DNA of 64,000 nt from positions 1,854,001 through 1,918,000 of the forward strand of contig NZ_JALQCS010000001.1 of NCBI RefSeq assembly GCF_023277115.1, given 5' to 3'. The DNA comes from Acidithiobacillus acidisediminis (GTDB lineage Bacteria; Pseudomonadota; Gammaproteobacteria; Acidithiobacillales; Acidithiobacillaceae). The position numbers and the translations under genes are program-made. Below, one piece after another: positions 1 through 64,000 of the stretch. Position 1 is the stretch's first letter; the number at the start of each line of letters is the position of its first letter. The notes under the pieces were generated by a model. It worked only from the letters and a program-made list of their open reading frames with translations. It was not told the origin of the DNA and made no database searches.

Positions 1-52
1 AAAAAAATCAGCGGGAAGATCCACCCCCATGGCATCCAGCCCCACCCTCCAT

Positions 53-418
53 TCATCCACATGACCTTGTCCTCCGGTCTAATGAGGAAGTACTGCCGTC
101 AACATCCTCATCGGGGCTGAGCAACGGAGTATGAGCCCCTACCCAAGCCTGCAACGACTCCAGAATCCCTAACAAGTCTGGGTCGGGAAGGCAGTAGTAC
201 ACGAAGCTCCCGCGCCGTTCGGCGCGCACCAGTCCAGCTTCCCGCAGAATGCGCAAGTGGAAGGAGACATTGGTTTGGGGTAGCTCGGTGGCACGGATGA
301 TGTCGGTGACTGGTCGGCATTCCGTCCCCAACGCACAAAGGATGGACAGCCGGTTCGGTTCGGCCAGGACTTTGAAAATCGGGCTGAGCAATCGAGCGGG
401 GCAGGACGCTTCCGGCAT
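53..418 (-). CDS. ArsR/SmtB-family winged-helix repressor
   Basis: A 121-residue DNA-binding repressor. The core reads as a classic ArsR fold: LAEPNRLSILCAL (first helices), TDIIRATELPQTNVSFHLRILREAGLV (helix-turn-helix) and RAERRGSFVYYCL (wing hairpin). I place the start at 418 because an AAGGAG ribosome site lies a few bases upstream on the minus strand; the frame stays open further upstream (to 544), but that part would overlap the operator. The protein has few cysteines, so the inducer cannot be read from the sequence. It is divergent from the GST-like gene at 531 and the two share a 112-bp intergenic region with a perfect inverted repeat, so it probably represses that gene and itself. 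Family assignment is firm, the target is inferred. Confidence 0.85.
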   Translation of the reverse strand: MPEASCPARLLSPIFKVLAEPNRLSILCALGTECRPVTDIIRATELPQTNVSFHLRILREAGLVRAERRGSFVYYCLPDPDLLGILESLQAWVGAHTPLLSPDEDVDGSTSSLDRRTRSCG

Positions 419-432
419 AACATTCTCCTTGA

Positions 433-448
433 TATGAGCACGCTCATA
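433..448. promoter_or_regulatory. Inverted-repeat operator in the divergent ArsR/GST promoter region
   Basis: TATGAGC-AC-GCTCATA is a perfect 7-bp-arm palindrome located just upstream of the ribosome site of the ArsR-type gene. Another TGAGC half-site lies about 15 bp further right (near 460-466). ArsR-family repressors typically bind such short dyads in their own promoters, so this is the likely operator of the neighbouring regulator. Binding is inferred, the palindrome is seen. Confidence 0.5.
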
Positions 449-530
449 CATGTATATTCGCTCATATTGATGATAGCGCATGCAGTTGTCAATAGGTTCC
501 ACTTCCGTGCTGCCATCTGGGAGGATTTTC

Positions 531-1196
531 ATGCTGACGCTCATTCATTTTGACTTCTGCCCTTTTTGCCAGCGGGTGCGTTTGGCACTGGGTTACAAGG
601 GAATCGTTTTTAACGAGCAGCCAGCGCGCTTTTATGGTCCAGAATACTTCCAATCGATTAGCGGCTTTGGTCGACTACCTGTTGTCGAGTACCCCGATGG
701 AAGTCGCCAGGGCGAATCTCTGGAGATCATCGCAGAACTGGATCGCCGTTTTCCTGAGACACCGCCGCTCTGTCGCGGAGCCATTAGCGACTCGGAGTGG
801 GAAGGTGTGCAGGCGTGGCGTGCACGCATCAGTGACATGCTATTTCGCCTGATCGCACCCACATTGCCGCAATATGCGAGTCTCGGACAGGATCCCCGCG
901 CAATGACCTATTACCGGAACCGTATGGAGAGTTGGCTGGGAGATACGCTGGAGGGGCTGCAGAAGCGTCGTAAGGAGTGGTATGCCGGAATGGAGGTCGA
1001 TCTCCAGGACGTTGCCGCGCGCGTCGCCGTCCACGGCTTCTATACTCCCATGTTTTCTGTGGCCGACACGCTTATTACCGGCGATTTGACCGGCTTACGC
1101 CTACTGGAGGACATCCAGTTGCCACCCGAACTGACCACATACTTCGCACGCGTGGAAGCGGCTGCCCAGACCACGCTTCTGCCCACCCGGGGATAG
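531..1196 (+). CDS. Glutathione S-transferase / glutaredoxin-2-like protein
   Basis: A 221-residue protein beginning MLTLIHFDFCPFCQRVRLAL, a thioredoxin-fold N-terminus with a CPFC redox motif as in glutaredoxin 2 and CxxC-type GSTs. RLPVVEYPDGSRQGESLEII is the cis-proline and glutathione-binding segment of a GST N-terminal domain; the rest is an all-helical C-terminal domain. The start at 531 is chosen because GGGAGG lies upstream; an earlier in-frame ATG at 480 lies inside the regulatory region. It presumably handles thiol redox or conjugation in the cytoplasm. It faces the ArsR-type gene across a shared operator and is probably controlled by it. Substrate unknown. Confidence 0.75.
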   Translation: MLTLIHFDFCPFCQRVRLALGYKGIVFNEQPARFYGPEYFQSISGFGRLPVVEYPDGSRQGESLEIIAELDRRFPETPPLCRGAISDSEWEGVQAWRARISDMLFRLIAPTLPQYASLGQDPRAMTYYRNRMESWLGDTLEGLQKRRKEWYAGMEVDLQDVAARVAVHGFYTPMFSVADTLITGDLTGLRLLEDIQLPPELTTYFARVEAAAQTTLLPTRG

Positions 1197-1292
1197 CAAA
1201 GACGGCCTGGCTTTGTTCGTGAATCATCGGTAGTCGTCAAAGTGGCCCGCGGACGGCCGGTAAGTAAGGGAGAAACTGCGCGTGCGCTCCTG

Positions 1293-1321
1293 TTGACAGG
1301 TGACCCGATCATTACTATATT
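1293..1321 (+). promoter_or_regulatory. Sigma70-type promoter for the CadC-like regulator
   Basis: TTGACA (1293-1298), a 17-bp spacer, then TATATT (1316-1321). The start point would fall at about 1328, immediately before the ATG at 1329, so the transcript would be leaderless or nearly so if that ATG is used. Confidence 0.6.
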
Positions 1322-1328
1322 TGTTCAA

Positions 1329-1718
1329 ATGAGCATAGAAGATACTGATCCGCGTTGTCTCGTCAACTGCTTTGAACCCGGCAAAGTCGCTGCCGCGCGC
1401 ATGCGTCTGGAACAAGATGAATCCGATATCAAAGCGGTTGTGCGCATATTTGATGTGCTGGGAAATCGAACGCGTCTGCGCATCCTGCTTGCTTTGGCGT
1501 CCGAAGAGCTTTGCGTCTGTGACATTGCGCACGCGCTCAACCTCAGTATCAGTGCAGCTTCTCATCAATTACGTGCATTACACGACCGGGACTGGTTGCG
1601 TATGCGTAATGATGGAAAGATGGTCTACTACCGCACCGATCCTCAGAAAGTAAAACAACTTCTCAGCATGACAAACGCCTTCCTGGAAGCCCGGATTGCG
1701 CAGCAGAAAGCAGGATAG
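1329..1718 (+). CDS. CadC/CmtR-like metal-sensing ArsR-family repressor
   Basis: A 129-residue ArsR/SmtB repressor. Two cysteine pairs match the metal site of CadC: an N-terminal CLVNC (C10, C14) and ELCVCD on the recognition-domain helix (C62, C64). In CadC the equivalents are Cys7/Cys11 and Cys58/Cys60, with nearly the same spacing, which argues for a thiol-rich Cd/Pb/Zn-type site and for the start at 1329, since a later start would lose C10/C14. The HTH is ALNLSISAASHQLRALHDRDWL and the wing MRNDGKMVYYR. The permease gene starts 8 bp downstream, so the pair is a likely metal-inducible operon. The exact metal is not determinable here. Confidence 0.85.
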   Translation: MSIEDTDPRCLVNCFEPGKVAAARMRLEQDESDIKAVVRIFDVLGNRTRLRILLALASEELCVCDIAHALNLSISAASHQLRALHDRDWLRMRNDGKMVYYRTDPQKVKQLLSMTNAFLEARIAQQKAG

Positions 1719-1726
1719 GGGGCTGC

Positions 1727-2680
1727 ATGGATTGGTTGGGTACAGTACTCGATTATTCCAAAGAGTTCGGAGAAGTCGCGGTTTTTGGATTCTTGTTTGC
1801 AGGTTTTTTGCAGGCTGTGGCAAGACCTACGGTGGTGGCCAGGTATTTATCGGGATACTCTTTGTGGCGCGCCAACGCGATCGGCGCTACGGTTGGATTT
1901 TTTACCCCCTTGTGTTGTTGCACTGCGATTCCTACCGCGCTGGCACTTTGGCGTGGAGGTAGTCGCCCCGGGCCTGCCTGCGCCTTTTTAATTGCGACGC
2001 CCTGGTTCAACTGGTATGGGCTGGTAGCCTTGTGGATATTTCTGGGCTGGCAAATGGCATTGGTTGTCGCCGGCTCGGGAGTATTAATCGCCTTTCTCAC
2101 GGGGATGATCATCGATTGGCAGTCTACCGACAGATGCACCGCTCGATCGCTGGCAACAGAGGTGCCAGAAACGGTCTGTACGACAACGTCCTGTTCCGTC
2201 AAAAGTGGTTCTGCCTGTTGTTCTACGGTGGATGTTGTTGGGAGTGGAAAATTCTTCGACTTCTCTCACCCGTGGAAAAAACTACAGATGGCCGGGACTA
2301 ACGCCTGGGCTTTGGCACGGGAGCTTTTACCCTGGATTGTTGCCGGAATATTGATTGGCGCTACGGTCAAGACCTGGCTACCCACTGCGTGGATCAGTGC
2401 CCTGGAGGCCCGTGACTGGCTGACTCCTGTACTGGCTCTGATCTTCGCGACGCTACTTTATGCAGATAGCCTGGGGTCGTTACCGCTGGTCAACGCGCTG
2501 TTGCAAAAAGGATTGGGGCCTGGGAATGGCATGATTTTGCTCATTGCCGGTGTGGGCTCAAATATCGCCACGCTCGGCCCAATTTATCGCGAAATGGGAG
2601 CCCGCGTTGCCATTCTTTACGCCTGCTGTGTCATGACCCTGGCGCTTCTATTGGGGATATTGTGGAATCTCTTTCTGTAG
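1727..2680 (+). CDS. Permease of the DUF318/ArsP-like superfamily, predicted metal efflux
   Basis: A 317-residue polytopic membrane protein with two four-helix-like halves, the arrangement of the permease family that includes ArsP and the SO_0444-type Cu/Zn efflux proteins. Features seen: a GFFTPLCCCTAIPTALALWRGG motif after the second helix, with three adjacent cysteines and an ion-handling proline/threonine run; a mirrored segment LLYADSLGSLPLVNALLQKG in the second half; and a cytoplasmic linker at about residues 135-175 rich in cysteine (CTTTSC, SACC). It follows the CadC-like repressor with an 8-bp gap, which supports export of a soft metal. Metal specificity is inferred only. Confidence 0.75.
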   Translation: MDWLGTVLDYSKEFGEVAVFGFLFAGFLQAVARPTVVARYLSGYSLWRANAIGATVGFFTPLCCCTAIPTALALWRGGSRPGPACAFLIATPWFNWYGLVALWIFLGWQMALVVAGSGVLIAFLTGMIIDWQSTDRCTARSLATEVPETVCTTTSCSVKSGSACCSTVDVVGSGKFFDFSHPWKKLQMAGTNAWALARELLPWIVAGILIGATVKTWLPTAWISALEARDWLTPVLALIFATLLYADSLGSLPLVNALLQKGLGPGNGMILLIAGVGSNIATLGPIYREMGARVAILYACCVMTLALLLGILWNLFL

Positions 2681-2910
2681 TTTAAAAGCGAATAAATAAA
2701 GGACACTCTGATTTATCTTCCTGATATAATGTGAGCACTCCTGGGTCGATAATATGGATCTCGCGAACGACTGCTTACGCTGCTCACCAGCCATCGACTT
2801 AACCGACAGATGAGCGTGCCTTATCAGACTGCTCCATCTACGACGGCGTCCTGACGATTCGGGGGAGCCCCTTCGGTTGGATCCTCCTGCCCGACGCGAT
2901 CGTTCCGATG
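2681..2910. other. Intergenic region between permease and integrase
   Basis: No supported gene. It contains a TATAAT-like hexamer near 2724 without a convincing -35, and short open frames without ribosome sites. The integrase ends at 2911 on the opposite strand, so the two genes converge here. Confidence 0.4.
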
Positions 2911-4671
2911 TCACGTAGCTCTTCGCTGGGGAGCGGCGCTTTGATCTGGGATATAAGGCTCCGGACGCGGGACGGTAAAAGGAAGCCGGATTTTGGAAAT
3001 CTCCGTCTGCAGCACTTCCAGGGAATAGCCCTCGCCGTATCGATCCCCCACCGATCCTGATGCGTGACCGGTGAGCTGGTGGTGCACGTCGCTGACGATT
3101 CCGGCATTCCGGCATAAGTCTTTGAAAGTATGCCGCAGGGAATGAAACACCACGGTTCGCGGAAAGCCCAGACGCTCGTGGACGTACCGGTTGAACCATC
3201 GGCCGATCATTTCACTATCTGTATGCAAGGCTCCGCGACTGCGCAGCAGGGGCCAGAGCCGGGAATGCCCAGCCGCCTGGATGGCCTCGACATAGTCCAG
3301 GAATCCATGTTCGATCAGCTGCGGATGCAGGGGCACCGAGCGTAAGCTCTCGCTGTTTTTCGCACGGCGAATACGAAAATGGGGTACCGGCTCCCGCTGT
3401 ACGTCGTCTACCGTGAGGCGTCCCAGCTCGTCGAGCCGCGCACCTGTGAAAAGCCCCAGTAGGGGAATCCAGACCCTGGCGTAATACCCTCCCCCTCCGT
3501 TGCCTTTGCTCTGCGCAAACAGACCCTCCGCCGAGAACAGTGTCTGCAACTGGGCCAAGGAAAAGGGCTCTCGGCCCGATTCCGACTGTACGCCAATCTT
3601 CAGAGCAAGGCGCTTGTAATCGAAACCGGTGAACGGATTGCTCGGCAGAAGCTCGTCTTTAACCGCCACCGAAAACAGCGCTCCCATCAAGGTGCCTTTC
3701 TTTTCGAGGGTCTTGCCGCTATTGCCGCGACTATCTCGCTCGTGCCGGAGCCAAGCCGTGACATCTTGCTTGGACATGTCAGCAGGCAGCTTGCCCCGCA
3801 AAAACTGGGACAGAGACTGTACTAGGGTCTGCATCTCCCGGACCGTGCGGGGATGGCGGGGACAATCCCGGATCCAATACTCCAACAGCTCCTGCCAGCC
3901 GAAAGTCGGCTTGCCCTTTACCGCAATCTCCGGCACGGGGGGCGTCGGCACTTCCTCTCCTCTCTGCCGTCGCTTTAGATCTCGGGACACGGCCCGGAAA
4001 GCGGCGGCAAAGGGTTCATAGCCCTCTCCTAAGCGCCAGAAAGAGGTATCCCGGCCAGTAGCCAGGTGTAGGTGTTGGGCAATAAAGGGCTTGAGTGCTT
4101 TCAGCAGCTGCACATCCCCGACCAACCCCGCCGGCGGAAGCTTACCCACGAAAAAGGGATTCTCCCGCGGCATTAGCCAGCGCTCATCCGTGTCCTTTCC
4201 GTCCGAGTCCGGGGCCAGGAGCGAGGCCACCAGCTCCCGATATTCCTGCTCGTCCTGCTGCAGGATCGTCGCGTACATCAGTCGCGCGGCTTTTTCGATT
4301 TCTTCTGGAGAAAAGGTCGGTCGGGGTACCGGGCGGGCAACCTCGAGGATTTTCGCCTGCTGGTCCGGGGGCAGCTGGTCAAAGATGTCTTTGAGAATCA
4401 CTCCCTGCGGCTGACCCTGTTTCTCCAGCGATGGGGCGACGATCCGTTCCCAGGCTGCCTTTTTAGCCGCGAGGAATTCGTCGACCTCCACCGCCACCCG
4501 CCGGGCTAGGCGCTCGGCTTCCTGGCGGTTGCCGGTGCCGAGGGAAAAGCGCAGATAGCCATTGGTGCCGACCTTTCTTGGGCCGGAGGCCAATGGGATT
4601 TCCTTACCGCGGAGGGAGTCCGGGAGCTTGCGAGAAAAGTGGTACAGCGACCCGCGACGGATAATGTACAT
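2911..4671 (-). CDS. Tyrosine recombinase of the second island (DUF6538-type N-terminus)
   Basis: A 586-residue phage-type integrase. The N-terminus MYIIRRGSLYHFSRKLPDSL matches the short DUF6538 segment common at the start of large integrases; a coiled or helical region follows, then a core-binding region (around TFGWQELLEYWI) and the catalytic domain: GARLDELGRL (first catalytic Arg), HSLRHTFKDLC (HxxR) and LTGHASGSVGDRYGEGY (GH and the nucleophile Tyr). I start it at the ATG at 4671; the frame also opens with a TTG at 4725. Its 5' end faces the tRNA-Ser 3'-end copy at 4774, the usual int-att arrangement, so it probably belongs to an element lying to the left and integrated at the same tRNA site. 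Confidence 0.9.
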   Translation of the reverse strand: MYIIRRGSLYHFSRKLPDSLRGKEIPLASGPRKVGTNGYLRFSLGTGNRQEAERLARRVAVEVDEFLAAKKAAWERIVAPSLEKQGQPQGVILKDIFDQLPPDQQAKILEVARPVPRPTFSPEEIEKAARLMYATILQQDEQEYRELVASLLAPDSDGKDTDERWLMPRENPFFVGKLPPAGLVGDVQLLKALKPFIAQHLHLATGRDTSFWRLGEGYEPFAAAFRAVSRDLKRRQRGEEVPTPPVPEIAVKGKPTFGWQELLEYWIRDCPRHPRTVREMQTLVQSLSQFLRGKLPADMSKQDVTAWLRHERDSRGNSGKTLEKKGTLMGALFSVAVKDELLPSNPFTGFDYKRLALKIGVQSESGREPFSLAQLQTLFSAEGLFAQSKGNGGGGYYARVWIPLLGLFTGARLDELGRLTVDDVQREPVPHFRIRRAKNSESLRSVPLHPQLIEHGFLDYVEAIQAAGHSRLWPLLRSRGALHTDSEMIGRWFNRYVHERLGFPRTVVFHSLRHTFKDLCRNAGIVSDVHHQLTGHASGSVGDRYGEGYSLEVLQTEISKIRLPFTVPRPEPYIPDQSAAPQRRAT

Positions 4672-4773
4672 GGGGGTATCGACCTCACTTTTAGCTACAC
4701 GTCTAGCCACAGTGTTTAGCCGCAACCCATTGAATTGAAAATTCCTTTTTTAACTATCAGGAACTTATCTACG

Positions 4774-4835
4774 ATTGGCGGAGAGGGTGGGATTCGAACC
4801 CACGTGACATTGCTGTCCATCCGATTTCGAGTCGG
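4774..4835 (-). repeat. attL: 62-bp copy of the tRNA-Ser(CGA) 3' end
   Basis: These 62 bp are identical to 36046-36107, the 3' two-thirds of the intact tRNA-Ser gene, in the same orientation and 31,272 bp away. Beyond 4835 the identity stops abruptly, so only the T arm, variable arm and anticodon region are present and no functional tRNA is encoded. This is the expected tRNA-distal attachment site of an island that integrated into tRNA-Ser. Confidence 0.92.
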
Positions 4836-4940
4836 ATTTTACGCCTTTTTTGATCAATCGCTTGCATAGTGTTCTTTTTATTTTTCAATACGTTATATCG
4901 TTTTCCGTTCCCGCCAATTCCCATATATTCCCGCCCTGGG

Positions 4941-4962
4941 TGTGCTGCAATTACGCTGCAAG
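4941..4962 (+). repeat. Candidate integrase arm-type site, left end
   Basis: TGTGCTGCAATTACGCTGCA occurs here, about 105 bp inside the left att copy; TGTGCTGCATTTACGCTGCA occurs at 35972, about 55 bp inside the right att copy, in the same orientation. Each contains two GCTGCA elements 11 bp apart. Matching repeats at both termini are typical of integrase arm-binding sites. Function inferred. Confidence 0.5.
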
Positions 4963-5247
4963 AAAGCCCTGAGAATCCTCATAACCAATCCGATCGCACC
5001 CAGCAACCGCGCCCATACTAGCACACGAGTTGAGAACCGCGCTCACCCATCCCATGCGCTCAGACCCGCGCGAGCGCTCACCGGCCCTCAATCTTTTTAT
5101 GGTTACATCAATAATCGCAATACCGACGGGCAATCATCGTGAAAAAGTAACGCTACATTGCCTTAATTGTTCCCTCTCGCCCCCGTTCGTTCCCACTGAA
5201 TAACGTGGCGTTAGTTTCATAAGCCATTGATCGTATTGCATTTATGC

Positions 5248-5276
5248 TTGACATGGGCAGACTAGGTGCCTATAAT
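5248..5276 (+). promoter_or_regulatory. Consensus sigma70 promoter
   Basis: TTGACA (5248-5253), 17-bp spacer, TATAAT (5271-5276): a perfect consensus promoter, which is rare in this window. Transcription would start near 5283, leaving a leader of about 113 nt before the ATG at 5396. Confidence 0.8.
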
Positions 5277-5282
5277 GAGTGA

Positions 5283-5395
5283 TATGGAGTGCACCATGCA
5301 CTTGCACGGAAAGGGCCTCGTCTCCCCCTGCACTCCTGCCGCACAAGCCAACGGCGGATGAAGTGAGACGGCGGCGATGTTTATAGGAGACGAAA
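5283..5395 (+). promoter_or_regulatory. Structured 5' leader upstream of the HTH protein gene
   Basis: The predicted leader contains GGAGTGCA (5286-5293) and its perfect complement TGCACTCC (5329-5336), plus a smaller GCCG/CGGC pair near 5338-5357, so a long stem-loop can form directly at the RNA 5' end. The ribosome site TAGGAGA lies downstream at about 5385-5391. No known riboswitch class is recognised. It could stabilise the RNA or be a repressor site. Confidence 0.4.
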
Positions 5396-6052
5396 ATGAC
5401 GTCTGAAGCACAAAATTTGGCAAAACAGATTGAACGGGAATCTCGCAAAATCACAGACATTGCAACGGAACTCGCGCCGGATATGCTCAACCCACCAAGC
5501 TATTACGATCCCGAAAACGATGATAAACCGTTATTTACACAAGAACAGCAATATAGAATAAATAAAGTACAGGTGCGCGTTGCACTTTTAAAGAAGAGGC
5601 TTTCTCTTGTTACTCGTCCGCAAGTTCGGCTGCTGCAGCGAGTGCCCGCGACTCGCACTACCACCCGTGCACGTCGGTCTCACGGGGCATCAAGCCGCTC
5701 AAGCGCAGCATCTGCAGAGTCGGGATCCGACGGCGATGGGGATGGCGGCGATGGGGAACCGCCTCAATCACTCATCAGCAGTCTTCTAGACCAGAACGCG
5801 CTCGCGCAACTTCTGTGCGTTAGCAAAAAAACCCTTCAAAATCAGTACAGCAAAAACCCTTTCGCATTCCCGCCTGCCATTGCAGTGCCTGGAGCTCGCG
5901 GTCCCAGGTGGACGCTGGCCAGTATCCAAGCATGGATTGCTAATCGTCCTACCTATCTCCCCCCTGCACCGCCACTACCTACTCAGCAAAAGCGCCGTGG
6001 TCGTCCTCGGCTTGCCCTCGTTGCCCGTGGGGCAAAGGGAGGTGCGGCATGA
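5396..6052 (+). CDS. Predicted DNA-binding protein with C-terminal HTH
   Basis: A 218-residue protein not assigned to a named family. Residues 1-80 are helical and charged; residues about 84-125 are a low-complexity linker rich in Arg/Ser and then Gly/Asp (GSDGDGDGGDG); residues about 128-185 resemble a small HTH of the excisionase/AlpA kind (LDQNALAQLLCVSKKTLQNQ, then RGPRWTLASIQAWI). The tail has KRRGRPRLAL, an AT-hook-like motif. It is driven by a consensus promoter and overlaps the next gene by 4 bp, so both form an operon at the island's left end. A role in island maintenance, replication or regulation is plausible but not shown. Confidence 0.6.
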   Translation: MTSEAQNLAKQIERESRKITDIATELAPDMLNPPSYYDPENDDKPLFTQEQQYRINKVQVRVALLKKRLSLVTRPQVRLLQRVPATRTTTRARRSHGASSRSSAASAESGSDGDGDGGDGEPPQSLISSLLDQNALAQLLCVSKKTLQNQYSKNPFAFPPAIAVPGARGPRWTLASIQAWIANRPTYLPPAPPLPTQQKRRGRPRLALVARGAKGGAA

Positions 6053-6579
6053 GTACTCGCACCTTCAAAAAATCCGCCAAGACATTTTCTGTAGATGATG
6101 TTTTGACGTTGCTACAAAACGCTAAAATTTATTGCAAGCGTAACGGGCGGGAAGTTAATGCCGATTGCGACAATACTGGTCATTGCAACTACAAAATTGC
6201 CCCGCAAAAAGGAGTGTATCTCAATACAGCCGCCAACGAGGGCGGCACTATAGCCGATCTTCTCCGCCGCCTGCGCATTGATGCTGCCACGGCTTCTGCA
6301 CCGATCCTCGCGTCTCCTCGCCCCGCCGAAGGCAGGCAACAAGTGGAGCGTGCGACACAAGATAACAGCAGCATTGCTGCGCGCCTCTGGACGCAAAGCT
6401 GGAGCTGCATACACAGCGCTGATATGCCGGTGGATTGGGATAAGGGTCTGTCCACTGGTCAAAAAATTGGGGTGCGTGCGCGAATCGAGCGCGAACGCGA
6501 TGCTGCGCGAGCTTATATCCGGTCGCGGCTAGGTGAGCTATGCTCGAAAGTGGTGTGCGGGAGATTACAGCTGACCTGA
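6049..6579 (+). pseudogene. 5' part of a primase-like gene, truncated at the IS256 element
   Basis: The 176-residue reading frame starts with an ATGA overlap with the preceding gene. Residues 15-75 contain a Cys/His cluster (IYCKRNG, DCDNTGHCNYKIAP) followed by GGTIADLLRRL, like the zinc-binding N-terminal part of plasmid or phage primases; residues 120-170 (AARLWTQSWS, ERERDAARAYIRSRLG) resemble the segment that precedes a toprim domain. The toprim domain itself is missing: the frame stops at 6577-6579, two bases before the left end of the IS256-type element. I read it as the broken remnant of a replication protein. The primase assignment is moderate. Confidence 0.5.
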
Positions 6580-6580
6580 G

Positions 6581-7937
6581 GAGGGTGGCGCACTGTTGCT
6601 AGAAAGGGTTTCGAAATCTGATCAGCAACGAAGAGGTGCGCCATGAGAGAAGATAGCAAAGTGGTAGAGGGATTGGCAGGGCTGGAGGTGGGGATCGAAG
6701 AGATCCTGCGGCAGGGGGCAAGACGTTTGGTCCAACAGGCGGTGGAGGCTGAACTGGTGGCGGTACTCGAAGAGCTGAGCACGGTACGGACCGTGGATGG
6801 GCGTCGCGCCGTGGTGCGCAATGGCTACCAGCCGGAGCGGGAGATACTGACCCGCCTGGGTCCTGTTCCGGTGCGAGTACCCAAGACTCGGGACCGCTCG
6901 GGATCGGGGTTGGGATTCCGCTCTTCTTTGGTCCCGCCCTATGTTCGCCGTTCGCAGACCATCGCTGCGGCCCTGCCATGGCTTTATCTGCACGGTATTT
7001 CCTCTGGCAAGCTGCGCGAGGCGCTGGTCGTGCTGTTGGGCGAGCAGGCTCGGGGACTCTCTCCGGCGGCCCTGGGGCGCCTCAAGGCGGAGTGGGCGCA
7101 GGAGCATACCGAATGGCAGCGCCGTTCCCTCTGTGGCAAGCGCTATGCCTACTGGTGGGCCGATGGCATCTACACCAACCTGCGTGCGGAAGATGACCCA
7201 CGCATCTGTCTCTTGGTCATCATCGGCGTGACCGCTGAAGGGAAGAAGGAGATCGTGACGGTCACCGACGGCCTGCGCGAATCCAAGGCGTCCTGGCTCG
7301 AAGTCCTGCGCGACCTGCGGGATCGAGGCGTGCAGGAAGCCCCCTTGCTGGCCATCGGCGACGGGGCCTTGGGCTTCTGGTCGGCGCTGAGCGAGATCTA
7401 TCCGCAGACACGCCATCAACGCTGCTGGGTGCACAAGACCGCCAACGTCCTCAACGAGTTTCCCAAGCGGCTGCAGAGCCAGGCCAAGGCCGCCCTGCAG
7501 AACATCTGGATGGCCGAGACCAAAGAGGCGGCAGAGCAGGCCTGGCGGGTCTTTGTGCGCAACTACCAGGCCAAGTACCCAAAGGCGGTAGAGAAGCTCC
7601 AGAAGGACCGCGACGTACTGCTGGCCTTCTACGACTTTCCCGCAGAGCATTGGCTCCACATTCGCAGCAGCAATGCCATCGAGTCCACCTTTGCGACCGT
7701 TCGCCAGCGCAGCAGCCGCAGCAAGAACTGCGTCTCGCGCAGCAGTTTCCTGGGACTGAGCTTCAAGCTCATCCAGCAAGCGGAAAAACACTGGAAAGGG
7801 ATTCGCTACCCGCAGAGGCTCCGAGACCTCTTTGCCGGGGTGATCTTTGTCGATGGGATGCCGGCCAATGAAACCCAGCCCGACCCCCAACAGGACGCCG
7901 CCTGAATCATGTCAGCAAATCCTGATACACCACTCTT
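6581..7937 (+). mobile_element. IS256-family insertion sequence
   Basis: About 1.36 kb with a single transposase gene. Ends are estimated: the left outer sequence GAGGGTGGCGCA and the reverse complement of the right outer sequence AAGAGTGGTGTA agree at 8 of 12 positions. Flanks GACCTGAG (6573-6580) and GACCATAG (7938-7945) match at 6 of 8 positions, not a clean target duplication. The element separates a truncated primase-like gene from a truncated relaxase gene on the other strand, suggesting a deletion accompanied insertion. Confidence 0.65.
6643..7905 (+). CDS. IS256-family transposase
   Basis: A full-length 420-residue DDE transposase of the mutator/IS256 family. The catalytic residues are visible in YWWADGIYTNLR (first Asp), LAIGDGALGFW (second Asp) and SNAIESTFATVRQR (Glu). 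RYAYWWADGIY and HQRCWVHKTANVLN are the signature blocks of this family. It looks intact, with no internal stops. Translation starts after GAAGAGG just inside the left end. A long open frame on the opposite strand (6622-7890) is a shadow. Confidence 0.95.
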   Translation: MREDSKVVEGLAGLEVGIEEILRQGARRLVQQAVEAELVAVLEELSTVRTVDGRRAVVRNGYQPEREILTRLGPVPVRVPKTRDRSGSGLGFRSSLVPPYVRRSQTIAAALPWLYLHGISSGKLREALVVLLGEQARGLSPAALGRLKAEWAQEHTEWQRRSLCGKRYAYWWADGIYTNLRAEDDPRICLLVIIGVTAEGKKEIVTVTDGLRESKASWLEVLRDLRDRGVQEAPLLAIGDGALGFWSALSEIYPQTRHQRCWVHKTANVLNEFPKRLQSQAKAALQNIWMAETKEAAEQAWRVFVRNYQAKYPKAVEKLQKDRDVLLAFYDFPAEHWLHIRSSNAIESTFATVRQRSSRSKNCVSRSSFLGLSFKLIQQAEKHWKGIRYPQRLRDLFAGVIFVDGMPANETQPDPQQDAA

Positions 7938-8115
7938 GACCATAGCTCCTGGGCGTGCCACCGTTATTCTGGCTGTAATAGTCCTCGATGGCGCCCGATC
8001 CAGGCCGGGAATCGCTTGTGCGCTTGGGTTGGTCGCTGGGGGTTTCGTCTGGATAGTCAGCCACCTTGGCGACGTGCTCCAGGTTGGAGCCTTTCTTGGC
8101 GTGGATGGAAAGCAT
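7938..8115 (-). pseudogene. N-terminal remnant of a MobF/TrwC-like conjugative relaxase
   Basis: On the minus strand an AGGAGAT ribosome site precedes an ATG at 8115 that opens MLSIHAKKGSNLEHVAKVAD and continues to GAIEDYYSQNNGGTP before running into the IS256 end. MLSI at the extreme N-terminus followed by a DYYS(Q/K)xGGTP-type segment resembles TrwC/TraI relaxases, whose catalytic tyrosines lie near the N-terminus. Only about 60 residues remain. If right, the island or a precursor was once mobilisable. The identification rests on a short segment. Confidence 0.45.
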
Positions 8116-8328
8116 ACAATCTCCTGAGCAACTACCTTCGGTTATAGCCGGAAGTTGGAAAATGTTCTTGTGCAGATTCTGCATGGCGGCTCTTCGCTTG
8201 GCCGTGCGCGCCTCAAGTGTTCGGATCTTGAAGAAGATGGCATGGCCTGTTGATCGCGGCACAGGCCTTGGCGTCTGGCTGGTCACGACGAACGAGAGGA
8301 AATAAAGTGCGGATAGGCAGCGCAAATC
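8116..8328. other. Region upstream of cas3
   Basis: A 213-bp stretch between the relaxase remnant and cas3. It should hold the promoter of the cas operon, but no pair of good -35/-10 hexamers stands out. The minus strand is open through most of it, but I see no recognisable protein. Confidence 0.35.
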
Positions 8329-10596
8329 ATGCCCATAAGTAGTAGCATCGCTCATGCCGCGAAAAATGCTGACGGATTTTGGCGTGATCCGCACGACCTA
8401 CTAGAGCATCTGAATAGTGTTGGTACGCTGGCCGCGACATTCGCGGAACAATATGGCGGCGACTGGGCCCGATTGGCCGGGCGCTGGCACGATCTCGGTA
8501 AATACCGCCCGCGCTTCCAGCGCTACATCCGCTTGGCCAGTGGCTTTGAGGTCGATGCACACATCAAGGGCGAAGCGGGCAAGGCGCCACATTCTACGGC
8601 GGGGGCCATGCTTGCAACGGATCGCTTCGGTGCGGCGGGTCGAGTGCTGGCCTATCTAATCGCTGGACATCATGCGGGACTCGCAGACTGGTTTGGAGGG
8701 CTGGATGTGCGACTGAGCAACGCAGATAGTCGTGATGAACTCAATGAAGCACTGGCCGAAAATCCGCCCGCAGAATTACTGGATACTGGTGGCTTCAAGC
8801 CAGATTTGCGCATCATCCCAGGTGGCAAGAATGGCTTTGCCCTGTGGGTGCGCATGCTATTCTCGGCGCTGGTGGATGCAGACTTCCTCGACACCGAGCG
8901 CTACATGGACCCGGACAAGTTCGCGCAACGTAACTGCTGGCCTGCGCTTGCCGAGCTAGAGCCCCGCTTCGACGCTCACATGGCGCAGCTGGCTACACTG
9001 GCCCTGCCCACGGCGGTCAACGCCATCCGCGCAGATATTCTGCGCCAGTGTCGGGAAAAAGCCGCGCTCACTCCGGGCCTTTTCTCGCTCACCGTGCCCA
9101 CTGGTGGCGGTAAGACACTCTCGGCTATGGCATTCGCCCTGGCCCATGCGCAAGTACACGGCAAGCGCCGGGTCATTCACGTCATCCCCTACACCAGTAT
9201 CATCGAGCAGACGGCAGACGTCTTCCGCAGCATCTTCGGCGAAGTGGTCATCGAGCATCACAGCAATGCCGAATCCGAACCCAGCCAGGAAAACCACGCT
9301 TCACGCTTGGCTTGCGAAAATTGGGACGCGCCCGTTATCGTTACCACCAACGTGCAGTTTTTCGAGTCACTGTTCGCCGCCCGGACATCGCGCTGCCGCA
9401 AGCTACATAATCTGGTGGATAGCGTCGTCATCCTCGATGAAGCGCAGCTGTTGCCTCCGGAATTTCTACAGCCGATGCTCGACGTACTCAATCTGTTGAC
9501 GCAGCACTACGGCGTGACCGTGGTGCTGTCCACCGCCACGCAGCCCGCCTTGAGCACTCGCGCCTATTTTGACGCGCGCCAGAACCTGCGCGGCCTGGAC
9601 AATGTGCGTGAAATCATCAGCGATCCTGATGCGCTCTACCATTCACTGGAACGCGTGCGGGTACTTCTACCTGCAGATTGGCATACACCCATAGAATGGC
9701 CGCAGCTGGCGTCGGAATTGGCCGCACACGACTCGGTGCTCGCTATCGTCAATACCCGCAACGATGCTCGCGCGTTGTGGGAGCAGATGCAGAAGATCGA
9801 TGCGGGGACGCTGCATCTGTCCGCGCTGATGTGCGGCGCCCACCGTTCGCTGGTCATCGCCGACATCAAGGCGCGACTAAAAGCCGGCATACCTACGCGT
9901 GTGGTCAGCACCCAACTGATCGAAGCGGGCGTGGACGTGGATTTCCCTGTGGTATTTCGTGCGCTCGCAGGGCTCGATTCCATCGCCCAAGCGGCAGGGC
10001 GCTGCAACCGCGAGGGCCACTTGGCCGCCAAAGGCAAGGTCGTCATTTTCGTGCCGCCTAAGCCCGCTCCACCCGGGCTTCTGCGTCGTGGCGAGGACGC
10101 TTGTCGCAGCGTTCTGTACGGCGACACCGAGCAGCCGCTTGCGCTCGAGTGCTTCGCCCGCTATTTCGAGCGTTTGTACCATGCCTGTGAACTCGACAAA
10201 AAAGGCATCTGCGATGACTTGTTCATGGCCGACAACGCGCTTGACGGACGCGAACTGGCCGTCAATTTCCGCACCGCAGCAGAGAAATTCAAATTGATTT
10301 CAGATGAAGACAGCATGCCCATCGTTGTGCGTTACCAGGGCGTTAATGGCCAGGACGACAGCATCAACAAGTGGCTAGCGACCTTGCGTAAAGATGGTCC
10401 CGAACGCTGGCTGATGCGCAAGCTGCAGCGCTACACTGTTAACCTGCATCGCATCCAAGCCATGCAACTGCTCCGACAAGGCGACATTGAGGAAATCATG
10501 CCTGGGCTGTTCGCGCAAGTGAGCGATTGGCTGTACGACACCACCCTTGGCCTCAATCCCGAGGGCACTCCGGTTCACCCTGTTTGCATCGCATGA
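8329..10596 (+). CDS. cas3: CRISPR-associated helicase-nuclease Cas3 (type I-C)
   Basis: A 755-residue Cas3 with an N-terminal HD nuclease and a C-terminal superfamily 2 helicase. Seen: H27 in LLEHLNS, the H54-D55 pair in GRWHDLGKY, a further His pair in AGHHAGLADW; Walker A TGGGKT at about residue 258; DEAQ box at about 369; STATQP (motif III) and STQLIEAGVDVDFP and QAAGRCNREG (motifs V and VI). It cuts and unwinds DNA at targets marked by the Cascade complex. All catalytic motifs are intact, so interference should be functional. It is the first gene of the operon, and cas5 begins 8 bp after its stop. Confidence 0.96.
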   Translation: MPISSSIAHAAKNADGFWRDPHDLLEHLNSVGTLAATFAEQYGGDWARLAGRWHDLGKYRPRFQRYIRLASGFEVDAHIKGEAGKAPHSTAGAMLATDRFGAAGRVLAYLIAGHHAGLADWFGGLDVRLSNADSRDELNEALAENPPAELLDTGGFKPDLRIIPGGKNGFALWVRMLFSALVDADFLDTERYMDPDKFAQRNCWPALAELEPRFDAHMAQLATLALPTAVNAIRADILRQCREKAALTPGLFSLTVPTGGGKTLSAMAFALAHAQVHGKRRVIHVIPYTSIIEQTADVFRSIFGEVVIEHHSNAESEPSQENHASRLACENWDAPVIVTTNVQFFESLFAARTSRCRKLHNLVDSVVILDEAQLLPPEFLQPMLDVLNLLTQHYGVTVVLSTATQPALSTRAYFDARQNLRGLDNVREIISDPDALYHSLERVRVLLPADWHTPIEWPQLASELAAHDSVLAIVNTRNDARALWEQMQKIDAGTLHLSALMCGAHRSLVIADIKARLKAGIPTRVVSTQLIEAGVDVDFPVVFRALAGLDSIAQAAGRCNREGHLAAKGKVVIFVPPKPAPPGLLRRGEDACRSVLYGDTEQPLALECFARYFERLYHACELDKKGICDDLFMADNALDGRELAVNFRTAAEKFKLISDEDSMPIVVRYQGVNGQDDSINKWLATLRKDGPERWLMRKLQRYTVNLHRIQAMQLLRQGDIEEIMPGLFAQVSDWLYDTTLGLNPEGTPVHPVCIA

Positions 10597-10604
10597 GAGG
10601 TCTT

Positions 10605-11270
10605 ATGAAGCCTTACTGCCTTGAACTTTCTGGCCCCTACGCCTGTTTCACCCGGCCGGAAATGAAGGTCGAACGGGTGAGCTACGACGTGATGACTCCT
10701 TCGGCCGCACGCGCCTGCTTCGAGGCGATTCTTTGGAAGCCAGCAATCCGCTGGCATGTGCGCCGCATCGAGGTGCTCAAACCCATCCGCTGGATCAATC
10801 TGCGGCGTAACGAGGTGGCTGGTGTGGTCTCCAGCCACAATGTCCAGACCGCTATGAAGAATGGTCAAGGCGACCTAGCTCTCTATATTGAGGATGACCG
10901 CCAGCAGCGCGCCGGGCTGTTCTTACGCGATGTGGCATACCGGGTGCATGCCGATCTGGAGTTCCTGCCCGCGCACGACCCTGAGGCCCGCGCACCGAAG
11001 TATCACGAGATGTTCGAGCGCCGCGCGGCCAAGGGCCAATGCGTCAATCAGCCCTACCTCGGCACCCGTGAGTTCGCGGCGCATTTCCGGCTCGTTGACG
11101 ATAAAGCCACCGAGCCACAACCTATCGATGAATCCCGCGACTTAGGTTTCATGCTGCACGATTTGGACTTCTCCAACCCAGCCGACCCACAGCCGCGCTT
11201 TTTCCGCGCGCGCATGGAGCAAGGCGTGGTGCATGTTCCAGCCTGGGACAGCGCGGAGGTGCGGAGATGA
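10605..11270 (+). CDS. cas5: Type I-C Cas5 (Cas5d/Cas5c), pre-crRNA endonuclease
   Basis: A 221-residue Cas5 protein of the I-C kind. MKPYCLELSGPYACFTRPEMKVERVSYDVMTPSAARACFEAILWKPAIRW is the canonical start, with the family's glycine-rich and Y/P-rich N-terminal block. In type I-C, which lacks Cas6, Cas5 cleaves the CRISPR transcript within the repeat and stays bound to the crRNA 5' handle. The start at 10605 follows GAGAGG; the longer upstream frame (from 10527) runs into cas3. It overlaps cas8c by the 4-bp ATGA, implying coupled translation. Confidence 0.95.
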   Translation: MKPYCLELSGPYACFTRPEMKVERVSYDVMTPSAARACFEAILWKPAIRWHVRRIEVLKPIRWINLRRNEVAGVVSSHNVQTAMKNGQGDLALYIEDDRQQRAGLFLRDVAYRVHADLEFLPAHDPEARAPKYHEMFERRAAKGQCVNQPYLGTREFAAHFRLVDDKATEPQPIDESRDLGFMLHDLDFSNPADPQPRFFRARMEQGVVHVPAWDSAEVRR

Positions 11271-13021
11271 TTCTGCAAGCTCTGAATCGTTACTACGACC
11301 GGGTTGACAGCTTGCCGCGCGAGGGATGGGTGCGCCGTGGCGTCGATTATGTCGTTGTTCTCGACGAGCAGGGTGAATGCGTCAACCTCGAAGCTGTCGG
11401 AGAACGGAGTAAAGGTAAGACCATTCCGCGCGACATGCTGGTTACCGCCATCGGCAAGCAGGCGATGAAGCACACCAACAGCGGCAAGGATGCCAATCTG
11501 CTCTGGGACAACGCCAGTTTCGTGTTTGGCAAAGGCAATAAGGGCGACGTCAAGCTGTGTGGCTTCATAGACACTCTTCAAGAATGGCTTGGTGACCTAA
11601 ACGATAAAGGCGTCGAAGCCGTGCGTCGGTTCTGCATCAACCTTCGTGACAACCCCGAAGCCTCCACAGCATTAGTACATCGTTTCCAAGCCAAAGACGA
11701 TTTCGAGAAGCGCGACCCAGTTCTGATCTTTCGCCTTATCTCCGATATGGAGGGCATTCACCTACGTCCCGCCGTCCGCGATGCATACGAAACAGCGCTG
11801 GCCGCTTCGCAAGCCGGCAGCGAACTGCACGGCAATTGCTTAGTAACCGGTGAGGTTGATGTGCCACTTGCACCGAACGAATCCGTCATAAAGGGCGTTT
11901 GGGGCGGGCAGTCTGCCGGGTGCAATATCATTTCCTTCAACGCCCGCGCATTTGAGTCCTACGGCAAACGCGAACGCAATGGTGAAAACGCGCCGGTCAG
12001 CTTGCATGCTTCATTCGCCTACACCACCGCATTGAATCACCTGTTGGCATCGAAGCAGCGCATTCAGGTCGGTGATACCTCCACTGTGTTCTGGGCCGAG
12101 GAGCCCCACGAGTTGGAAGATACATTGACCGATCTCTTCGGCGAACCACTCAAGGACAACCCGGACAAAAACACTGAAGCGATCAAGGCCCTGTATACGT
12201 CCGTAGCGTCGGGGCAGTTCAGTGTCGGCAGGCCGGATACCCGCTTCCATGTGCTCGGCCTTGCACCCAACGCAGCGCGCATCAGCATCCGCTTTTGGGA
12301 AACTGCCACAGCCAGCGAGTTGGCGCGGCGCATCAGGCAGCACTTCGAGGATGTGGCCATCGTCCACACCATCTACGAACCTGAACATCTGTCATTATTT
12401 CGCCTGCTCACCGGCGTGGCGCTACTGAACAAGTCTGACAACATCCCGCCCAACCTCGGCGGCGAAGTCATGCGCGCCATCCTCGAAGGCCTGCCTTATC
12501 CGGCCACCCTGCTCAATCTGGCTGTGGCGCGCTGCCGCGCCGAGCAAAAACCCACCTATGCCCGCGCCGCTGCCATCAAGGGCAGTATTAACCGCTGGAT
12601 TCGTTCACGTCATACCCAAGAGAAGGAGTTCGCGCCCATGCTCGATCCATCCAATGCCAACCCGGCCTATCGGCTGGGTCGACTGTTCGCCACGCTGGAA
12701 AAAATCCAGGAAGACGCCAGCCCCGGACTCAACGCCACCATCCGCGACCGCTACTATGGCGCGGCGTCGAGCACCCCAGCTGCGGTGTTCCCGACGCTGC
12801 TGCGGTTAAATAAGCACCACCTCGGCAAGCTGGCCGCCGGTCTCGCGATCACCCGTGAGAGGCTGATTGGCGAAATCATGGACGGTTTCGATGCCACCGC
12901 CTTCCCGCCGCGTATCCTGCCCCTGCCAGACCAGGCGCGTTTCGCCCTCGGCTACTACCAGCAACGCCAAGCCTTTTTCAGTAAACCCTCCCCCGTCACC
13001 GTCAAGGAGCAAACCCTATGA
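11267..13021 (+). CDS. cas8c: Type I-C large Cascade subunit Cas8c (Csd1)
   Basis: A 584-residue Csd1-family protein, the large subunit that recognises the PAM and helps load Cas3. Recognisable segments are [13 protein letters not shown] at the start, [23 protein letters not shown] (typically SFN...AFxSYG in Csd1) and [25 protein letters not shown] near the C-terminus. It is close to the usual family length and undisturbed. The start overlaps cas5 by 4 bp and the stop overlaps cas7 by 4 bp. Confidence 0.95.
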
Positions 13022-13950
13022 GTATCGCCAATCGCTATGACTTTGTGCTGCTATTTGATGTGAAAGACGGTAATCCCAATGGCGACCCTGATGCCGGCAA
13101 CTTGCCGCGCCTGGATGCCGAAACCGGACATGGGCTGGTGACTGACGTAGCATTGAAGCGCAAGGTACGTAACTTCGTGGCCATGACTCGCGATCAGGAT
13201 GAACGCGACCCGCAGCCGGGAGAAAAGCGTTTTGAGATTTACGTGCGCGAGAAAGCCATCCTCAATCTACAAAACCAGCGTGCTTACTCCGCGCTGCAGC
13301 TAGATGTGGAACCGGCTGAGGCCGATTCCGACGGAGCCCCAGAGAAAAAACCTGTCAAAAAGCGTAAGGGTGGCGGCGACGAAGTGAACAAGGCCAGAGA
13401 CTGGATGTGCCAGAATTTTTTCGACGTACGCACCTTCGGAGCGGTTATGTCCACCGGCATCAACTGCGGCCAAGTGCGCGGACCAGTGCAGCTCACCTTT
13501 GCGCGTTCGGTCGATCCTATCATCGCGCAAGAGCATTCGATTACCCGCATGGCCGTAGCTACCGAAGCTGAAGCCGAAAAGCAGGGAGGCGATAATCGTA
13601 CCATGGGCCGCAAGCACACCGTTCCATACGGCCTCTATGTCGCGCATGGCTTCATCTCCAGCTTCCTCGCCAGGCAGACCGGTTTTTCAGACGCCGACCT
13701 AGAACTGCTATGGCAGGCGCTTGGCCAGATGTTTGACCATGACCGCTCGGCTGCGCGCGGGGAAATGGCAACACGCAGGCTGTACGTGTTCAAGCACGAG
13801 TCGGAGTTGGGCAATGCGCCGGCGCACTCGCTATTCGAGCGCATCCAGGTGGTGCGAAAGGTAGACGTGCCGCGCAGCTTCGCGGACTATGAAGTCGTCG
13901 TGAACGAGGCGGAGTTGCCCTCAGGCGTGACGCTTCTAAGCATGGTTTAA
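13018..13950 (+). CDS. cas7: Type I-C Cascade backbone Cas7 (Csd2)
   Basis: A 310-residue Csd2/Cas7 protein, the subunit that polymerises along the crRNA spacer. [33 protein letters not shown] is the family signature (FDVxxxNPNGDPD) forming the RRM core; [28 protein letters not shown] and [20 protein letters not shown] are further conserved blocks. An acidic-to-basic linker near residues 98-125 ([14 protein letters not shown]) may be a flexible loop. It is followed 4 bp later by the end of the convergent toxin gene, so the cas transcript must read through that module to reach cas4. Confidence 0.96.
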
Positions 13951-13954
13951 GATG

Positions 13955-14248
13955 CTACCGCCGCCCGGACCAATACCCCGGACGACGACGGTCACTGGCG
14001 ATGGCGAGTACCCGCAGGTGGCCGCTATCGATACGATAAATGATCGAGTAGGGATAACGACGAATGATTATTCTGCGCGTATCGCCAGAGGAAGGCGCGC
14101 CGATAGCTGGGTGCGCGCTGATCAATTGCAAGCTGCGCTGCACTTCGTTTCTGAAGTGCATTGCATGCGCTTCCCCAGCTTCATCGGCGTACCAGATTGC
14201 TGCGTCAGCAAATTCTTGCCGGGCTGCTGGGTTGAACGAGATTTTCAC
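13955..14248 (-). CDS. RelE/ParE-superfamily toxin
   Basis: A 97-residue toxin starting at a GTG whose last bases overlap the antitoxin stop (GTGA). The sequence VKISFNPAARQEFADAAIWYADEAG ... TRRIIIRRYPYSIIYRID ... VLAIASDRRRPGYW is the common ParE/RelE plan: an N-terminal helix pair, the central RR(Y)PYxIIYR strand and a terminal AIAxxRRRPGYW. ParE members poison gyrase and RelE members cut mRNA; the sequence does not decide which. It is read against the cas genes and its stop lies 4 bp from the cas7 stop. Confidence 0.88.
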   Translation of the reverse strand: MKISFNPAARQEFADAAIWYADEAGEAHAMHFRNEVQRSLQLISAHPAIGAPSSGDTRRIIIRRYPYSIIYRIDSGHLRVLAIASDRRRPGYWSGRR

Positions 14249-14496
14249 CGCGTCCGTTTGGCGATAAGGGCATCGACTTCCTCGAACACCTTTTCGGCAG
14301 GAATCCACTGCGTGTGTCCCGCTTCCAAGTCGGCTACACGCCGGGCAATTTCTTCATCCCAGGCCTTAGCAATGGTCTCTGGAGAATCCTCTGGCTCCTC
14401 TTCCAAGCTCACGATGAGACGATGGGCTAGCTCGCTGCGCTCGTGCGGCGAAAGCTGCAAGGCTTGGTTTTCAATCTCTTGGAGTATCGCGACCAT
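14245..14496 (-). CDS. Addiction-module antitoxin (RelB/StbD-like, PF09720 type)
   Basis: An 83-residue acidic helical protein: VAILQEIENQALQLSPHERSELAHRLIVSLEEE followed by AKAWDEEIARRVADLEAGHTQWIPAEKVFEEVDALI. This is the addiction module protein type usually paired upstream of a ParE/RelE toxin. Gene order (antitoxin first) and 4-bp overlap with the toxin are as expected. Its start at 14496 lies 47 bp from the divergent cas4 ATG at 14544, so its promoter must lie in or near cas4's own upstream region. Confidence 0.85.
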   Translation of the reverse strand: MVAILQEIENQALQLSPHERSELAHRLIVSLEEEPEDSPETIAKAWDEEIARRVADLEAGHTQWIPAEKVFEEVDALIAKRTR

Positions 14497-14543
14497 GATT
14501 TGCCTCGTATCATTGCTGCCTTATGTAACAGGATAGCACCTGC

Positions 14544-15170
14544 ATGGTGACCGATACAGACCCCATTCCCCTCTCCGCTCTTCAGCACTGGACCTACTGC
14601 CCGCGACAGTGCGGCCTGATCCACCTGGAGCAGCAGTTTGCGGAGAATATCCACACGGCACGCGGGCAGGCAGTGCATCATTTGGTGGACACGCCCGGCT
14701 ACGAGGTCCGGCACGGAGTGCGGGTGGAACGGGCGTTGCCGCTGTGGTCGGACCGGCTGGGGCTAATCGGCAAGGCAGATCTGGTGGAATTCCACCCCGA
14801 CGGTACAGTGTTTCCTGTGGAATTCAAGCATGGGCGAAAACAACAAAAGATCCATGACGACATTCAACTTGCCGCCCAAGCCATCTGTCTGGAAGACATG
14901 CTGTGTCGACCGGTTCCGCAAGGGGCAATTTTCCATGCCAGCAGCCACCGCCGACGTGTGGTGAGCATCACCCCCGAACTTCGAGCACTGGTGGTGGAAG
15001 CTGCGGAGGCTATTCGCGCCATGCTCACTTCCGGCAAGCTGCCGTCTCCGGTGAATGACGCACGCTGCAAGGAATGCTCACTCAGGGACATTTGCCAGCC
15101 TGAGGCCCTGACCTCCCTTGAAAAGCAGCGTGAGCAACACACGCGCTTATTTGATGCGGAATGGCCATGA
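14544..15170 (+). CDS. cas4: CRISPR-associated exonuclease Cas4
   Basis: A 208-residue RecB-like Fe-S nuclease that trims prespacers and helps set PAM and orientation during acquisition. The four iron-sulfur cysteines are available as C19/C23 (YCPRQC) near the N-terminus and C175, C178, C184 (CKECSLRDIC) near the C-terminus. RecB-nuclease residues are visible in GKADLVEF (D79) and FPVEFKHG (E93, K95). It is separated from cas7 by the toxin-antitoxin pair, but its stop overlaps the cas1 start, so the adaptation genes remain coupled. Confidence 0.95.
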   Translation: MVTDTDPIPLSALQHWTYCPRQCGLIHLEQQFAENIHTARGQAVHHLVDTPGYEVRHGVRVERALPLWSDRLGLIGKADLVEFHPDGTVFPVEFKHGRKQQKIHDDIQLAAQAICLEDMLCRPVPQGAIFHASSHRRRVVSITPELRALVVEAAEAIRAMLTSGKLPSPVNDARCKECSLRDICQPEALTSLEKQREQHTRLFDAEWP

Positions 15171-16201
15171 TCACCCTGCAAAACACTCTCTACGTAATGA
15201 CCCCACAGGCTTATGTCCACTTGGACAACACAACATTGCGAGTAGACGTGGAGCATGAAAAACGCCTACAAGTGCCCCTGCACCATGTGGGCGCGCTGGT
15301 TTGTTTTGGCAACGTGATGGTCTCGCCTGCCTTGGTGCATCGTTTGGCCGACGAAGGGAAGTCCCTGGTGCTGCTGGATGGCTTCGGTCGCTTCAAAGCA
15401 CGCATGGAAGGACCGATCTCAGGAAACATCCTGCTTCGCCAAGCCCAATATCGGAGCGCCAACGACGCTGCAATAACACTGGAACTAGCCCGTTCCTGTG
15501 TAGCGGGCAAAATCCGTAATAGCCGCACGCTGTTACAACGTGGAGCTAGGGAAGCCAAAGATCTGGAGGACGCGAACCAATTGAATATAGCTACTAAACA
15601 CTTGGCTGCATCCCTGCGCTCCACAGCAGAGGCATCAGGAGTAGACGAGCTACGGGGGATCGAAGGCGACGCAGCACGCTTTTACTTCTCGGCGTTCAAT
15701 TACATCATTAAGCCCAACATGCGTACGCAATTTCAGTGGAACGGCCGCACAAGGCGCCCGCCCCTGGACAAGCTCAATGCCCTGTTATCCTTTCTCTATT
15801 CCATGCTGATGAATGACTGCCGTTCCGCCCTAGAGACGGTTGGCCTTGATCCCCAGCTCGGATTCTTGCACGTAATGCGCCCTGGCCGGGCAGCATTGGC
15901 TCTTGATCTACAGGAAGAATTCCGTGCCGCCATTTGCGACCGGTTCGCGCTCACTCTAGTCAACCGTGGTCAACTCAGCAACGGCGATTTTGAAGAACGA
16001 GAAGGTGGGGCAGTACTGCTTGCGGACAAAGGTCGACGTAAAGTCGTGGCTGCGTGGCAGGAGCGGAAGCAGGAGGAAATCACCCATCCCTTGCTGGATC
16101 AAAAAATGCCCATTGGCCTGCTGCCCTTCGTGCAAGCACGCTTGATGGCACGTAGCATTCGGGGAGAGATGGTCAGTTACTTACCCTATCTGGCGCGTTG
16201 A
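15167..16201 (+). CDS. cas1: CRISPR integrase Cas1 (type I-C)
   Basis: A 344-residue Cas1, the metal-dependent integrase that inserts spacers. Conserved metal ligands are E166 (RGIEGDAAR), H235 (GFLHVMRPG) and D247/E250 (LALDLQEEF). [19 protein letters not shown] at the N-terminus is the I-C type start. I use the ATG at 15167, which makes the 4-bp ATGA overlap with cas4 seen elsewhere in this operon; an ATG two codons upstream (15161) is also possible. cas2 follows after 10 bp. Confidence 0.96.
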
Positions 16202-16211
16202 GGACCGAATC

Positions 16212-16502
16212 ATGCTTATTATCGTCACGTATGATGTCTCCACTGAAACCGCGGCTGGTCGCAAGCGGCTTCGCCGTGTGGCCAAAGCCTGTGAGCGTGT
16301 CGGCCAAAGAGTGCAAAAGTCCGTATTCGAATGCCAGGTCAATGCAATACAATATGAAGCTTTCGAGCGCGAGTTACTGGCAGAAATCGATGAAAAGGAG
16401 GACAATCTGCGCTTCTATCGCATCTCTGAACCAACCGATCTCCGCATCAAGCAATATGGCACCTTCCGGTCCATCGATTTCACGGCTCCCCTCGTCATTT
16501 GA
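16212..16502 (+). CDS. cas2: CRISPR adaptation protein Cas2
   Basis: A 96-residue Cas2 with the ferredoxin-like start [13 protein letters not shown] (D8 is the conserved acidic residue), [26 protein letters not shown] and the terminal RFYRI and IKQYG segments of type I-C Cas2. It dimerises and bridges two Cas1 dimers. It is the last cas gene and is followed by the CRISPR leader. Confidence 0.96.
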
Positions 16503-16681
16503 GGCGCGAACCCGGTTCGTCGCTCTTGAACCCGCCGTTTCGCGCACCGCTCAACGTATTGTTTATATTCCATTCTATGATATGTTCCTTGCGGTGAACC
16601 GATGTCTCAAACGCCTCTTGCTCAGGTTCGCGCAAAGAATAGAAAAAGTTCTTTTACAACAGACGGTTGTATGTTTGTGGG
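16503..16681 (+). promoter_or_regulatory. CRISPR leader
   Basis: The 179 bp between cas2 and the first repeat are noncoding, with an AT-rich core (about 16555-16585, TTTATATTCCATTCTATGAT) and an AT-rich end next to the first repeat. By position this is the leader that carries the array promoter and the integration-host contact sites. No single -35/-10 pair is clear. Confidence 0.7.
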
Positions 16682-19600
16682 GTATCGCCCGGCTCATAAA
16701 CCGGGCGCGGATTGAAACCTCTGCGCGATCCTGCATGGTTGGAGGCGGAGAAGGGTATCGCCCGGCTCATAAACCGGGCGCGGATTGAAACATCAGCTCC
16801 GACGGCATGCCGCTGCCGGATATGCGGTATCGCCCGGCTCATAAACCGGGCGCGGATTGAAACTGTATGTCTGGGTCAATCTTCACCGCAGGTCCAGGGT
16901 ATCGCCCGGCTCATAAACCGGGCGCGGATTGAAACAATATAGCGCCGATACACCCTCGGCATTTTGGGAGTATCGCCCGGCTCATAAACCGGGCGCGGAT
17001 TGAAACTTGTCGGGCTTCACGCCTTTTGCGCCGCGCACAGGGGTATCGCCCGGCTCATAAACCGGGCGCGGATTGAAACAGCGACTCAATGGACTCCTCG
17101 ATGCCGATAGAGAGGGTATCGCCCGGCTCATAAACCGGGCGCGGATTGAAACCTCAAAGGCCACCTTGTAGGGCACGCGCCCGTACGGTATCGCCCGGCT
17201 CATAAACCGGGCGCGGATTGAAACATCAGCTCCGACGGCATGCCGCTGCCGGATATGCGGTATCGCCCGGCTCATAAACCGGGCGCGGATTGAAACCATC
17301 GAAGGCCACTTTGTATGGCACGTTGCCATAGGGTATCGCCCGGCTCATAAACCGGGCGCGGATTGAAACCTCAAGCCGCGCGTCAATGCTCGGCAGCCAC
17401 TCGAGGTATCGCCCGGCTCATAAACCGGGCGCGGATTGAAACACGATCTGCCGAGTGTTCGTCGGCGGCAAGGAACGGGTATCGCCCGGCTCATAAACCG
17501 GGCGCGGATTGAAACACCTATGGCCCCTTACTGGCCCTGGGCAATAGCGGGGTATCGCCCGGCTCATAAACCGGGCGCGGATTGAAACGGGCCAACGCCA
17601 ACGCACCCCGGGAACTCGACGCGGTATCGCCCGGCTCATAAACCGGGCGCGGATTGAAACATAAGAGAGGGAAAGAAGAACCCCAATTTCCACAAGGTAT
17701 CGCCCGGCTCATAAACCGGGCGCGGATTGAAACATGTACGGACCCCTCATCGCCCTCGGCAACGCGGGTATCGCCCGGCTCATAAACCGGGCGCGGATTG
17801 AAACACGTTGGCCACGAGCTTGTGCCCCTGGTCAATCACGTATCGCCCGGCTCATAAACCGGGCGCGGATTGAAACCCATGGCGCGGCTTGTACTGGTCA
17901 GCCAACTCCTGTATCGCCCGGCTCATAAACCGGGCGCGGATTGAAACATCAATTGGTTTCCCGGTTGCCGGGTTTTTAACCGGTATCGCCCGGCTCATAA
18001 ACCGGGCGCGGATTGAAACCTAGTGCCCCTGGCCGGTCTCGATTCTCTGGCCTTGGTATCGCCCGGCTCATAAACCGGGCGCGGATTGAAACTTGATCTG
18101 CACGCCAATGGGCACGGTGGAAGGGTCGTATCGCCCGGCTCATAAACCGGGCGCGGATTGAAACACCTCTCCCCAGTTTATGAATCATCAGGACGGCGGT
18201 ATCGCCCGGCTCATAAACCGGGCGCGGATTGAAACTGACTGCGGTTGCTGCATTGAGCATACGATGGCCGTATCGCCCGGCTCATAAACCGGGCGCGGAT
18301 TGAAACTGACTAATCGGATTCACGCCTTCGGGGACGCCCGAGGTATCGCCCGGCTCATAAACCGGGCGCGGATTGAAACTCTTAGCAGGACCAGAGCATG
18401 AAAATTACTGGGATGGTATCGCCCGGCTCATAAACCGGGCGCGGATTGAAACTGATGAGGTTTATCAATTCACCAAAGAGACCGGCGGGTATCGCCCGGC
18501 TCATAAACCGGGCGCGGATTGAAACTATCAACACGTATGAAACGTGCCCGCGTCAGTTTGTATCGCCCGGCTCATAAACCGGGCGCGGATTGAAACTTGG
18601 GAATCGAAACAGGAGAGACAAAATGAGTAAGTATCGCCCGGCTCATAAACCGGGCGCGGATTGAAACTGGATATGGACACGCTGCGCGTCGTGCCGAAGC
18701 CGTATCGCCCGGCTCATAAACCGGGCGCGGATTGAAACAAGACAAAGCGTACCCACACTATGATGTAACAACGGTATCGCCCGGCTCATAAACCGGGCGC
18801 GGATTGAAACTGGGAAATCGAATCCCTCGGTGAATACCATGCAATGTATCGCCCGGCTCATAAACCGGGCGCGGATTGAAACATACAAGTGTGCCGAGAA
18901 GTTGGGGTATCGGTAAGTATCGCCCGGCTCATAAACCGGGCGCGGATTGAAACATGTACTGCCGTACATTATGCCTTTCAACTGGAGCGTATCGCCCGGC
19001 TCATAAACCGGGCGCGGATTGAAACCCTGTACCGCCAGCGGTGTAGGTAGCTCCCGATGCGGTATCGCCCGGCTCATAAACCGGGCGCGGATTGAAACCT
19101 TTTGTAGCTTGGAATATCAGCCTTGCACCGGAGGTATCGCCCGGCTCATAAACCGGGCGCGGATTGAAACACGAGGCGCACGGCCTGCTTGACGCTGCGA
19201 TCCTGGTATCGCCCGGCTCATAAACCGGGCGCGGATTGAAACAGTACCGGAGTAAGTTCATCCGGCCACTGATAGATGTATCGCCCGGCTCATAAACCGG
19301 GCGCGGATTGAAACAGGATATCCAAATCCCAAGCCGAGTTTTGCGGGATGTATCGCCCGGCTCATAAACCGGGCGCGGATTGAAACATCCGCACGATGGC
19401 GCCATAACCAGCCGTCAGCTGTATCGCCCGGCTCATAAACCGGGCGCGGATTGAAACGTCGTCAGCGCGAATTTTCCTTGCGCACTTTCGGCCGTATCGC
19501 CCGGCTCATAAACCGGGCGCGGATTGAAACCGCTGTGCCTCTAGCTCTTCGCGCTCGATGCGCAGGTATCGCCCGGCTCATAAACCGGGCGCGGATTGAA

Positions 19601-20035
19601 ACTTCTTCGTGAACTCGCGCTATGCGCCCGCGCTGGCGTATCGCCCGGCTCATAAACCGGGCGCGGATTGAAACCACAGGACGTCGCGCCCATCGTGAGC
19701 GCGGGAATGTATCGCCCGGCTCATAAACCGGGCGCGGATTGAAACCGCCATACCATAGGCATCACGCGAAACGAAGTGAGGTATCGCCCGGCTCATAAAC
19801 CGGGCGCGGATTGAAACCACTCTTGGCGGAACGCTCTGATCAGCATTTCTTCCGGTATCGCCCGGCTCATAAACCGGGCGCGGATTGAAACCTCTGGTGC
19901 TGATGGATTGGGATATTGTCCAGATCGGTATCGCCCGGCTCATAAACCGGGCGCGGATTGAAACAGGAACTGGCAGAACTCGGGCTGCCCGAAGAAGCGT
20001 ATCGCCCGGCTCATAAACCGGGCGCGGATTGAAAC
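16682..20035 (+). CRISPR. Type I-C CRISPR array, 47 repeats and 46 spacers
   Basis: I counted 47 copies of a 37-bp repeat that begins GTATCGCCCGGCTCATAAAC and ends GATTGAAAC; all copies appear identical, including the last. The repeat folds through GCCCGG/CCGGGC. Spacers are 34-37 bp. Leader side is left, next to cas2. Spacer 2 (16792-16826) and spacer 8 (17225-17259) are identical. Spacers 7 and 9, and 12 and 15, are diverged versions of each other. The last repeat is followed by only 32 bp before an ISL3 remnant. The apparent open frames across the array (repeating SIRARFMSRAIP or NPRPVYEPGDT) are repeat artefacts. Confidence 0.99.
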
Positions 20036-20067
20036 CTGAGACCTGCGCATCGTCCGAAATAATTGCC

Positions 20068-21371
20068 GGTTCCTCGACGTTTCATGTGGGTAACCTGAGA
20101 TCTAGCTTGCCCAAGATGAGGTAGGCCATGTTGATGAAGTTCTTATGGGTACGGTAACCCCGAGCCTTGGCCTTGGCGGACTGCAGAAGGCTGTTGAATC
20201 CCTCCAGAATCCCGTTGGTGATCTGGCTCTCGAACCAGCGCAATGCCCCGTCCCAATGGTTCATGAGGGTGTAGGTGACTTTGACCAGAGGGGGTAGTCC
20301 GCTGGCCTTGGCGTTTTCCATCCAGGCCTTGAGGAGCACAGCGCCTTGGTGGCGATTCTGGATCGTGAAGATTTCTTGGAAGGAGAGGCGGAACTGGTAG
20401 GCCTGAGCCGTCTTGAGGTTCTGGTTCTTGAGGATCTCCTAGAGCTTGGCGCTCTGCTTGGCCGAGAGCTTTCCCGGGTTCTTGAGCCACAGCCAGCGGC
20501 TCTTTTTCAGATCGGGCTGGGAGAGGGCTTCGCTCTTACGCACGGCATCCACGGCCTCATTGATGAGCTTCATCAGGTGAAAGCGATCGAAGGTGATCTG
20601 GGCACGGGGCAGATGCTCTGCAGCGCCTTTTTGGAAGGCCGGCGAGAGGTCCATGCTCACCTCCGTAATGGCTTCGGCGCTACCACCATGGGCCTGCAGA
20701 TCGTCGGAGAACTTCGCAAAAGTCCTGGCGTCCTTGCCAGGGGTAGCAAAGAGCAAACGCCTGGCCTCCAGGTCCACGAACAGGGTGATGTAGTCATGGC
20801 CGCGCCGGCTGCTGGTTTCATCGACACCGATGGCATGGACCTCTGACATGTCTACGGCCTCACGAGCTTTGGCGACGTAATGCTCGATCACTCGCCAGAG
20901 CCGCTGGTCCGTCTCCCGGACCAAGCGGGCGACCGTCAACACGGGCATCTCCCGAACCATGGCCATGACCATAGCCTCGAAGAGCAGCGTGAACCCTGAG
21001 CCTTCCCGCGCCCAGGGGACGGGCACCAAATGCACAGCGTGTTCCGGGCACTGGACCCGCGGCACCCGCGCATGGAGGTAGGCCCCATGCTGGAAGAAAT
21101 CGAGGTGGCGCCAGACCTTCTCCTGCGTGTCATAGACGGGGCAGTCCTAGCCGCAGACCGGACAAGGGAAGTGGCTCCCCTTGGGGAAATTGACGTGCAG
21201 GTCCAGCCGCTTCTCCTCCACGGTAAACCGTACATCGTCCACCGCCCACGGTGGAACCAAGCCCAATGCCAGTGTGAACAGTTGATTCCCTTGGTCCATC
21301 GTTTCCCTCAGCTCGCTGCCCGCTCTATCAGGCAATCATACCGCCTTACCCACTCGAAATGTCGAGGAGCC
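20068..21371 (-). mobile_element. Decayed ISL3-family insertion sequence
   Basis: A 1.3-kb element with good terminal inverted repeats: left GGTTCCTCGACGTTTC (from 20068) and, on the other strand, right GGCTCCTCGACATTTC (from 21371), continuing to GTGGGTAA in both, with about 22 of 26 positions matching. The single transposase gene inside carries two amber stops. No 8-bp target duplication is seen (TAATTGCC left, CCAAATGA right), so one flank has probably been lost. Confidence 0.85.
20082..21299 (-). pseudogene. ISL3-family transposase, interrupted by two in-frame TAG codons
   Basis: Reading from the ATG at 21299 gives FTLALGLVPPWAVDDVRF ... FPCPVCG, then TAG (21149-21147), then continues in the same frame with a zinc-ribbon remainder (RVQCPEHAVHLVPVPWA), the catalytic region VHAIGVDETSSRRGHDYITLFVD and DLSPAFQKGA and FDRFHLMKLINEAVD, another TAG (20441-20439), and the C-terminal block ESQITNGILEGFNSLLQSAKAKARGYR. 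Joined, it is a normal-length ISL3 (about 400-residue) DDE transposase. Everything except the two stops is intact, so inactivation seems recent. Confidence 0.9.
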
Positions 21372-21373
21372 CC

Positions 21374-21508
21374 AAATGATAAATGGCGATAAAATGGCCA
21401 CATAATGGTGACAAAATAGCACCAAAGTACGAATGGCGCCATGATGACACCAAAATAGCGACATAATGGCGATAAGATGATGTCAAAATGGCGATATGAT
21501 GGTGTCAT
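21374..21508. repeat. Array of about twelve degenerate 11-bp direct repeats
   Basis: From just outside the ISL3 end, units such as AAAATGGCCAC, ATAATGGTGAC, AAAATAGCACC, ATAATGGCGAT, AAGATGATGTC, AAAATGGCGAT and ATGATGGTGTC follow each other with a period of 10-11 bp, close to one helical turn. The pattern suggests a phased protein-binding array (iteron or operator-like) or a decayed tandem repeat. No gene is supported within it. Confidence 0.6.
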
Positions 21509-21964
21509 TTCGTCACCATTCGGATAACATTTTGGCCATTTGGTGGGACCGTCGGGACGCCATCTTGCGTGTATTCCTGTTCCGCTGTCTGCGCAGGTGT
21601 AGGCGCGCCCACAAACTGGATCAACGGCAGCCCTGCATTCGGATAATCAGGCGATTGAATGACCGGCGCCCAATCCTTCGGCATCCGAAACGAACCCGAA
21701 TCCGTCAAACGGAAAATCCGCTCGCCCACACTCAAGGTCCGCCCCTCTACCCGAATCCCTACCTCACCCGTAGACAAAATCGGCGCCTGCACCACACCAC
21801 GCTGACTCAGCCACCAAAAACGCAGCATCCATGCATAGTCGCGCGTCAACCGATGCAGCCCCAGGAAAATCCTTGTCAGGATGTATCGGACACCCGGTCA
21901 GGAATAAGGGGAGCAACACCCAAGGAAGACGGAAAAGGGAAATGCGCCGAAAGGAAATGGACAT
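21505..21964 (-). pseudogene. Frameshifted lipoprotein gene, possibly from a conjugation system
   Basis: An AGGAG site precedes an ATG at 21964 that opens MSISFRRISLFRLPWVLLPLFLTGC, a textbook lipoprotein signal with an LTGC lipobox. The frame then loses coherence near 21850, and a second frame continues as LTRDYAWMLRFWWLSQRGVVQAP ... VGERIFRLTDSGSFRMPKDWAPVIQ to a stop at 21505. Joined, the product would be about 150 residues. The second part faintly resembles the W/PP-rich middle of DotC/TraI-type lipoproteins of IncI-like transfer systems; that match is weak. A sequencing error could also explain the shift. Confidence 0.4.
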
Positions 21965-22287
21965 GCCAACTCCTAATGAATGCAGAGAACAATCTGATTC
22001 CATGACGCTCTGTTATCAAATTTTTTGGCACGTTTTTTCTTTGATACTTTTCTATCATAAAGTTAAGCCAACATAGAGGGTCGACGAAAAAAAGAGGCTC
22101 ACCAACCAGAATCCAGCGGATCTTTTCCGCCTGTTTCCGAAAAGAAGCGAAAATTTTTTGCGGGGCAGAAACCGCATCAGAGACCGGTTGACGATTCTGT
22201 TCTGGCGGTCTGGAAGCCTGGGATTGCTGATCTACAGTAACCGGTCTCCCTGCGGCGTTCTTTCCCTGAGTGGATTGTGTTGCCAGC

Positions 22288-22512
22288 ATGAGGCTCCTTA
22301 CCGAGCTGGGTGCCGAGTACCTAGGCATCATCCAGAGCCTGCTCAGTACCTGCCGGCTGCAGGGTGTGTACCCTTAGGACTACATCGTCGATGTCCTGCA
22401 CGGGTGGCACCCTGTCAAGGATGCGACGCAGCTCACCCCAAGACTCTGGAAAGAGCACTTCGCCGCCAATCCTCTACGCTCTCTACTTTCTTACATCCGC
22501 AAACCCGCCTGA
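22288..22512 (+). pseudogene. C-terminal remnant of an IS66-family transposase
   Basis: The frame reads LTELGAEYLGIIQSLLSTCRLQGVYP, a TAG (22375-22377), then DYIVDVLHGWHPVKDATQLTPRLWKEHFAANP and a normal stop at 22510. ELGAEYxGIIQSLxxTCRLxxxxPYxYLxDVL and LTPRxWKEHF are the typical last 70 residues of IS66 TnpC, so the TAG replaces the Tyr of PYxY. Only the end of the gene survives; nothing upstream in this window belongs to it. Confidence 0.8.
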
Positions 22513-22592
22513 AAGAACGCCGGTCCCTTACCGAATCGCTGCTACACCTGTTATCTGAAAGCGGCGTTCCCGGAGAGGGCAGAAATCATGCA

Positions 22593-22991
22593 ATGGTGCG
22601 CTCGCGCCAGGACTGGGCGACAATTCTGGTATCCAGTCGAGGAAGTTGCGATATTCCGCCACGAGGCCAAAAGCCGGCTCTGTTCCGGGCGATACGGGAG
22701 AAAATGGAGCGGCAGGGTCCGGAGGGCTTTTTGCGTGCGGCGCTGGAGTAGGCGCAGCATTTTTCTGCACAGAGGCCGGAGGACATCTGGCTTGCATAGC
22801 GGGTGCGGATCCTCGATGATGCGCTGCATTCTCCAGAATCGCTCGCCCGCATGTACGCGCTCATGATCAGCACGGATGAGCACGCCAACGACATGCGCCA
22901 GAGCTCGCCTTTTGCTATGGTAGCCACGACTGCGGAGCGGACCCAAGTGCTCCTGGATTTCCGGGACGCCAGGGCGCGGGGGAAACGATGA
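22593..22991 (+). pseudogene. Unrecognised gene with two in-frame TAG codons, coupled to the phosphoesterase
   Basis: Frame-consistent protein sequence runs REKMERQGPEGFLRAALE, TAG (22749-22751), AQHFSAQRPEDIWLA, TAG (22797-22799), then VRILDDALHSPESLARMYALMISTDEH to a TGA at 22989-22991 that overlaps the next ATG as ATGA. The codon usage and overlap argue that the frame is genuine. The 5' part is uncertain: an ATG at 22593 is used here only as a nominal start. A shorter product from a GTG at 22803 (62 residues) is possible. I do not recognise the family. Confidence 0.45.
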
Positions 22992-23521
22992 CCATCTTTT
23001 TCACTTCTGACTGGCACTTGGGCCACAAAAATATCATCCGATACACCCAGCGACCGTTTTCCTCCATCGAGGAAATGGAATCCTGCCTGATTGGCGAATG
23101 GCACAGCCGCGTGACCCGCAGGGATACCGTCTATTTTTTGGGCGATTTCTCCGTTACCAATGCCCAAAACAGGCCGCGCATGGAAGCCATTCTGGCCTCC
23201 CTACCCGGACACAAGATTCTGGTCGTCGGCAACCACGATGACGGCAAGATCCAGGGTTGGGACGAGGAACACCGGCTCCTGGATGTTCGTGTCGATGGCA
23301 AACATCTCCTGCTCTGCCACTATCCCCTAGCCTCCTGGGGCGACATGCGCAACATCCTGCACCTGCACGGCCATACCCACGGTAATGGTGGCCGGCACCC
23401 GGGCATGATCGATGTCGGTGTGGACGTGTGGGGTGGGAGGATCGTGACCCTCGAGGATATCCTGCCGCACACCGAGCCCTTCACCGGCCATCGGCATGAG
23501 GGAACGCCGTATCAGATCTAG
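22988..23521 (+). CDS. Calcineurin-like metallophosphoesterase
   Basis: A 177-residue cytoplasmic metallophosphoesterase with all metal-binding blocks: D8 and H10 in SDWHLGH, D53 in LGDFS, GNHD at 81-84, H111 in CHYPLAS and HGHTH at 127-131. This compact form is common in phages and accessory DNA as a predicted phosphatase or nuclease; the substrate cannot be told from sequence. Its ATG overlaps the stop of the preceding damaged gene. The membrane protein gene starts 190 bp downstream on the same strand, so the association with the putative defence cluster is positional only. Confidence 0.88.
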   Translation: MTIFFTSDWHLGHKNIIRYTQRPFSSIEEMESCLIGEWHSRVTRRDTVYFLGDFSVTNAQNRPRMEAILASLPGHKILVVGNHDDGKIQGWDEEHRLLDVRVDGKHLLLCHYPLASWGDMRNILHLHGHTHGNGGRHPGMIDVGVDVWGGRIVTLEDILPHTEPFTGHRHEGTPYQI

Positions 23522-23711
23522 CGGTGGTAAAGGCCATTTCGTGCACCCCGTTACGGACGCGAGGATACTCGGCATGAGCTTCGCGATGGGAATACTGTCG
23601 TGGGCACGATATTCCGCTCGGCAATGACCCTGCGTAATAATCTCACCCGTCGGAAAACAGGAAGGGAGCCCCACGTCGGGCTCTGCTGCGCGGATAAGGA
23701 AAAGCTCCCCC
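23522..23711 (+). other. Intergenic region before the 506-aa membrane protein
   Basis: 190 bp without a supported gene. It includes GAGCCC-CACGTC-GGGCTC (about 23666-23683), a perfect 6-bp-stem hairpin without a T-run, roughly 28 bp before the next ATG. This may fold in the leader of the next gene. Confidence 0.35.
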
Positions 23712-25232
23712 ATGGTCAATGTCGCCTCCCATAAGATTCACGGTCTCTTCCCCTTCTCCTTCGGGCAGGAGGAACCTTCCGGTGGCTTGATGGGTGCGGA
23801 CGCACTCCAAAACGTCGCGCGAAGAGTGACGTCCGCGACGGCGACGGACCTGGAACTCACTGCGCCCACCATTACGGAGGGTGGCGTATCGCTGGCGGCA
23901 GGGAACTTCGAAGCCAACGGCCCGGTATGGAAAGAAAGCTCCGGAAAAGGGCTGGCGACGGAGGACTTCTACCCCATCATTCGCCAGATCATCGGCAGCA
24001 GAGCGGAACACTTTCCGTTGCTCTGTATCCCGCTGGACTTGGCACAGCCCACGATGTTTTCCCAACGCAAAGGTGGAAAGCCGCGGCTCTGGCAGCTGCC
24101 CATCGGGGCCAAAGCGAAAGAACGCTGTCGGCTCGGCGAGCACGAAACCTTGGCGCTGCAGTTGCTCGATGCCCGGCTCTATCTGTTTCGTACCGGTATC
24201 GGCATTCTCGACCTTGCCTGGCGCTATCCCAACGTCAAGAGAGCCGATCGAATCCTGGAAGGAAATTACGTGCTCGGCCATGCCCGAGCGCCGCAGATCA
24301 AGAATCTCGACGCGACAGAACACGACGTGTTCGGTCCCCAACAGCTCGTCCTGCTGGCAGGCCGCATGATCCGTCCACTGGTCCCGGAATATGACTCCTC
24401 CCGGAGTAGCCGCAACATCCTCTACTCCATCCTGGAGATTGACGCGGATAGTCCAGAGCCCCTAGACCTGCTGACTACCCGCTTGTCCCATCGGCAGACG
24501 ATCGATTACCAACCTGCCCAGGAGATGATCCAGGCAACGATTTGGCAGCCCTTTCCCTACGTCTGCCATGGGGCCAGCTTGGAAGGGGGCGCATCGGTGG
24601 TCCGCGGAGAACCGATTGCCTCGGACTTTTTGAAGGGGTTTGTCGAGGGCACTGGCCCCAAGACCTATCTTCCCCTGGCGCTGGCTTCCTTCCATGCCCA
24701 TTTCTGGCTCCTCAATCGCACGGAATGGATCCCCATGGAGCGGACCCGCTCCGGAAGCCGCCAAGAACGCGAGGGAATCGAAGAAATCTTCGAGACCACC
24801 GTCGAGTATCGCCGCTATTTTCAATATCCCGTGGTCAGCCAGATCAGTTTGCACAACCGCTTTCACCGTCTCTGGGAAGAGGCCCTGTCGATCCCCGAAC
24901 GGATCCGTTTTCAGGAACAAACCGCCAAAGATGTGGCGGAACTGATCGGGGCACGCCGCTCCCGCTGGATTGGCCGCCTCTCTGGGGCCGTCGGCGGCTT
25001 TTTGGTGACCCACGAAGTCCTTGAGGCCTTTGCGTCCAGCGGACTCCCCTTCGCCATGCCGGACATGCGCACCTGGTTCGTCATTACGGCCAACAAGACC
25101 CCAGAAGTGCTGCGCCCAATGTTGGCCTTGGTAGAGCATTGGGAAATCGGGATCTTTCTCGGGAGCCTCCTAGGGGCCGCGCTGGGTTTGTGGTCCATGT
25201 GGAATTTTGACAAAACCATCGGGAAGGAATGA
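23712..25232 (+). CDS. 506-aa protein with two C-terminal membrane helices (CorA-like architecture)
   Basis: A large soluble N-terminal region (about 420 residues) is followed by two hydrophobic helices, RLSGAVGGFLVTHEVLEAF (about 421-440) and IGIFLGSLLGAALGLWSMW (about 479-497), and a short charged tail. A helical stretch before the first helix (FHRLWEEALSIPERIRFQEQTAKDVAELIG) recalls the long stalk helix of CorA-superfamily channels, but the GMN motif of true CorA is absent and I do not recognise the N-terminal domain. The TPR/NTPase gene begins 148 bp downstream on the same strand. A membrane effector working with that NTPase is a hypothesis from arrangement only. Confidence 0.6.
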   Translation: MVNVASHKIHGLFPFSFGQEEPSGGLMGADALQNVARRVTSATATDLELTAPTITEGGVSLAAGNFEANGPVWKESSGKGLATEDFYPIIRQIIGSRAEHFPLLCIPLDLAQPTMFSQRKGGKPRLWQLPIGAKAKERCRLGEHETLALQLLDARLYLFRTGIGILDLAWRYPNVKRADRILEGNYVLGHARAPQIKNLDATEHDVFGPQQLVLLAGRMIRPLVPEYDSSRSSRNILYSILEIDADSPEPLDLLTTRLSHRQTIDYQPAQEMIQATIWQPFPYVCHGASLEGGASVVRGEPIASDFLKGFVEGTGPKTYLPLALASFHAHFWLLNRTEWIPMERTRSGSRQEREGIEEIFETTVEYRRYFQYPVVSQISLHNRFHRLWEEALSIPERIRFQEQTAKDVAELIGARRSRWIGRLSGAVGGFLVTHEVLEAFASSGLPFAMPDMRTWFVITANKTPEVLRPMLALVEHWEIGIFLGSLLGAALGLWSMWNFDKTIGKE

Positions 25233-25380
25233 GGCAAAGCAGCATCCAGCGCCTTTTCGGCTTTGTCGCGGAATTTGCTTGCCATCCTTGGACTCCCTTC
25301 GCGGTGCCGCCAGGCAGCATAACGGTTAAAGATACTAAGATTTTGGCAGCTTGTCCGTTCGTCAAAGGGAGGAAGAAAAG

Positions 25381-28300
25381 ATGGCCGCTGTTTGCCCACA
25401 CTGTAACAGCCACGATACTGCCTGGAAGCCCAAAGCCCGGCAGTGGGAGTGCCAGGACTGTGAGCAACGTTTCGATGCCCCTGCGCCTGCCCCAGAGGAC
25501 ATACCAGATCCACTAGCGCTGCGGGAAGACGAGTTTCGCGCTCGCGCCAAAGGCCTTGCCGATTCTGACGCCTGGTGCAGCGACGTTCTCGATCATTGGC
25601 CGGCACCGATCGCCTATACCTATGCCTTGTTGCGCAGTACGCTGAAAAGGGGGCAGATTGATGCAGCGGCCTTGGTGCTCAAGGATTTCGCCGAATTGCT
25701 CGCTCGTTTCTCGACCCTGGCCATGACCTGCGAGATCCGGGAGAAAGGGCCAGAAGACAAGCGCCGCGAGGTGTTGTCCCAGCTCTTCGCCAAACCTCTG
25801 ACCATGGGAGACTGGGTGCGTCTGGCCGATGGCCTGGCAAAGTGGCTGGAAGCCGAGCCCCAGCGGCAGCCGGACTGGCTCACGCGGCCCATTGCCCGCT
25901 TGTGGCGCAGCGGAAAAAGACAGACCGTATTGGGCCGAGTGCTGGAGCAAATGGTCCGTTGGCGCAACGAGACCATCGGGCACGGGGTTCGGGGAAGCGA
26001 TCTGGAACCCACCATGCAAGGCCTGGAGCGTTTTTTAGGGGCTGATGGAGAAAACAATCTGCATCGAGGGTTGCAGGCCGCTGGCAACATCGGAGAAGGG
26101 CTGCTATTGATCGACGACAGGGAGCGTGCCCTTATGGGGAGCCAGGCGCTGCATGCCCCGCAGCAGCAGCAATCTGTCGAGCATCCACTGGAGCCTTGGC
26201 AGGGGCTCTGGCTCCAACGTCGCAGCGATGGGGAAAAAATCTCCCTGAGCCCCTACCTGGCCGTGCGCCGCTGCGAAGTCTGCGGTCGTGCCGAGACTTT
26301 CCATTACGACTGCCTGCGCCCCAAGAAATACCTGCCGGACTTCCGAGTGCTCAACTACGAACAGGGTCACGCATTTCCGGTTCCCCTCCAGGTGGACAGC
26401 GGCCTGCTGGAAGAATGGCGACGGCTGAACATCCCGCAAGAACATCGTGCGGAGATCGATTTCGACAACGATGCAAGCATCCCCGGTGATGTTGTCGAGC
26501 TGCTCGGTCAGCAGGCAATCGAACGAGGCTATCTCTCTCCTGCATATCTGCGCGATCCTTTATGGAAATTCATCGATGACGGGCTGGATTCCGGGCAAGG
26601 TGGACTTTATTGGCTCCGGGCGCCGGCGCATGTCGGAAAGTCTACCTTCGTGCAGGGTTTGGACCCACAGACCGCCGAGATCTTGGGGGAAAAGCCGTTG
26701 CGGGACGACCTGGCCGTGGTCAGCTTCGCGATACGACGGGAGTACCACTACCACTTGGCCCAGTTTGCCGATGGGTTGCGGGATCTGCTCAAAGTCGCGC
26801 TCAACCTGAGCGCTGGCACGCAGGTACTGCCCAGCCTCGACATCGCCAACCCAAGCCCACAGGCATTCTTGACGTTCCTGAAGGACTTCCAAACCCTGGG
26901 GAGAAAACCCATTCTCGTCATTCTGGATGGTCTGGACGAGCTCGCCGAGGAACATCCCGGCATCCTCGACCTCTTGCCGAGTCCCGATGAGATGCCGGAA
27001 AAAGTCTTCCTCCTGCTCACCTCGCGTCCTCTCGCCGACTGCGATCTCTGGATACAGAACCGGCTGCAGTCACTTCTATCCGCGCCCGGGCGGGAGCTGG
27101 GGCTCGAGGACCCCGAGTATCGGGACTTGCTCCGGGAGTACGCAGAAAAAACTCTGCAAGGAAAAATCCAGGGCCAGCCTCTTGAGGAAATTTTTCCGCA
27201 GCTGCTCGAGCAGAGCGATGCCCGTTTCTTGTACTTCCGCTTCCTGGTCGATCGCCTGAAAGATGGCGATTTGAAAGCGCAGGATCTCCATCACCTGGCC
27301 AGAGCCGAGCACTTGTTGCCGCGATTCGTAAGGGCCTTGCGGGACCGCTATGCCAATACCCCGATGGGAGAGCGCATCGACCGTGCCCTCTATACCCTTG
27401 CGCTGGCGGAGCGCGCTTTTGAGCAGTCGATGCAATCCCTCCCGATTTTGGCGCGCAGTCCCTGGCAAGGTTTGCCCATGCCGGTACTCTGCGAGATGGT
27501 GGAGGGCACGCCGCGAATGACGCCAAACCTCGTCAATCTCCTCTACCTATTGAAACCCTTGCTGTCCACTTGGCGTGGCGAGAGCGATGGTCCCCGGTAC
27601 CGCCTGGGTATCAAGGGGCTGGAGGATCTGCTCAGAGAGGAGAATCCCCAAGCCCTTGCCGATCTGGCACGCCGCTGGGTCGAGAATCTCTTCCTTCGCC
27701 AACGGCAGTGGCTGGATACCCCAGAGGCGGAGCGCGGGGAGGGAAAAGACTTCCGCGGGCCGGCACTGGACTGGGTGCTCCTGCACCTCGATGGCTTGTC
27801 CTTGGAGCTGGATGCCCAGCCGAAACTAAGCATCGCGCCCGATCAATCGCTCAGACAGAGCTTGACCAAAGAGCTGCTGGATCGTGCTAACGCGCACAGA
27901 AACCGATCGCACCATCGGGATGCGTTGCAGCGGATTTCTGCTGCGGATGCTCTACTTCGTTGGGATTGGGAGACAGAGGAAAAAACGCCCTCTCTGCAAT
28001 ATACCTTGGATTCCGATACCTCTCTGTTTTTGTTAACAAATATTAACGAACTTCAAACGTGGTTAAGCATCTGTGAAAGAAGAGGAGCTTCTCTTTTTGC
28101 TATCGGAAATAATGGAGATGCGATAGCTGATTTTGATCGGCCCATAGGCATGTTGAAATTGATCCGCAAACAAAGCGGAGGGCAGCTTTCGCCATACATG
28201 GCTGCCAGCCTAGCCGGATTTTTATCAAATCTAGGCTACACTCTCAGAACCATTGGAAAGAATCGTGAAGCCATTGATGCCGGTAACGAAGCAATCAAGA

Positions 28301-29454
28301 TTTGGGAAGAAATACGAGAAAAACACGGCAATCACTTCACGGTCGAAATGACTACCGGGCTGGCCGCCGCAGAAATAAACCTGGGCAAATCCCTCAGCGC
28401 TGTAGGTCAGAACCAGGCGGCCCTAGACAACCACGAACATGCGATTGACAAGATGGAAACGCTACGGAATCAACTCGGCGAGCAGTTCCCTCCCAAGATG
28501 GCTGAAACTCTGGCCCGCGCGTATGGGAACCGAGGCGTCGTCCGGAGCGACCTCGACCAGAATCAGGATGCCCTAGACGACTACGAGCGCGCAATCCGCA
28601 TCTTGGAGGACCTACATAGCCAATTGAGAAAGGACTTCACGCCCCAGATGGCCAATGGTCTAGCTGTCGTATACTTGAACCGAGGCAACGTCTGTATGGC
28701 TCTCGGTCAGCATGAAGAGGCCGTCTCCGACTACGAGCAGGCGATTGACAGGATGGAATTGCTACGAGAGCAACTCGGCGAGCGGTTCACGCCCGCGATG
28801 GCTGAAGATCTGGCCGGCGCATACATGAACAGAGGCAACGTCTGGCTGGCTCTCGATTCGCATGAAAAGGCCCTCTCCGACTACAAGAAGGCGATCTCTA
28901 TTTGGGTGGATCTGCGCAGCCAATTGGGAGACCAATTCACGCCCGAGATGGCCAATGGTCTAGCTGTCGTATACTTGAACCGAGGCAACGTCTGTATGGC
29001 TCTCGGTCAGCATGAAGAGGCCCTTTCCGACTACGAGCAGGCGATTTATATGAAAAATGCGCTACGGACGCGACTCGGCGAGCAGTTCCCTCCCAAGATG
29101 GCCAACAATCTGGCTAGCTCATTTGTGAACAGAGGTAATGTCCGGAGCGATCTTGGTCAGAATTCGGAGGCCCTCTCCGACTACGATCAAGCGATTTCTA
29201 TGTGGGAGGACCTTCGCAGTCGGCCGGGAGAGCGATTCACGCCCGAGATGGCCAACGATCTGGCCAGCGCGTATGGGAACCGGGGCGTCGCCCGAAGCGC
29301 TCTCGGCCAACATCAAGAGGCCCTGGCCGACTACGAGCAGGCGATCCAGATTTGGGAGGAACTGCGTGACCGGTTGGGAGAACAGTTCACGCCGGATATG
29401 GCGGAAGATCTTCTTACGGCCCAGTCGATGCGGGACAAGTTGCGTGACCATTGA
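25381..29454 (+). CDS. Zinc-ribbon, HEPN-like, STAND-NTPase and TPR multidomain protein
   Basis: A 1357-residue protein; the start follows a strong GGGAGGAAG site. Domains in order: zinc ribbon (C5/C8...C24/C27); a helical region containing WRNETIGHG, in which R195-N196 and H201 fit the R(N)x4-6H motif of HEPN ribonucleases; a second Cys cluster (C298, C301, near C310); an NTPase with Walker A PAHVGKST (about 415-422) and Walker B ILVILDGLDEL (about 511-521) as in NACHT/STAND ATPases; a helical middle; and, from about 911 to the end, eight and a half 50-residue TPR-type repeats. This plan, effector plus STAND switch plus repeat sensor, is that of NLR-like antiphage proteins. Defence function is inferred; domain calls rest on motifs read by eye. 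Confidence 0.75.
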   Translation: MAAVCPHCNSHDTAWKPKARQWECQDCEQRFDAPAPAPEDIPDPLALREDEFRARAKGLADSDAWCSDVLDHWPAPIAYTYALLRSTLKRGQIDAAALVLKDFAELLARFSTLAMTCEIREKGPEDKRREVLSQLFAKPLTMGDWVRLADGLAKWLEAEPQRQPDWLTRPIARLWRSGKRQTVLGRVLEQMVRWRNETIGHGVRGSDLEPTMQGLERFLGADGENNLHRGLQAAGNIGEGLLLIDDRERALMGSQALHAPQQQQSVEHPLEPWQGLWLQRRSDGEKISLSPYLAVRRCEVCGRAETFHYDCLRPKKYLPDFRVLNYEQGHAFPVPLQVDSGLLEEWRRLNIPQEHRAEIDFDNDASIPGDVVELLGQQAIERGYLSPAYLRDPLWKFIDDGLDSGQGGLYWLRAPAHVGKSTFVQGLDPQTAEILGEKPLRDDLAVVSFAIRREYHYHLAQFADGLRDLLKVALNLSAGTQVLPSLDIANPSPQAFLTFLKDFQTLGRKPILVILDGLDELAEEHPGILDLLPSPDEMPEKVFLLLTSRPLADCDLWIQNRLQSLLSAPGRELGLEDPEYRDLLREYAEKTLQGKIQGQPLEEIFPQLLEQSDARFLYFRFLVDRLKDGDLKAQDLHHLARAEHLLPRFVRALRDRYANTPMGERIDRALYTLALAERAFEQSMQSLPILARSPWQGLPMPVLCEMVEGTPRMTPNLVNLLYLLKPLLSTWRGESDGPRYRLGIKGLEDLLREENPQALADLARRWVENLFLRQRQWLDTPEAERGEGKDFRGPALDWVLLHLDGLSLELDAQPKLSIAPDQSLRQSLTKELLDRANAHRNRSHHRDALQRISAADALLRWDWETEEKTPSLQYTLDSDTSLFLLTNINELQTWLSICERRGASLFAIGNNGDAIADFDRPIGMLKLIRKQSGGQLSPYMAASLAGFLSNLGYTLRTIGKNREAIDAGNEAIKIWEEIREKHGNHFTVEMTTGLAAAEINLGKSLSAVGQNQAALDNHEHAIDKMETLRNQLGEQFPPKMAETLARAYGNRGVVRSDLDQNQDALDDYERAIRILEDLHSQLRKDFTPQMANGLAVVYLNRGNVCMALGQHEEAVSDYEQAIDRMELLREQLGERFTPAMAEDLAGAYMNRGNVWLALDSHEKALSDYKKAISIWVDLRSQLGDQFTPEMANGLAVVYLNRGNVCMALGQHEEALSDYEQAIYMKNALRTRLGEQFPPKMANNLASSFVNRGNVRSDLGQNSEALSDYDQAISMWEDLRSRPGERFTPEMANDLASAYGNRGVARSALGQHQEALADYEQAIQIWEELRDRLGEQFTPDMAEDLLTAQSMRDKLRDH
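28111..29451 (+). repeat. Tandem 150-bp coding repeats in the TPR region
   Basis: Eight complete and one partial 50-codon units of the form (H/N)xEALSDYEQAIxxxEDLRxxLGEQFTPEMANxLAxxYxNRGNVxxALGQ. The fourth and sixth units share long nearly identical DNA tracts (for example around 28652-28725 and 28952-29025), 300 bp apart, showing recent duplication or gene conversion. The first two units are much more diverged. Confidence 0.85.
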
Positions 29455-29587
29455 TGTTGGACGGCCAAATCATGTATCCAAGATAGTGGGCTGTCAGGAT
29501 TGGTCGGTAAAGCCATCCGCCCATCCGTCCAGTTGATGGTATGAAAAAGGCGAAATCGTGCTTTCATTTTCTTGGGAGGGAATCCGT

Positions 29588-30106
29588 ATGAAAAATATCG
29601 TGTTATTTTTTCTGTTGTTAGTTTCCCCGCTGGCCCTGGCGGGAACCCCTTTTGCACAAATGACGATACCGAAACCGATCGGAACGGTATATCTCGATAA
29701 GACGCCGCTTCCCGCTTTTGCTGCTTATGCCTATGGTCCAGGGGCTGCTTTTCAAGGCGAGGCGGATGTGCAGCTGCAAAACAGAAACTTCGCCTTTCAC
29801 ATTCCTGCCGAGATGCAAAAGAACTACGCCGTTTATGTGACCGCATTTGGTCCGTACCTCCTGCCAAAAGGCATGCGCTATCTTTTCTACCAAGGAGCCT
29901 CTGGCGGAGAGAGTCTGCACATGCGCAATCAGAGTGGCTCTGTCGAGGTGCGCGGATCGGTCGTGCCTGGAGCGTCATGGAATAACAACAAAACGACATA
30001 CGAGAATAAAATCCTGCTCAAGAACATGCCGGAATCGGAAAAGTCTATCATCCGGAGCTTCGCCAAAAGCGATGCTGTGCGACGCAACGTGATGTCGATG
30101 GATTGA
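29588..30106 (+). CDS. Small predicted exported protein
   Basis: A 172-residue protein beginning MKNIVLFFLLLVSPLALAGTP, a clear Sec signal with an ALA-type cleavage site near residue 18, after a GGGAGGG ribosome site. The mature part is rich in Tyr, Gly and Pro, with FAFHIPAEMQKNYAVYVTAFGPYLLPKGMRYLF and a charged C-terminus. No family is recognised. It lies 133 bp behind the TPR/NTPase gene on the same strand and is followed by an intrinsic terminator, so it could be the last gene of that transcript. Confidence 0.65.
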   Translation: MKNIVLFFLLLVSPLALAGTPFAQMTIPKPIGTVYLDKTPLPAFAAYAYGPGAAFQGEADVQLQNRNFAFHIPAEMQKNYAVYVTAFGPYLLPKGMRYLFYQGASGGESLHMRNQSGSVEVRGSVVPGASWNNNKTTYENKILLKNMPESEKSIIRSFAKSDAVRRNVMSMD

Positions 30107-30153
30107 GGAACAAGGCGCCACCCGAAGCCTTTTGCTGAGGGAAAAAAACATTC

Positions 30154-30180
30154 GGCCCCATTGCGGGGCCTTTTCTTTCT
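30154..30180 (+). terminator. Intrinsic terminator
   Basis: GGCCCC (30154-30159), loop ATTGC, GGGGCC (30165-30170), then TTTTCTTTCT. It ends the plus-strand transcript that includes the exported protein and separates it from the convergent AAA+ gene. Confidence 0.85.
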
Positions 30181-30214
30181 GCTGGTAATTGGCGTTTTTC
30201 CCGGCTCCCCCTCG

Positions 30215-31729
30215 TCACTGGATCCAGCTTGGCCCGGCAGCAGAAGCCTGTTGCATCCTCGCCTCCCAGTCGAGGAGATCCTGGGTGAGAGATTTCAAGC
30301 GCCGCAGAGACCGCGGATTCTTCCGGAACGCATCCCGCAGCCGCTTCACCAACGCGGGATCCAGACGCGGCAAGTCCTCCACGTCCGTCCCCCAGTCCCG
30401 GGCGATGTCTTCCAGGATGTTGCCAAAGAAGCGGGAAAAGTCCTCCCCCCGCGGCTCCTGTACATAGATGACACGGAAGCGTGACTTCAGTGGGTCCGGC
30501 AGCATGCGGATATCATTGGCGGTAGCGATCCAGTTGATGCGCGAGTAATCCACCGGGGTGAGCATGAACTCATCCAGCACCTGCGAAGCCGTCGCGGGCT
30601 CCAGCATACCGAGCAAGGTATCCCAGACCCGCCCGTTCTGTCTGCCTTCCCCGATCTTGTCGATTTCATCCAGGCACACCAGCGGGTTGGCGATCTTCGC
30701 CTTGAGAAAGTATTCGAGCAGGGCACCAGGGCGGGCGCCTGCCCAGCCGCGGGCGTTGCCCTTGAGCAGCATGTTGTCGTTCATTCCGTTCAAGGAATAG
30801 AGCCGGCTTGGTACTCCTAGCTCCCCGGCGAGGCGGCGGCAGAAACGGCTCTTGCCGATCCCGGCACCCCCCACGAGCAGGATGGGAGAAAATTGCAATT
30901 CGCGCTGGTTCAGATACCGCGCCCGCGCACTCGAGCCCAGCAAGCGGTCGATCACCTCTTGTAGATTGGGGAACTCGGCACGCAAGGTCTCTGCCCAATC
31001 GTCACTCTTTGGCCACGACGCCAGTGGCAGGGGTTCCAACAAGGGTTTCATACGGCGGATCTGTTCCTTCTCCCGCTGTTCCGTGCTGGGGACGAGATCC
31101 TGGAGAATCCGCACGCCATCAATGGAATCTTCCACGCCCAACAGGTTCTGTGCCTCCCATCGCAAGCCGAGGAGTGCTGGTTCGTCCACCCCGAGTTCCG
31201 CCATAAGCTTCAGGGTCTCTTCGGCAATTTCTGGATCACGGTTGGCGATGGCCGCACACAGTCCCACCTCTGCCGCAAGTGTCCTGATGCTGGCAAATCG
31301 CGATGTTTGCTGACGCAGGGATTGCTCGTCGGCAGCGACGGCTTGCCAACGCAGAAAAACCCTTTTGGCAAATGCGGCATCGACGCGCCCCTGAGAGATC
31401 CTCTCATTTTGCACGAGGACCAATTGGGCCATCAGCGAGCCCATCTCGGCGGCGAGCGAACACCATCGCAGACCCGTCTCGGCATCGTCTGGCAGGAAGT
31501 CAGAATTCGGCAAATAGGCGCGGCCAATATCCGCTAGGGCATCACGAAAGGCATCTGCGCTCAATGTGTCTTCCTGTGCCAGCTCCCAGCAATCTTCCTT
31601 TGCCAGGAAATCGCTCTGACTTTTCCAGAGCTGCAAGGCTCTCTTTGCCGAGTCGGTCCCGGCTTTTTTTACATCCGCATCGAGTCGTTCTCCCAACTCC
31701 CGAAGTTCTGCTACGCGATTCAGAATCAT
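30215..31729 (-). CDS. AAA+ ATPase related to the Lon ATPase domain, with a Sel1-like N-terminus
   Basis: A 504-residue protein. Residues about 60-105 (ALADIGRAYLPN ... GLRWCSLAAEMGSLMAQLVL) look like Sel1-type repeats; a helical middle follows; residues about 280-480 form an AAA+ module most like Lon: GGAGIGKS (287-294), RGWAGARPGALLEYFLKAKIANPLVCLDEIDKIG with Walker B at 351-358, and NWIATANDIRMLPDPLKSRFRVI (sensor 1 and arginine-finger region). The Lon protease domain is absent, so it acts as a remodelling or switch ATPase rather than a peptidase. It has its own good promoter downstream of the HTH gene. Function in the cell unknown. Confidence 0.75.
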   Translation of the reverse strand: MILNRVAELRELGERLDADVKKAGTDSAKRALQLWKSQSDFLAKEDCWELAQEDTLSADAFRDALADIGRAYLPNSDFLPDDAETGLRWCSLAAEMGSLMAQLVLVQNERISQGRVDAAFAKRVFLRWQAVAADEQSLRQQTSRFASIRTLAAEVGLCAAIANRDPEIAEETLKLMAELGVDEPALLGLRWEAQNLLGVEDSIDGVRILQDLVPSTEQREKEQIRRMKPLLEPLPLASWPKSDDWAETLRAEFPNLQEVIDRLLGSSARARYLNQRELQFSPILLVGGAGIGKSRFCRRLAGELGVPSRLYSLNGMNDNMLLKGNARGWAGARPGALLEYFLKAKIANPLVCLDEIDKIGEGRQNGRVWDTLLGMLEPATASQVLDEFMLTPVDYSRINWIATANDIRMLPDPLKSRFRVIYVQEPRGEDFSRFFGNILEDIARDWGTDVEDLPRLDPALVKRLRDAFRKNPRSLRRLKSLTQDLLDWEARMQQASAAGPSWIQ

Positions 31730-31740
31730 GACCTAAGCTC

Positions 31741-31761
31741 CTCGTGATGATCTGTCACGAG
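31741..31761 (-). promoter_or_regulatory. Hairpin in the AAA+ gene leader
   Basis: CTCGTGA (31741-31747), 7-bp loop, TCACGAG (31755-31761): perfect 7-bp arms between the promoter and the ATG. In the RNA it abuts the GAGGAG ribosome site and could limit translation initiation, or it could be a DNA dyad for a regulator. Confidence 0.4.
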
Positions 31762-31765
31762 GGAC

Positions 31766-31793
31766 ATTATAGCCATAGTAACACTGTTGTCAA
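31766..31793 (-). promoter_or_regulatory. Sigma70 promoter of the AAA+ gene with overlapping repeats
   Basis: On the minus strand TTGACA (31793-31788), 16-bp spacer, TATAAT (31771-31766): consensus hexamers. The -35 is flanked by AACAC ... GTGTT arms and by the direct repeats ACAGTTG and ACAACAGTG, which look like a regulator-binding site; the HTH protein encoded just upstream is the obvious candidate. Confidence 0.7.
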
Positions 31794-31840
31794 CTGTTGT
31801 GTTATCTATCTGTTAACCAGCTTTTCTGAAAAAAAACTCC

Positions 31841-32953
31841 TCACCAGTCGAGATCGGCCGGGTCCGGGCTGACGATGTCCTGGAGACAGGCCAGGGCCAG
31901 GCCCAGACAGGTGCCACCAGGGGCGCTCGATATTTCCAACCTGTCGCCCCGCAGATAGAGAGCAGGATGGCCGCTCGGGACCGGTTCTCCCCAGGGTGTC
32001 AGACGGCCACAGGGCAAGGCGCTTGCGGTTTGTATGAGCCAGCGTTTGTCGGAGCGGGAATCGACGTAGAGGCGAATCTTTCCCTCCCGGGCGAGCTGGA
32101 AAGCCTGTGCACCGAGCAGCAGGCGATCCAGGCGGACCAGACCTTCAGGAAAGAGCCGCTGCTCGGGGAGCGGGAAGATGGGAACGTCGACAATTTCTGG
32201 ATGGACGCCATCGGGCACTTCCAGGCGGTGGCGCAGGGTACGCCAGGCATGGCGACAGGCGGTCTCGTCGGTTTTCTGCTCGCCAGATAGAGAATGCGGC
32301 TCACTGCCTGGAAGCTTGATGCCCATTTGGTAACTGGCCCATTCCGCCCAGGCATTCCAGTCGGCCAGCTTCTGTAGATAGTCCGGTTGGGCCTTTTGGA
32401 AGTGCTGATTCTGCTCGGACTCAGGAATATGGATTCTCCCCTGGCCACCCAGAAACGCAATAATCTGCTGGTGATTCCATCCGCTGGGGTGCTGGTACAC
32501 CGCATGCGGCCGGTTCCAGTGGGGATGCTGGTCGCGCAACAGAAAGAAGACCTGCGGACGCAGAGAGAGCAGAATCTGGCCTTCCGTGGAACGGATCAGC
32601 AGATGCAGCCAGTCGCGCTGGGTCACACCGATCTCGAAAAAGATATCCACGCCTTGCTCGGGGTCCAACAGGCTCTTAGGGATGCGTAACAACGACTCGA
32701 GCTCACGTTCCGAAGCGACCTTCCAGAGGTGTACACCCTTCTGTAAACGCAGAGCCCCGGAGGGATCGAGATACAGACCGGCCCAATCGAGGAGTTCCAG
32801 CGCCTTTTGGCTGCCGATGGCTGGGCGCCCATGCAGAAAGCTGACCAGATTGGTGCGGCTAACGCCAAAGCTCTGGGCAATGTGCCCCATGCTCCAAGGC
32901 GACAGGGAGAGGAACGTATGCAGGACGTCGAGGGGAAGGATCGTTTTCTTCAT
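31841..32953 (-). CDS. HTH-containing protein of unknown family
   Basis: A 370-residue protein whose first 60 residues form a Cro/XRE-like helix-turn-helix (MGHIAQSFGVSRTNLVSFLHGRPAIGSQKALELLDWAGL). The remaining 310 residues are not recognised; they are rich in Trp, His and Pro (WNRPHAVYQHPSGWNHQQ) and could be a sensory domain. It is divergent from the phosphatase gene, with overlapping promoter elements in the 70-bp gap, and lies upstream of the AAA+ gene, so it is well placed to regulate both. Regulation is inferred from arrangement. Confidence 0.6.
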   Translation of the reverse strand: MKKTILPLDVLHTFLSLSPWSMGHIAQSFGVSRTNLVSFLHGRPAIGSQKALELLDWAGLYLDPSGALRLQKGVHLWKVASERELESLLRIPKSLLDPEQGVDIFFEIGVTQRDWLHLLIRSTEGQILLSLRPQVFFLLRDQHPHWNRPHAVYQHPSGWNHQQIIAFLGGQGRIHIPESEQNQHFQKAQPDYLQKLADWNAWAEWASYQMGIKLPGSEPHSLSGEQKTDETACRHAWRTLRHRLEVPDGVHPEIVDVPIFPLPEQRLFPEGLVRLDRLLLGAQAFQLAREGKIRLYVDSRSDKRWLIQTASALPCGRLTPWGEPVPSGHPALYLRGDRLEISSAPGGTCLGLALACLQDIVSPDPADLDW

Positions 32954-32963
32954 CGTAATACAC

Positions 32964-32992
32964 TTGATAAAAATGTTACGTTATGCTATGCT
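32964..32992 (+). promoter_or_regulatory. Sigma70-like promoter of the phosphatase gene
   Basis: TTGATA (32964-32969), 17-bp spacer, TATGCT (32987-32992). On the opposite strand TTGCAA, 17 bp, TAGCAT can serve the divergent HTH gene, overlapping this one, so one bound regulator could affect both directions. Confidence 0.55.
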
Positions 32993-33023
32993 ACGCTGGT
33001 CTGTTTTGCAAGGGAGATTCCTC

Positions 33024-33932
33024 ATGCAAAAAGCACTCTTTCTCGAGTCCAACCCCTTGCTCGCCCACTTTGAGGAAAATCGCCGCGGCAGGGATTTCGT
33101 CGTCGGCGACCTCCACGGCTGTCTCGACCAATTCCGCAAACTGCTGCAGCACGTCGCCTTCGATCCCGAGCGGGACCGGGTGTTCTCCGTCGGCGACCTT
33201 GTGGATCGTGGTCCCTACAGTTTTGCGACCTTGCAGCTCCTAGAACAGCCCTGGTTTTATGCGGTGCTGGGCAATCACGATGCCATGTTTCTGGCCTATG
33301 CGGTCCAGCAGGGTTTTGGCCCGGAGCTGGAACGGGATTTTCGCTTGGAGATCTACGGTAGTGCGTTCCGGAAGAATGACGGCAGCGACTGGGCCATCGC
33401 CTTGGGGAGAAATCCAGCGGATGCCGTGCGCCGCCTCGTGCAGCGCCTGGGCACCCTGCCCTTGCTGATCCGGGTCGGTTCTGGGGAGCAAGCCTTTTGG
33501 ATTGCCCACGCCGAGCGCATTGCCTTTTCCACCGACGACGAGCCGCGGGCACTGACGGACGAATATCTGCTGCAAGGGGCGTTTTTGGACGAACTGCGCG
33601 CACCCTGGTCCGTCATTGGCTACGACCTGGAAGGGAACTGGTGGGATGCGCTGCTTTGGGGGCGCTCCGTCCGCCGGGCGATGCAATGGCAAAGCGATCT
33701 CCCGCAGCAGTGGCCGGGTGTGGGCATTACCTTCGTTGGGCACACGATCACGGCATCCAGAAATCATCAGGTGCGGGAGGCTGCCAGTCATGTGTTCCTG
33801 GACTTTGGTGCCTACCAGGCAAGGAAAAAGGGCTGCGGCCTCGTCCTGTGGGACGTGCAGCAGGATCAGGGATACCAATATCGAGCCTATGCACCGATTG
33901 TGACCATTACTCGTCAAGCCGACCGGGAGTGA
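33024..33932 (+). CDS. PP2A-like serine/threonine protein phosphatase
   Basis: A 302-residue calcineurin-fold phosphatase of the bacterial PrpA/PphA type. Signature blocks: GDLHGC (28-33), GDLVDRG (57-63), GNHD (83-86), and a later VGHT. Bacterial members dephosphorylate protein Ser/Thr and sometimes nucleotides such as Ap4A. The start at 33024 follows AGGGAG; longer upstream frames overlap the divergent HTH gene. A small gene follows 2 bp after its stop, so they form an operon. Confidence 0.9.
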   Translation: MQKALFLESNPLLAHFEENRRGRDFVVGDLHGCLDQFRKLLQHVAFDPERDRVFSVGDLVDRGPYSFATLQLLEQPWFYAVLGNHDAMFLAYAVQQGFGPELERDFRLEIYGSAFRKNDGSDWAIALGRNPADAVRRLVQRLGTLPLLIRVGSGEQAFWIAHAERIAFSTDDEPRALTDEYLLQGAFLDELRAPWSVIGYDLEGNWWDALLWGRSVRRAMQWQSDLPQQWPGVGITFVGHTITASRNHQVREAASHVFLDFGAYQARKKGCGLVLWDVQQDQGYQYRAYAPIVTITRQADRE

Positions 33933-33934
33933 AA

Positions 33935-34282
33935 ATGACCACAGACGAACTCAATGCCCGCATCCTGCGGGATGGAGCCATCTTGCGCGGCATACTGCAG
34001 CGGGTTCGCGACAGAATCGACCCGATGCTTTGGGAGGACCCATACGGGCAGGTCTTTGCACAAGCGGTACTCCCCAAAGATCAGCCTCGCCTGTCGGCGT
34101 TGGAACAGGAAAAAGGGCTACTTTTGCTATCCAAGGTCTACGGTTGTCCACCCGCCCTGGAGCAGGTCCCAGACTGGATCCGCAAGCGGATTGCGCCAAG
34201 GGACATGGGCCTCGAGACCGCAGCCGAACGCGTCCGCCACGACCACCGGCGCTTCGATGGGTTGTCGCTGAAGAGGGATTGA
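33935..34282 (+). CDS. Small hypothetical protein partnered with the phosphatase
   Basis: A 115-residue, mainly helical, charged protein: MTTDELNARILRDGAILRGILQRVRDRIDPMLWEDPYGQVFAQ ... EQVPDWIRKRIAPRDMGLETAAERVRHDHRRFDGL. No family recognised and no membrane segment. It begins 2 bp after the phosphatase stop, so it is almost certainly co-transcribed and translationally coupled. Confidence 0.6.
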   Translation: MTTDELNARILRDGAILRGILQRVRDRIDPMLWEDPYGQVFAQAVLPKDQPRLSALEQEKGLLLLSKVYGCPPALEQVPDWIRKRIAPRDMGLETAAERVRHDHRRFDGLSLKRD

Positions 34283-34620
34283 GCAGGTCGTAGCCAGCCA
34301 GATCGGTCGCGCAACCACCTGGCCCGGAAATATACCGAAGCTCACTAGCAAGGCTCCAAAACGCAGCCGAGGCCAAAACGCTCTCGGCTGCTTCCTTTAC
34401 AATCTGGGATTCCAGCCGTAATCGCCTTGCCGCGCCATCGAGCATCGAGGGCATACCGGATGCACAAGAAAGCGGAGAAGGATACCCGGCGACGAGATCG
34501 GCGGGGGCTATGTGCAAAGCCAGATCAGCGATCTGTCAGCGTGGAGGGTGAGGCGGTGAGATGGCGTAACCGCTAGTTACAGCATAACCACCAAGGCAAG
34601 GGGGGTATCAGGTATGCTGA
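34283..34620. other. Intergenic stretch without a supported gene
   Basis: About 340 bp. Several short open frames exist on both strands, but none has a ribosome site plus protein-like composition. I see no clear terminator or repeat. Confidence 0.4.
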
Positions 34621-34891
34621 TCAATGGTGCTTGGTGTTATGTTCTTTATCGTCCACCTTGTGCTGTTTTCCGAAGCGATCTACGGCAACCACGGCGGTTC
34701 CAATGATTGCGAGCAAAGTAACACCAAGCGAGCCCATAACATTACCGCTCATCGTCCACCCCTGTAGCGACCAGAAAGCAGCAAACTCTAACCAAAGAAA
34801 CATGACCAGTGACCAAACGAAAATACCCCAGCTCGGCCAATCCTACAGCTTGGAGTGTTGCGGCAAGATGCTTGGCTTGCTCTGTGTTCAT
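34621..34891 (-). pseudogene. Small membrane protein gene with a probable frameshift
   Basis: From an ATG at 34891 the minus strand encodes MNTEQAKHLAATLQAVGLAE(LGYF), then a one-base shift at a TTTT run near 34820 gives VWSLVMFLWLEFAAFWSLQG, a second hydrophobic run GSLGVTLLAIIGTAVVAVD and a charged tail ending at 34621. Joined, this would be a roughly 90-residue protein with two membrane helices. Without the join, an ATG at 34752 could still give a 43-residue single-helix peptide. Either decay or a sequence error. Confidence 0.4.
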
Positions 34892-34935
34892 TCTGCCACC
34901 CCAACCGATGCCCTAACATAGCGTTAGGCCTTATC

Positions 34936-35934
34936 CTACCCTAACCGCTTCGCCAGATCCTCCGCCTTCAGATGAGTATAGCGTTTCAGCATTTGCAATG
35001 TCTTATGGCCGGTGATCGCCGAGACTTCCATGGGGTTGAAGCCCTTCTCGAAGAGGCGGCTGGTTGCCTCGTGCCGTAGGTCGTGGAAGCGGAGATCCTC
35101 GATGCCAGCACGTCGGCAGGCGCGGGAGAAGGCATCCTTCACTCCCTCTTGCTTATACTTCCAGACCTTCCCATTGATCTGGCGCGGAAGTCCATCAAGT
35201 ACCTTGCAAGCGGCAGAGGAAAGAGGAACAACCCGACGAGTGCCGTTCTTTGTCATATCTAGAGTGATCGTGCGCTTGGCAAGATCCACGTGCTTCCACG
35301 TTAGCCCCATGATCTCCCCTTGGCGCATCGCAGTTTCCAGTGCGATCTTCACAATTGCGGCCAATTCGGGATTGATAGCCTCGCACGTATCCAGCAGGAT
35401 TTCCTCTTCGCCATCCCGCAACCTTCTCTCTCTGCCCTGGGGCACCTTTGGCTTACGGATCACCTCGACCGGGTTTGCGAGCGATTCTAGACCCCATTCC
35501 GTGCGAGCTACCTTGAACAGATGCGACAGCAACGCCAGGTGCAAGCGAATCGTATTGGCGCCCTTCCCTTCTTCTTCCATCTCCTTGACCGACTCCGCGA
35601 CATCTCGGCCACGGACGGATGCCATATATAGGTATGCAATCCGGCGACGCTTCCACTGGTTCACATAATCAACCTCTCGGCGACCACCCTTCTTGGTTGG
35701 GACGACTTCGGTCAGGTAGCGATCCAGACACTCCATGAGCGTTGTGCCCTCTGCCTCTGACCGATCTTGCCAAACACCCCGGGTCATCTCTGACTCGATC
35801 ACGACTGCCCACGCTTCGGCCTCACGTCTCGTCCTGAAAGTCTTGTATTGGGGAGGGAACCCTCTTTTTCTGACCGACACCTTCCAGCCGATGTGCTCCC
35901 CTTCTCGGTCGTAGCTGGGCGCGATCGAAGCCAT
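34936..35934 (-). CDS. Tyrosine recombinase of the CRISPR-bearing island
   Basis: A 332-residue phage-type integrase with an N-terminal arm-binding domain (GWKVSVRKRGFPPQYKTFRTRREAEAWA), a core-binding domain (LMECLDRYLTEVVP...) and a catalytic domain with ALETAMRQGEIMGL (Arg), HDLRHEATSRLFEKG (HxxR) and ITGHKTLQMLKRYTH (GH and nucleophile Tyr). Its 5' end lies 114 bp from the tRNA-Ser 3' end, the standard int-att layout, so it most likely integrated the element bounded by 4774 and 36107. It is unlike the other integrase in length and N-terminus. Confidence 0.93.
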   Translation of the reverse strand: MASIAPSYDREGEHIGWKVSVRKRGFPPQYKTFRTRREAEAWAVVIESEMTRGVWQDRSEAEGTTLMECLDRYLTEVVPTKKGGRREVDYVNQWKRRRIAYLYMASVRGRDVAESVKEMEEEGKGANTIRLHLALLSHLFKVARTEWGLESLANPVEVIRKPKVPQGRERRLRDGEEEILLDTCEAINPELAAIVKIALETAMRQGEIMGLTWKHVDLAKRTITLDMTKNGTRRVVPLSSAACKVLDGLPRQINGKVWKYKQEGVKDAFSRACRRAGIEDLRFHDLRHEATSRLFEKGFNPMEVSAITGHKTLQMLKRYTHLKAEDLAKRLG

Positions 35935-35971
35935 ATCAACCCCCTTTTCAGCGCAGCAAAACCAAGCTCAG

Positions 35972-35992
35972 TGTGCTGCATTTACGCTGCAA
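35972..35992 (+). repeat. Candidate integrase arm-type site, right end
   Basis: TGTGCTGCATTTACGCTGCA matches the site at 4941 with one mismatch and the same orientation. It lies between the integrase start and the tRNA-Ser attachment site. Confidence 0.5.
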
Positions 35993-36045
35993 AATCAAAA
36001 CCTGGAAGATTGACGGAAGGGATATTTTTCTAACTGTTTGTTTTT

Positions 36046-36107
36046 ATTGGCGGAGAGGGTGGGATTCGAACCCACGTGACATTGCTGTCCATCCGATTTC
36101 GAGTCGG
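36046..36107 (-). repeat. attR within tRNA-Ser
   Basis: The right copy of the 62-bp direct repeat, inside the 3' part of the intact tRNA-Ser(CGA) gene. Identity with 4774-4835 begins 2 bp beyond the CCA end and stops just after the anticodon stem. The island therefore reconstitutes the full tRNA at this end. Confidence 0.92.
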
Positions 36108-36136
36108 CGCCGTTATGGCCACTTCGGTACCTCTCC
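36048..36136 (-). tRNA. tRNA-Ser(CGA)
   Basis: On the minus strand an 89-nt tRNA: acceptor GGAGAGG pairing with CCTCTCC, discriminator G and encoded CCA; anticodon stem-loop CCGA-CTCGAAA-TCGG with anticodon CGA; a long variable arm typical of serine tRNAs; T loop GTTCGAATC. It reads UCG codons. It is the integration site of the neighbouring island. Confidence 0.97.
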
Positions 36137-36182
36137 AAGGGCCCCATACAGTAATGCATCGACGGGTCCGGCTCAAGAGCCT

Positions 36183-37133
36183 TCACAGAGTCGCGCCGTC
36201 CTTACGGTCCTTGGCGCTGATAAACTGCCGCTTGAGCACGTGCTCGCGCTTCAGTCCCAACCACAGGGCAATCGGGCTGGCCACGAAGATGGACGAATAG
36301 GTGCCCACCACAACACCAATGTCCAGAGCCGTAGCAAAGCCGTGAATCACCGGCCCACCAAAGAGAAACAGCGCCAATGCGACCATGAAGGTGATAAAAC
36401 TGGTAATGATGGTACGCGAGAGGGTTTCATTGATGGCGATGTTGAAGATCTCGGCCACGCTGCCATTCCGTGCGGCACGTAAGTCTTCGCGCATGCGGTC
36501 AAACACCACCACCGTATCGTTCAAGGAATAGCCCATGATAACCAGCAGCGCGGCAATCACGGTCAGGGAAAACTCTTGCTGGGAAATCGCAAAGTATCCC
36601 ACGACGAGAATTGGATCATGCAGCATGGCGAGTACGCCGCCGGTGGCAAAACGCCACTCGAAGCGGAATCCGACATAAATCAGGATGCCGATGGTCACGA
36701 CGATCAGGGCAAGAATGCCATCGTTGCGCAGTTGCTTCCCCACCTCCGGACCCACGTATTCCGTGCGCCGTAGCTGCACTCCCGGATAGGCCTGAGGATC
36801 ATGCTGAAAGACCGACAGGATCTTGCTGGATACTGCACTACTCTCTCCGGGACGGGTGCGCAGTCGAACCAGCAAGTCCTTGTCTCCGCCGAAGGTCTGC
36901 ACCACCGCATCTCCATAACCCGCACCTTCCAACGTGTGGCGCACGGTGCCCAGGTCAGGCGTTTTGCTGAAGGCAAGCTCAACCAAGGTGCCACCCGTAA
37001 AGTCGATACTGTAGTTCAGGCCACGAACTAGAAAGACGACGACCGATGCGATAATTAGAAAAATCGAGATCCCTAGAAAGATCCAGCGACGCGACATGAA
37101 ATCGATATGGGTACCAGATTTGATGAATTGCAT
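36183..37133 (-). CDS. secF: Protein translocase subunit SecF
   Basis: A 316-residue SecF with six membrane helices and a periplasmic domain; it works with SecD to pull proteins across the inner membrane using proton motive force. MQFIKSGTHIDFMSRRW is the usual start; NYSIDFTGGTLVEL and DDTVVVFDRMREDLR-like MGYSLNDTVVVFDRMRED are the SecD/F signature motifs. I start at 37133, 8 bp after secD, rather than the longer frame to 37181, which overlaps secD. It is the first core gene to the right of the island. Confidence 0.95.
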   Translation of the reverse strand: MQFIKSGTHIDFMSRRWIFLGISIFLIIASVVVFLVRGLNYSIDFTGGTLVELAFSKTPDLGTVRHTLEGAGYGDAVVQTFGGDKDLLVRLRTRPGESSAVSSKILSVFQHDPQAYPGVQLRRTEYVGPEVGKQLRNDGILALIVVTIGILIYVGFRFEWRFATGGVLAMLHDPILVVGYFAISQQEFSLTVIAALLVIMGYSLNDTVVVFDRMREDLRAARNGSVAEIFNIAINETLSRTIITSFITFMVALALFLFGGPVIHGFATALDIGVVVGTYSSIFVASPIALWLGLKREHVLKRQFISAKDRKDGATL

Positions 37134-37140
37134 GCTGACC

Positions 37141-38925
37141 TCAGATCCAGAGTTTGCCAACGCGGCGCTTGCCGAGGACAAGTTCGACGATACCGCGGCT
37201 CATCATGGTTGCGGTAAACATGGATACCAAAACGCCAATGGTAAGGACCAAGGCGAATCCCTTGATCGCACCCGTACCGAACTGGAACAAGGTGAGTGCC
37301 GCAATCAACACCGTGATGTTCGAATCAACGATGGTTGCGAAGGCCTTCTTGAAACCAGTATCAATACTTGCACGCGGACTCATGCCACGGCGCAGCTCTT
37401 CGCGGATGCGCTCAAAGACCAAGACATTAGCGTCGACGGCCAAACCGATCTTGAGAACGATGCCGGCTATACCCGGCAAGGTCAAGGTGCCGCCCATGAT
37501 CGATAAGACCGCCAAAATCGCAAGGATGTTCACCAGAATGGCCAAATCCGCAATCAGCCCGAAGAGGCGGTAGTACAACGTCATGAATCCAACGACAAAG
37601 ATCATGCCGAAGATCACTGCCATGACCCCGTCGTGAATGGAATCCTGCCCCAGGGTCGGACCGACGGTGCGCTCTTCCGAGACATGCACCGGCGCCGGCA
37701 ATGCCCCCGCACGCAGCTCGATCGCCACGTTACTGGCATCCTTCAAGCTGGAAAATCCATTGATCTGCGCTCGGCCGCCGGTAATGGCCTCTTGAATCAC
37801 CGGGGCGGTCACGACCTTGTTGTCGAGCAGAATCGCCATCCGCTTGCCCACATTCTTGCTCGTCAGGTCGCCAAAGATCCGCGTTCCCACGCTGTCAAAG
37901 CTGATATTGACGATTGCGCTACCGGTATTGTTATCCACACCAGCGGTAGCACCGTTCAGGTAACGTCCGGTAAGTACGGTATCGGTATGCAACAGGTACG
38001 GTTGACCATCACTGCCATAGTAGAGAGCGTCACCCGCTGGCACCTGCCCCTTGAGGGCTGCGGCCAAATCATTTTCGTTGGCCACCATCTTGAATTCCAA
38101 TTGCGCGGTAGAACCGATAATGGCCTTGGCACGCTGGGTATCCTGCACGCCAGGCAACTGCACGGCAATGTGCTCCTGACCCTGACGCTGTATCTGCGGT
38201 TCGGCCACGCCCAGTTCATCGATACGATTCCGAATGACGACAATGGCCTGCTGCAACGCGTCGTCTGTCTGCTTGGTGACCGTCGCTGGGGGCATGCTGA
38301 CTTCAATCTGCCCCTGCCCTTTCTCCGTGGCCAACAAATCCGGATATTGGCTGGCGATGACGCGCACCGCTGCAGCGCTGAGGTCATCTTGCGCCATTTC
38401 CACGCCCAGCTTATCCGGACCGGTGATCTCTACCTTCAGATACTGCAGGTTGTGATGTCGCAAGAGGGTACGAATACCATTCTGGTATTCTTCCAAATGG
38501 TGATGAATCAGGGCCTGCGTTTCGACGCGCAAGAGAAGATACACGCCACCACGCAGGTCGAGACCTAAATTCACGGGCCGCCCTCCCAGCGCGCGAAGCC
38601 AATCGGGCTCCGCCGATTGTTGCGACAGGATCACCTGCGCGTTGCTGGGCAATCGGTTTTGCAGCAGGGTCTCAGCCAAACCTTGCGCGTCATCATTGGG
38701 AAAATAGAACGTCGTACCCTGACTGCTGCTGATCTGCCGGCTTACGGGGATCTTGGCCTGGCGCAGCCAGTCCGCCATGGTGGCGACTGGCGGCAATTGG
38801 GTACCCACAGGGGCACGCACGTCGATGGCTGCGTGCCAACCAAAAAAATTGGGTATCGCATAAAAGATGGCGGGAACCACGATCGCCAAAATAATGAGGT
38901 ACTTCCACCACGGATAACGGGTCAT
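37141..38925 (-). CDS. secD: Protein translocase subunit SecD
   Basis: A 594-residue SecD: N-terminal helix, large periplasmic P1 region (GLDLRGGVYLLLRVETQA is the hallmark), and five C-terminal helices with DSIHDGVMAVIFGMIFVVGFM and GLAVDANVLVFERIREELRRG. It forms the SecDF motor that acts after SecA. It sits between yajC and secF in the order common in proteobacteria. Confidence 0.97.
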   Translation of the reverse strand: MTRYPWWKYLIILAIVVPAIFYAIPNFFGWHAAIDVRAPVGTQLPPVATMADWLRQAKIPVSRQISSSQGTTFYFPNDDAQGLAETLLQNRLPSNAQVILSQQSAEPDWLRALGGRPVNLGLDLRGGVYLLLRVETQALIHHHLEEYQNGIRTLLRHHNLQYLKVEITGPDKLGVEMAQDDLSAAAVRVIASQYPDLLATEKGQGQIEVSMPPATVTKQTDDALQQAIVVIRNRIDELGVAEPQIQRQGQEHIAVQLPGVQDTQRAKAIIGSTAQLEFKMVANENDLAAALKGQVPAGDALYYGSDGQPYLLHTDTVLTGRYLNGATAGVDNNTGSAIVNISFDSVGTRIFGDLTSKNVGKRMAILLDNKVVTAPVIQEAITGGRAQINGFSSLKDASNVAIELRAGALPAPVHVSEERTVGPTLGQDSIHDGVMAVIFGMIFVVGFMTLYYRLFGLIADLAILVNILAILAVLSIMGGTLTLPGIAGIVLKIGLAVDANVLVFERIREELRRGMSPRASIDTGFKKAFATIVDSNITVLIAALTLFQFGTGAIKGFALVLTIGVLVSMFTATMMSRGIVELVLGKRRVGKLWI

Positions 38926-38935
38926 GCCAACGCCT

Positions 38936-39274
38936 TTAGAGTTTTTTCAGGGTCCCCTTGGGCAGGACCATCGTGACGGCGCTGCGCTGAATCTTTACGA
39001 CGGTGTTTTCGGCAATTTCTATCTGCAGATATTCTTCCCCTGCCTGCATGACGCGTCCCACCAGCCCACCTGAACTGACCACTTCGTCACCCTTGCCAAT
39101 CGCAGCAACCATATCCCGTTGTGCCTTGGCCTTTTTACTTTGCGGGCGGATGAGCAGGAAGTAGAAGATGGCGAAAATAACAATCAGCGGCAAGAATTGA
39201 AAAATCATGCTGTCCGAACCGCCCCCCGCGTCAGCAGTCGCTGCGTAGGCAGTAGCAATGGGCGAAAAGTTCAT
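38936..39274 (-). CDS. yajC: Preprotein translocase accessory subunit YajC
   Basis: A 112-residue protein with one membrane helix (MIFQFLPLIVIFAIFYFLLIRPQ) followed by the conserved QSKKAKAQRDMVAAIGKGDEVVSSGGLVGRV segment of YajC. Start follows GGAGGGG. It precedes secD by 10 bp in the secDF operon. Confidence 0.96.
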   Translation of the reverse strand: MNFSPIATAYAATADAGGGSDSMIFQFLPLIVIFAIFYFLLIRPQSKKAKAQRDMVAAIGKGDEVVSSGGLVGRVMQAGEEYLQIEIAENTVVKIQRSAVTMVLPKGTLKKL

Positions 39275-39372
39275 GAACCCCTCCGGTTCCAGTATAAGGG
39301 CGCCATTGTAGCCCCTCGCCGCAGGACAGGAAAGCCGCCCACCGCCCCCTCTGTCACAGGAAATTCCCTCAT

Positions 39373-39630
39373 TCAGACCTTCTTGATCAACTTGATGACA
39401 AAGAGCAAGACGACTGCACCAATCACGGCGACAATGATAGATCCGAGAATTCCGGCGCTAAAGAGAGCGGCCAAGCCTACTGCTGTCAACAAAAAGCCGC
39501 CAATGAAAGCGCCAATCACACCAACAATGATGTCCCCAAAGAGGCCAAAGCCTCGTCCGCGAATCAATAAACCAGCGAGCCAGCCGGCAATGCCACCGAT
39601 GATCAAAAAAATGATAAGATTCATGAGCAT
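39373..39630 (-). CDS. GlsB/YeaQ/YmgE-family small membrane protein
   Basis: An 85-residue, almost wholly hydrophobic protein: LIIFLIIGGIAGWLAGLLIRGRGFGLFGDIIVGVIGAFIGGFLL is the transglycosylase-associated (PF04226) motif with three glycine-rich helices. Members are inner-membrane stress proteins of unclear function. A ribosome site (AAGGAT) precedes two close ATGs (39630 and 39624). Confidence 0.85.
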   Translation of the reverse strand: MLMNLIIFLIIGGIAGWLAGLLIRGRGFGLFGDIIVGVIGAFIGGFLLTAVGLAALFSAGILGSIIVAVIGAVVLLFVIKLIKKV

Positions 39631-39729
39631 GAGAATATCCTTACTGTGGCTGATTGATCAGAGAATTGCCCTAATTCCCAACACAAGGAAAAATAGATTT
39701 TTTCTACTATCGATTTTTCTACCAGCGGC

Positions 39730-41876
<2,147 letters not shown>

Positions 41877-43205
41877 TCAGGTAAACCACTCATCAGAATC
41901 GGCGGCAGGATGCGGGAAAACCTGCAAAGAGGCAATACGCGGCCCATCACGCTGTAAAACCAGCACATCAAAATCGCGAAACCCAACCCGTTCCCCCTGC
42001 TCGGGCAGGCGATCCAGGCGCTGCATCAGGAGGCCGCCAATGCTATCGGCGTCACCGGCCTCATCGATGTCGCGATCCAAAACCTGCTCCAGAGAATAAA
42101 TCGAGAGGCTTCCGGACCCGATCCAGGAACCATCTTCCTGTTCCTGCCAATCCCGATGGCGATGGCGAAACTCATCCGGGATTTTCCCCAGTAACGCCTC
42201 CAACACATGGTCCAGGGTAACAAAACCAGTGATGGTGCCCAGTTCGTCGACCACCAGCGCAAAATGCGGTTGCCCGGAGCGGAAATGGGCCAGTAGCTCC
42301 ATCGCTGGCAGATCACGCGGCACTGCCGGCAAGGGACGGGCAATACGGTGCAGATCAATAGCCGCGTCGGCGTGCCAGAGCAGCGGCAGTAGATCCTTGA
42401 CATGCACCAGACCACGCACGTGCTGGCGATCGCCAGCGCAGAGAGGATAGCGGGTATAGCGATAGCGCAACAGGGTACGGCGGATTTCTGCCGGGTCGGG
42501 CTGGTCCATCAAACAGATCATGTCGGCTGCGGGGCGCGCCAAGTCCCCCGCGCTCAGCTCATGAAAGTCGAGTGCCCGTTCCAGAATGTCTCCCGTACGC
42601 GCGCCCAGGGTGCCTTGCGCCTGACTGAGAGCCAGGATCATGGCCAATTCATCACGCGTATGCGGGGCATCCCCGTGTTCGGCGTTCAGCCGCATACCGA
42701 ACAATCTCAGCAACACCCGGGTGCTGCCATTGAGCAGCGCGATGGCGGGATAGAGCAGCCAATGAAAGGCATAGAGCGGCAGTGCAGTCCACAGAGAGAC
42801 AGACTCCGCCTTGCGAATCGCCAAAGACTTTGGCGCCAGCTCACCCAGGATGATCGTCGCAAAGGCCACGAGGACAAAGGCGACGGCAAAAGACGTGGAC
42901 TCTTGCGCTGTAGCGGACTGGATGCCCCAGGCGCGGAAGGCTGGGCGCAGAAGTCTGGCTACTGCTGGCTCACCAATCCAGCCCAAGGCAAGCGAGGCAA
43001 GGGTAATGCCCAATTGCGTCGCGGAGAGGTAGATATCGAGATGGCGGTGGATACGCCGCAATACTCGCCCACGCCAAGCATGTTCTTGGACGAGGGCGCG
43101 CACTTGGGTACTGCGCAAGCGGACCAAGGCAAACTCTGCCGCCACAAAAAACCCATTGATCAGAATCAGGAGGAACGCTACAAGTAGCGCTGCGGACTCA
43201 GGCAT
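41877..43205 (-). CDS. CorC/HlyC-family membrane protein with CBS domains
   Basis: A 442-residue protein: DUF21 domain with four membrane helices (residues about 1-200), a CBS pair (TRYPLCAGDRQHVRGLVHVKDLLPLL and HFALVVDELGTITGFVTLDHVLEALLG) and a C-terminal CorC_HlyC domain ending RVGFRDFDVLVLQRDGPRIASLQVF. Such proteins are linked to magnesium or cobalt transport. It lies immediately upstream of queA. Confidence 0.9.
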   Translation of the reverse strand: MPESAALLVAFLLILINGFFVAAEFALVRLRSTQVRALVQEHAWRGRVLRRIHRHLDIYLSATQLGITLASLALGWIGEPAVARLLRPAFRAWGIQSATAQESTSFAVAFVLVAFATIILGELAPKSLAIRKAESVSLWTALPLYAFHWLLYPAIALLNGSTRVLLRLFGMRLNAEHGDAPHTRDELAMILALSQAQGTLGARTGDILERALDFHELSAGDLARPAADMICLMDQPDPAEIRRTLLRYRYTRYPLCAGDRQHVRGLVHVKDLLPLLWHADAAIDLHRIARPLPAVPRDLPAMELLAHFRSGQPHFALVVDELGTITGFVTLDHVLEALLGKIPDEFRHRHRDWQEQEDGSWIGSGSLSIYSLEQVLDRDIDEAGDADSIGGLLMQRLDRLPEQGERVGFRDFDVLVLQRDGPRIASLQVFPHPAADSDEWFT

Positions 43206-43243
43206 GAACGCTAACCCCGCCCTGCCTGAGTCCGCACCTTCGG

Positions 43244-43837
43244 TCAGCTTTCATGATCGACGAGCAATTGCTCCAGTTCACTAAAACTCTGTACGGCGCC
43301 GCCCGTTTCGATCTGCACTCCGAGCTGGCGGGCGATTTGGCTCAAGGAAAACACGCCGCGCACACAGGGCTGCTGATCCTTTTCTTCGACCAGGGCGTGC
43401 TGACGACCCATTTGCTTCATGGTCTGGACGAGATCCCCCACCGAGGATCGCTGTACTTCGGCAAAGTCGAGCACCTCGATCTGTCCACGCCGGACCATGA
43501 TGTCGCCAATCTGCACTTGATCGCGTTGCACTTGCTCGCGAGCGGCAATTCGCACGGGCTTTTCCCCCATCAGATCGCGGGCAGTGACCATTCCCACCAG
43601 ATCACCCATGGCGTCGACCACGAAGAGCATGCGCACGCCAGCGTGTACCATACGCTGCAGTGCGGCATCAACCGTCAAATCGGGGTGGACGGTTACCGCC
43701 GGTACGCGGCGTAGATCGGTCATTACCTTGAGAGCGCTATCATTGACGGAAACATGAACCGGCAGGCCATTATCAAAGTACGTCAAGCGCGAATCGACGT
43801 GTAAGTGATGAATTTGCAAAGGTCGAAATCTGGTCAT
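43244..43837 (-). CDS. CBS-domain protein
   Basis: A 197-residue soluble protein with two CBS motifs (TVDAALQRMVHAGVRMLFVVDAMGDLVGMVTARDLMGEKP and SSVGDLVQTMKQMGRQHALVEEKDQ...RGVFSLSQIARQLG). CBS pairs bind adenosine nucleotides and sense energy state. The AAAGGAG site fixes the start at 43837. No catalytic domain is fused, so its target is unknown. Confidence 0.85.
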   Translation of the reverse strand: MTRFRPLQIHHLHVDSRLTYFDNGLPVHVSVNDSALKVMTDLRRVPAVTVHPDLTVDAALQRMVHAGVRMLFVVDAMGDLVGMVTARDLMGEKPVRIAAREQVQRDQVQIGDIMVRRGQIEVLDFAEVQRSSVGDLVQTMKQMGRQHALVEEKDQQPCVRGVFSLSQIARQLGVQIETGGAVQSFSELEQLLVDHES

Positions 43838-43900
43838 GTTGTTTTTCTCCTTTGGGACGCTCCCCATGAGCCACTCCCTTTTTGAGCATAGCGTAAAATG

Positions 43901-45097
43901 TCAGCGCGGTAAGCCAGCCAGTCCGCGCTGTAGGTCCTCCCGCAGATCGTCGACATGCTCCAGGCCAACACTCAAACGCAATAGGCCATCCTGGATCCCT
44001 GCGGCAGCACGCTCCTCAGCACTGACCCGACTATGGGTGGTACTCGCCGGGTGGGTGATCGTGCTTTTGGCGTCGCCGAGGTTCGCCGTCCGGGAAAAAA
44101 TCTGCAGACGATCCATCAACGCCCAAGCTGCCGTCTGCCCACCGCGCAGCACAAAGGACAGAATTCCGCCGGGCAGGCGCTGTTGCTTGCGCACCAGCAG
44201 CGCTTGGGGATGGGTCGGAAGGCCGGGATAGTAGACCGCCTCCACCTCGGGCAGATCTTGTAGCCAGGTAGCCAATGCTGCTGCATTGGCGCAGTGGCGC
44301 TCCATGCGCAGGGCAAGGGTTTCCAGGCCTTTCAGCTGAATCCAGGCATTGAAGGGACTGAGACTCGGGCCCGCGGTGCGGAGGAAGCCGCGCGGCCCGT
44401 CCATAAGTTCGCGTCGACCACAGACCGCGCCGCCCAAGGTTCGACCCTGGCCATCGATGTATTTGGTGTTGGAGTGCAGGACGAGATCCGCACCCCAACG
44501 AATCGGCTGCTGCAAGATCGGAGTACAGAAGCAGTTGTCGACTACCAGCAGCGCATTGTGGGCATGCGCCAATTTGGCCAGTGCCTCCAGATCGCCCAGC
44601 TCGGTCATCGGATTGGAAGGTGTCTCCAGAAATAATATGCGCGTGTTCGGGCGGATCGCAGCCTCCCAAGCCGCCAGATCCGTGAGGGGAACAAAACTGG
44701 TCTCGACCGCAAAACGGGCCAGAACTTTCTGCAGCAACTGCACCGTGGTGCCAAACAGGGAACGAGAAGCAACGATATGATCCCCCGCCTGCAATGTGCC
44801 CATGAAGGCAGTGAGGCAGGCCGCCATGCCGGAGGCCGTGGCAATGCAGTCCTCCGCACCTTCCAGAGCCGCCAGACGCTCCTCGAGAATGCGGGTGGTG
44901 GGATTGGTGAAACGGGCATAGATGTTCCCTGGCTCACGGCCAGCAAAACGTTCTGCAGCCTCCTCCGCGGAGGCAAAGACAAAACTTGAGGTGGGGAAGA
45001 TGGCCTCGGAATGTTCCTGCTCCGCCGTACGATGGATCCCGGCCCGAATCGCCAGGGTCTCTGGGTGTAGTCGGGTCAACCAATCCTCATCTTTCAT
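43901..45097 (-). CDS. metZ: O-succinylhomoserine sulfhydrylase (Cys/Met PLP family)
   Basis: A 398-residue PLP enzyme of the Cys/Met metabolism family. The PLP-binding lysine is in HSNTKYIDGQGRTLGGAV; the N-terminus LHPETLAIRAGIHRTAEQEHSEAIFPTSSFVFASAEEAA and the position behind purF match MetZ of Pseudomonas-type genomes, which makes homocysteine directly from O-succinylhomoserine and sulfide. Cystathionine-lyase activity cannot be excluded from sequence. Its ATG overlaps the purF stop by one base. Confidence 0.9.
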   Translation of the reverse strand: MKDEDWLTRLHPETLAIRAGIHRTAEQEHSEAIFPTSSFVFASAEEAAERFAGREPGNIYARFTNPTTRILEERLAALEGAEDCIATASGMAACLTAFMGTLQAGDHIVASRSLFGTTVQLLQKVLARFAVETSFVPLTDLAAWEAAIRPNTRILFLETPSNPMTELGDLEALAKLAHAHNALLVVDNCFCTPILQQPIRWGADLVLHSNTKYIDGQGRTLGGAVCGRRELMDGPRGFLRTAGPSLSPFNAWIQLKGLETLALRMERHCANAAALATWLQDLPEVEAVYYPGLPTHPQALLVRKQQRLPGGILSFVLRGGQTAAWALMDRLQIFSRTANLGDAKSTITHPASTTHSRVSAEERAAAGIQDGLLRLSVGLEHVDDLREDLQRGLAGLPR

Positions 45098-46539
45098 CAG
45101 AGCTCCTTCAAGAGATGCAGTTGGTGCCCCACCCCCGGCCTTGCCACGGGAATGGGGTAATTGTCACTGAAACAGGCATCACAGAATCCCAGTTCGCGGC
45201 TCCCTACGGCCTCATAGAGGGCGTCGATACTCAGATAGCCCAGGCTGTCCGCCCCGATCATCTTGCAAATCTCTTCGATGCTATGCTGCGCGGCAATGAG
45301 CTGTGCTCGGTCCGGGGTATCGATCCCGTAGTAGCAAGGCCCGGTAGTGGGCGGCGAACTCGATAGAAAATGAATCTCCCGCGCCCCTGCAGCCCGCACC
45401 AAATGCACGATCTTGGCACTGGTCGTACCCCGCACGATCGAGTCGTCCACCAAAATCACCCGCTTACCCTTAAGGATCTCCGGCTGGGCGTTGAGTTTGA
45501 CCCGTACGCCAAAGTCCCGCCCGCGCTGTGCCGGCTGAATGAAGGTACGGCCGACATAATGGTTGCGGATCAGACCGAGCTCAAAGGGCAGACCCGAGGC
45601 CTCGGCATAACCCATAGCCGCCGCCACGCCGGAATCCGGGACTGGCACGACCATGTCGGCGTCGCGGGGATGCAATCGCGCCAACACCTTGCCAATCCGT
45701 TTGCGCGCCGAATAGACATGGATGCCATCGAGAACGCTGTCAGGACGCGCAAAATATAGGTACTCAAAGATACACATGCGCCGTGGTTTTTCCGGCAATG
45801 CCTGACGACTCTCGATACCAGTGTCAGAAATGATGACCATTTCGCCTGGCGCGACGTCGCGAACGAACTCCGCTCCCATGAGATCCAGAGCGCAGGTCTC
45901 GGAGGCGAGGACAAAGCCGCCAGAGTCAATCAGGCGCCCAAGCACCAACGGGCGAAAGCCCATCGGATCACGTACGCCAATCAAGCGGGTTTCCGTTAGG
46001 CAAACCAGGGAATAGGCGCCTGACACCTGTTCCAGCGCAGCCGCCAAGCGTTCTCCGGCATCGGTGCCCGACACCCGGGCGAGCAGATGCACAATAACTT
46101 CCGTATCCATGTCCGTATGGAAGATGGCACCATCCCGCTCCAGGCGCTGGCGCAGTTCCAGCGCATTGACGAGATTGCCATTGTGGCCCACGGCGAAGAA
46201 ACCATGTCGGTAATTAATGAACACCGGTTGAGTATTCTGCAACACGGAGCCACCAGCAGTAGAATAGCGGACGTGTCCGATCGCCTGCGTGCCCGGTAAC
46301 TTGCCTAATTCTTTACTGCCAAAGACATCCGCCACTCTGCCCATGCCGCGATGGCTGTGCAATCTGCCCTCTGCCGCCGCAACGATTCCTGCCGATTCTT
46401 GCCCACGATGCTGCAAGGCATAGAGACCCAAATAAGCAAGATTAGCGGCCTCGGGATGACCAAATATTCCCACCACGCCACATTCGTCATGGAAGTGATC
46501 ATCCTCAAGCACTGTGGTCTGGGCCAACGGTTTTTCCAC
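45097..46539 (-). CDS. purF: Amidophosphoribosyltransferase, Fe-S type
   Basis: A 480-residue PurF catalysing the first committed step of purine synthesis. The nucleophile is Cys20 in HDECGVVGIFGHPEAA, so a 19-residue propeptide must be removed. Cysteines in RMCIFEYLYFARPDS, GPCYYGIDTP and GFCDACFSDNYP fit the four ligands of the 4Fe-4S cluster of Bacillus-type enzymes, unlike the E. coli enzyme. The PRPP loop is VILVDDSIVRGTTS. The C-terminus is complete. Confidence 0.96.
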   Translation of the reverse strand: MEKPLAQTTVLEDDHFHDECGVVGIFGHPEAANLAYLGLYALQHRGQESAGIVAAAEGRLHSHRGMGRVADVFGSKELGKLPGTQAIGHVRYSTAGGSVLQNTQPVFINYRHGFFAVGHNGNLVNALELRQRLERDGAIFHTDMDTEVIVHLLARVSGTDAGERLAAALEQVSGAYSLVCLTETRLIGVRDPMGFRPLVLGRLIDSGGFVLASETCALDLMGAEFVRDVAPGEMVIISDTGIESRQALPEKPRRMCIFEYLYFARPDSVLDGIHVYSARKRIGKVLARLHPRDADMVVPVPDSGVAAAMGYAEASGLPFELGLIRNHYVGRTFIQPAQRGRDFGVRVKLNAQPEILKGKRVILVDDSIVRGTTSAKIVHLVRAAGAREIHFLSSSPPTTGPCYYGIDTPDRAQLIAAQHSIEEICKMIGADSLGYLSIDALYEAVGSRELGFCDACFSDNYPIPVARPGVGHQLHLLKEL

Positions 46540-47023
46540 GGGTTTGGTACTCCCAATAAGACACAGCTGGTGCGGTAACGGTCTGCGCCAGAGCCTCGAT
46601 ACGGGTCTGACCGAGCCAAGACTGTCGCCACCAGCCTGCGTGATTCAACTGAAAACTCTGCGCCAAAAGTATCACAAGTGCGACGATTGCGGCAGCGCGC
46701 AGCAAACCAAAAACGCCGCCGACCACCCGATCTGGAATTCCGAATCCAACCCGGTACAACATCCCGCGCAGCACAAAGGACAACACCGTGGCACTGGCAA
46801 GGATGAGAAAAAACAGACTGAAATCGGCCACGGGAAGCACCCATTCCGCCGGTAGGTGGCCGTCGAGATACGGCGCCAGAAAACTCTGTCCCCAACGCCA
46901 GGCAACGTAGACCCCCCCCACCCAGCCAACGACACCAAAAAACTCGCGAATCATCCCGCGCGCCACACCCCATAGAGCGCTCAGGAGAAAGACTGCGAGT
47001 ACGGCGACGTTCAACCAACTCAT
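46505..47023 (-). CDS. cvpA: CvpA family membrane protein
   Basis: A 172-residue protein with four membrane helices, starting MSWLNVAVLAVFLLSALWGVARGMIREFFG, the CvpA/colicin V production fold. It lies between folC and purF as in many proteobacteria. The start overlaps folC (ATGA) and its end overlaps purF by 35 bp. Confidence 0.9.
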   Translation of the reverse strand: MSWLNVAVLAVFLLSALWGVARGMIREFFGVVGWVGGVYVAWRWGQSFLAPYLDGHLPAEWVLPVADFSLFFLILASATVLSFVLRGMLYRVGFGIPDRVVGGVFGLLRAAAIVALVILLAQSFQLNHAGWWRQSWLGQTRIEALAQTVTAPAVSYWEYQTRGKTVGPDHSA

Positions 47024-48303
47024 GCTGTGTCTCGGAACCAGCTCGGTGGCAAAGCCGCAAGCACATGAAAGGAACCAAAGCACAGCAGTAGATCATCGCT
47101 GCCTAATTCCGCAGCCAAGCGATCCAGTTGCATGGGCAAATCGTGTATCGCAATCTCACCACTGACCTGATCCGCGGGCAGAACTTTTTTGAGGGTGGCG
47201 GGGGGAGCGGCACGGGGATTATCCGGCATAGCCAGCAGCCACCAAGCACTGATCCGCTCGCGCAAGGGACCCACACTGGCGGCGAGATCCTTGTCCGCCA
47301 TCATGCCCCAGCAGGCCACGACGCGCCCATCTTCGTGAGCAACGCGCGCAGCCAAGGCACGTGTCGCTTGCGGATTGTGCGCCACATCGACTATCAGCTC
47401 GGGTCCTTGTACTCCCCAGGGGCGCAGTCGCTGCCCTCGCCCAGGTAGCCAGGGCAAAAAAGTCCATTGTGTAGGCGCAGGCCAAGCCAGCGGAAATCGT
47501 TCGCGCAGGCAATGGAGCGCCGCCAACGCCAGGGCAAGATTGTTGCGCTGTGCCGCGCTGCTGATGACAGGGACTGGCGCTGGGAAGGCGTTGCCATTGC
47601 CTCGCCAATTGCCATCGGGCTCTAGATCGAAATCGCGCCCGAGCAGAAACAAAGGTGCCTCGAGTTGTTCGGCGGCCGCAAGAACGCTCTGGCAAGGCGC
47701 AGCGCGATCGCCATAGAATACCGGCCGCTGACGACGGATGATGCCTGCTTTTTCTGCACCGATATGTTCTCGATCTGGACCGAGAAGTGCTTGATGATCC
47801 AAATCGATAGAACTGATGATGGCGATGGTGGAATCCACGGCATTCACGGCATCCAGCCGCCCACCCAACCCCACCTCGAGAATGGCGATGTCTGGTTGTG
47901 CTTCCAGACACAACATCAGTGCAGCAAGAGTGCTTGCCTCAAAATAGGTCAGGGGGATCTCTTCTGCAACTGGCCCGAGGAGACGCAGTTTCTCCATCCA
48001 TGCCGTATCGCTGAACGGGTTGCCATCAAAGCGTAACCGTTCAGCGAAGGCCCAGATATGCGGACTGGTATAGGCAGCAGAATGGTGGCCGGCCTGTTGG
48101 AACAGCGCTTCCAGATAGGCAACGACGGAGCCCTTGCCGTTGGTCCCCGCTACGGTAATGACCGGAAACGGCAATTCCGCTGGAATATCGAGGCGCGTCA
48201 TTGCGGCCCGCACCCTCGCCAAACCCAGCTCGATACGCTGCGCAGGTCCAGCCAAGTGAAGCAGCAGAGATTCCGCGTCGGCCGCTTCGAGCTCGGAAAT
48301 CAT
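47020..48303 (-). CDS. folC: Folylpolyglutamate synthase / dihydrofolate synthase
   Basis: A 427-residue Mur-ligase-fold enzyme. Walker A is VAGTNGKGSVVAYLEALFQQAG; HSAAYTSPHIWAFAERLRFDG, TYFEASTLAALMLC and LEVGLGGRLDAVNAVD are FolC landmarks. It adds glutamate to folates and forms dihydrofolate from dihydropteroate. It stands between accD and cvpA. Confidence 0.95.
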   Translation of the reverse strand: MISELEAADAESLLLHLAGPAQRIELGLARVRAAMTRLDIPAELPFPVITVAGTNGKGSVVAYLEALFQQAGHHSAAYTSPHIWAFAERLRFDGNPFSDTAWMEKLRLLGPVAEEIPLTYFEASTLAALMLCLEAQPDIAILEVGLGGRLDAVNAVDSTIAIISSIDLDHQALLGPDREHIGAEKAGIIRRQRPVFYGDRAAPCQSVLAAAEQLEAPLFLLGRDFDLEPDGNWRGNGNAFPAPVPVISSAAQRNNLALALAALHCLRERFPLAWPAPTQWTFLPWLPGRGQRLRPWGVQGPELIVDVAHNPQATRALAARVAHEDGRVVACWGMMADKDLAASVGPLRERISAWWLLAMPDNPRAAPPATLKKVLPADQVSGEIAIHDLPMQLDRLAAELGSDDLLLCFGSFHVLAALPPSWFRDTA

Positions 48304-48310
48304 GCGTCCG

Positions 48311-49192
48311 TCAGCTGGCGCGCTCAGCCTGCATCAGGATACCGATTTGGCAAGCGATGCGGGAACGGAGCTGGCGGCGATCCACAATCTGGTCAATAGC
48401 ACCATGTTCAAGCAGATATTCCGAACGCTGAAATCCCTCCGGGAGTTTTTCGCGAATGGTTTGCTCGATCACCCGCGGCCCGGCAAAGCCAATCAGGGCA
48501 TTGGGCTCGGCAATCAGAATGTCGCCGAGGGTGGCCAGGCTGGCGGAGACACCCCCCATGGTCGGGTCGGTCAGCACCGAAATATAGGGAACCCGCGCCT
48601 TGGCTAGGCGCTCGATTGCGGCTGCGGTCTTTGCCATCTGCAAGAGCGAAAGCAAACCCTCCTGCATACGTGCGCCACCGCTGGCGCTGAAACAGACCAA
48701 GGGGCAGCGCTCGACCAGGGCGGTCTCTGCGGCCTTCACAAAGCGCGCCCCTACCACGGAGCCCATACTACCGCCCATGAACTCAAAGGCAAAAGCGGCG
48801 GCGACCACCGGCTGCCCCTGCAGCAGGCCACGCATGGCTACCAGGGCATCTTTCTCGCCGGATTTACTCTGCGCCTCTTGAATTCGCTCCTTATAGCGTT
48901 TCTGATCCTTGAAGCGCAGCGGGTCTACGGGGAGTAAATCCGCGCCAAGCTCCAAACGTGGTTCGGGATCTAGGAAGTAGTCAAGGCGTTGCCGCACCGT
49001 CAGGCGGTGATGATGGCCACAATGCGGGCAGACCTGCAGATTTTCCTCCAACTCGGTGCGGTACAGCACGACCTGGCAGGTAGGACATTTGGACCACAAT
49101 CCCTCTGGCACCGAGCGCTTATTCTCCGCCGGTTCCGCTTCGGCAACTTTCTTATTGATCTTGGGCGGCAAAACCCGGCTGAACCAATTCAT
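48311..49192 (-). CDS. accD: Acetyl-CoA carboxylase carboxyltransferase beta subunit
   Basis: A 293-residue AccD, half of the carboxyltransferase that makes malonyl-CoA. The N-terminal zinc ribbon is seen as [29 protein letters not shown]; the crotonase-fold core has [26 protein letters not shown] and [22 protein letters not shown] overlaps the trpA stop (ATGA). Confidence 0.97.
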
Positions 49193-50001
49193 ACCTTTCG
49201 CTCCGCATAGAGGGCTTTACGAATCGGCACGAGAAACTCCATCACTAGGCGCTCTGCATCCGCATCATCCGTCGCCTGCTGCAAGCGCTGCACCAAGGCC
49301 GAGCCAATTACCACTGCGTCTGCGCCCTTTCCCAGTCGCTGTGCCGTAGTCGCATCACGAATCCCAAAACCGATCGCAACCGGCATGGCCAGTTCCTGCC
49401 GCAGTTGCGCTACCCGCGCGAGCACGGCGTCCCAATCTTGCTGCTGCGCCCCCGTAATACCGCGCAGAGAGACATAGTAGACAAAGCCAGACCCCAAGCG
49501 TTTGACGGCTGCTACCCGCTGCGACCCACTAGTTGGCGCCAACAGAAAAATGGGATCGACCCCTGCCGCGCGCAGCTGCGCACTGCCCTCTTCTGCTTCC
49601 TCCGGCGTCATGTCCACCAGAATGACACCATCCACCCCAACGTCTGCAGCTTCCTGGGCAAAGCGCTGCATCCCCAGCGTCTCGACCGGGTTCAGATACC
49701 CCATGAGGATGATCGGCGTCGTGTCATTCTGTTGGCGGAATTCCCGCACCCACTGCAGCACGTGCAGCAGCGACACACCACGCCGCAGCGCCCGCTCACT
49801 GGAGCCCTGAATCACGGCGCCATCCGCCATCGGATCGGAAAAAGGCACACCCAACTCGATCGCGTCGGCACCAGCCCTTACCATGGCATGTAACAAGGAA
49901 ACCACACCACTGGTACTGGGGTCGCCTGCGGTAATGAAGGGTATCAAGGCACTGCGCTTTGTCTCGTGGAGAGCAGCGAACAACCCTGTCAGACGACTCA
50001 T
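49189..50001 (-). CDS. trpA: Tryptophan synthase alpha subunit
   Basis: A 270-residue TIM barrel cleaving indole-3-glycerol phosphate. [33 protein letters not shown] (catalytic Glu) and [13 protein letters not shown] (catalytic Asp) are the family signatures. Overlaps trpB upstream and accD downstream by 4 bp each. Confidence 0.97.
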
Positions 50002-51197
50002 AGATGGATCCCTTCCAGCGCCGCAACCGTATGAATATCTTTGTCTCCCCGCCCGGAGAGATTGACGATGATACTTTGCTCGGGGCGCATGGTGGGAGCG
50101 AGTTGAAAGGCATAGGCCAGAGCATGAGAGGTTTCCAAGGCGGGAATGATGCCCTCGACTCGACTGAGGCGATGAAAGGCGGCCAGCGCCTCGTCATCCG
50201 TGACCGCCACATATTCGGCCCGCCCCGTATCCTTGAGATAGGCATGTTCGGGCCCCACACCGGGGTAGTCGAGACCGGCAGAAATGGAATGGGTGGCCTC
50301 GATCTGGCCATTTTCATCCGCCATCAGATAGGTACGGTTACCGTGCAGCACACCCGGTCGCCCGACACTAAGTGGCGCTGCATGCTGACCCGTGTTCAAA
50401 CCAAGCCCTGCAGCCTCCACGCCCACCAGACGCACCGCGCCATCATCAATAAACGGGTAAAACAAACCCAGAGCGTTGCTCCCGCCGCCAACACAAGCGA
50501 TGCAAGCATCGGGTAAACGGCCCGTAAGCTCCAAGCACTGGGCGCGCGCCTCATCGCCGATCACACGATGGAAGTTGCGCACCATCTGCGGATAAGGATG
50601 GGGCCCCGCTACCGTACCGATGATGTAGAAGGTATCTTCCACATTACTGACCCAATCGCGCAAGGCTTCATTGAGGGCGTCCTTGAGGGTACGCGAACCA
50701 CTGCGGACGGGCTCCACCGTAGCCCCAAGCAGCCGCATACGATAGACATTGCTCGACTGACGCTGGATATCTTCCTCGCCCATGTACACGACACAGTCCA
50801 TGCCATAGCGCGTCGCGACGGTCGCGGTGGCGACGCCGTGCTGCCCCGCCCCTGTTTCCGCAATCAGCCGTCGCTTTCCCATGCGCTTTGCCAGCAACGC
50901 CTGACCCACGGCGTTATTGATCTTGTGCGCACCGGTGTGATTGAGATCTTCGCGTTTCAGATAGATTTGTGCCCCACCCAGTTCAGACGACAAACGTTGG
51001 GCGTGATAGAGCGGGTTCGGTCGGCCAACGAACTGCCGCAATTCGCTGTGTAGCTCCGCCTGAAACTCGGGATCCTTCTGGGCTGCAGCATAGGCCTGCT
51101 GCAATTCATCCAGAGCGGGAATCAAGGTCTCAGCAACGAAGCGACCGCCGTAAACCCCAAAGTGCCCTCGTTCATCGGGTTGTTGATAGATCCCCAT
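49998..51197 (-). CDS. trpB: Tryptophan synthase beta subunit
   Basis: A 399-residue PLP enzyme. [20 protein letters not shown] carries the PLP lysine; [12 protein letters not shown] and [14 protein letters not shown] are the substrate and phosphate loops. It forms the alpha-beta channel complex with TrpA. It starts 3 bp after the trpF stop. Confidence 0.98.
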
Positions 51198-51200
51198 CCC

Positions 51201-51824
51201 CTATGCCTCTCCTACCCCACGGGCCTGTGCAATGAAGTGTTCTATTTTGCCACGATCCTTGCGCCCTGGCGAAATCTCCACGCCGCTACTGACATCCACC
51301 GCATAAGGATGAGCGACGGCCACCGCCGTCGCGACAGTATCCGGTCGCAGGCCACCCGCGAGAATCAAAGGCATGTCAAGATCTTGCGGCAAATGCCACC
51401 AGGAAAAGCTCTGGCCCGAGCCGCCATAGACCCGGTCATCGCGCTTATCCAAGAGGAGCCCCTGCGCCGTGGCATAGCGATCACGCCAAGGACGCAAATC
51501 GCACTCTCCGTTTACCCGCACGACCTTGAGATAAGGGCGGTGGAACCGCTTACAAAAATCCTCGGGTTCATCTCCATGAAATTGCAGGAGATCCAGGGCA
51601 CAGGATCGCAGTATCCCTTCCACCCAGGATGCCTCGGGATTGACGAAAAGCCCCACCCGAGTGACAAAGGGAGGCAACGCGGCAAGGATCTGCTGCGCTG
51701 TTTCTGCAGGCACATTGCGCGGACTGGGCGAGTAGAATACCAAACCAATCGCATCTGCGCCGGCGGTTGCAGCCGCCAGAGCATCTGTCACCGAGGTAAT
51801 GCCGCAGATCTTTACCCTTAGCAC
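51201..51824 (-). CDS. trpF: Phosphoribosylanthranilate isomerase
   Basis: A 207-residue TrpF barrel. I start it at a GTG preceded by GGAGAGG, giving VLRVKICGITSVTDALAAATAGADAIGLVFY, the standard N-terminus with the catalytic Cys (KICGIT); the frame is open further upstream but that part overlaps truA. DLLQFHGDE and PLILAGGL are further landmarks. The order trpF-trpB-trpA-accD is typical of gamma-type genomes. Confidence 0.95.
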   Translation of the reverse strand: MLRVKICGITSVTDALAAATAGADAIGLVFYSPSPRNVPAETAQQILAALPPFVTRVGLFVNPEASWVEGILRSCALDLLQFHGDEPEDFCKRFHRPYLKVVRVNGECDLRPWRDRYATAQGLLLDKRDDRVYGGSGQSFSWWHLPQDLDMPLILAGGLRPDTVATAVAVAHPYAVDVSSGVEISPGRKDRGKIEHFIAQARGVGEA

Positions 51825-51855
51825 GAATTTCCTCTCCAAAATCCCCGCAGGATCG

Positions 51856-52644
51856 TCATGGAAACATACCAGAGCAACTGGGGATTGGGTAATTGCTGGG
51901 ATAGGAAACGGAATAAAAATACAGCCCATCTGGCGGTGCCGTAGTACCGGCAAGGCGTCGATCACGACTGGTCAAGACCTCCCCTACCCACTCTGGCGAA
52001 CGCTCCCCTCGCCCAACGAAGAGTAACGTACCCATCAGATTGCGGACCATGTGGTGCAAAAATGCATTGGCCTCTACGGTGACAATCAGGAGATCACCGC
52101 GACGCTCAATGTCCAATCGCCGCAACGTACGCACCGGACTCTTTGCCTGGCAAGCCGCGGCACGAAAAGCAGAAAAATCATGGGTGCCCAGTAACAGCTG
52201 CGCAGCATCTTGCATACGTTGTTCATCAAGAGTCTGCGGTATCCAGGTTGCCCGACCGGCTGCCAACGCGGGGCGTTCGGCTCGATTGACAATCAGGTAA
52301 CGATAGCTACGACCGGTAGCCGAGAATCGAGCATGAAAATCCGCTGGGACGGGCCTCGCCCACCGGACACTGATCGCGCGCGGAAGAAAGCGGTTGGTGC
52401 CACGCACCCAAGCAAGCGCCGATCGAACAACGGGTGTATCGAAATGCGCCACCTGGCAAAGCGCGTGCACACCGGCATCGGTGCGCCCTGCCACGGTTAG
52501 GCGGATGGGTCGATCGGCTACCGCCGCCAAGGCATCTTCTAAGGCACCTTGGATAGTGGGAGGCCCATCTTGCAGCTGCCAACCGCAAAAATGGGCCCCA
52601 TCATACTCGACGCCAAGGGCCCAGCGTTGTTCTTCAGAGCCCAT
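51856..52644 (-). CDS. truA: tRNA pseudouridine(38-40) synthase
   Basis: A 262-residue TruA with the catalytic Asp56 in VAGRTDAGVHALCQVAHF, and GVEYDGAHFCGWQ at the start and AFRAAACQAKSPVRTL and FLHHMVRNLMGTLL later. It modifies the anticodon stem-loop of many tRNAs. It lies between fimV and trpF. Confidence 0.96.
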   Translation of the reverse strand: MGSEEQRWALGVEYDGAHFCGWQLQDGPPTIQGALEDALAAVADRPIRLTVAGRTDAGVHALCQVAHFDTPVVRSALAWVRGTNRFLPRAISVRWARPVPADFHARFSATGRSYRYLIVNRAERPALAAGRATWIPQTLDEQRMQDAAQLLLGTHDFSAFRAAACQAKSPVRTLRRLDIERRGDLLIVTVEANAFLHHMVRNLMGTLLFVGRGERSPEWVGEVLTSRDRRLAGTTAPPDGLYFYSVSYPSNYPIPSCSGMFP

Positions 52645-52658
52645 CTGCGTTGTTTAGC

Positions 52659-54872
52659 TCACAGGCCGGCGACCAGCTTTTCCGCCTCGCTCTGCTGCTC
52701 GGGATTACCGTCGCGCCGAATTTCCTCCAGCAATTCCCGCGCCGCGTCGCCATCACCCATCTCGACATAGGCCTTGGCCAGGTCGAGCTTCGTACCGATG
52801 GCGTCCCAATCCGCAGCGGTGGCAAGAGTTGCGGCTGCGGGTACTGCAACGCCAAGTTCCGTCTCCATCCGGTGCTCTGCAGGCGCCGTCTCCGCCATGG
52901 ATGCAGGCTCCTCACTGGCGAGACTCAATCCCGGCTCTGATCCTTCATCCAGAGCGCGGAACTGCTCATTCACGTCCTCCAGCATCTTGCGATGGGCATC
53001 CGTCCAAGCGGGTTCTTCTTCACTCTGAACCGGCTCCTCCTGATGTCCCCAGGAGCCAAAATCGAAATCCAGTTTTTCCGGCTCAACCTCTTGTTCGTCG
53101 GCTTCCGAGGCGGCCTCTGGCACTGTCACTGCTGGGCTTTCTGCCGTCGAACTGCTTTCAGGCACCGCCGTTTCTTCCAAGAATAAGGCATTACTGGGGA
53201 ATAGTTCGCGCCCCTTGCCCGCAATTTCTTGCCACTCGGCATTGTTTGGACCGAAGCGACTACGCATCCGTTCGGCCAGATCCAGAAAATCACCGCGCCG
53301 ATCCGCATCTGCATACAGACCCAACAGACGAACATAAACTTCGCGCCGTCGCGGATTGACCTCCAACGCCTCTTGCAAGACATTCATGGCCTGTTCCGTC
53401 TTGCCATACGTCTGGTAGAGGTCGGCCTGCTCTAGGGGATCGACTTCAAAACTATCGCGATCATCGTCCTCATCAACATCCGCCGCAGCTGCCACTGGGG
53501 TAGAGCCGATGCCTGATGCCACAGCAGGTGAACTGACGATTGCTGGCTCCGATACGTCAGCATCCGCCACGGGCTTGGGCGTGATTGTTGGTTCCATTGC
53601 GGGAACGGGGATGGGCGTCGCTATGGGCGCCGGAGCTGGAGCCGGGGCAGGCGCCCGGGCCGCAGTTCCGAGAGTCGTGAGCTTGGAGGAGATTTCTCTT
53701 TGCCGGGCCGCAGCCTGCTCCTGACGCCGATACATCCACACGAAGAGCAGAAGTAGCAGCAGATTCCCGCCCAGAGATACCCACAGCAGCGGCGGAAAGC
53801 TTGTCGAACCCGTATCTCGCGACATCTTGGCAATTTGCATCGCCTGCGACGCCAATTGTTGCTGCGCCACGGAGAGACGTGCCTCTACCCCCTGCAAGGT
53901 ATGTTGCAGATTATCGATTTTTGCCTGGTCCGCAGGGGCGACTACCGGCGCAGCGCTCACGGCTGGCGTCACGGCAGAGGTAGCGACAGCCGTCTTTGCC
54001 GCAGAAACGGCTGGTGCACTGGTCAAGCTCAATGCCGTTGCAACACCACTGGGGCTCGCCGGAGACGGAGCTGAAGGTGCCGAGCTTGCCGATGCGGTCG
54101 CCGGCGTCGGCGCCGCTGTGCTTGCAGTCGCCGCCCCGGTCTGTTCCTTCCGATGCAGGAGTGTCGCCGCCTGCATGGGGCTCAATGCCTCTACCTCGCG
54201 AATGCCCGGGACTCGCAGTACCACACCGGCGAGGAGCCTGGATGGGTCGCCTTGCAGAAAGGCGGCAGGATTGGCCTTGAACAGCGCCGCCATGGCCTGT
54301 TGCTGGCTAAGCCGGGGATTCTGGTTGAGTTGTTGAGCGATTTGATACAGCGAGGCACCGGCAGGCACGGGGCCGTAGTGTGCCCGATTGGTCCAGCCAT
54401 TACTGCTAGGTGCTGGTGCCTGAGGCATTTGGGCATTGCTCGCGACCGCCGCAGGCGTTGCCAGCGCCGTTCTCTTCGGCACGTTGTAGGCGCCGGGATA
54501 GGCCTGATATTCCCGCACCATCTGTCCGCCGGCCCAATCCAATTGCACCAGAAATGGGGTAGCGCCTGGGGCAAGCGGCGTCGAACTGCTGATCAGAATG
54601 GCTGGATTATCCCCAGGGCGAACAGAGAACTGCCAGTTCTGTGTTGCCTGCGCCACGGGCAGATGAATCATTGCGTAAGCGGAAGGATCTGCCAGTTGCG
54701 CTTCCAGCCCTGCCAGTTGCTTCGGATGCGCACTGTGAATCGGGATTTCTGCCTGGAAGGGCTCCCCTGGACCAGAAAGGACTACGAGATTTCCCAGACC
54801 AATGGCCTGCGCCACACCTGGCAGCACCAGCCCCAAGGAAAGCAGTGTCTGCACCCAGTCTTTTCTATTCAT
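52659..54872 (-). CDS. fimV: FimV/HubP-like peptidoglycan-binding polar protein
   Basis: A 737-residue protein with a signal peptide (MNRKDWVQTLLSLGLVLPGVAQA), a FimV N-terminal domain (GLGNLVVLSGPGEPFQAEIPI), a LysM-like segment (VPAGASLYQIAQQLNQNPRLSQQQAMAALFKAN), an Ala/Pro-rich linker, one membrane helix (LLWVSLGGNLLLLLLFVWMY, about 360-380), then an acidic cytoplasmic part with a TPR-like block (YQTYGKTEQAMNVLQEALEVNPRRREVYVRLLGLYADA) and a FimV C-terminal motif (TKLDLAKAYVEMGDGDAARELLEEI). FimV organises the cell pole and type IV pili or twitching. The GGGGAGAAGG site sets the start at 54872. Confidence 0.9.
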   Translation of the reverse strand: MNRKDWVQTLLSLGLVLPGVAQAIGLGNLVVLSGPGEPFQAEIPIHSAHPKQLAGLEAQLADPSAYAMIHLPVAQATQNWQFSVRPGDNPAILISSSTPLAPGATPFLVQLDWAGGQMVREYQAYPGAYNVPKRTALATPAAVASNAQMPQAPAPSSNGWTNRAHYGPVPAGASLYQIAQQLNQNPRLSQQQAMAALFKANPAAFLQGDPSRLLAGVVLRVPGIREVEALSPMQAATLLHRKEQTGAATASTAAPTPATASASSAPSAPSPASPSGVATALSLTSAPAVSAAKTAVATSAVTPAVSAAPVVAPADQAKIDNLQHTLQGVEARLSVAQQQLASQAMQIAKMSRDTGSTSFPPLLWVSLGGNLLLLLLFVWMYRRQEQAAARQREISSKLTTLGTAARAPAPAPAPAPIATPIPVPAMEPTITPKPVADADVSEPAIVSSPAVASGIGSTPVAAAADVDEDDDRDSFEVDPLEQADLYQTYGKTEQAMNVLQEALEVNPRRREVYVRLLGLYADADRRGDFLDLAERMRSRFGPNNAEWQEIAGKGRELFPSNALFLEETAVPESSSTAESPAVTVPEAASEADEQEVEPEKLDFDFGSWGHQEEPVQSEEEPAWTDAHRKMLEDVNEQFRALDEGSEPGLSLASEEPASMAETAPAEHRMETELGVAVPAAATLATAADWDAIGTKLDLAKAYVEMGDGDAARELLEEIRRDGNPEQQSEAEKLVAGL

Positions 54873-54940
54873 CCTTCTCCCCTTCCGGCAATGAGCAAGA
54901 TTGCAGATGACAGCAATGCTGCCAAACAATCTTCACGGCC

Positions 54941-55963
54941 CTATAGATAGTCGCGAATCAAGATCTCTGCAATCTGCACGCTATTCAGCGCAGCCCCTTT
55001 TCGGATGTTGTCTGCCACTACCCAAAAATTCAGCCCCTGCGGGTGACTGCAATCCTCGCGGATCCGCCCCACCCAGGTCTGATCTTTCCCCGCTGCATCA
55101 AGGGCAGTGGGCCAGCCCCCCGCTTCGTGCTCGTCCCATACCTGTACACCAGGCGCAGTACGCAGCAGGTCCCGCACTTGTGCGGCGCCAAGCTTCTTCT
55201 GAGTAACGACATTGACCGCTTCCGAATGCCCATAAAATACCGGTACACGAACACAGGTTGCGGTGAGCGCCAGATCTGGAATCTCGAGGATCTTGCGGCT
55301 TTCCCACAGCATTTTCATCTCTTCCTTGGTGTAGCCATTATCCTGAAACACATCGATTTGCGGCAGGCAATTGAAGGCAATCTGCTTCGGGAATACCGCA
55401 GCTGGCACTTCTTCTTGCTTGAAAATTCCCAAAGTCTGCCGACCCAGCTCCTGAATGGCACGGCTGCCGGCACCGCTCACCGCCTGATAGGTAGACACCA
55501 CAACGCGTTCCAGACCCACCGCGTCCGCAATCGGCTTGAGCACCAAAAGCATCTGAATGGTCGAGCAATTGGGATTCGCGATGATGCCGCGCGTGGTGTA
55601 GTCGGCAATACGCTGCGGGTTGACTTCGGGAACGACCAAGGGAATATCTTCTTCATAGCGGTAACGGGAGGTGTTATCGATGACCACAGCCCCGGCTGCA
55701 GCGGCTTTTGGCGCATAGATTTCGCTTGCGGACGCGCCTGCGGAGAAAAGCCCGATATCAACCCCTGTCCAATCAAAGTTTGCCGCATCGCGCACCCGTA
55801 CCGACTTGCCGGCAAAATCCAGCGTGCCCCCTGCAGAGCGCTCACTGGCCAACAGGATCAGTTCACTGACAGGAAAATTCCGCTCCGCCAAGATCTCGCG
55901 CATGACTTCGCCAACGGCGCCCGTTGCGCCCAGGATGGCCACCTTGTAGGCATTCTTCTTCAT
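54941..55963 (-). CDS. asd: Aspartate-semialdehyde dehydrogenase
   Basis: A 340-residue ASADH that makes aspartate semialdehyde for Lys, Met, Thr and diaminopimelate. VAILGATGAVGEVMREIL is the NADP-binding start, Cys133 in IIANPNCSTIQM is the nucleophile, and VVSTYQAVSGAGSRAIQEL is conserved. Lies 3 bp behind leuB. Confidence 0.97.
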   Translation of the reverse strand: MKKNAYKVAILGATGAVGEVMREILAERNFPVSELILLASERSAGGTLDFAGKSVRVRDAANFDWTGVDIGLFSAGASASEIYAPKAAAAGAVVIDNTSRYRYEEDIPLVVPEVNPQRIADYTTRGIIANPNCSTIQMLLVLKPIADAVGLERVVVSTYQAVSGAGSRAIQELGRQTLGIFKQEEVPAAVFPKQIAFNCLPQIDVFQDNGYTKEEMKMLWESRKILEIPDLALTATCVRVPVFYGHSEAVNVVTQKKLGAAQVRDLLRTAPGVQVWDEHEAGGWPTALDAAGKDQTWVGRIREDCSHPQGLNFWVVADNIRKGAALNSVQIAEILIRDYL

Positions 55964-55966
55964 TCC

Positions 55967-57043
55967 TCAACTCCCTGCCCGCAATGCCGTCACCACTGCT
56001 TCACCCATCGCCCGGGTACCGATGATTGCTTCTCCCAGACTTGCGATATCGGCGGTACGCTTACCCTGATCGAGGACGCTCTGGACTGCAGACTCAACCC
56101 GCTCCGCCCACCGCTCCTGTTGCAAGGAATGGCGCAACATCATGGCCACCGAGAGGATGGTCGCCAAAGGATTTGCCTTGTCCTGTCCCGCAATATCTGG
56201 GGCCGAACCGTGGATGGGTTCATACATGCCACGCCCCTCGCCCAGCGAAGCCGAGGGCAACATGCCGATGGAACCGGTAAGCTGACTCGCCTCATCCGAA
56301 AGAATGTCACCGAACATATTTCCGGTGAGCAGCACATCAAACTGCATCGGATAGCGAATCAGCTGCATGGCAGCATTATCGACGTACATATGCTCCAGGC
56401 TGACTTCGGGGTATTCCTTACTGACTTCGGTTACCACTTCCCGCCACAGGCGCGTAGTTTCCAGCACATTGGCCTTATCAACGGAACAAACCTTATGCCG
56501 CCGACCCTGCGCCGCGCGAAACGCGATGTGCGCAATCCGACGAATTTCTGTTTCATCGTAGACCATGGTGTTGAACCCGCGTCGCTGCCCGTTCACAAGT
56601 TCCACGCCGCGCGGCTGACCAAAGTAAATATCGCCCGTCAGCTCACGTACAACCAGGATATCGACGTCTCGTACCAGTTCCGGACGTAACGGCGACGCCG
56701 CCAGGAGCTGTGGAAAGATCTGCGCGGGGCGCAGATTGGCATAGAGATCCAGCCCCTTACGCAAGCGCAACAGCCCCTGCTCAGGCCGCTGCGCTGGCGG
56801 CCGCGCATCCCACTTCGGTCCGCCCACCGCGCCGAGGAGGACCGCATCGGCACTTTTGGCCAGCGTCAGAGAACTCTCTGGCAGAGGGTCGTCGTGTGCA
56901 TCGAGGGCCGCGCCACCGACCAGGCCTTCTTCGATTTGCAGCGGCAGATTGGCCAGTTCAGCGACCGTTTCCAGCACGGCGCGGGCAGCGGCACTGATCT
57001 CGGGACCAATACCGTCACCGGGGAAAAACGCAATTTTCTTCAT
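55967..57043 (-). CDS. leuB: 3-isopropylmalate dehydrogenase
   Basis: A 358-residue LeuB of leucine synthesis: [19 protein letters not shown] start, [42 protein letters not shown] and [29 protein letters not shown]. Its ATG overlaps the stop of the upstream unknown gene by 4 bp. Confidence 0.97.
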
Positions 57044-57555
57044 TTCTGCAGGTCCTTACGATAAACAATCCGGATCACGAAGGGATTCTCCGTTCCCGGT
57101 TGGGGATTTTCTGGAATATGGGTGAAGGGATAGGTGCCAGGGCCTAAGCCATGCACGTCTTCGCTGACAATGGACTGCGCTGCAGCGGAAGCTGTCTCCG
57201 GCTTTGCGAGGCTGAAGCGCAAGCCGATCGCCTCCGGACGTTGGCGCGCAGCATCCACATACATGCGCCGGGTAATTTCACTGAAAAGTACCCGAAAAAA
57301 TGCTACTAGGGTGTTCTCTGCCACTCCGCTGTCGGGATGCGCAGCGAGAAAACTCCGCGCGCTCTCCCGCGGGAGAAGTCTCAAAAAATCTGCCCGCACG
57401 ACAAACTCCGACAGAGCCCGCTGCAAAGCAGGATCCTCGGGCAACTGGCCAAACCCTTGATAATGCAGGTAGAACAGAGGCGCAGGAAGAGGCAATTCCT
57501 CTACCCGCTCCTGCGGCGGTACACCAGCATCCACTACCGCGCCGCGCGGCTGCAT
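57040..57555 (-). CDS. Unrecognised protein upstream of leuB
   Basis: A protein of about 171 residues with no family recognised. Landmarks: [73 protein letters not shown] and [32 protein letters not shown]. No membrane segment. The start is uncertain: the frame is open to 57663, but that would overlap mobA on the other strand, so I use an ATG at 57555. The stop overlaps leuB (ATGA), so it is probably expressed with leuB. Confidence 0.55.
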
Positions 57556-57656
57556 GCCCTGCCCCTTTCCCGTCAACCAGTCCCAGATTGCCAATGCGCG
57601 CCAGCCAAACGTCCCGAAAATTGCGCAAGGATAGCACAATGACGGAGAATTCGAGC

Positions 57657-58247
57657 ATGTCACTTCCTTCTGAATCGTTGCTGCTGCCCATTACTGGGCT
57701 GGTCCTCGCGGGCGGGGCGGGGCGGCGCATGGGTGGCGAGGACAAGGGCTGGCTGTCTTTTGCAGGGCGCCCGCTGGTGCAGCATGCCTTGCGGCCCCTG
57801 CGGTCGCATGCCCGGGAAATCCTGATCAGTGCCAACCGACACCAAGAGCGTTATGCTGCCTTGGGGTACCCGGTGCTTGCCGATGCGCAAGAGGGATTCC
57901 CCGGCCCATTGCACGGCTTGCTTGCCGGGCTGATGGTGGCGCAAGAGGATTGGATTGCCTTTGTCCCTGTTGACGCTCCCCATTTACCGCGAGATCTCCC
58001 GTTGCAACTCTGGCACCAGCGTAAGGGTGTGCCGCTGGTTCTTGCCCGGGATGAACAAAGCGTGATCCCGGTGATTGGGCTGATGCACCGGCGCCTGACT
58101 GGCTTGCTGCGTCTTTTCCTCAGCACCGGGCAAAGTCGGGCCGGTGATTTTTTCGCCCCCATTCCGCAGCACCATCTCCACCTTTCGGCGCTTGCGGCGC
58201 GTAATTGCAACAGGCCTGAGGATCTCGAGGAGTCGTTTGCGTGCTAA
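57657..58247 (+). CDS. mobA: Molybdenum cofactor guanylyltransferase
   Basis: A 196-residue MobA: ITGLVLAGGAGRRMGGEDKGWLSFAGRPLVQHAL is the nucleotidyltransferase signature (LAGGxxxRMGxDKG), then ISANRHQERYAALGYPVLAD and PVDAPHLPRDLP. It attaches GMP to molybdopterin. An ATG at 57639 is an alternative start. First gene of mobA-mobB-moeA; its TAA overlaps the mobB start. Confidence 0.93.
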   Translation: MSLPSESLLLPITGLVLAGGAGRRMGGEDKGWLSFAGRPLVQHALRPLRSHAREILISANRHQERYAALGYPVLADAQEGFPGPLHGLLAGLMVAQEDWIAFVPVDAPHLPRDLPLQLWHQRKGVPLVLARDEQSVIPVIGLMHRRLTGLLRLFLSTGQSRAGDFFAPIPQHHLHLSALAARNCNRPEDLEESFAC

Positions 58248-58726
58248 CGTTAGGTATAATAGGATATAGCGGCGTCGGGAAAACGACCTTATTGTGTTCT
58301 TTGATTCCACATCTGCGTGCTGGCGGGTTGCGTGTCGCTGCCATTAAGGCCAGTCATCATGACGTCCGCTGGGACCAGCCTGGTAAGGACAGTTGGCGTC
58401 TGCAGGAGGCGGGTGCCGAACCGGTACTTCTAGCTGGCCCACAGCGCTGGTATCTGAACCGTGCCGCCGCACCCGGTGACTGGGAGGCCATGTTGGCCAG
58501 CCTACAGCCCCGTCCCGACCTAGTGCTGAGCGAAGGCAATCAGGACTGGCCCATTCCCCGTCTGCTGGTGCATCGCGCGGCCCTTGGCCGGGAGTTGCGC
58601 TGGAACCCTGGAGATCAGGTTCTGGCAGTGGCGAGTGATACGCCTCTGCAGCTGGACGTGCCCTGTCTGGATCTGAACGATCCATCAGCCATCGCTCAAT
58701 TTATATTGCATTGGTATGGAGAGTAA
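58241..58726 (+). CDS. mobB: Molybdopterin-guanine dinucleotide biosynthesis adaptor MobB
   Basis: A 161-residue P-loop GTPase starting from a GTG behind GAGGAG: LTLGIIGYSGVGKTTLLCSLIPHLRAGGLRVAAIKASHHD has the Walker A loop and the conserved IKxxHHD; LVLSEGNQDWPIPRLLVHR is the MobB C-terminal landmark. It assists MobA. Confidence 0.92.
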   Translation: MLTLGIIGYSGVGKTTLLCSLIPHLRAGGLRVAAIKASHHDVRWDQPGKDSWRLQEAGAEPVLLAGPQRWYLNRAAAPGDWEAMLASLQPRPDLVLSEGNQDWPIPRLLVHRAALGRELRWNPGDQVLAVASDTPLQLDVPCLDLNDPSAIAQFILHWYGE

Positions 58727-58730
58727 CCCT

Positions 58731-59969
58731 ATGGCGGCCTGTTGCGACGATAACGAACATGATCCCCGCGCGAAAAGCGTTGACGAAGCCTTACAGATCA
58801 TTCTCGATGCCTCCCAGCCGGTCTCTGATATGGAATGGTTGGCCCTCGATGCAGCGCTCGACCGCGTGCTCGCACAGGACCAACAAGCCTCAGCCCCAAT
58901 TCCCGCCTGGCCCAACTCTGCTATGGATGGCTACGCCGTGCGCAGTAGCGATGGAGAGGCAGCGAGGCGGATAGTTGGCAGCGCATTTGCGGGGCGCCCC
59001 TTCACCGGTTCCGTTGCCGTTGGCGAGGCGGTGCGCATCATGACGGGTGCGATCGTTCCCGAGGATTGTGACACAGTTGTTCCGCAAGAACAGACCGAAC
59101 GCGACGGCGACAACGTACATCTCACTGGCCAGATTCGTAGTGGTGTCAATGTTCGTCACATTGGAGAAGACTTGGCAGGAGGAGAGATCGCACTACCCGC
59201 CGGTACGCTATTACGGCCCAGCCAGATTGGCGTCTTGGCCAGTCTCGGGGTGAGTGAGCTTGCGGTATTTCGGCGGCTCCGTGTGGCTTTTTTCTCCACC
59301 GGCGACGAACTACGGCCCCTTGGAAGCGAGCTACGCGCCGGTGAAATCTATGACAGCAACCGTCATACCTTGCTGGCCTTGCTGCGGCGTCTTGGCGTCG
59401 AGGCCATCGATCTCGGCCGTCTACCCGACGATCCGGAGCGTATTAGTACCACGTTGCGACAGGCCGGCGAGATCGCCGACGTACTGATCACCAGCGGCGG
59501 GGTGTCGGTAGGCGAAGCGGACTACATCGCTGAACTGCTCCAGAGCCTCGGTACCGTCCAGTTCTGGAAAATGAACATGAAACCGGGGCGCCCTCTGGCT
59601 TTTGGACGCATCGGTACGGCGGATTTTTTTGGCTTACCTGGCAATCCAGTCTCCACCATTGTGACCTTCTATCAATTTGTCGCCCCGGCACTGCGCAAAC
59701 GCATGGGGCGCCGCGCACCCTGGACGCTGCCGCGCCTACGCCTCCCGTGTGCGACGGCACTGCGAAAGAAACCGGGGCGCACCGACTTCCAGCGTGGTCG
59801 CTTGGTCCACGGTCCCGAGGGATTGCAAGTGACCACGGTCAAGACGCAATCCTCCCACATTCTTACCGGCATGGCAGAGGCAGAGTGCTTCCTGATTCTT
59901 CCTGCTGAGGCAGGGGATCTCCCTGCTGGCTCCATCGTCGAGGTACAGCTCCTCGAAGGCATGGTCTGA
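58731..59969 (+). CDS. moeA: Molybdopterin molybdenumtransferase
   Basis: A 412-residue MoeA that inserts molybdate into adenylated molybdopterin. PIPAWPNSAMDGYAVRS, IMTGAIVPEDCDTVVPQE, NVRHIGEDLAGGE, EIYDSNRHTLLALLRRLG, VLITSGGVSVGEADY and FGLPGNPVSTIVTFYQFV are all MoeA motifs. The ATG at 58731 has GGAGAG upstream; one at 58716 is also in frame. Confidence 0.95.
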   Translation: MAACCDDNEHDPRAKSVDEALQIILDASQPVSDMEWLALDAALDRVLAQDQQASAPIPAWPNSAMDGYAVRSSDGEAARRIVGSAFAGRPFTGSVAVGEAVRIMTGAIVPEDCDTVVPQEQTERDGDNVHLTGQIRSGVNVRHIGEDLAGGEIALPAGTLLRPSQIGVLASLGVSELAVFRRLRVAFFSTGDELRPLGSELRAGEIYDSNRHTLLALLRRLGVEAIDLGRLPDDPERISTTLRQAGEIADVLITSGGVSVGEADYIAELLQSLGTVQFWKMNMKPGRPLAFGRIGTADFFGLPGNPVSTIVTFYQFVAPALRKRMGRRAPWTLPRLRLPCATALRKKPGRTDFQRGRLVHGPEGLQVTTVKTQSSHILTGMAEAECFLILPAEAGDLPAGSIVEVQLLEGMV

Positions 59970-59970
59970 G

Positions 59971-60612
59971 CTAGTCCAGACCGTGGCGCACCTTGTACGG
60001 TGTGGAATGCGACCAGTGATGCAGAAAATTTTGTGCATATAAGGCGTTGAGCTGCGGATTTCCTCGGAGCACCAGGAGATTCTCGGCGTTGGCCTGTTCC
60101 GCTGCCTTGGTAAAGTTGAAGCTGCCCGTGATAACCGTGGCATCATCGATGATCATGACCTTGTTATGAGCAATGGCATGCTGATCATCGATGCGCAGAT
60201 TCACCCCCTGATTGGCAAAGAAATCAGCGGCAGAATACTTTTGGCTCCGCTGACTCTTGTCCAGCAAGACGCGCAGTTCAACGCCACGCTTCTGCGCCGC
60301 TATTGCTGCTTTCGCGATGGGCGCGCTGGTGAAACTGTAGGCCTGTATCCAGAGACGATGCTGCGCCTCGCTCATCGCGCGGATTACGGTATCTGTTGCA
60401 CCGGCGGGCGGCGAGAAAGCGACTTCGATAGTGCCTTGCGCCGGAATCTTCACCGGCGAGGCTGGCAGGGACGCCCATGCTTCCTGCCATTGCCCCGATG
60501 CCTGCTGCAGACCCGACTGCAATTCTGCCGGCGCCAATACCGCGAGCGCAGCGGTGCTGAGCCCCAATACCACAAAGCCGATCCCGATATGGCGCCATGG
60601 ATTTCCCCGCAT
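59971..60612 (-). CDS. Phospholipase D-family nuclease, exported or membrane-anchored
   Basis: A 213-residue protein with an N-terminal hydrophobic segment (IGIGFVVLGLSTAALAVLAPA) and a single HKD domain: IAHNKVMIIDDATVITGSFNF (H149, K151, D156, then G163-S164). One HKD motif per chain is typical of Nuc-type endonucleases that act as dimers. It is convergent with moeA. The GGGGGAG site sets the start at 60612. Confidence 0.85.
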   Translation of the reverse strand: MRGNPWRHIGIGFVVLGLSTAALAVLAPAELQSGLQQASGQWQEAWASLPASPVKIPAQGTIEVAFSPPAGATDTVIRAMSEAQHRLWIQAYSFTSAPIAKAAIAAQKRGVELRVLLDKSQRSQKYSAADFFANQGVNLRIDDQHAIAHNKVMIIDDATVITGSFNFTKAAEQANAENLLVLRGNPQLNALYAQNFLHHWSHSTPYKVRHGLD

Positions 60613-60719
60613 TTGCTCCCCCCCTCTTTTCCCGCCATTTTCCCGATTGCGACGCGCTTGCACAATGGGGGTGCTTTTCATAGCCTCTCCATAATAGACA
60701 AAGATCCTGGGAGGTCTTC

Positions 60720-62138
60720 GTGACCAGTATCGTCCTCTTTCGCAACGACTTACGTATTGACGACCACCCTGCTTTTGCTCATGCCGCAGCGCGCGGTCCG
60801 GTACTCCCGGTTTTCCTGAGCGACCCCCGGGATGAACGGGGCGCTGCCTATCAATGGTGGCAGCGGCAAAGCCTGCGCAGCCTCGAAAATGCCCTCACCA
60901 CACTGGGTTTGCCACTGGTCTATCGCCGCGGCCCGACCCTCGAGCTCGTCGCGGAACTCGTGGCGCAGACTGCTGCGGACTCGGTTCTCTGGAATCGACG
61001 CTACGCGTGGGAACAACGCGAAACCGATACAGCAATGAAGTCTCACCTTCGCGCCAAAGGCATCACCGTTGAGTCCTTCCCCGGAGATACCCTTAGCGAA
61101 CCGTGGGACCTCCTGCGCGATGGTGCGCCTTATAAGGTCTTTAGTCCTTTCTGGAAGCGCTTTCTACGCGACATCACGGTACCGACACCGTACCCCCGCC
61201 CTCAGCGCCCACAGACGCCTTCCCACATACCCTCCTCAGAAGACCCTGACAGCTGGGGATGGGAGCCCCACGCGCTCGATTGGGCGCAGAGCCTACGGAG
61301 CCATTGGAAGCCGGGAGAGGATGGAGCAACCGAGCGTCTCGAAAATTTTATCACTGATGCGCTTGCAGAATATGCCAGTGGCCGGGATTTTCCCGACAGC
61401 GAGAAGGTGTCTCGCTTGTCTCCCTATCTGGCGCATGGAGAAATCAGTCCTCGGCGGATTTGGCAGAGAATGCGAGAGATTGCTGAGGAACGCCCGAATC
61501 TACAGAAGGCCGTAGACAAATTTTTGCAAGAGTTGGGATGGCGGGAATTTTCCTGGCACCTGCTCTATCACTTCCCCCACTTACCACACTCGCCCTTGCG
61601 TGCGGAATTCATGCACTTTCCCTGGAGCGAGAATGATCAGCTGCTACGCGCGTGGCAGCAGGGAAAGACCGGATATCCCATTGTTGACGCCGGGATGCGT
61701 GAGCTCTGGCAGACGGGTTACATGCACAATCGCATCCGCATGATTGCGGGGAGTTTTCTGGTGAAAGATCTGTTGCTGCCTTGGCAACAAGGAGCAGCTT
61801 GGTTCTTGGATACCTTGGTGGATGCGGATCCGGCCAACAATAACGCATCCTGGCAATGGGTCGCGGGTTGCGGAACCGACGCGGCACCCTATTTTCGCGT
61901 CTTCAACCCGGTGCTGCAGGCGCAGAAGTTTGACGCGGAAGGTCACTACCAGCGACGCTGGCTTCCAGAACTCCAGGGGCTACCTGGCGATCTACTCCCA
62001 GAACCGTGGAGTCACCCGGAGCGACTGCAGGCGCTAGGGGTCCGATTGGGGGAAGATTACCCGCGCCCCATCGTCGATCATCATGCGGCCCGAGAGCGGG
62101 CGTTAGCAGCGTTTGCAACACTACAGGCAGGGCACTGA
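60720..62138 (+). CDS. phr: Deoxyribodipyrimidine photolyase (class I CPD)
   Basis: A 472-residue photolyase beginning at a GTG behind GGGAGG: TSIVLFRNDLRIDDHPAFAHAAARGPVLPVFLSD is the antenna domain; FLQELGWREFSWHLLYHFPHL, GYPIVDAGMRELWQTGYMHNRIRMI, LLPWQQGAAWFLDTLVDADPANNNASWQWVAGCGTDAAPYFRVFNP is the FAD domain. It repairs cyclobutane dimers with blue light. Confidence 0.96.
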   Translation: MTSIVLFRNDLRIDDHPAFAHAAARGPVLPVFLSDPRDERGAAYQWWQRQSLRSLENALTTLGLPLVYRRGPTLELVAELVAQTAADSVLWNRRYAWEQRETDTAMKSHLRAKGITVESFPGDTLSEPWDLLRDGAPYKVFSPFWKRFLRDITVPTPYPRPQRPQTPSHIPSSEDPDSWGWEPHALDWAQSLRSHWKPGEDGATERLENFITDALAEYASGRDFPDSEKVSRLSPYLAHGEISPRRIWQRMREIAEERPNLQKAVDKFLQELGWREFSWHLLYHFPHLPHSPLRAEFMHFPWSENDQLLRAWQQGKTGYPIVDAGMRELWQTGYMHNRIRMIAGSFLVKDLLLPWQQGAAWFLDTLVDADPANNNASWQWVAGCGTDAAPYFRVFNPVLQAQKFDAEGHYQRRWLPELQGLPGDLLPEPWSHPERLQALGVRLGEDYPRPIVDHHAARERALAAFATLQAGH

Positions 62139-62195
62139 AACATGACGTAACAATTGCAGCAACAGCCGTCGGAACTTTCTTTGTTCCCATACCTC

Positions 62196-62201
62196 TAATC
62201 T
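62196..62201 (+). promoter_or_regulatory. Candidate -10 of the first tandem sRNA unit
   Basis: TAATCT lies 21 bp before the conserved TGCGAGCGC block, nearly the same distance as the TAATAT -10 of the second unit (22 bp). No good -35 is visible 16-18 bp upstream, so the promoter may be weak or activator-dependent. Confidence 0.35.
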
Positions 62202-62207
62202 TTTGCA

Positions 62208-62290
62208 AGCAGCTGTGATGGTTGCGAGCGCATGTTTCTTCCTCCTTTGGTGGTTTTGGGCGGCCCTTATGGTGCCGCCCTCTTTTTTTT
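62208..62290 (+). ncRNA. Candidate small RNA, copy 1, with anti-Shine-Dalgarno motif
   Basis: A probable RNA of about 80 nt between phr and the hydrolase gene. It contains the block TGCGAGCGCATGTTTCTT (from 62223), then CCTCCTTT (62241-62248), identical to the 3' tail of 16S rRNA and the complement of AAAGGAGG, and ends in an intrinsic terminator. CCTCC can pair with the GGTGG that follows over a TTT loop with one U-U mismatch. A nearly identical unit follows 138 bp later. No open reading frame is supported. The 5' end is estimated. Confidence 0.6.
62258..62290 (+). terminator. Intrinsic terminator of sRNA copy 1
   Basis: GGGCGGC (62258-62264), loop, GCCGCCC (62274-62280), then T-rich TCTTTTTTTT. 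Perfect 7-bp GC stem. It may also terminate phr. Confidence 0.9.
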
Positions 62291-62309
62291 CCGACCGGTC
62301 GGAATGTTA

Positions 62310-62338
62310 TTGCGCAGAGATCGAGCAAATGCTAATAT
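62310..62338 (+). promoter_or_regulatory. Sigma70 promoter of sRNA copy 2
   Basis: TTGCGC (62310-62315), 17-bp spacer, TAATAT (62333-62338). The predicted start near 62345 gives an RNA of about 75 nt up to the terminator. Confidence 0.65.
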
Positions 62339-62344
62339 TGCCAC

Positions 62345-62419
62345 TCGTAGCCATTTTGGCTGCGAGCGCATGTTTCTTTCCTCCTTTGTGGTTTTGGGGC
62401 TTCTGAAGCCCCTTTTTTT
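62345..62419 (+). ncRNA. Candidate small RNA, copy 2, with anti-Shine-Dalgarno motif
   Basis: Second unit with its own promoter and terminator. The block TGCGAGCGCATGTTTCTT (62361-62378) then T and CCTCCTTTG and TGGTTTTGGG matches copy 1 over about 39 positions with only two compensating single-base indels, while the terminator hairpins are different in sequence. Conservation of the single-stranded block but not of the terminator is what selection on an antisense seed would leave. The downstream hydrolase ATG (62436) lies beyond the terminator. Confidence 0.65.
62396..62419 (+). terminator. Intrinsic terminator of sRNA copy 2
   Basis: GGGGCTT (62396-62402), 3-nt loop, AAGCCCC (62406-62412), followed by TTTTTTT. 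A strong Rho-independent terminator located 17 bp before the next ATG. Confidence 0.9.
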
Positions 62420-62435
62420 GTGTCATCCTGCCCCT

Positions 62436-63206
62436 ATGCAACGGTCTACGGAAACTCTAATGGAGGTCCCGACTCCCAGCAGAGAAATGGTGCGCGCCTA
62501 CTGGCAAGATTCGGGAGCGGGTCCGATTGGCATCTTCCTCCCCGGTTTCGCCTCTGACCTGCGTGGGAGCAAGTCACAACTGCTTGCCGAACGCGCGCAA
62601 CAAAGCCAGCGTTCCTGGCTGCGTTTTGACTACCGGGGAATGGGCATCTCCGATGGGGATTTCACTGCACTCACCATCTCACGCTACGTGGAAGACATCG
62701 GTGCTATCATTCGTGCCCTACCTTCTCGCTCGCTACTGCTGGTCGGCTCAAGCATGGGCGGTTGGGTTGCAACCCGAGCAGCGCAACTCTGGCCAGATCG
62801 TGTCCGCGCGCTCGTGCTGATCGCCCCGGCATTCAATTTCATTCAAGACTATTACGCTGCCTTATCTCCGTCCGCCCAGAGCGAATGGCAACGTTCCGGT
62901 ACGCACGCCTGGCAGCTTGGCGCGCATGGACCGGTATTCTCCTTGGGATTTTCCGCCGTGGAGGATGCCGCACGGCATGATTTACTCGCGGCACCACCCA
63001 GGCTAGACATCCCAGTGACGATTCTACATGGCTCCGACGACGATGCGGTACCGCTGCAGCGTAGCTTTGATTTTGCCTGCCACGCGTGCGCCAGCCTACT
63101 CGCCATACAAACTCTGCAAGGGGTGGGGCACCGACTGCAAGGAGCAGAACCGCAGCTTTTGAGCGCGGTAGATAGTAGCTTTCTCCGAATCACCCATTCC
63201 GGGTGA
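62436..63206 (+). CDS. Alpha/beta-fold hydrolase
   Basis: A 256-residue serine hydrolase. Nucleophile Ser106 in LVGSSMGGWVATRAAQ, acid region TILHGSDDDAVPLQ and catalytic His in GVGHRLQG; FDYRGMGISDGDF is the oxyanion-side loop. It resembles the short palmitoyl-thioesterase/esterase group. The start is uncertain (ATG 62436 or 62460), and a strong terminator sits directly upstream, so its promoter must overlap the terminator or readthrough is used. Confidence 0.8.
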   Translation: MQRSTETLMEVPTPSREMVRAYWQDSGAGPIGIFLPGFASDLRGSKSQLLAERAQQSQRSWLRFDYRGMGISDGDFTALTISRYVEDIGAIIRALPSRSLLLVGSSMGGWVATRAAQLWPDRVRALVLIAPAFNFIQDYYAALSPSAQSEWQRSGTHAWQLGAHGPVFSLGFSAVEDAARHDLLAAPPRLDIPVTILHGSDDDAVPLQRSFDFACHACASLLAIQTLQGVGHRLQGAEPQLLSAVDSSFLRITHSG

Positions 63207-63259
63207 CCCGCACTCCCGCTTTTGGCGCTGACCCTTCTTCCATTATTCTGACGTTCTTG

Positions 63260-63265
63260 TATAAT
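63260..63265 (+). promoter_or_regulatory. -10 element of tRNA-Lys
   Basis: TATAAT, 9 bp before the mature tRNA 5' end. The -35 is poorly conserved. Confidence 0.5.
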
Positions 63266-63274
63266 CCGGCACTC

Positions 63275-63350
<76 letters not shown>

Positions 63351-63359
63351 AATAAAACA

Positions 63360-63396
63360 GGCACTTAGGATGATTTCCTCGGTGCCTTCATTTTTC
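63360..63396 (+). terminator. Terminator behind tRNA-Lys
   Basis: GGCAC...GTGCC (63360-63364 with 63382-63386), with an inner AGGA/TCCT pairing, followed by TTCATTTTT. Confidence 0.75.
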
Positions 63397-63660
63397 TATC
63401 CAACCTATATCCAACCTCAGAGGGAAAACGGGCTATCCGGGCAGGCGGGGTCTAGGTATGCACGACTGGTCCCTGTCCGCATCGCATCCACGCGAGTATC
63501 GCTTACAAACGACGCGGGGCAGTAAATTGTCCAAGGGTGAGGAACGGCAACGCACGTCTCCGCGTAGATAATGGACCCGCGATCACCCCATATCGCAAAG
63601 GCGCGTAAGCGACTACTCAGACGCAGGCACGCCGCTTTTGTTGAAGCTCGAACCCGCTCC
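63397..63660. other. Intergenic region after tRNA-Lys
   Basis: 264 bp with no supported gene. It opens with the imperfect repeat ATCCAACCTATATCCAACCT. The open frame on the minus strand from 63830 is a shadow of the partial gene. Confidence 0.35.
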
Positions 63661-64000
63661 TCAGACATCGACATCGTCGAAAATGCTCCGGGTGCCATGT
63701 GGCTTGTCGATGGTCTCGGCTGTGCCGAGCGATCGGGGTGCCCTATCTGGAAGTGTACGATCATTGTCGTTGATCCAGTCTTTCGCCAGATCGATCTCGC
63801 GATCAATGATTCGCACCGCTTCTGCGTCATCGCCGAACCTGTCCTTCAGCGTCTTGAAGCTTTCGAACATATGTTCCATGTATTCATCGGCAGGTTCGTC
63901 ACCCCTGTATCCATCTTGTTCCTCTTCGCGCACTCTGCTCAACCGTGGCAATAGGTCTGCGCGGACCCTGGCGATAAGCGCGTCGAATTCAGCATCTGTG
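63661..64000 (-). CDS. 3' part of an unrecognised gene (continues beyond the window)
   Basis: The minus strand is open from the window edge to a stop at 63661, giving TDAEFDALIARVRADLLPRLSRV then REEEQDGYRGDEPADEYMEHMFESFKTLKDRFGDDAEAVRIIDREIDLAKDWI and an Asp-rich end IFDDVDV. The composition is that of a helical, acidic C-terminal region of a larger protein, as at the end of some large accessory-island ATPases, but I cannot name the family. It has no start in this window. Confidence 0.6.
   Translation of the reverse strand, partial: TDAEFDALIARVRADLLPRLSRVREEEQDGYRGDEPADEYMEHMFESFKTLKDRFGDDAEAVRIIDREIDLAKDWINDNDRTLPDRAPRSLGTAETIDKPHGTRSIFDDVDV

What the first reader, a model, noticed from the sequence alone, without database searches (positions are those of the whole stretch)
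17153..17332. Spacers 7 and 9 target diverged versions of the same protein-coding sequence
The reverse complements encode YGRVPYKVAFE and YGNVPYKVAFD. Differences fall mostly at third codon positions (TAC/TAT, GGG/GGC, CCC/CCA, AAG/AAA, TTT/TTC). The two spacers were therefore captured at the homologous position in related but distinct invaders, which points to a capture hotspot or primed acquisition, and gives the reading frame of the target.
Basis: seen in the sequence. Interest (0 to 1): 0.66.

Follow-up and report, generated by a model that had tools for sequence, protein, structure and literature searches.

The report
CRISPR spacers re-capturing one phage site
A bacterium's CRISPR memory holds two fragments taken from the same spot, the portal gene, of two different but related phages, and nine further spacers come from the adjoining packaging genes of that phage family; this is a clear record of repeated attack, but of a kind already described in Legionella.

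Summary
Spacers 7 and 9 lie in a 46-spacer type I-C array of a probable Acidithiobacillus relative and encode YGRVPYKVAFE and YGNVPYKVAFD. The predicted target exists: an IMG/VR temperate phage (L009) carries YGRVPYKVAFEEW in its portal gene, in the predicted frame; spacer 7 matches 32/35 beside a TTC PAM. Spacer 9 maps to the same site in relatives. It starts one base earlier, most simply a -1 slip at the same PAM; its exact source was not found.

Spacers 12 and 15 are a second same-site pair (end of terL); spacers 2 and 8 are identical. In all, 11 of 46 spacers (8 sites, all with TTC) hit a 2.45-kb terL-portal-MuF stretch of a 30.9-kb phage contig.

Best explanation: independent captures from at least two phage lineages, concentrated regionally by primed or targeted acquisition and PAM-limited within the region. 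A special hotspot at this site is not needed: three coincident pairs have about a 4% chance once the region is given. Priming is plausible, not proven. A Legionella I-C array shows the same kind of pattern.

Side finding: most recent spacers carry an extra 3' G that seems to come from the leader.

The parts
17153..17187 (-). Spacer 7; reverse complement encodes YGRVPYKVAFE; target = phage portal gene, 32/35 to L009:3315-3349 (-), 5' TTC PAM
17297..17332 (-). Spacer 9; reverse complement encodes YGNVPYKVAFD; same portal site, 27/36 to L012, start shifted by 1 nt (probable -1 slip at the same PAM)
17516..17551 (+). Spacer 12 (TYGPLLALGNSG); end of terL, same site as spacer 15, TTC PAM in L009
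17734..17767 (+). Spacer 15 (MYGPLIALGNA); end of terL, 32/34 to L009:2126-2159, TTC PAM
16792..16826 (-). Spacer 2, identical to spacer 8; start of portal gene, 32/35, TTC PAM
17225..17259 (-). Spacer 8, identical to spacer 2
17370..17405 (-). Spacer 10; terL, 30/36, TTC PAM
17805..17839 (-). Spacer 16; MuF-like gene, 35/35, TTC PAM
17877..17910 (-). Spacer 17; terL, 31/34, TTC PAM
19818..19854 (-). Spacer 44 (old); portal, 26/37 in L009 with TTC, 30/37 in L012
19892..19927 (+). Spacer 45 (old); terL, 31/36, TTC PAM
16682..20035 (+). CRISPR array, 47 perfect 37-nt repeats, 46 spacers
16503..16681 (+). Leader between cas2 and repeat 1, ends GTTTGTGGG; 2 nt longer after the conserved motif than in three relatives
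8329..16502 (+). Type I-C cas operon: cas3 8329-10596, cas5c 10605-11270, cas8c 11267-13021, cas7 13018-13950, cas4 14544-15170, cas1 15161-16201, cas2 16212-16502

Best explanation
[quoted passage not shown] Spacers 7 and 9 were captured separately, at one PAM in the portal gene, from two related but diverged temperate phages. The same happened at the end of terL (spacers 12 and 15) and perhaps at the start of portal (2 and 8). The host was attacked repeatedly by at least two lineages of this phage family. Older spacers against the packaging genes (44, 45) would then have directed primed or targeted acquisition to nearby DNA, filling part of the newer half of the array with spacers from the same 2.45 kb. 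Within that stretch only about 76 TTC sites exist, so some sites were used twice. Shown here: array, target genes, frame, PAM, clustering, sequence divergence within the pairs. Inferred: priming as the cause of the clustering, the second phage lineage (known from its spacers only), and the -1 slip of spacer 9.
For: Target gene, frame and TTC PAM. The pair is homologous coding sequence with mostly synonymous differences and a shifted start, so the spacers are not array copies or decayed duplicates. Clustering: 11 spacers at 8 sites, all in 2.45 kb of the 30,856-bp contig, none elsewhere, although capsid and tail genes are about as conserved and a spacer there would often have been seen. Arrays with the same or nearly the same repeat in three relatives also hit this phage family but more widely. 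Type I-C of Legionella acquires strongly under priming, uses the GAA/TTC PAM and can take the same protospacer twice (PMC5071653). Slipping by 1 nt around a PAM is documented in type I-F (PMC5059440).
Against: No sequenced phage in the collections carries an exact match to spacer 9 or 12, so the second lineage is inferred. The clustering interval was chosen after seeing the data. The source phages could be mosaics that share only the terL-MuF module with the known contig. Strand and position are only weakly informative about priming.
Confidence: 0.7

Rival explanations
1. Independent naive acquisition from related phages, with no priming: homologous sites coincide because TTC sites are few and the packaging genes are conserved enough for targets to be recognised.
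For: Only 76 TTC sites in the stretch, so three coincident pairs among 11 captures have about a 4% chance and two pairs 14%. Conserved genes are easier to recognise as targets.
Against: Over the whole contig (933 sites) three coincident pairs have a chance of about 0.0002, and capsid and tail genes of comparable conservation hold no hits.
Confidence: 0.15
2. A physical hotspot: the terminase-portal region is near the end of the phage DNA that enters first or is cut for packaging, so free-end processing supplies pre-spacers there, whatever spacers the host already holds.
For: Hits cluster next to the terminase genes. Acquisition from free DNA ends and injected phage DNA is known in other systems (cited in PMC7056967).
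Against: Arrays of three relatives hit the same phage family more widely, including the upstream part of terL, the protease gene and tail genes: about 3 of 9 hits inside the stretch against 8 of 8 sites here, Fisher p 0.009, interval chosen post hoc. The ends of the packaged DNA are unknown.
Confidence: 0.1
3. Mosaic source phages: the attackers share only the terL-portal-MuF module with the known contig, and the unassigned spacers come from other parts of the same genomes, so the clustering is an artefact of what is in the databases.
For: 35 spacers have no assigned target; the early half of the phage is not covered by any relative fetched here.
Against: Relatives of the phage that cover the downstream genes share capsid, protease and tail genes with the contig in the same order.
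Confidence: 0.2
4. The 7/9 pair arose inside the array by duplication and mutation.
For: Spacers 2 and 8 are identical, so single-unit duplication in this array cannot be excluded for that pair.
Against: Six of eight base differences in the coding frame are at third codon positions, the start is shifted by one base, and both versions resemble different real phages.
Confidence: 0.01

Closest known systems
Legionella pneumophila type I-C array of strain Toronto-2005 against LME-1 (PMC5071653)
   Same: Type I-C with GAA/TTC PAM; two pairs of spacers in one array target overlapping regions of one 30-kb element, interpreted as naturally primed acquisition; recurrent challenge by one element; two independent captures of the same protospacer seen in the laboratory
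   Different: Here the paired spacers come from clearly diverged phage versions (about a quarter of bases differ in 7/9) and not from slightly changed escape variants, and the newer member of a pair is not always the better match to the known phage (12 is newer than 15 but more distant from it)
Primed and targeted acquisition with slipping in type I-F of Pectobacterium (PMC5059440)
   Same: New spacers are steered by existing targeted sites; captures 1 nt off the PAM occur, and minus slips give longer spacers (spacer 9 is 1 nt longer than spacer 7)
   Different: Another subtype; here a natural array in which priming was not observed directly
Molecular-ruler control of spacer integration and repeat length (PMC6895254, type II-A; cites I-E and I-B)
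   Same: Duplicated repeat length is set by measured integration sites
   Different: Here the proposed shift is on the leader side of a type I-C array and is inferred from sequence only

Membership tests
Type I-C CRISPR-Cas | cas3-cas5c-cas8c-cas7-cas4-cas1-cas2 with subtype-specific Cas8c and Cas5c | tested here: met
   TIGR01863 (Cas8c/Csd1) 498 bits, TIGR01876 (Cas5c) 215 bits, TIGR02589 (Cas7/Csd2) and TIGR03640 (Cas1c) above their cut-offs; Pfam agrees
Type I-C CRISPR-Cas | TTC PAM 5' of the protospacer | tested here: met
   TTC precedes all 8 target sites in the L009 contig; TTC sites number only 933 on both strands of 30.9 kb
Same-site spacer pairs from changed versions of one element (as in Legionella I-C and LME-1) | two spacers of one array map to overlapping positions of related elements | tested here: met
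   7/9 and 12/15
Primed acquisition | an older, imperfectly matching spacer on the same element, with newer spacers clustering around its target | tested here: inconclusive
   Older spacers 44 and 45 target positions 4300 and 3598 (L019 coordinates); the cluster spans 3598-6050; cause and effect cannot be told from one array
Primed acquisition | new captures depend on the resident spacer and the effector complex | not testable with these tools
   needs an acquisition experiment
PAM slipping | spacer start displaced by 1 nt from a canonical PAM in its true source | tested here: inconclusive
   True in the homologous sites of L009 and L012, but the exact source of spacer 9 was not found

The most novel reading that the evidence does not exclude
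Particular PAM sites of this phage family (end of terL, start of portal, and the YGxVPYKVAF site) are intrinsically preferred by this I-C adaptation machinery, so that they are re-captured across diverged phages: a site-level hotspot set by local sequence or DNA processing and not only by regional priming.
Probability: 0.2. Interest if true: 0.45.

Novelty: new member of a known kind. Interest (0 to 1): 0.32.

Why it matters
It links a probable Acidithiobacillus relative to a family of temperate phages through 11 spacers, gives the PAM and the targeted genes, and shows repeated attack by more than one lineage recorded in one array. If the clustering is primed, it is a natural example of old, mismatched memories steering new captures in a type I-C system; if some sites are intrinsically favoured, it bears on how pre-spacers are chosen.

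Tried and rejected
Searches of the array against 50,697 phage and 72,556 plasmid records found nothing. No exact source of spacer 9 or 12 in IMG/VR. No portal homologue in 29 genomes of the family, own genome included, or in 369 genomes of the class, so no sign of a resident prophage source (the tool notes that an empty answer without a positive control shows little). The first 23 spacers matched nothing else in the own genome or in relatives apart from one 28/32 hit that spans an artificial junction of my concatenated query and was dismissed; spacers 24-46 were not tested this way. Array-internal divergence of spacers 7/9 rejected (synonymous differences, shifted start). Spacer 6 (portal) and spacer 42 (small terminase) look like further hits at peptide level but lie within the null range and were not counted. 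Two papers on I-C priming and on bioinformatic signs of priming that I know of are not held.

Full report
What is there. The window carries a complete type I-C cas operon (8329-16502) followed by a leader and an array of 47 perfect 37-nt repeats with 46 spacers (16682-20035). An insertion sequence next to the array is about 80-89% identical to copies on Acidithiobacillus plasmids and matched no other genus in that collection, so the host is most likely an Acidithiobacillus relative (inference). The leader lies on the cas2 side and is conserved in related arrays, so low spacer numbers are recent.

Spacers 7 and 9 align at 26 of 35 positions with a shift of one base, better than any pair in 60 shuffled sets, and as peptides score 52 against a null maximum of 34. 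Six of the eight base differences in the 11 codons are at third positions.

The target. A degenerate pattern for the peptide found one contig among 2.9 million viral contigs: IMGVR_UViG_3300020479_000002, 30,856 bp (L009, continued in L018 and L019), a temperate phage with integrase, CI-like repressor, terminase, portal and MuF-like genes. YGRVPYKVAFEEW lies in the portal gene, in the predicted frame, and spacer 7 matches 32/35 with a 5' TTC PAM. Spacer 9 matches the same site best in the relative L012 (27/36).

Register. In L009 and L012 the portal site reads FEEW or FQEW, and the GAA codon gives TTC on the spacer strand directly before spacer 7. Spacer 9 starts one base earlier, with a C. 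The simplest reading is that it took the last base of the same TTC PAM (a -1 slip), which implies FDEW in its source. That source is not in the collections, so this is inference. Slips of this kind, with longer spacers, are described in type I-F (PMC5059440).

The wider pattern. Eleven spacers (2, 7, 8, 9, 10, 12, 15, 16, 17, 44, 45) at eight sites fall in terL, portal and the MuF-like gene of this phage family, within 2.45 kb, and none elsewhere in the contig. Spacer 16 is a perfect 35/35 match. Every one of the eight sites has TTC in the L009 contig. The null maximum for shuffled spacers on L009 was 68% identity; spacer 9 (69-75%) and spacer 12 (61%) rest on the peptide match and on their partner spacer. 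Relatives of the phage share capsid, protease and tail genes at similar identity. Taking L013 as model source, about 40% of recognisable PAM sites lie in the stretch, so eight of eight by chance is about 0.001; this is a rough, post hoc figure computed by hand from the table.

Hotspot or not. In the whole contig there are 933 TTC sites, and three coincident pairs among 11 captures would be very unlikely (about 0.0002). Within the 2.5-kb stretch there are 76, and three coincident pairs have about a 4% chance, two about 14%. What needs explaining is the region; the coincidence of spacers 7 and 9 follows fairly naturally once the region is given. A modest site preference is not excluded.

Why the region. 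Two of the oldest spacers (44, 45) already target portal and terL, and the later ones lie around and downstream of them, as primed or targeted acquisition predicts. Legionella type I-C acquires strongly under priming, and one Legionella I-C array holds two pairs of spacers on overlapping sites of one 30-kb element, read as natural priming (PMC5071653). A general end-of-genome hotspot is less favoured, because arrays with the same or nearly the same repeat in three relatives also target this phage family but hit the upstream part of terL, the protease gene and probably a tail gene as well, and contain no same-site pairs. Phage mosaicism remains an untested alternative.

Lineages in time. Spacers close to the known phage (17, 16, 15, 10, 8, 7, 2) alternate along the array with more distant ones (44, 12, 9), so at least two lineages seem to have been met repeatedly; it is not a single escape followed by one update (inference from array order).

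Side finding. In this array 28 of 46 spacers end in G, those are one base longer (35.5 against 34.5, p = 5e-5), and 14 of the 15 newest do so against 14 of 31 older ones (p = 0.003). For spacers with an assigned target (spacer 6, tentative, included) the final G mismatches the phage in 7 of 9 cases (mismatch rate elsewhere 15%, p = 5e-5). The final G is therefore probably not phage DNA but a leader base duplicated with the repeat. The leader here ends in GGG and is two bases longer between a conserved motif and the first repeat than in the three relatives, which show no such excess with a length effect. Rulers that set the duplicated length are known from other subtypes (PMC6895254). It also means that spacers 7 and 9 are probably 34 and 35 nt without the added G.

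Verdict. Primed acquisition is the most likely cause of the clustering but is not proven. The kind of event is known.

Noticed in passing
window 16503-16681 and array 16682-20035: 28/46 spacers end in a G that is mostly not phage-derived; nearly all of the 15 newest do. The leader has 2 extra bases and a G-run before repeat 1 compared with three relatives. Suggests that the integration site shifted into the leader during the array's history.
   Followed up: partly
window 16682-20035: The first base of spacers is G in only 2 of 46, against 35 of 117 in related arrays; unexplained.
   Followed up: no
window 13955-14496 (-): A toxin-antitoxin-like pair (a TIGR02574 addiction-module component and an upstream-overlapping 117-aa ORF that looks like a RelE/ParE toxin but hit no NCBIfam model) sits on the opposite strand between cas7 and cas4.
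   Followed up: no
window 6643-7905 and 20082-21065: The CRISPR-Cas locus is flanked by a transposase-like ORF upstream of cas3 (resembles IS256 type, not tested) and an ISL3-like element downstream of the array (up to 89% to ISAtc2), so it may have moved as a unit.
   Followed up: no
L065 (G022 array): An array with the identical repeat in another genus of the family carries spacers against terL, portal and the protease-like gene of the same phage family, mostly with TTC PAMs.
   Followed up: partly
window 25351-29454: A 1367-aa ORF with a P-loop-like middle part and a long C-terminal run of repeats that look like TPR; possibly a defence or signalling protein (not searched).
   Followed up: no
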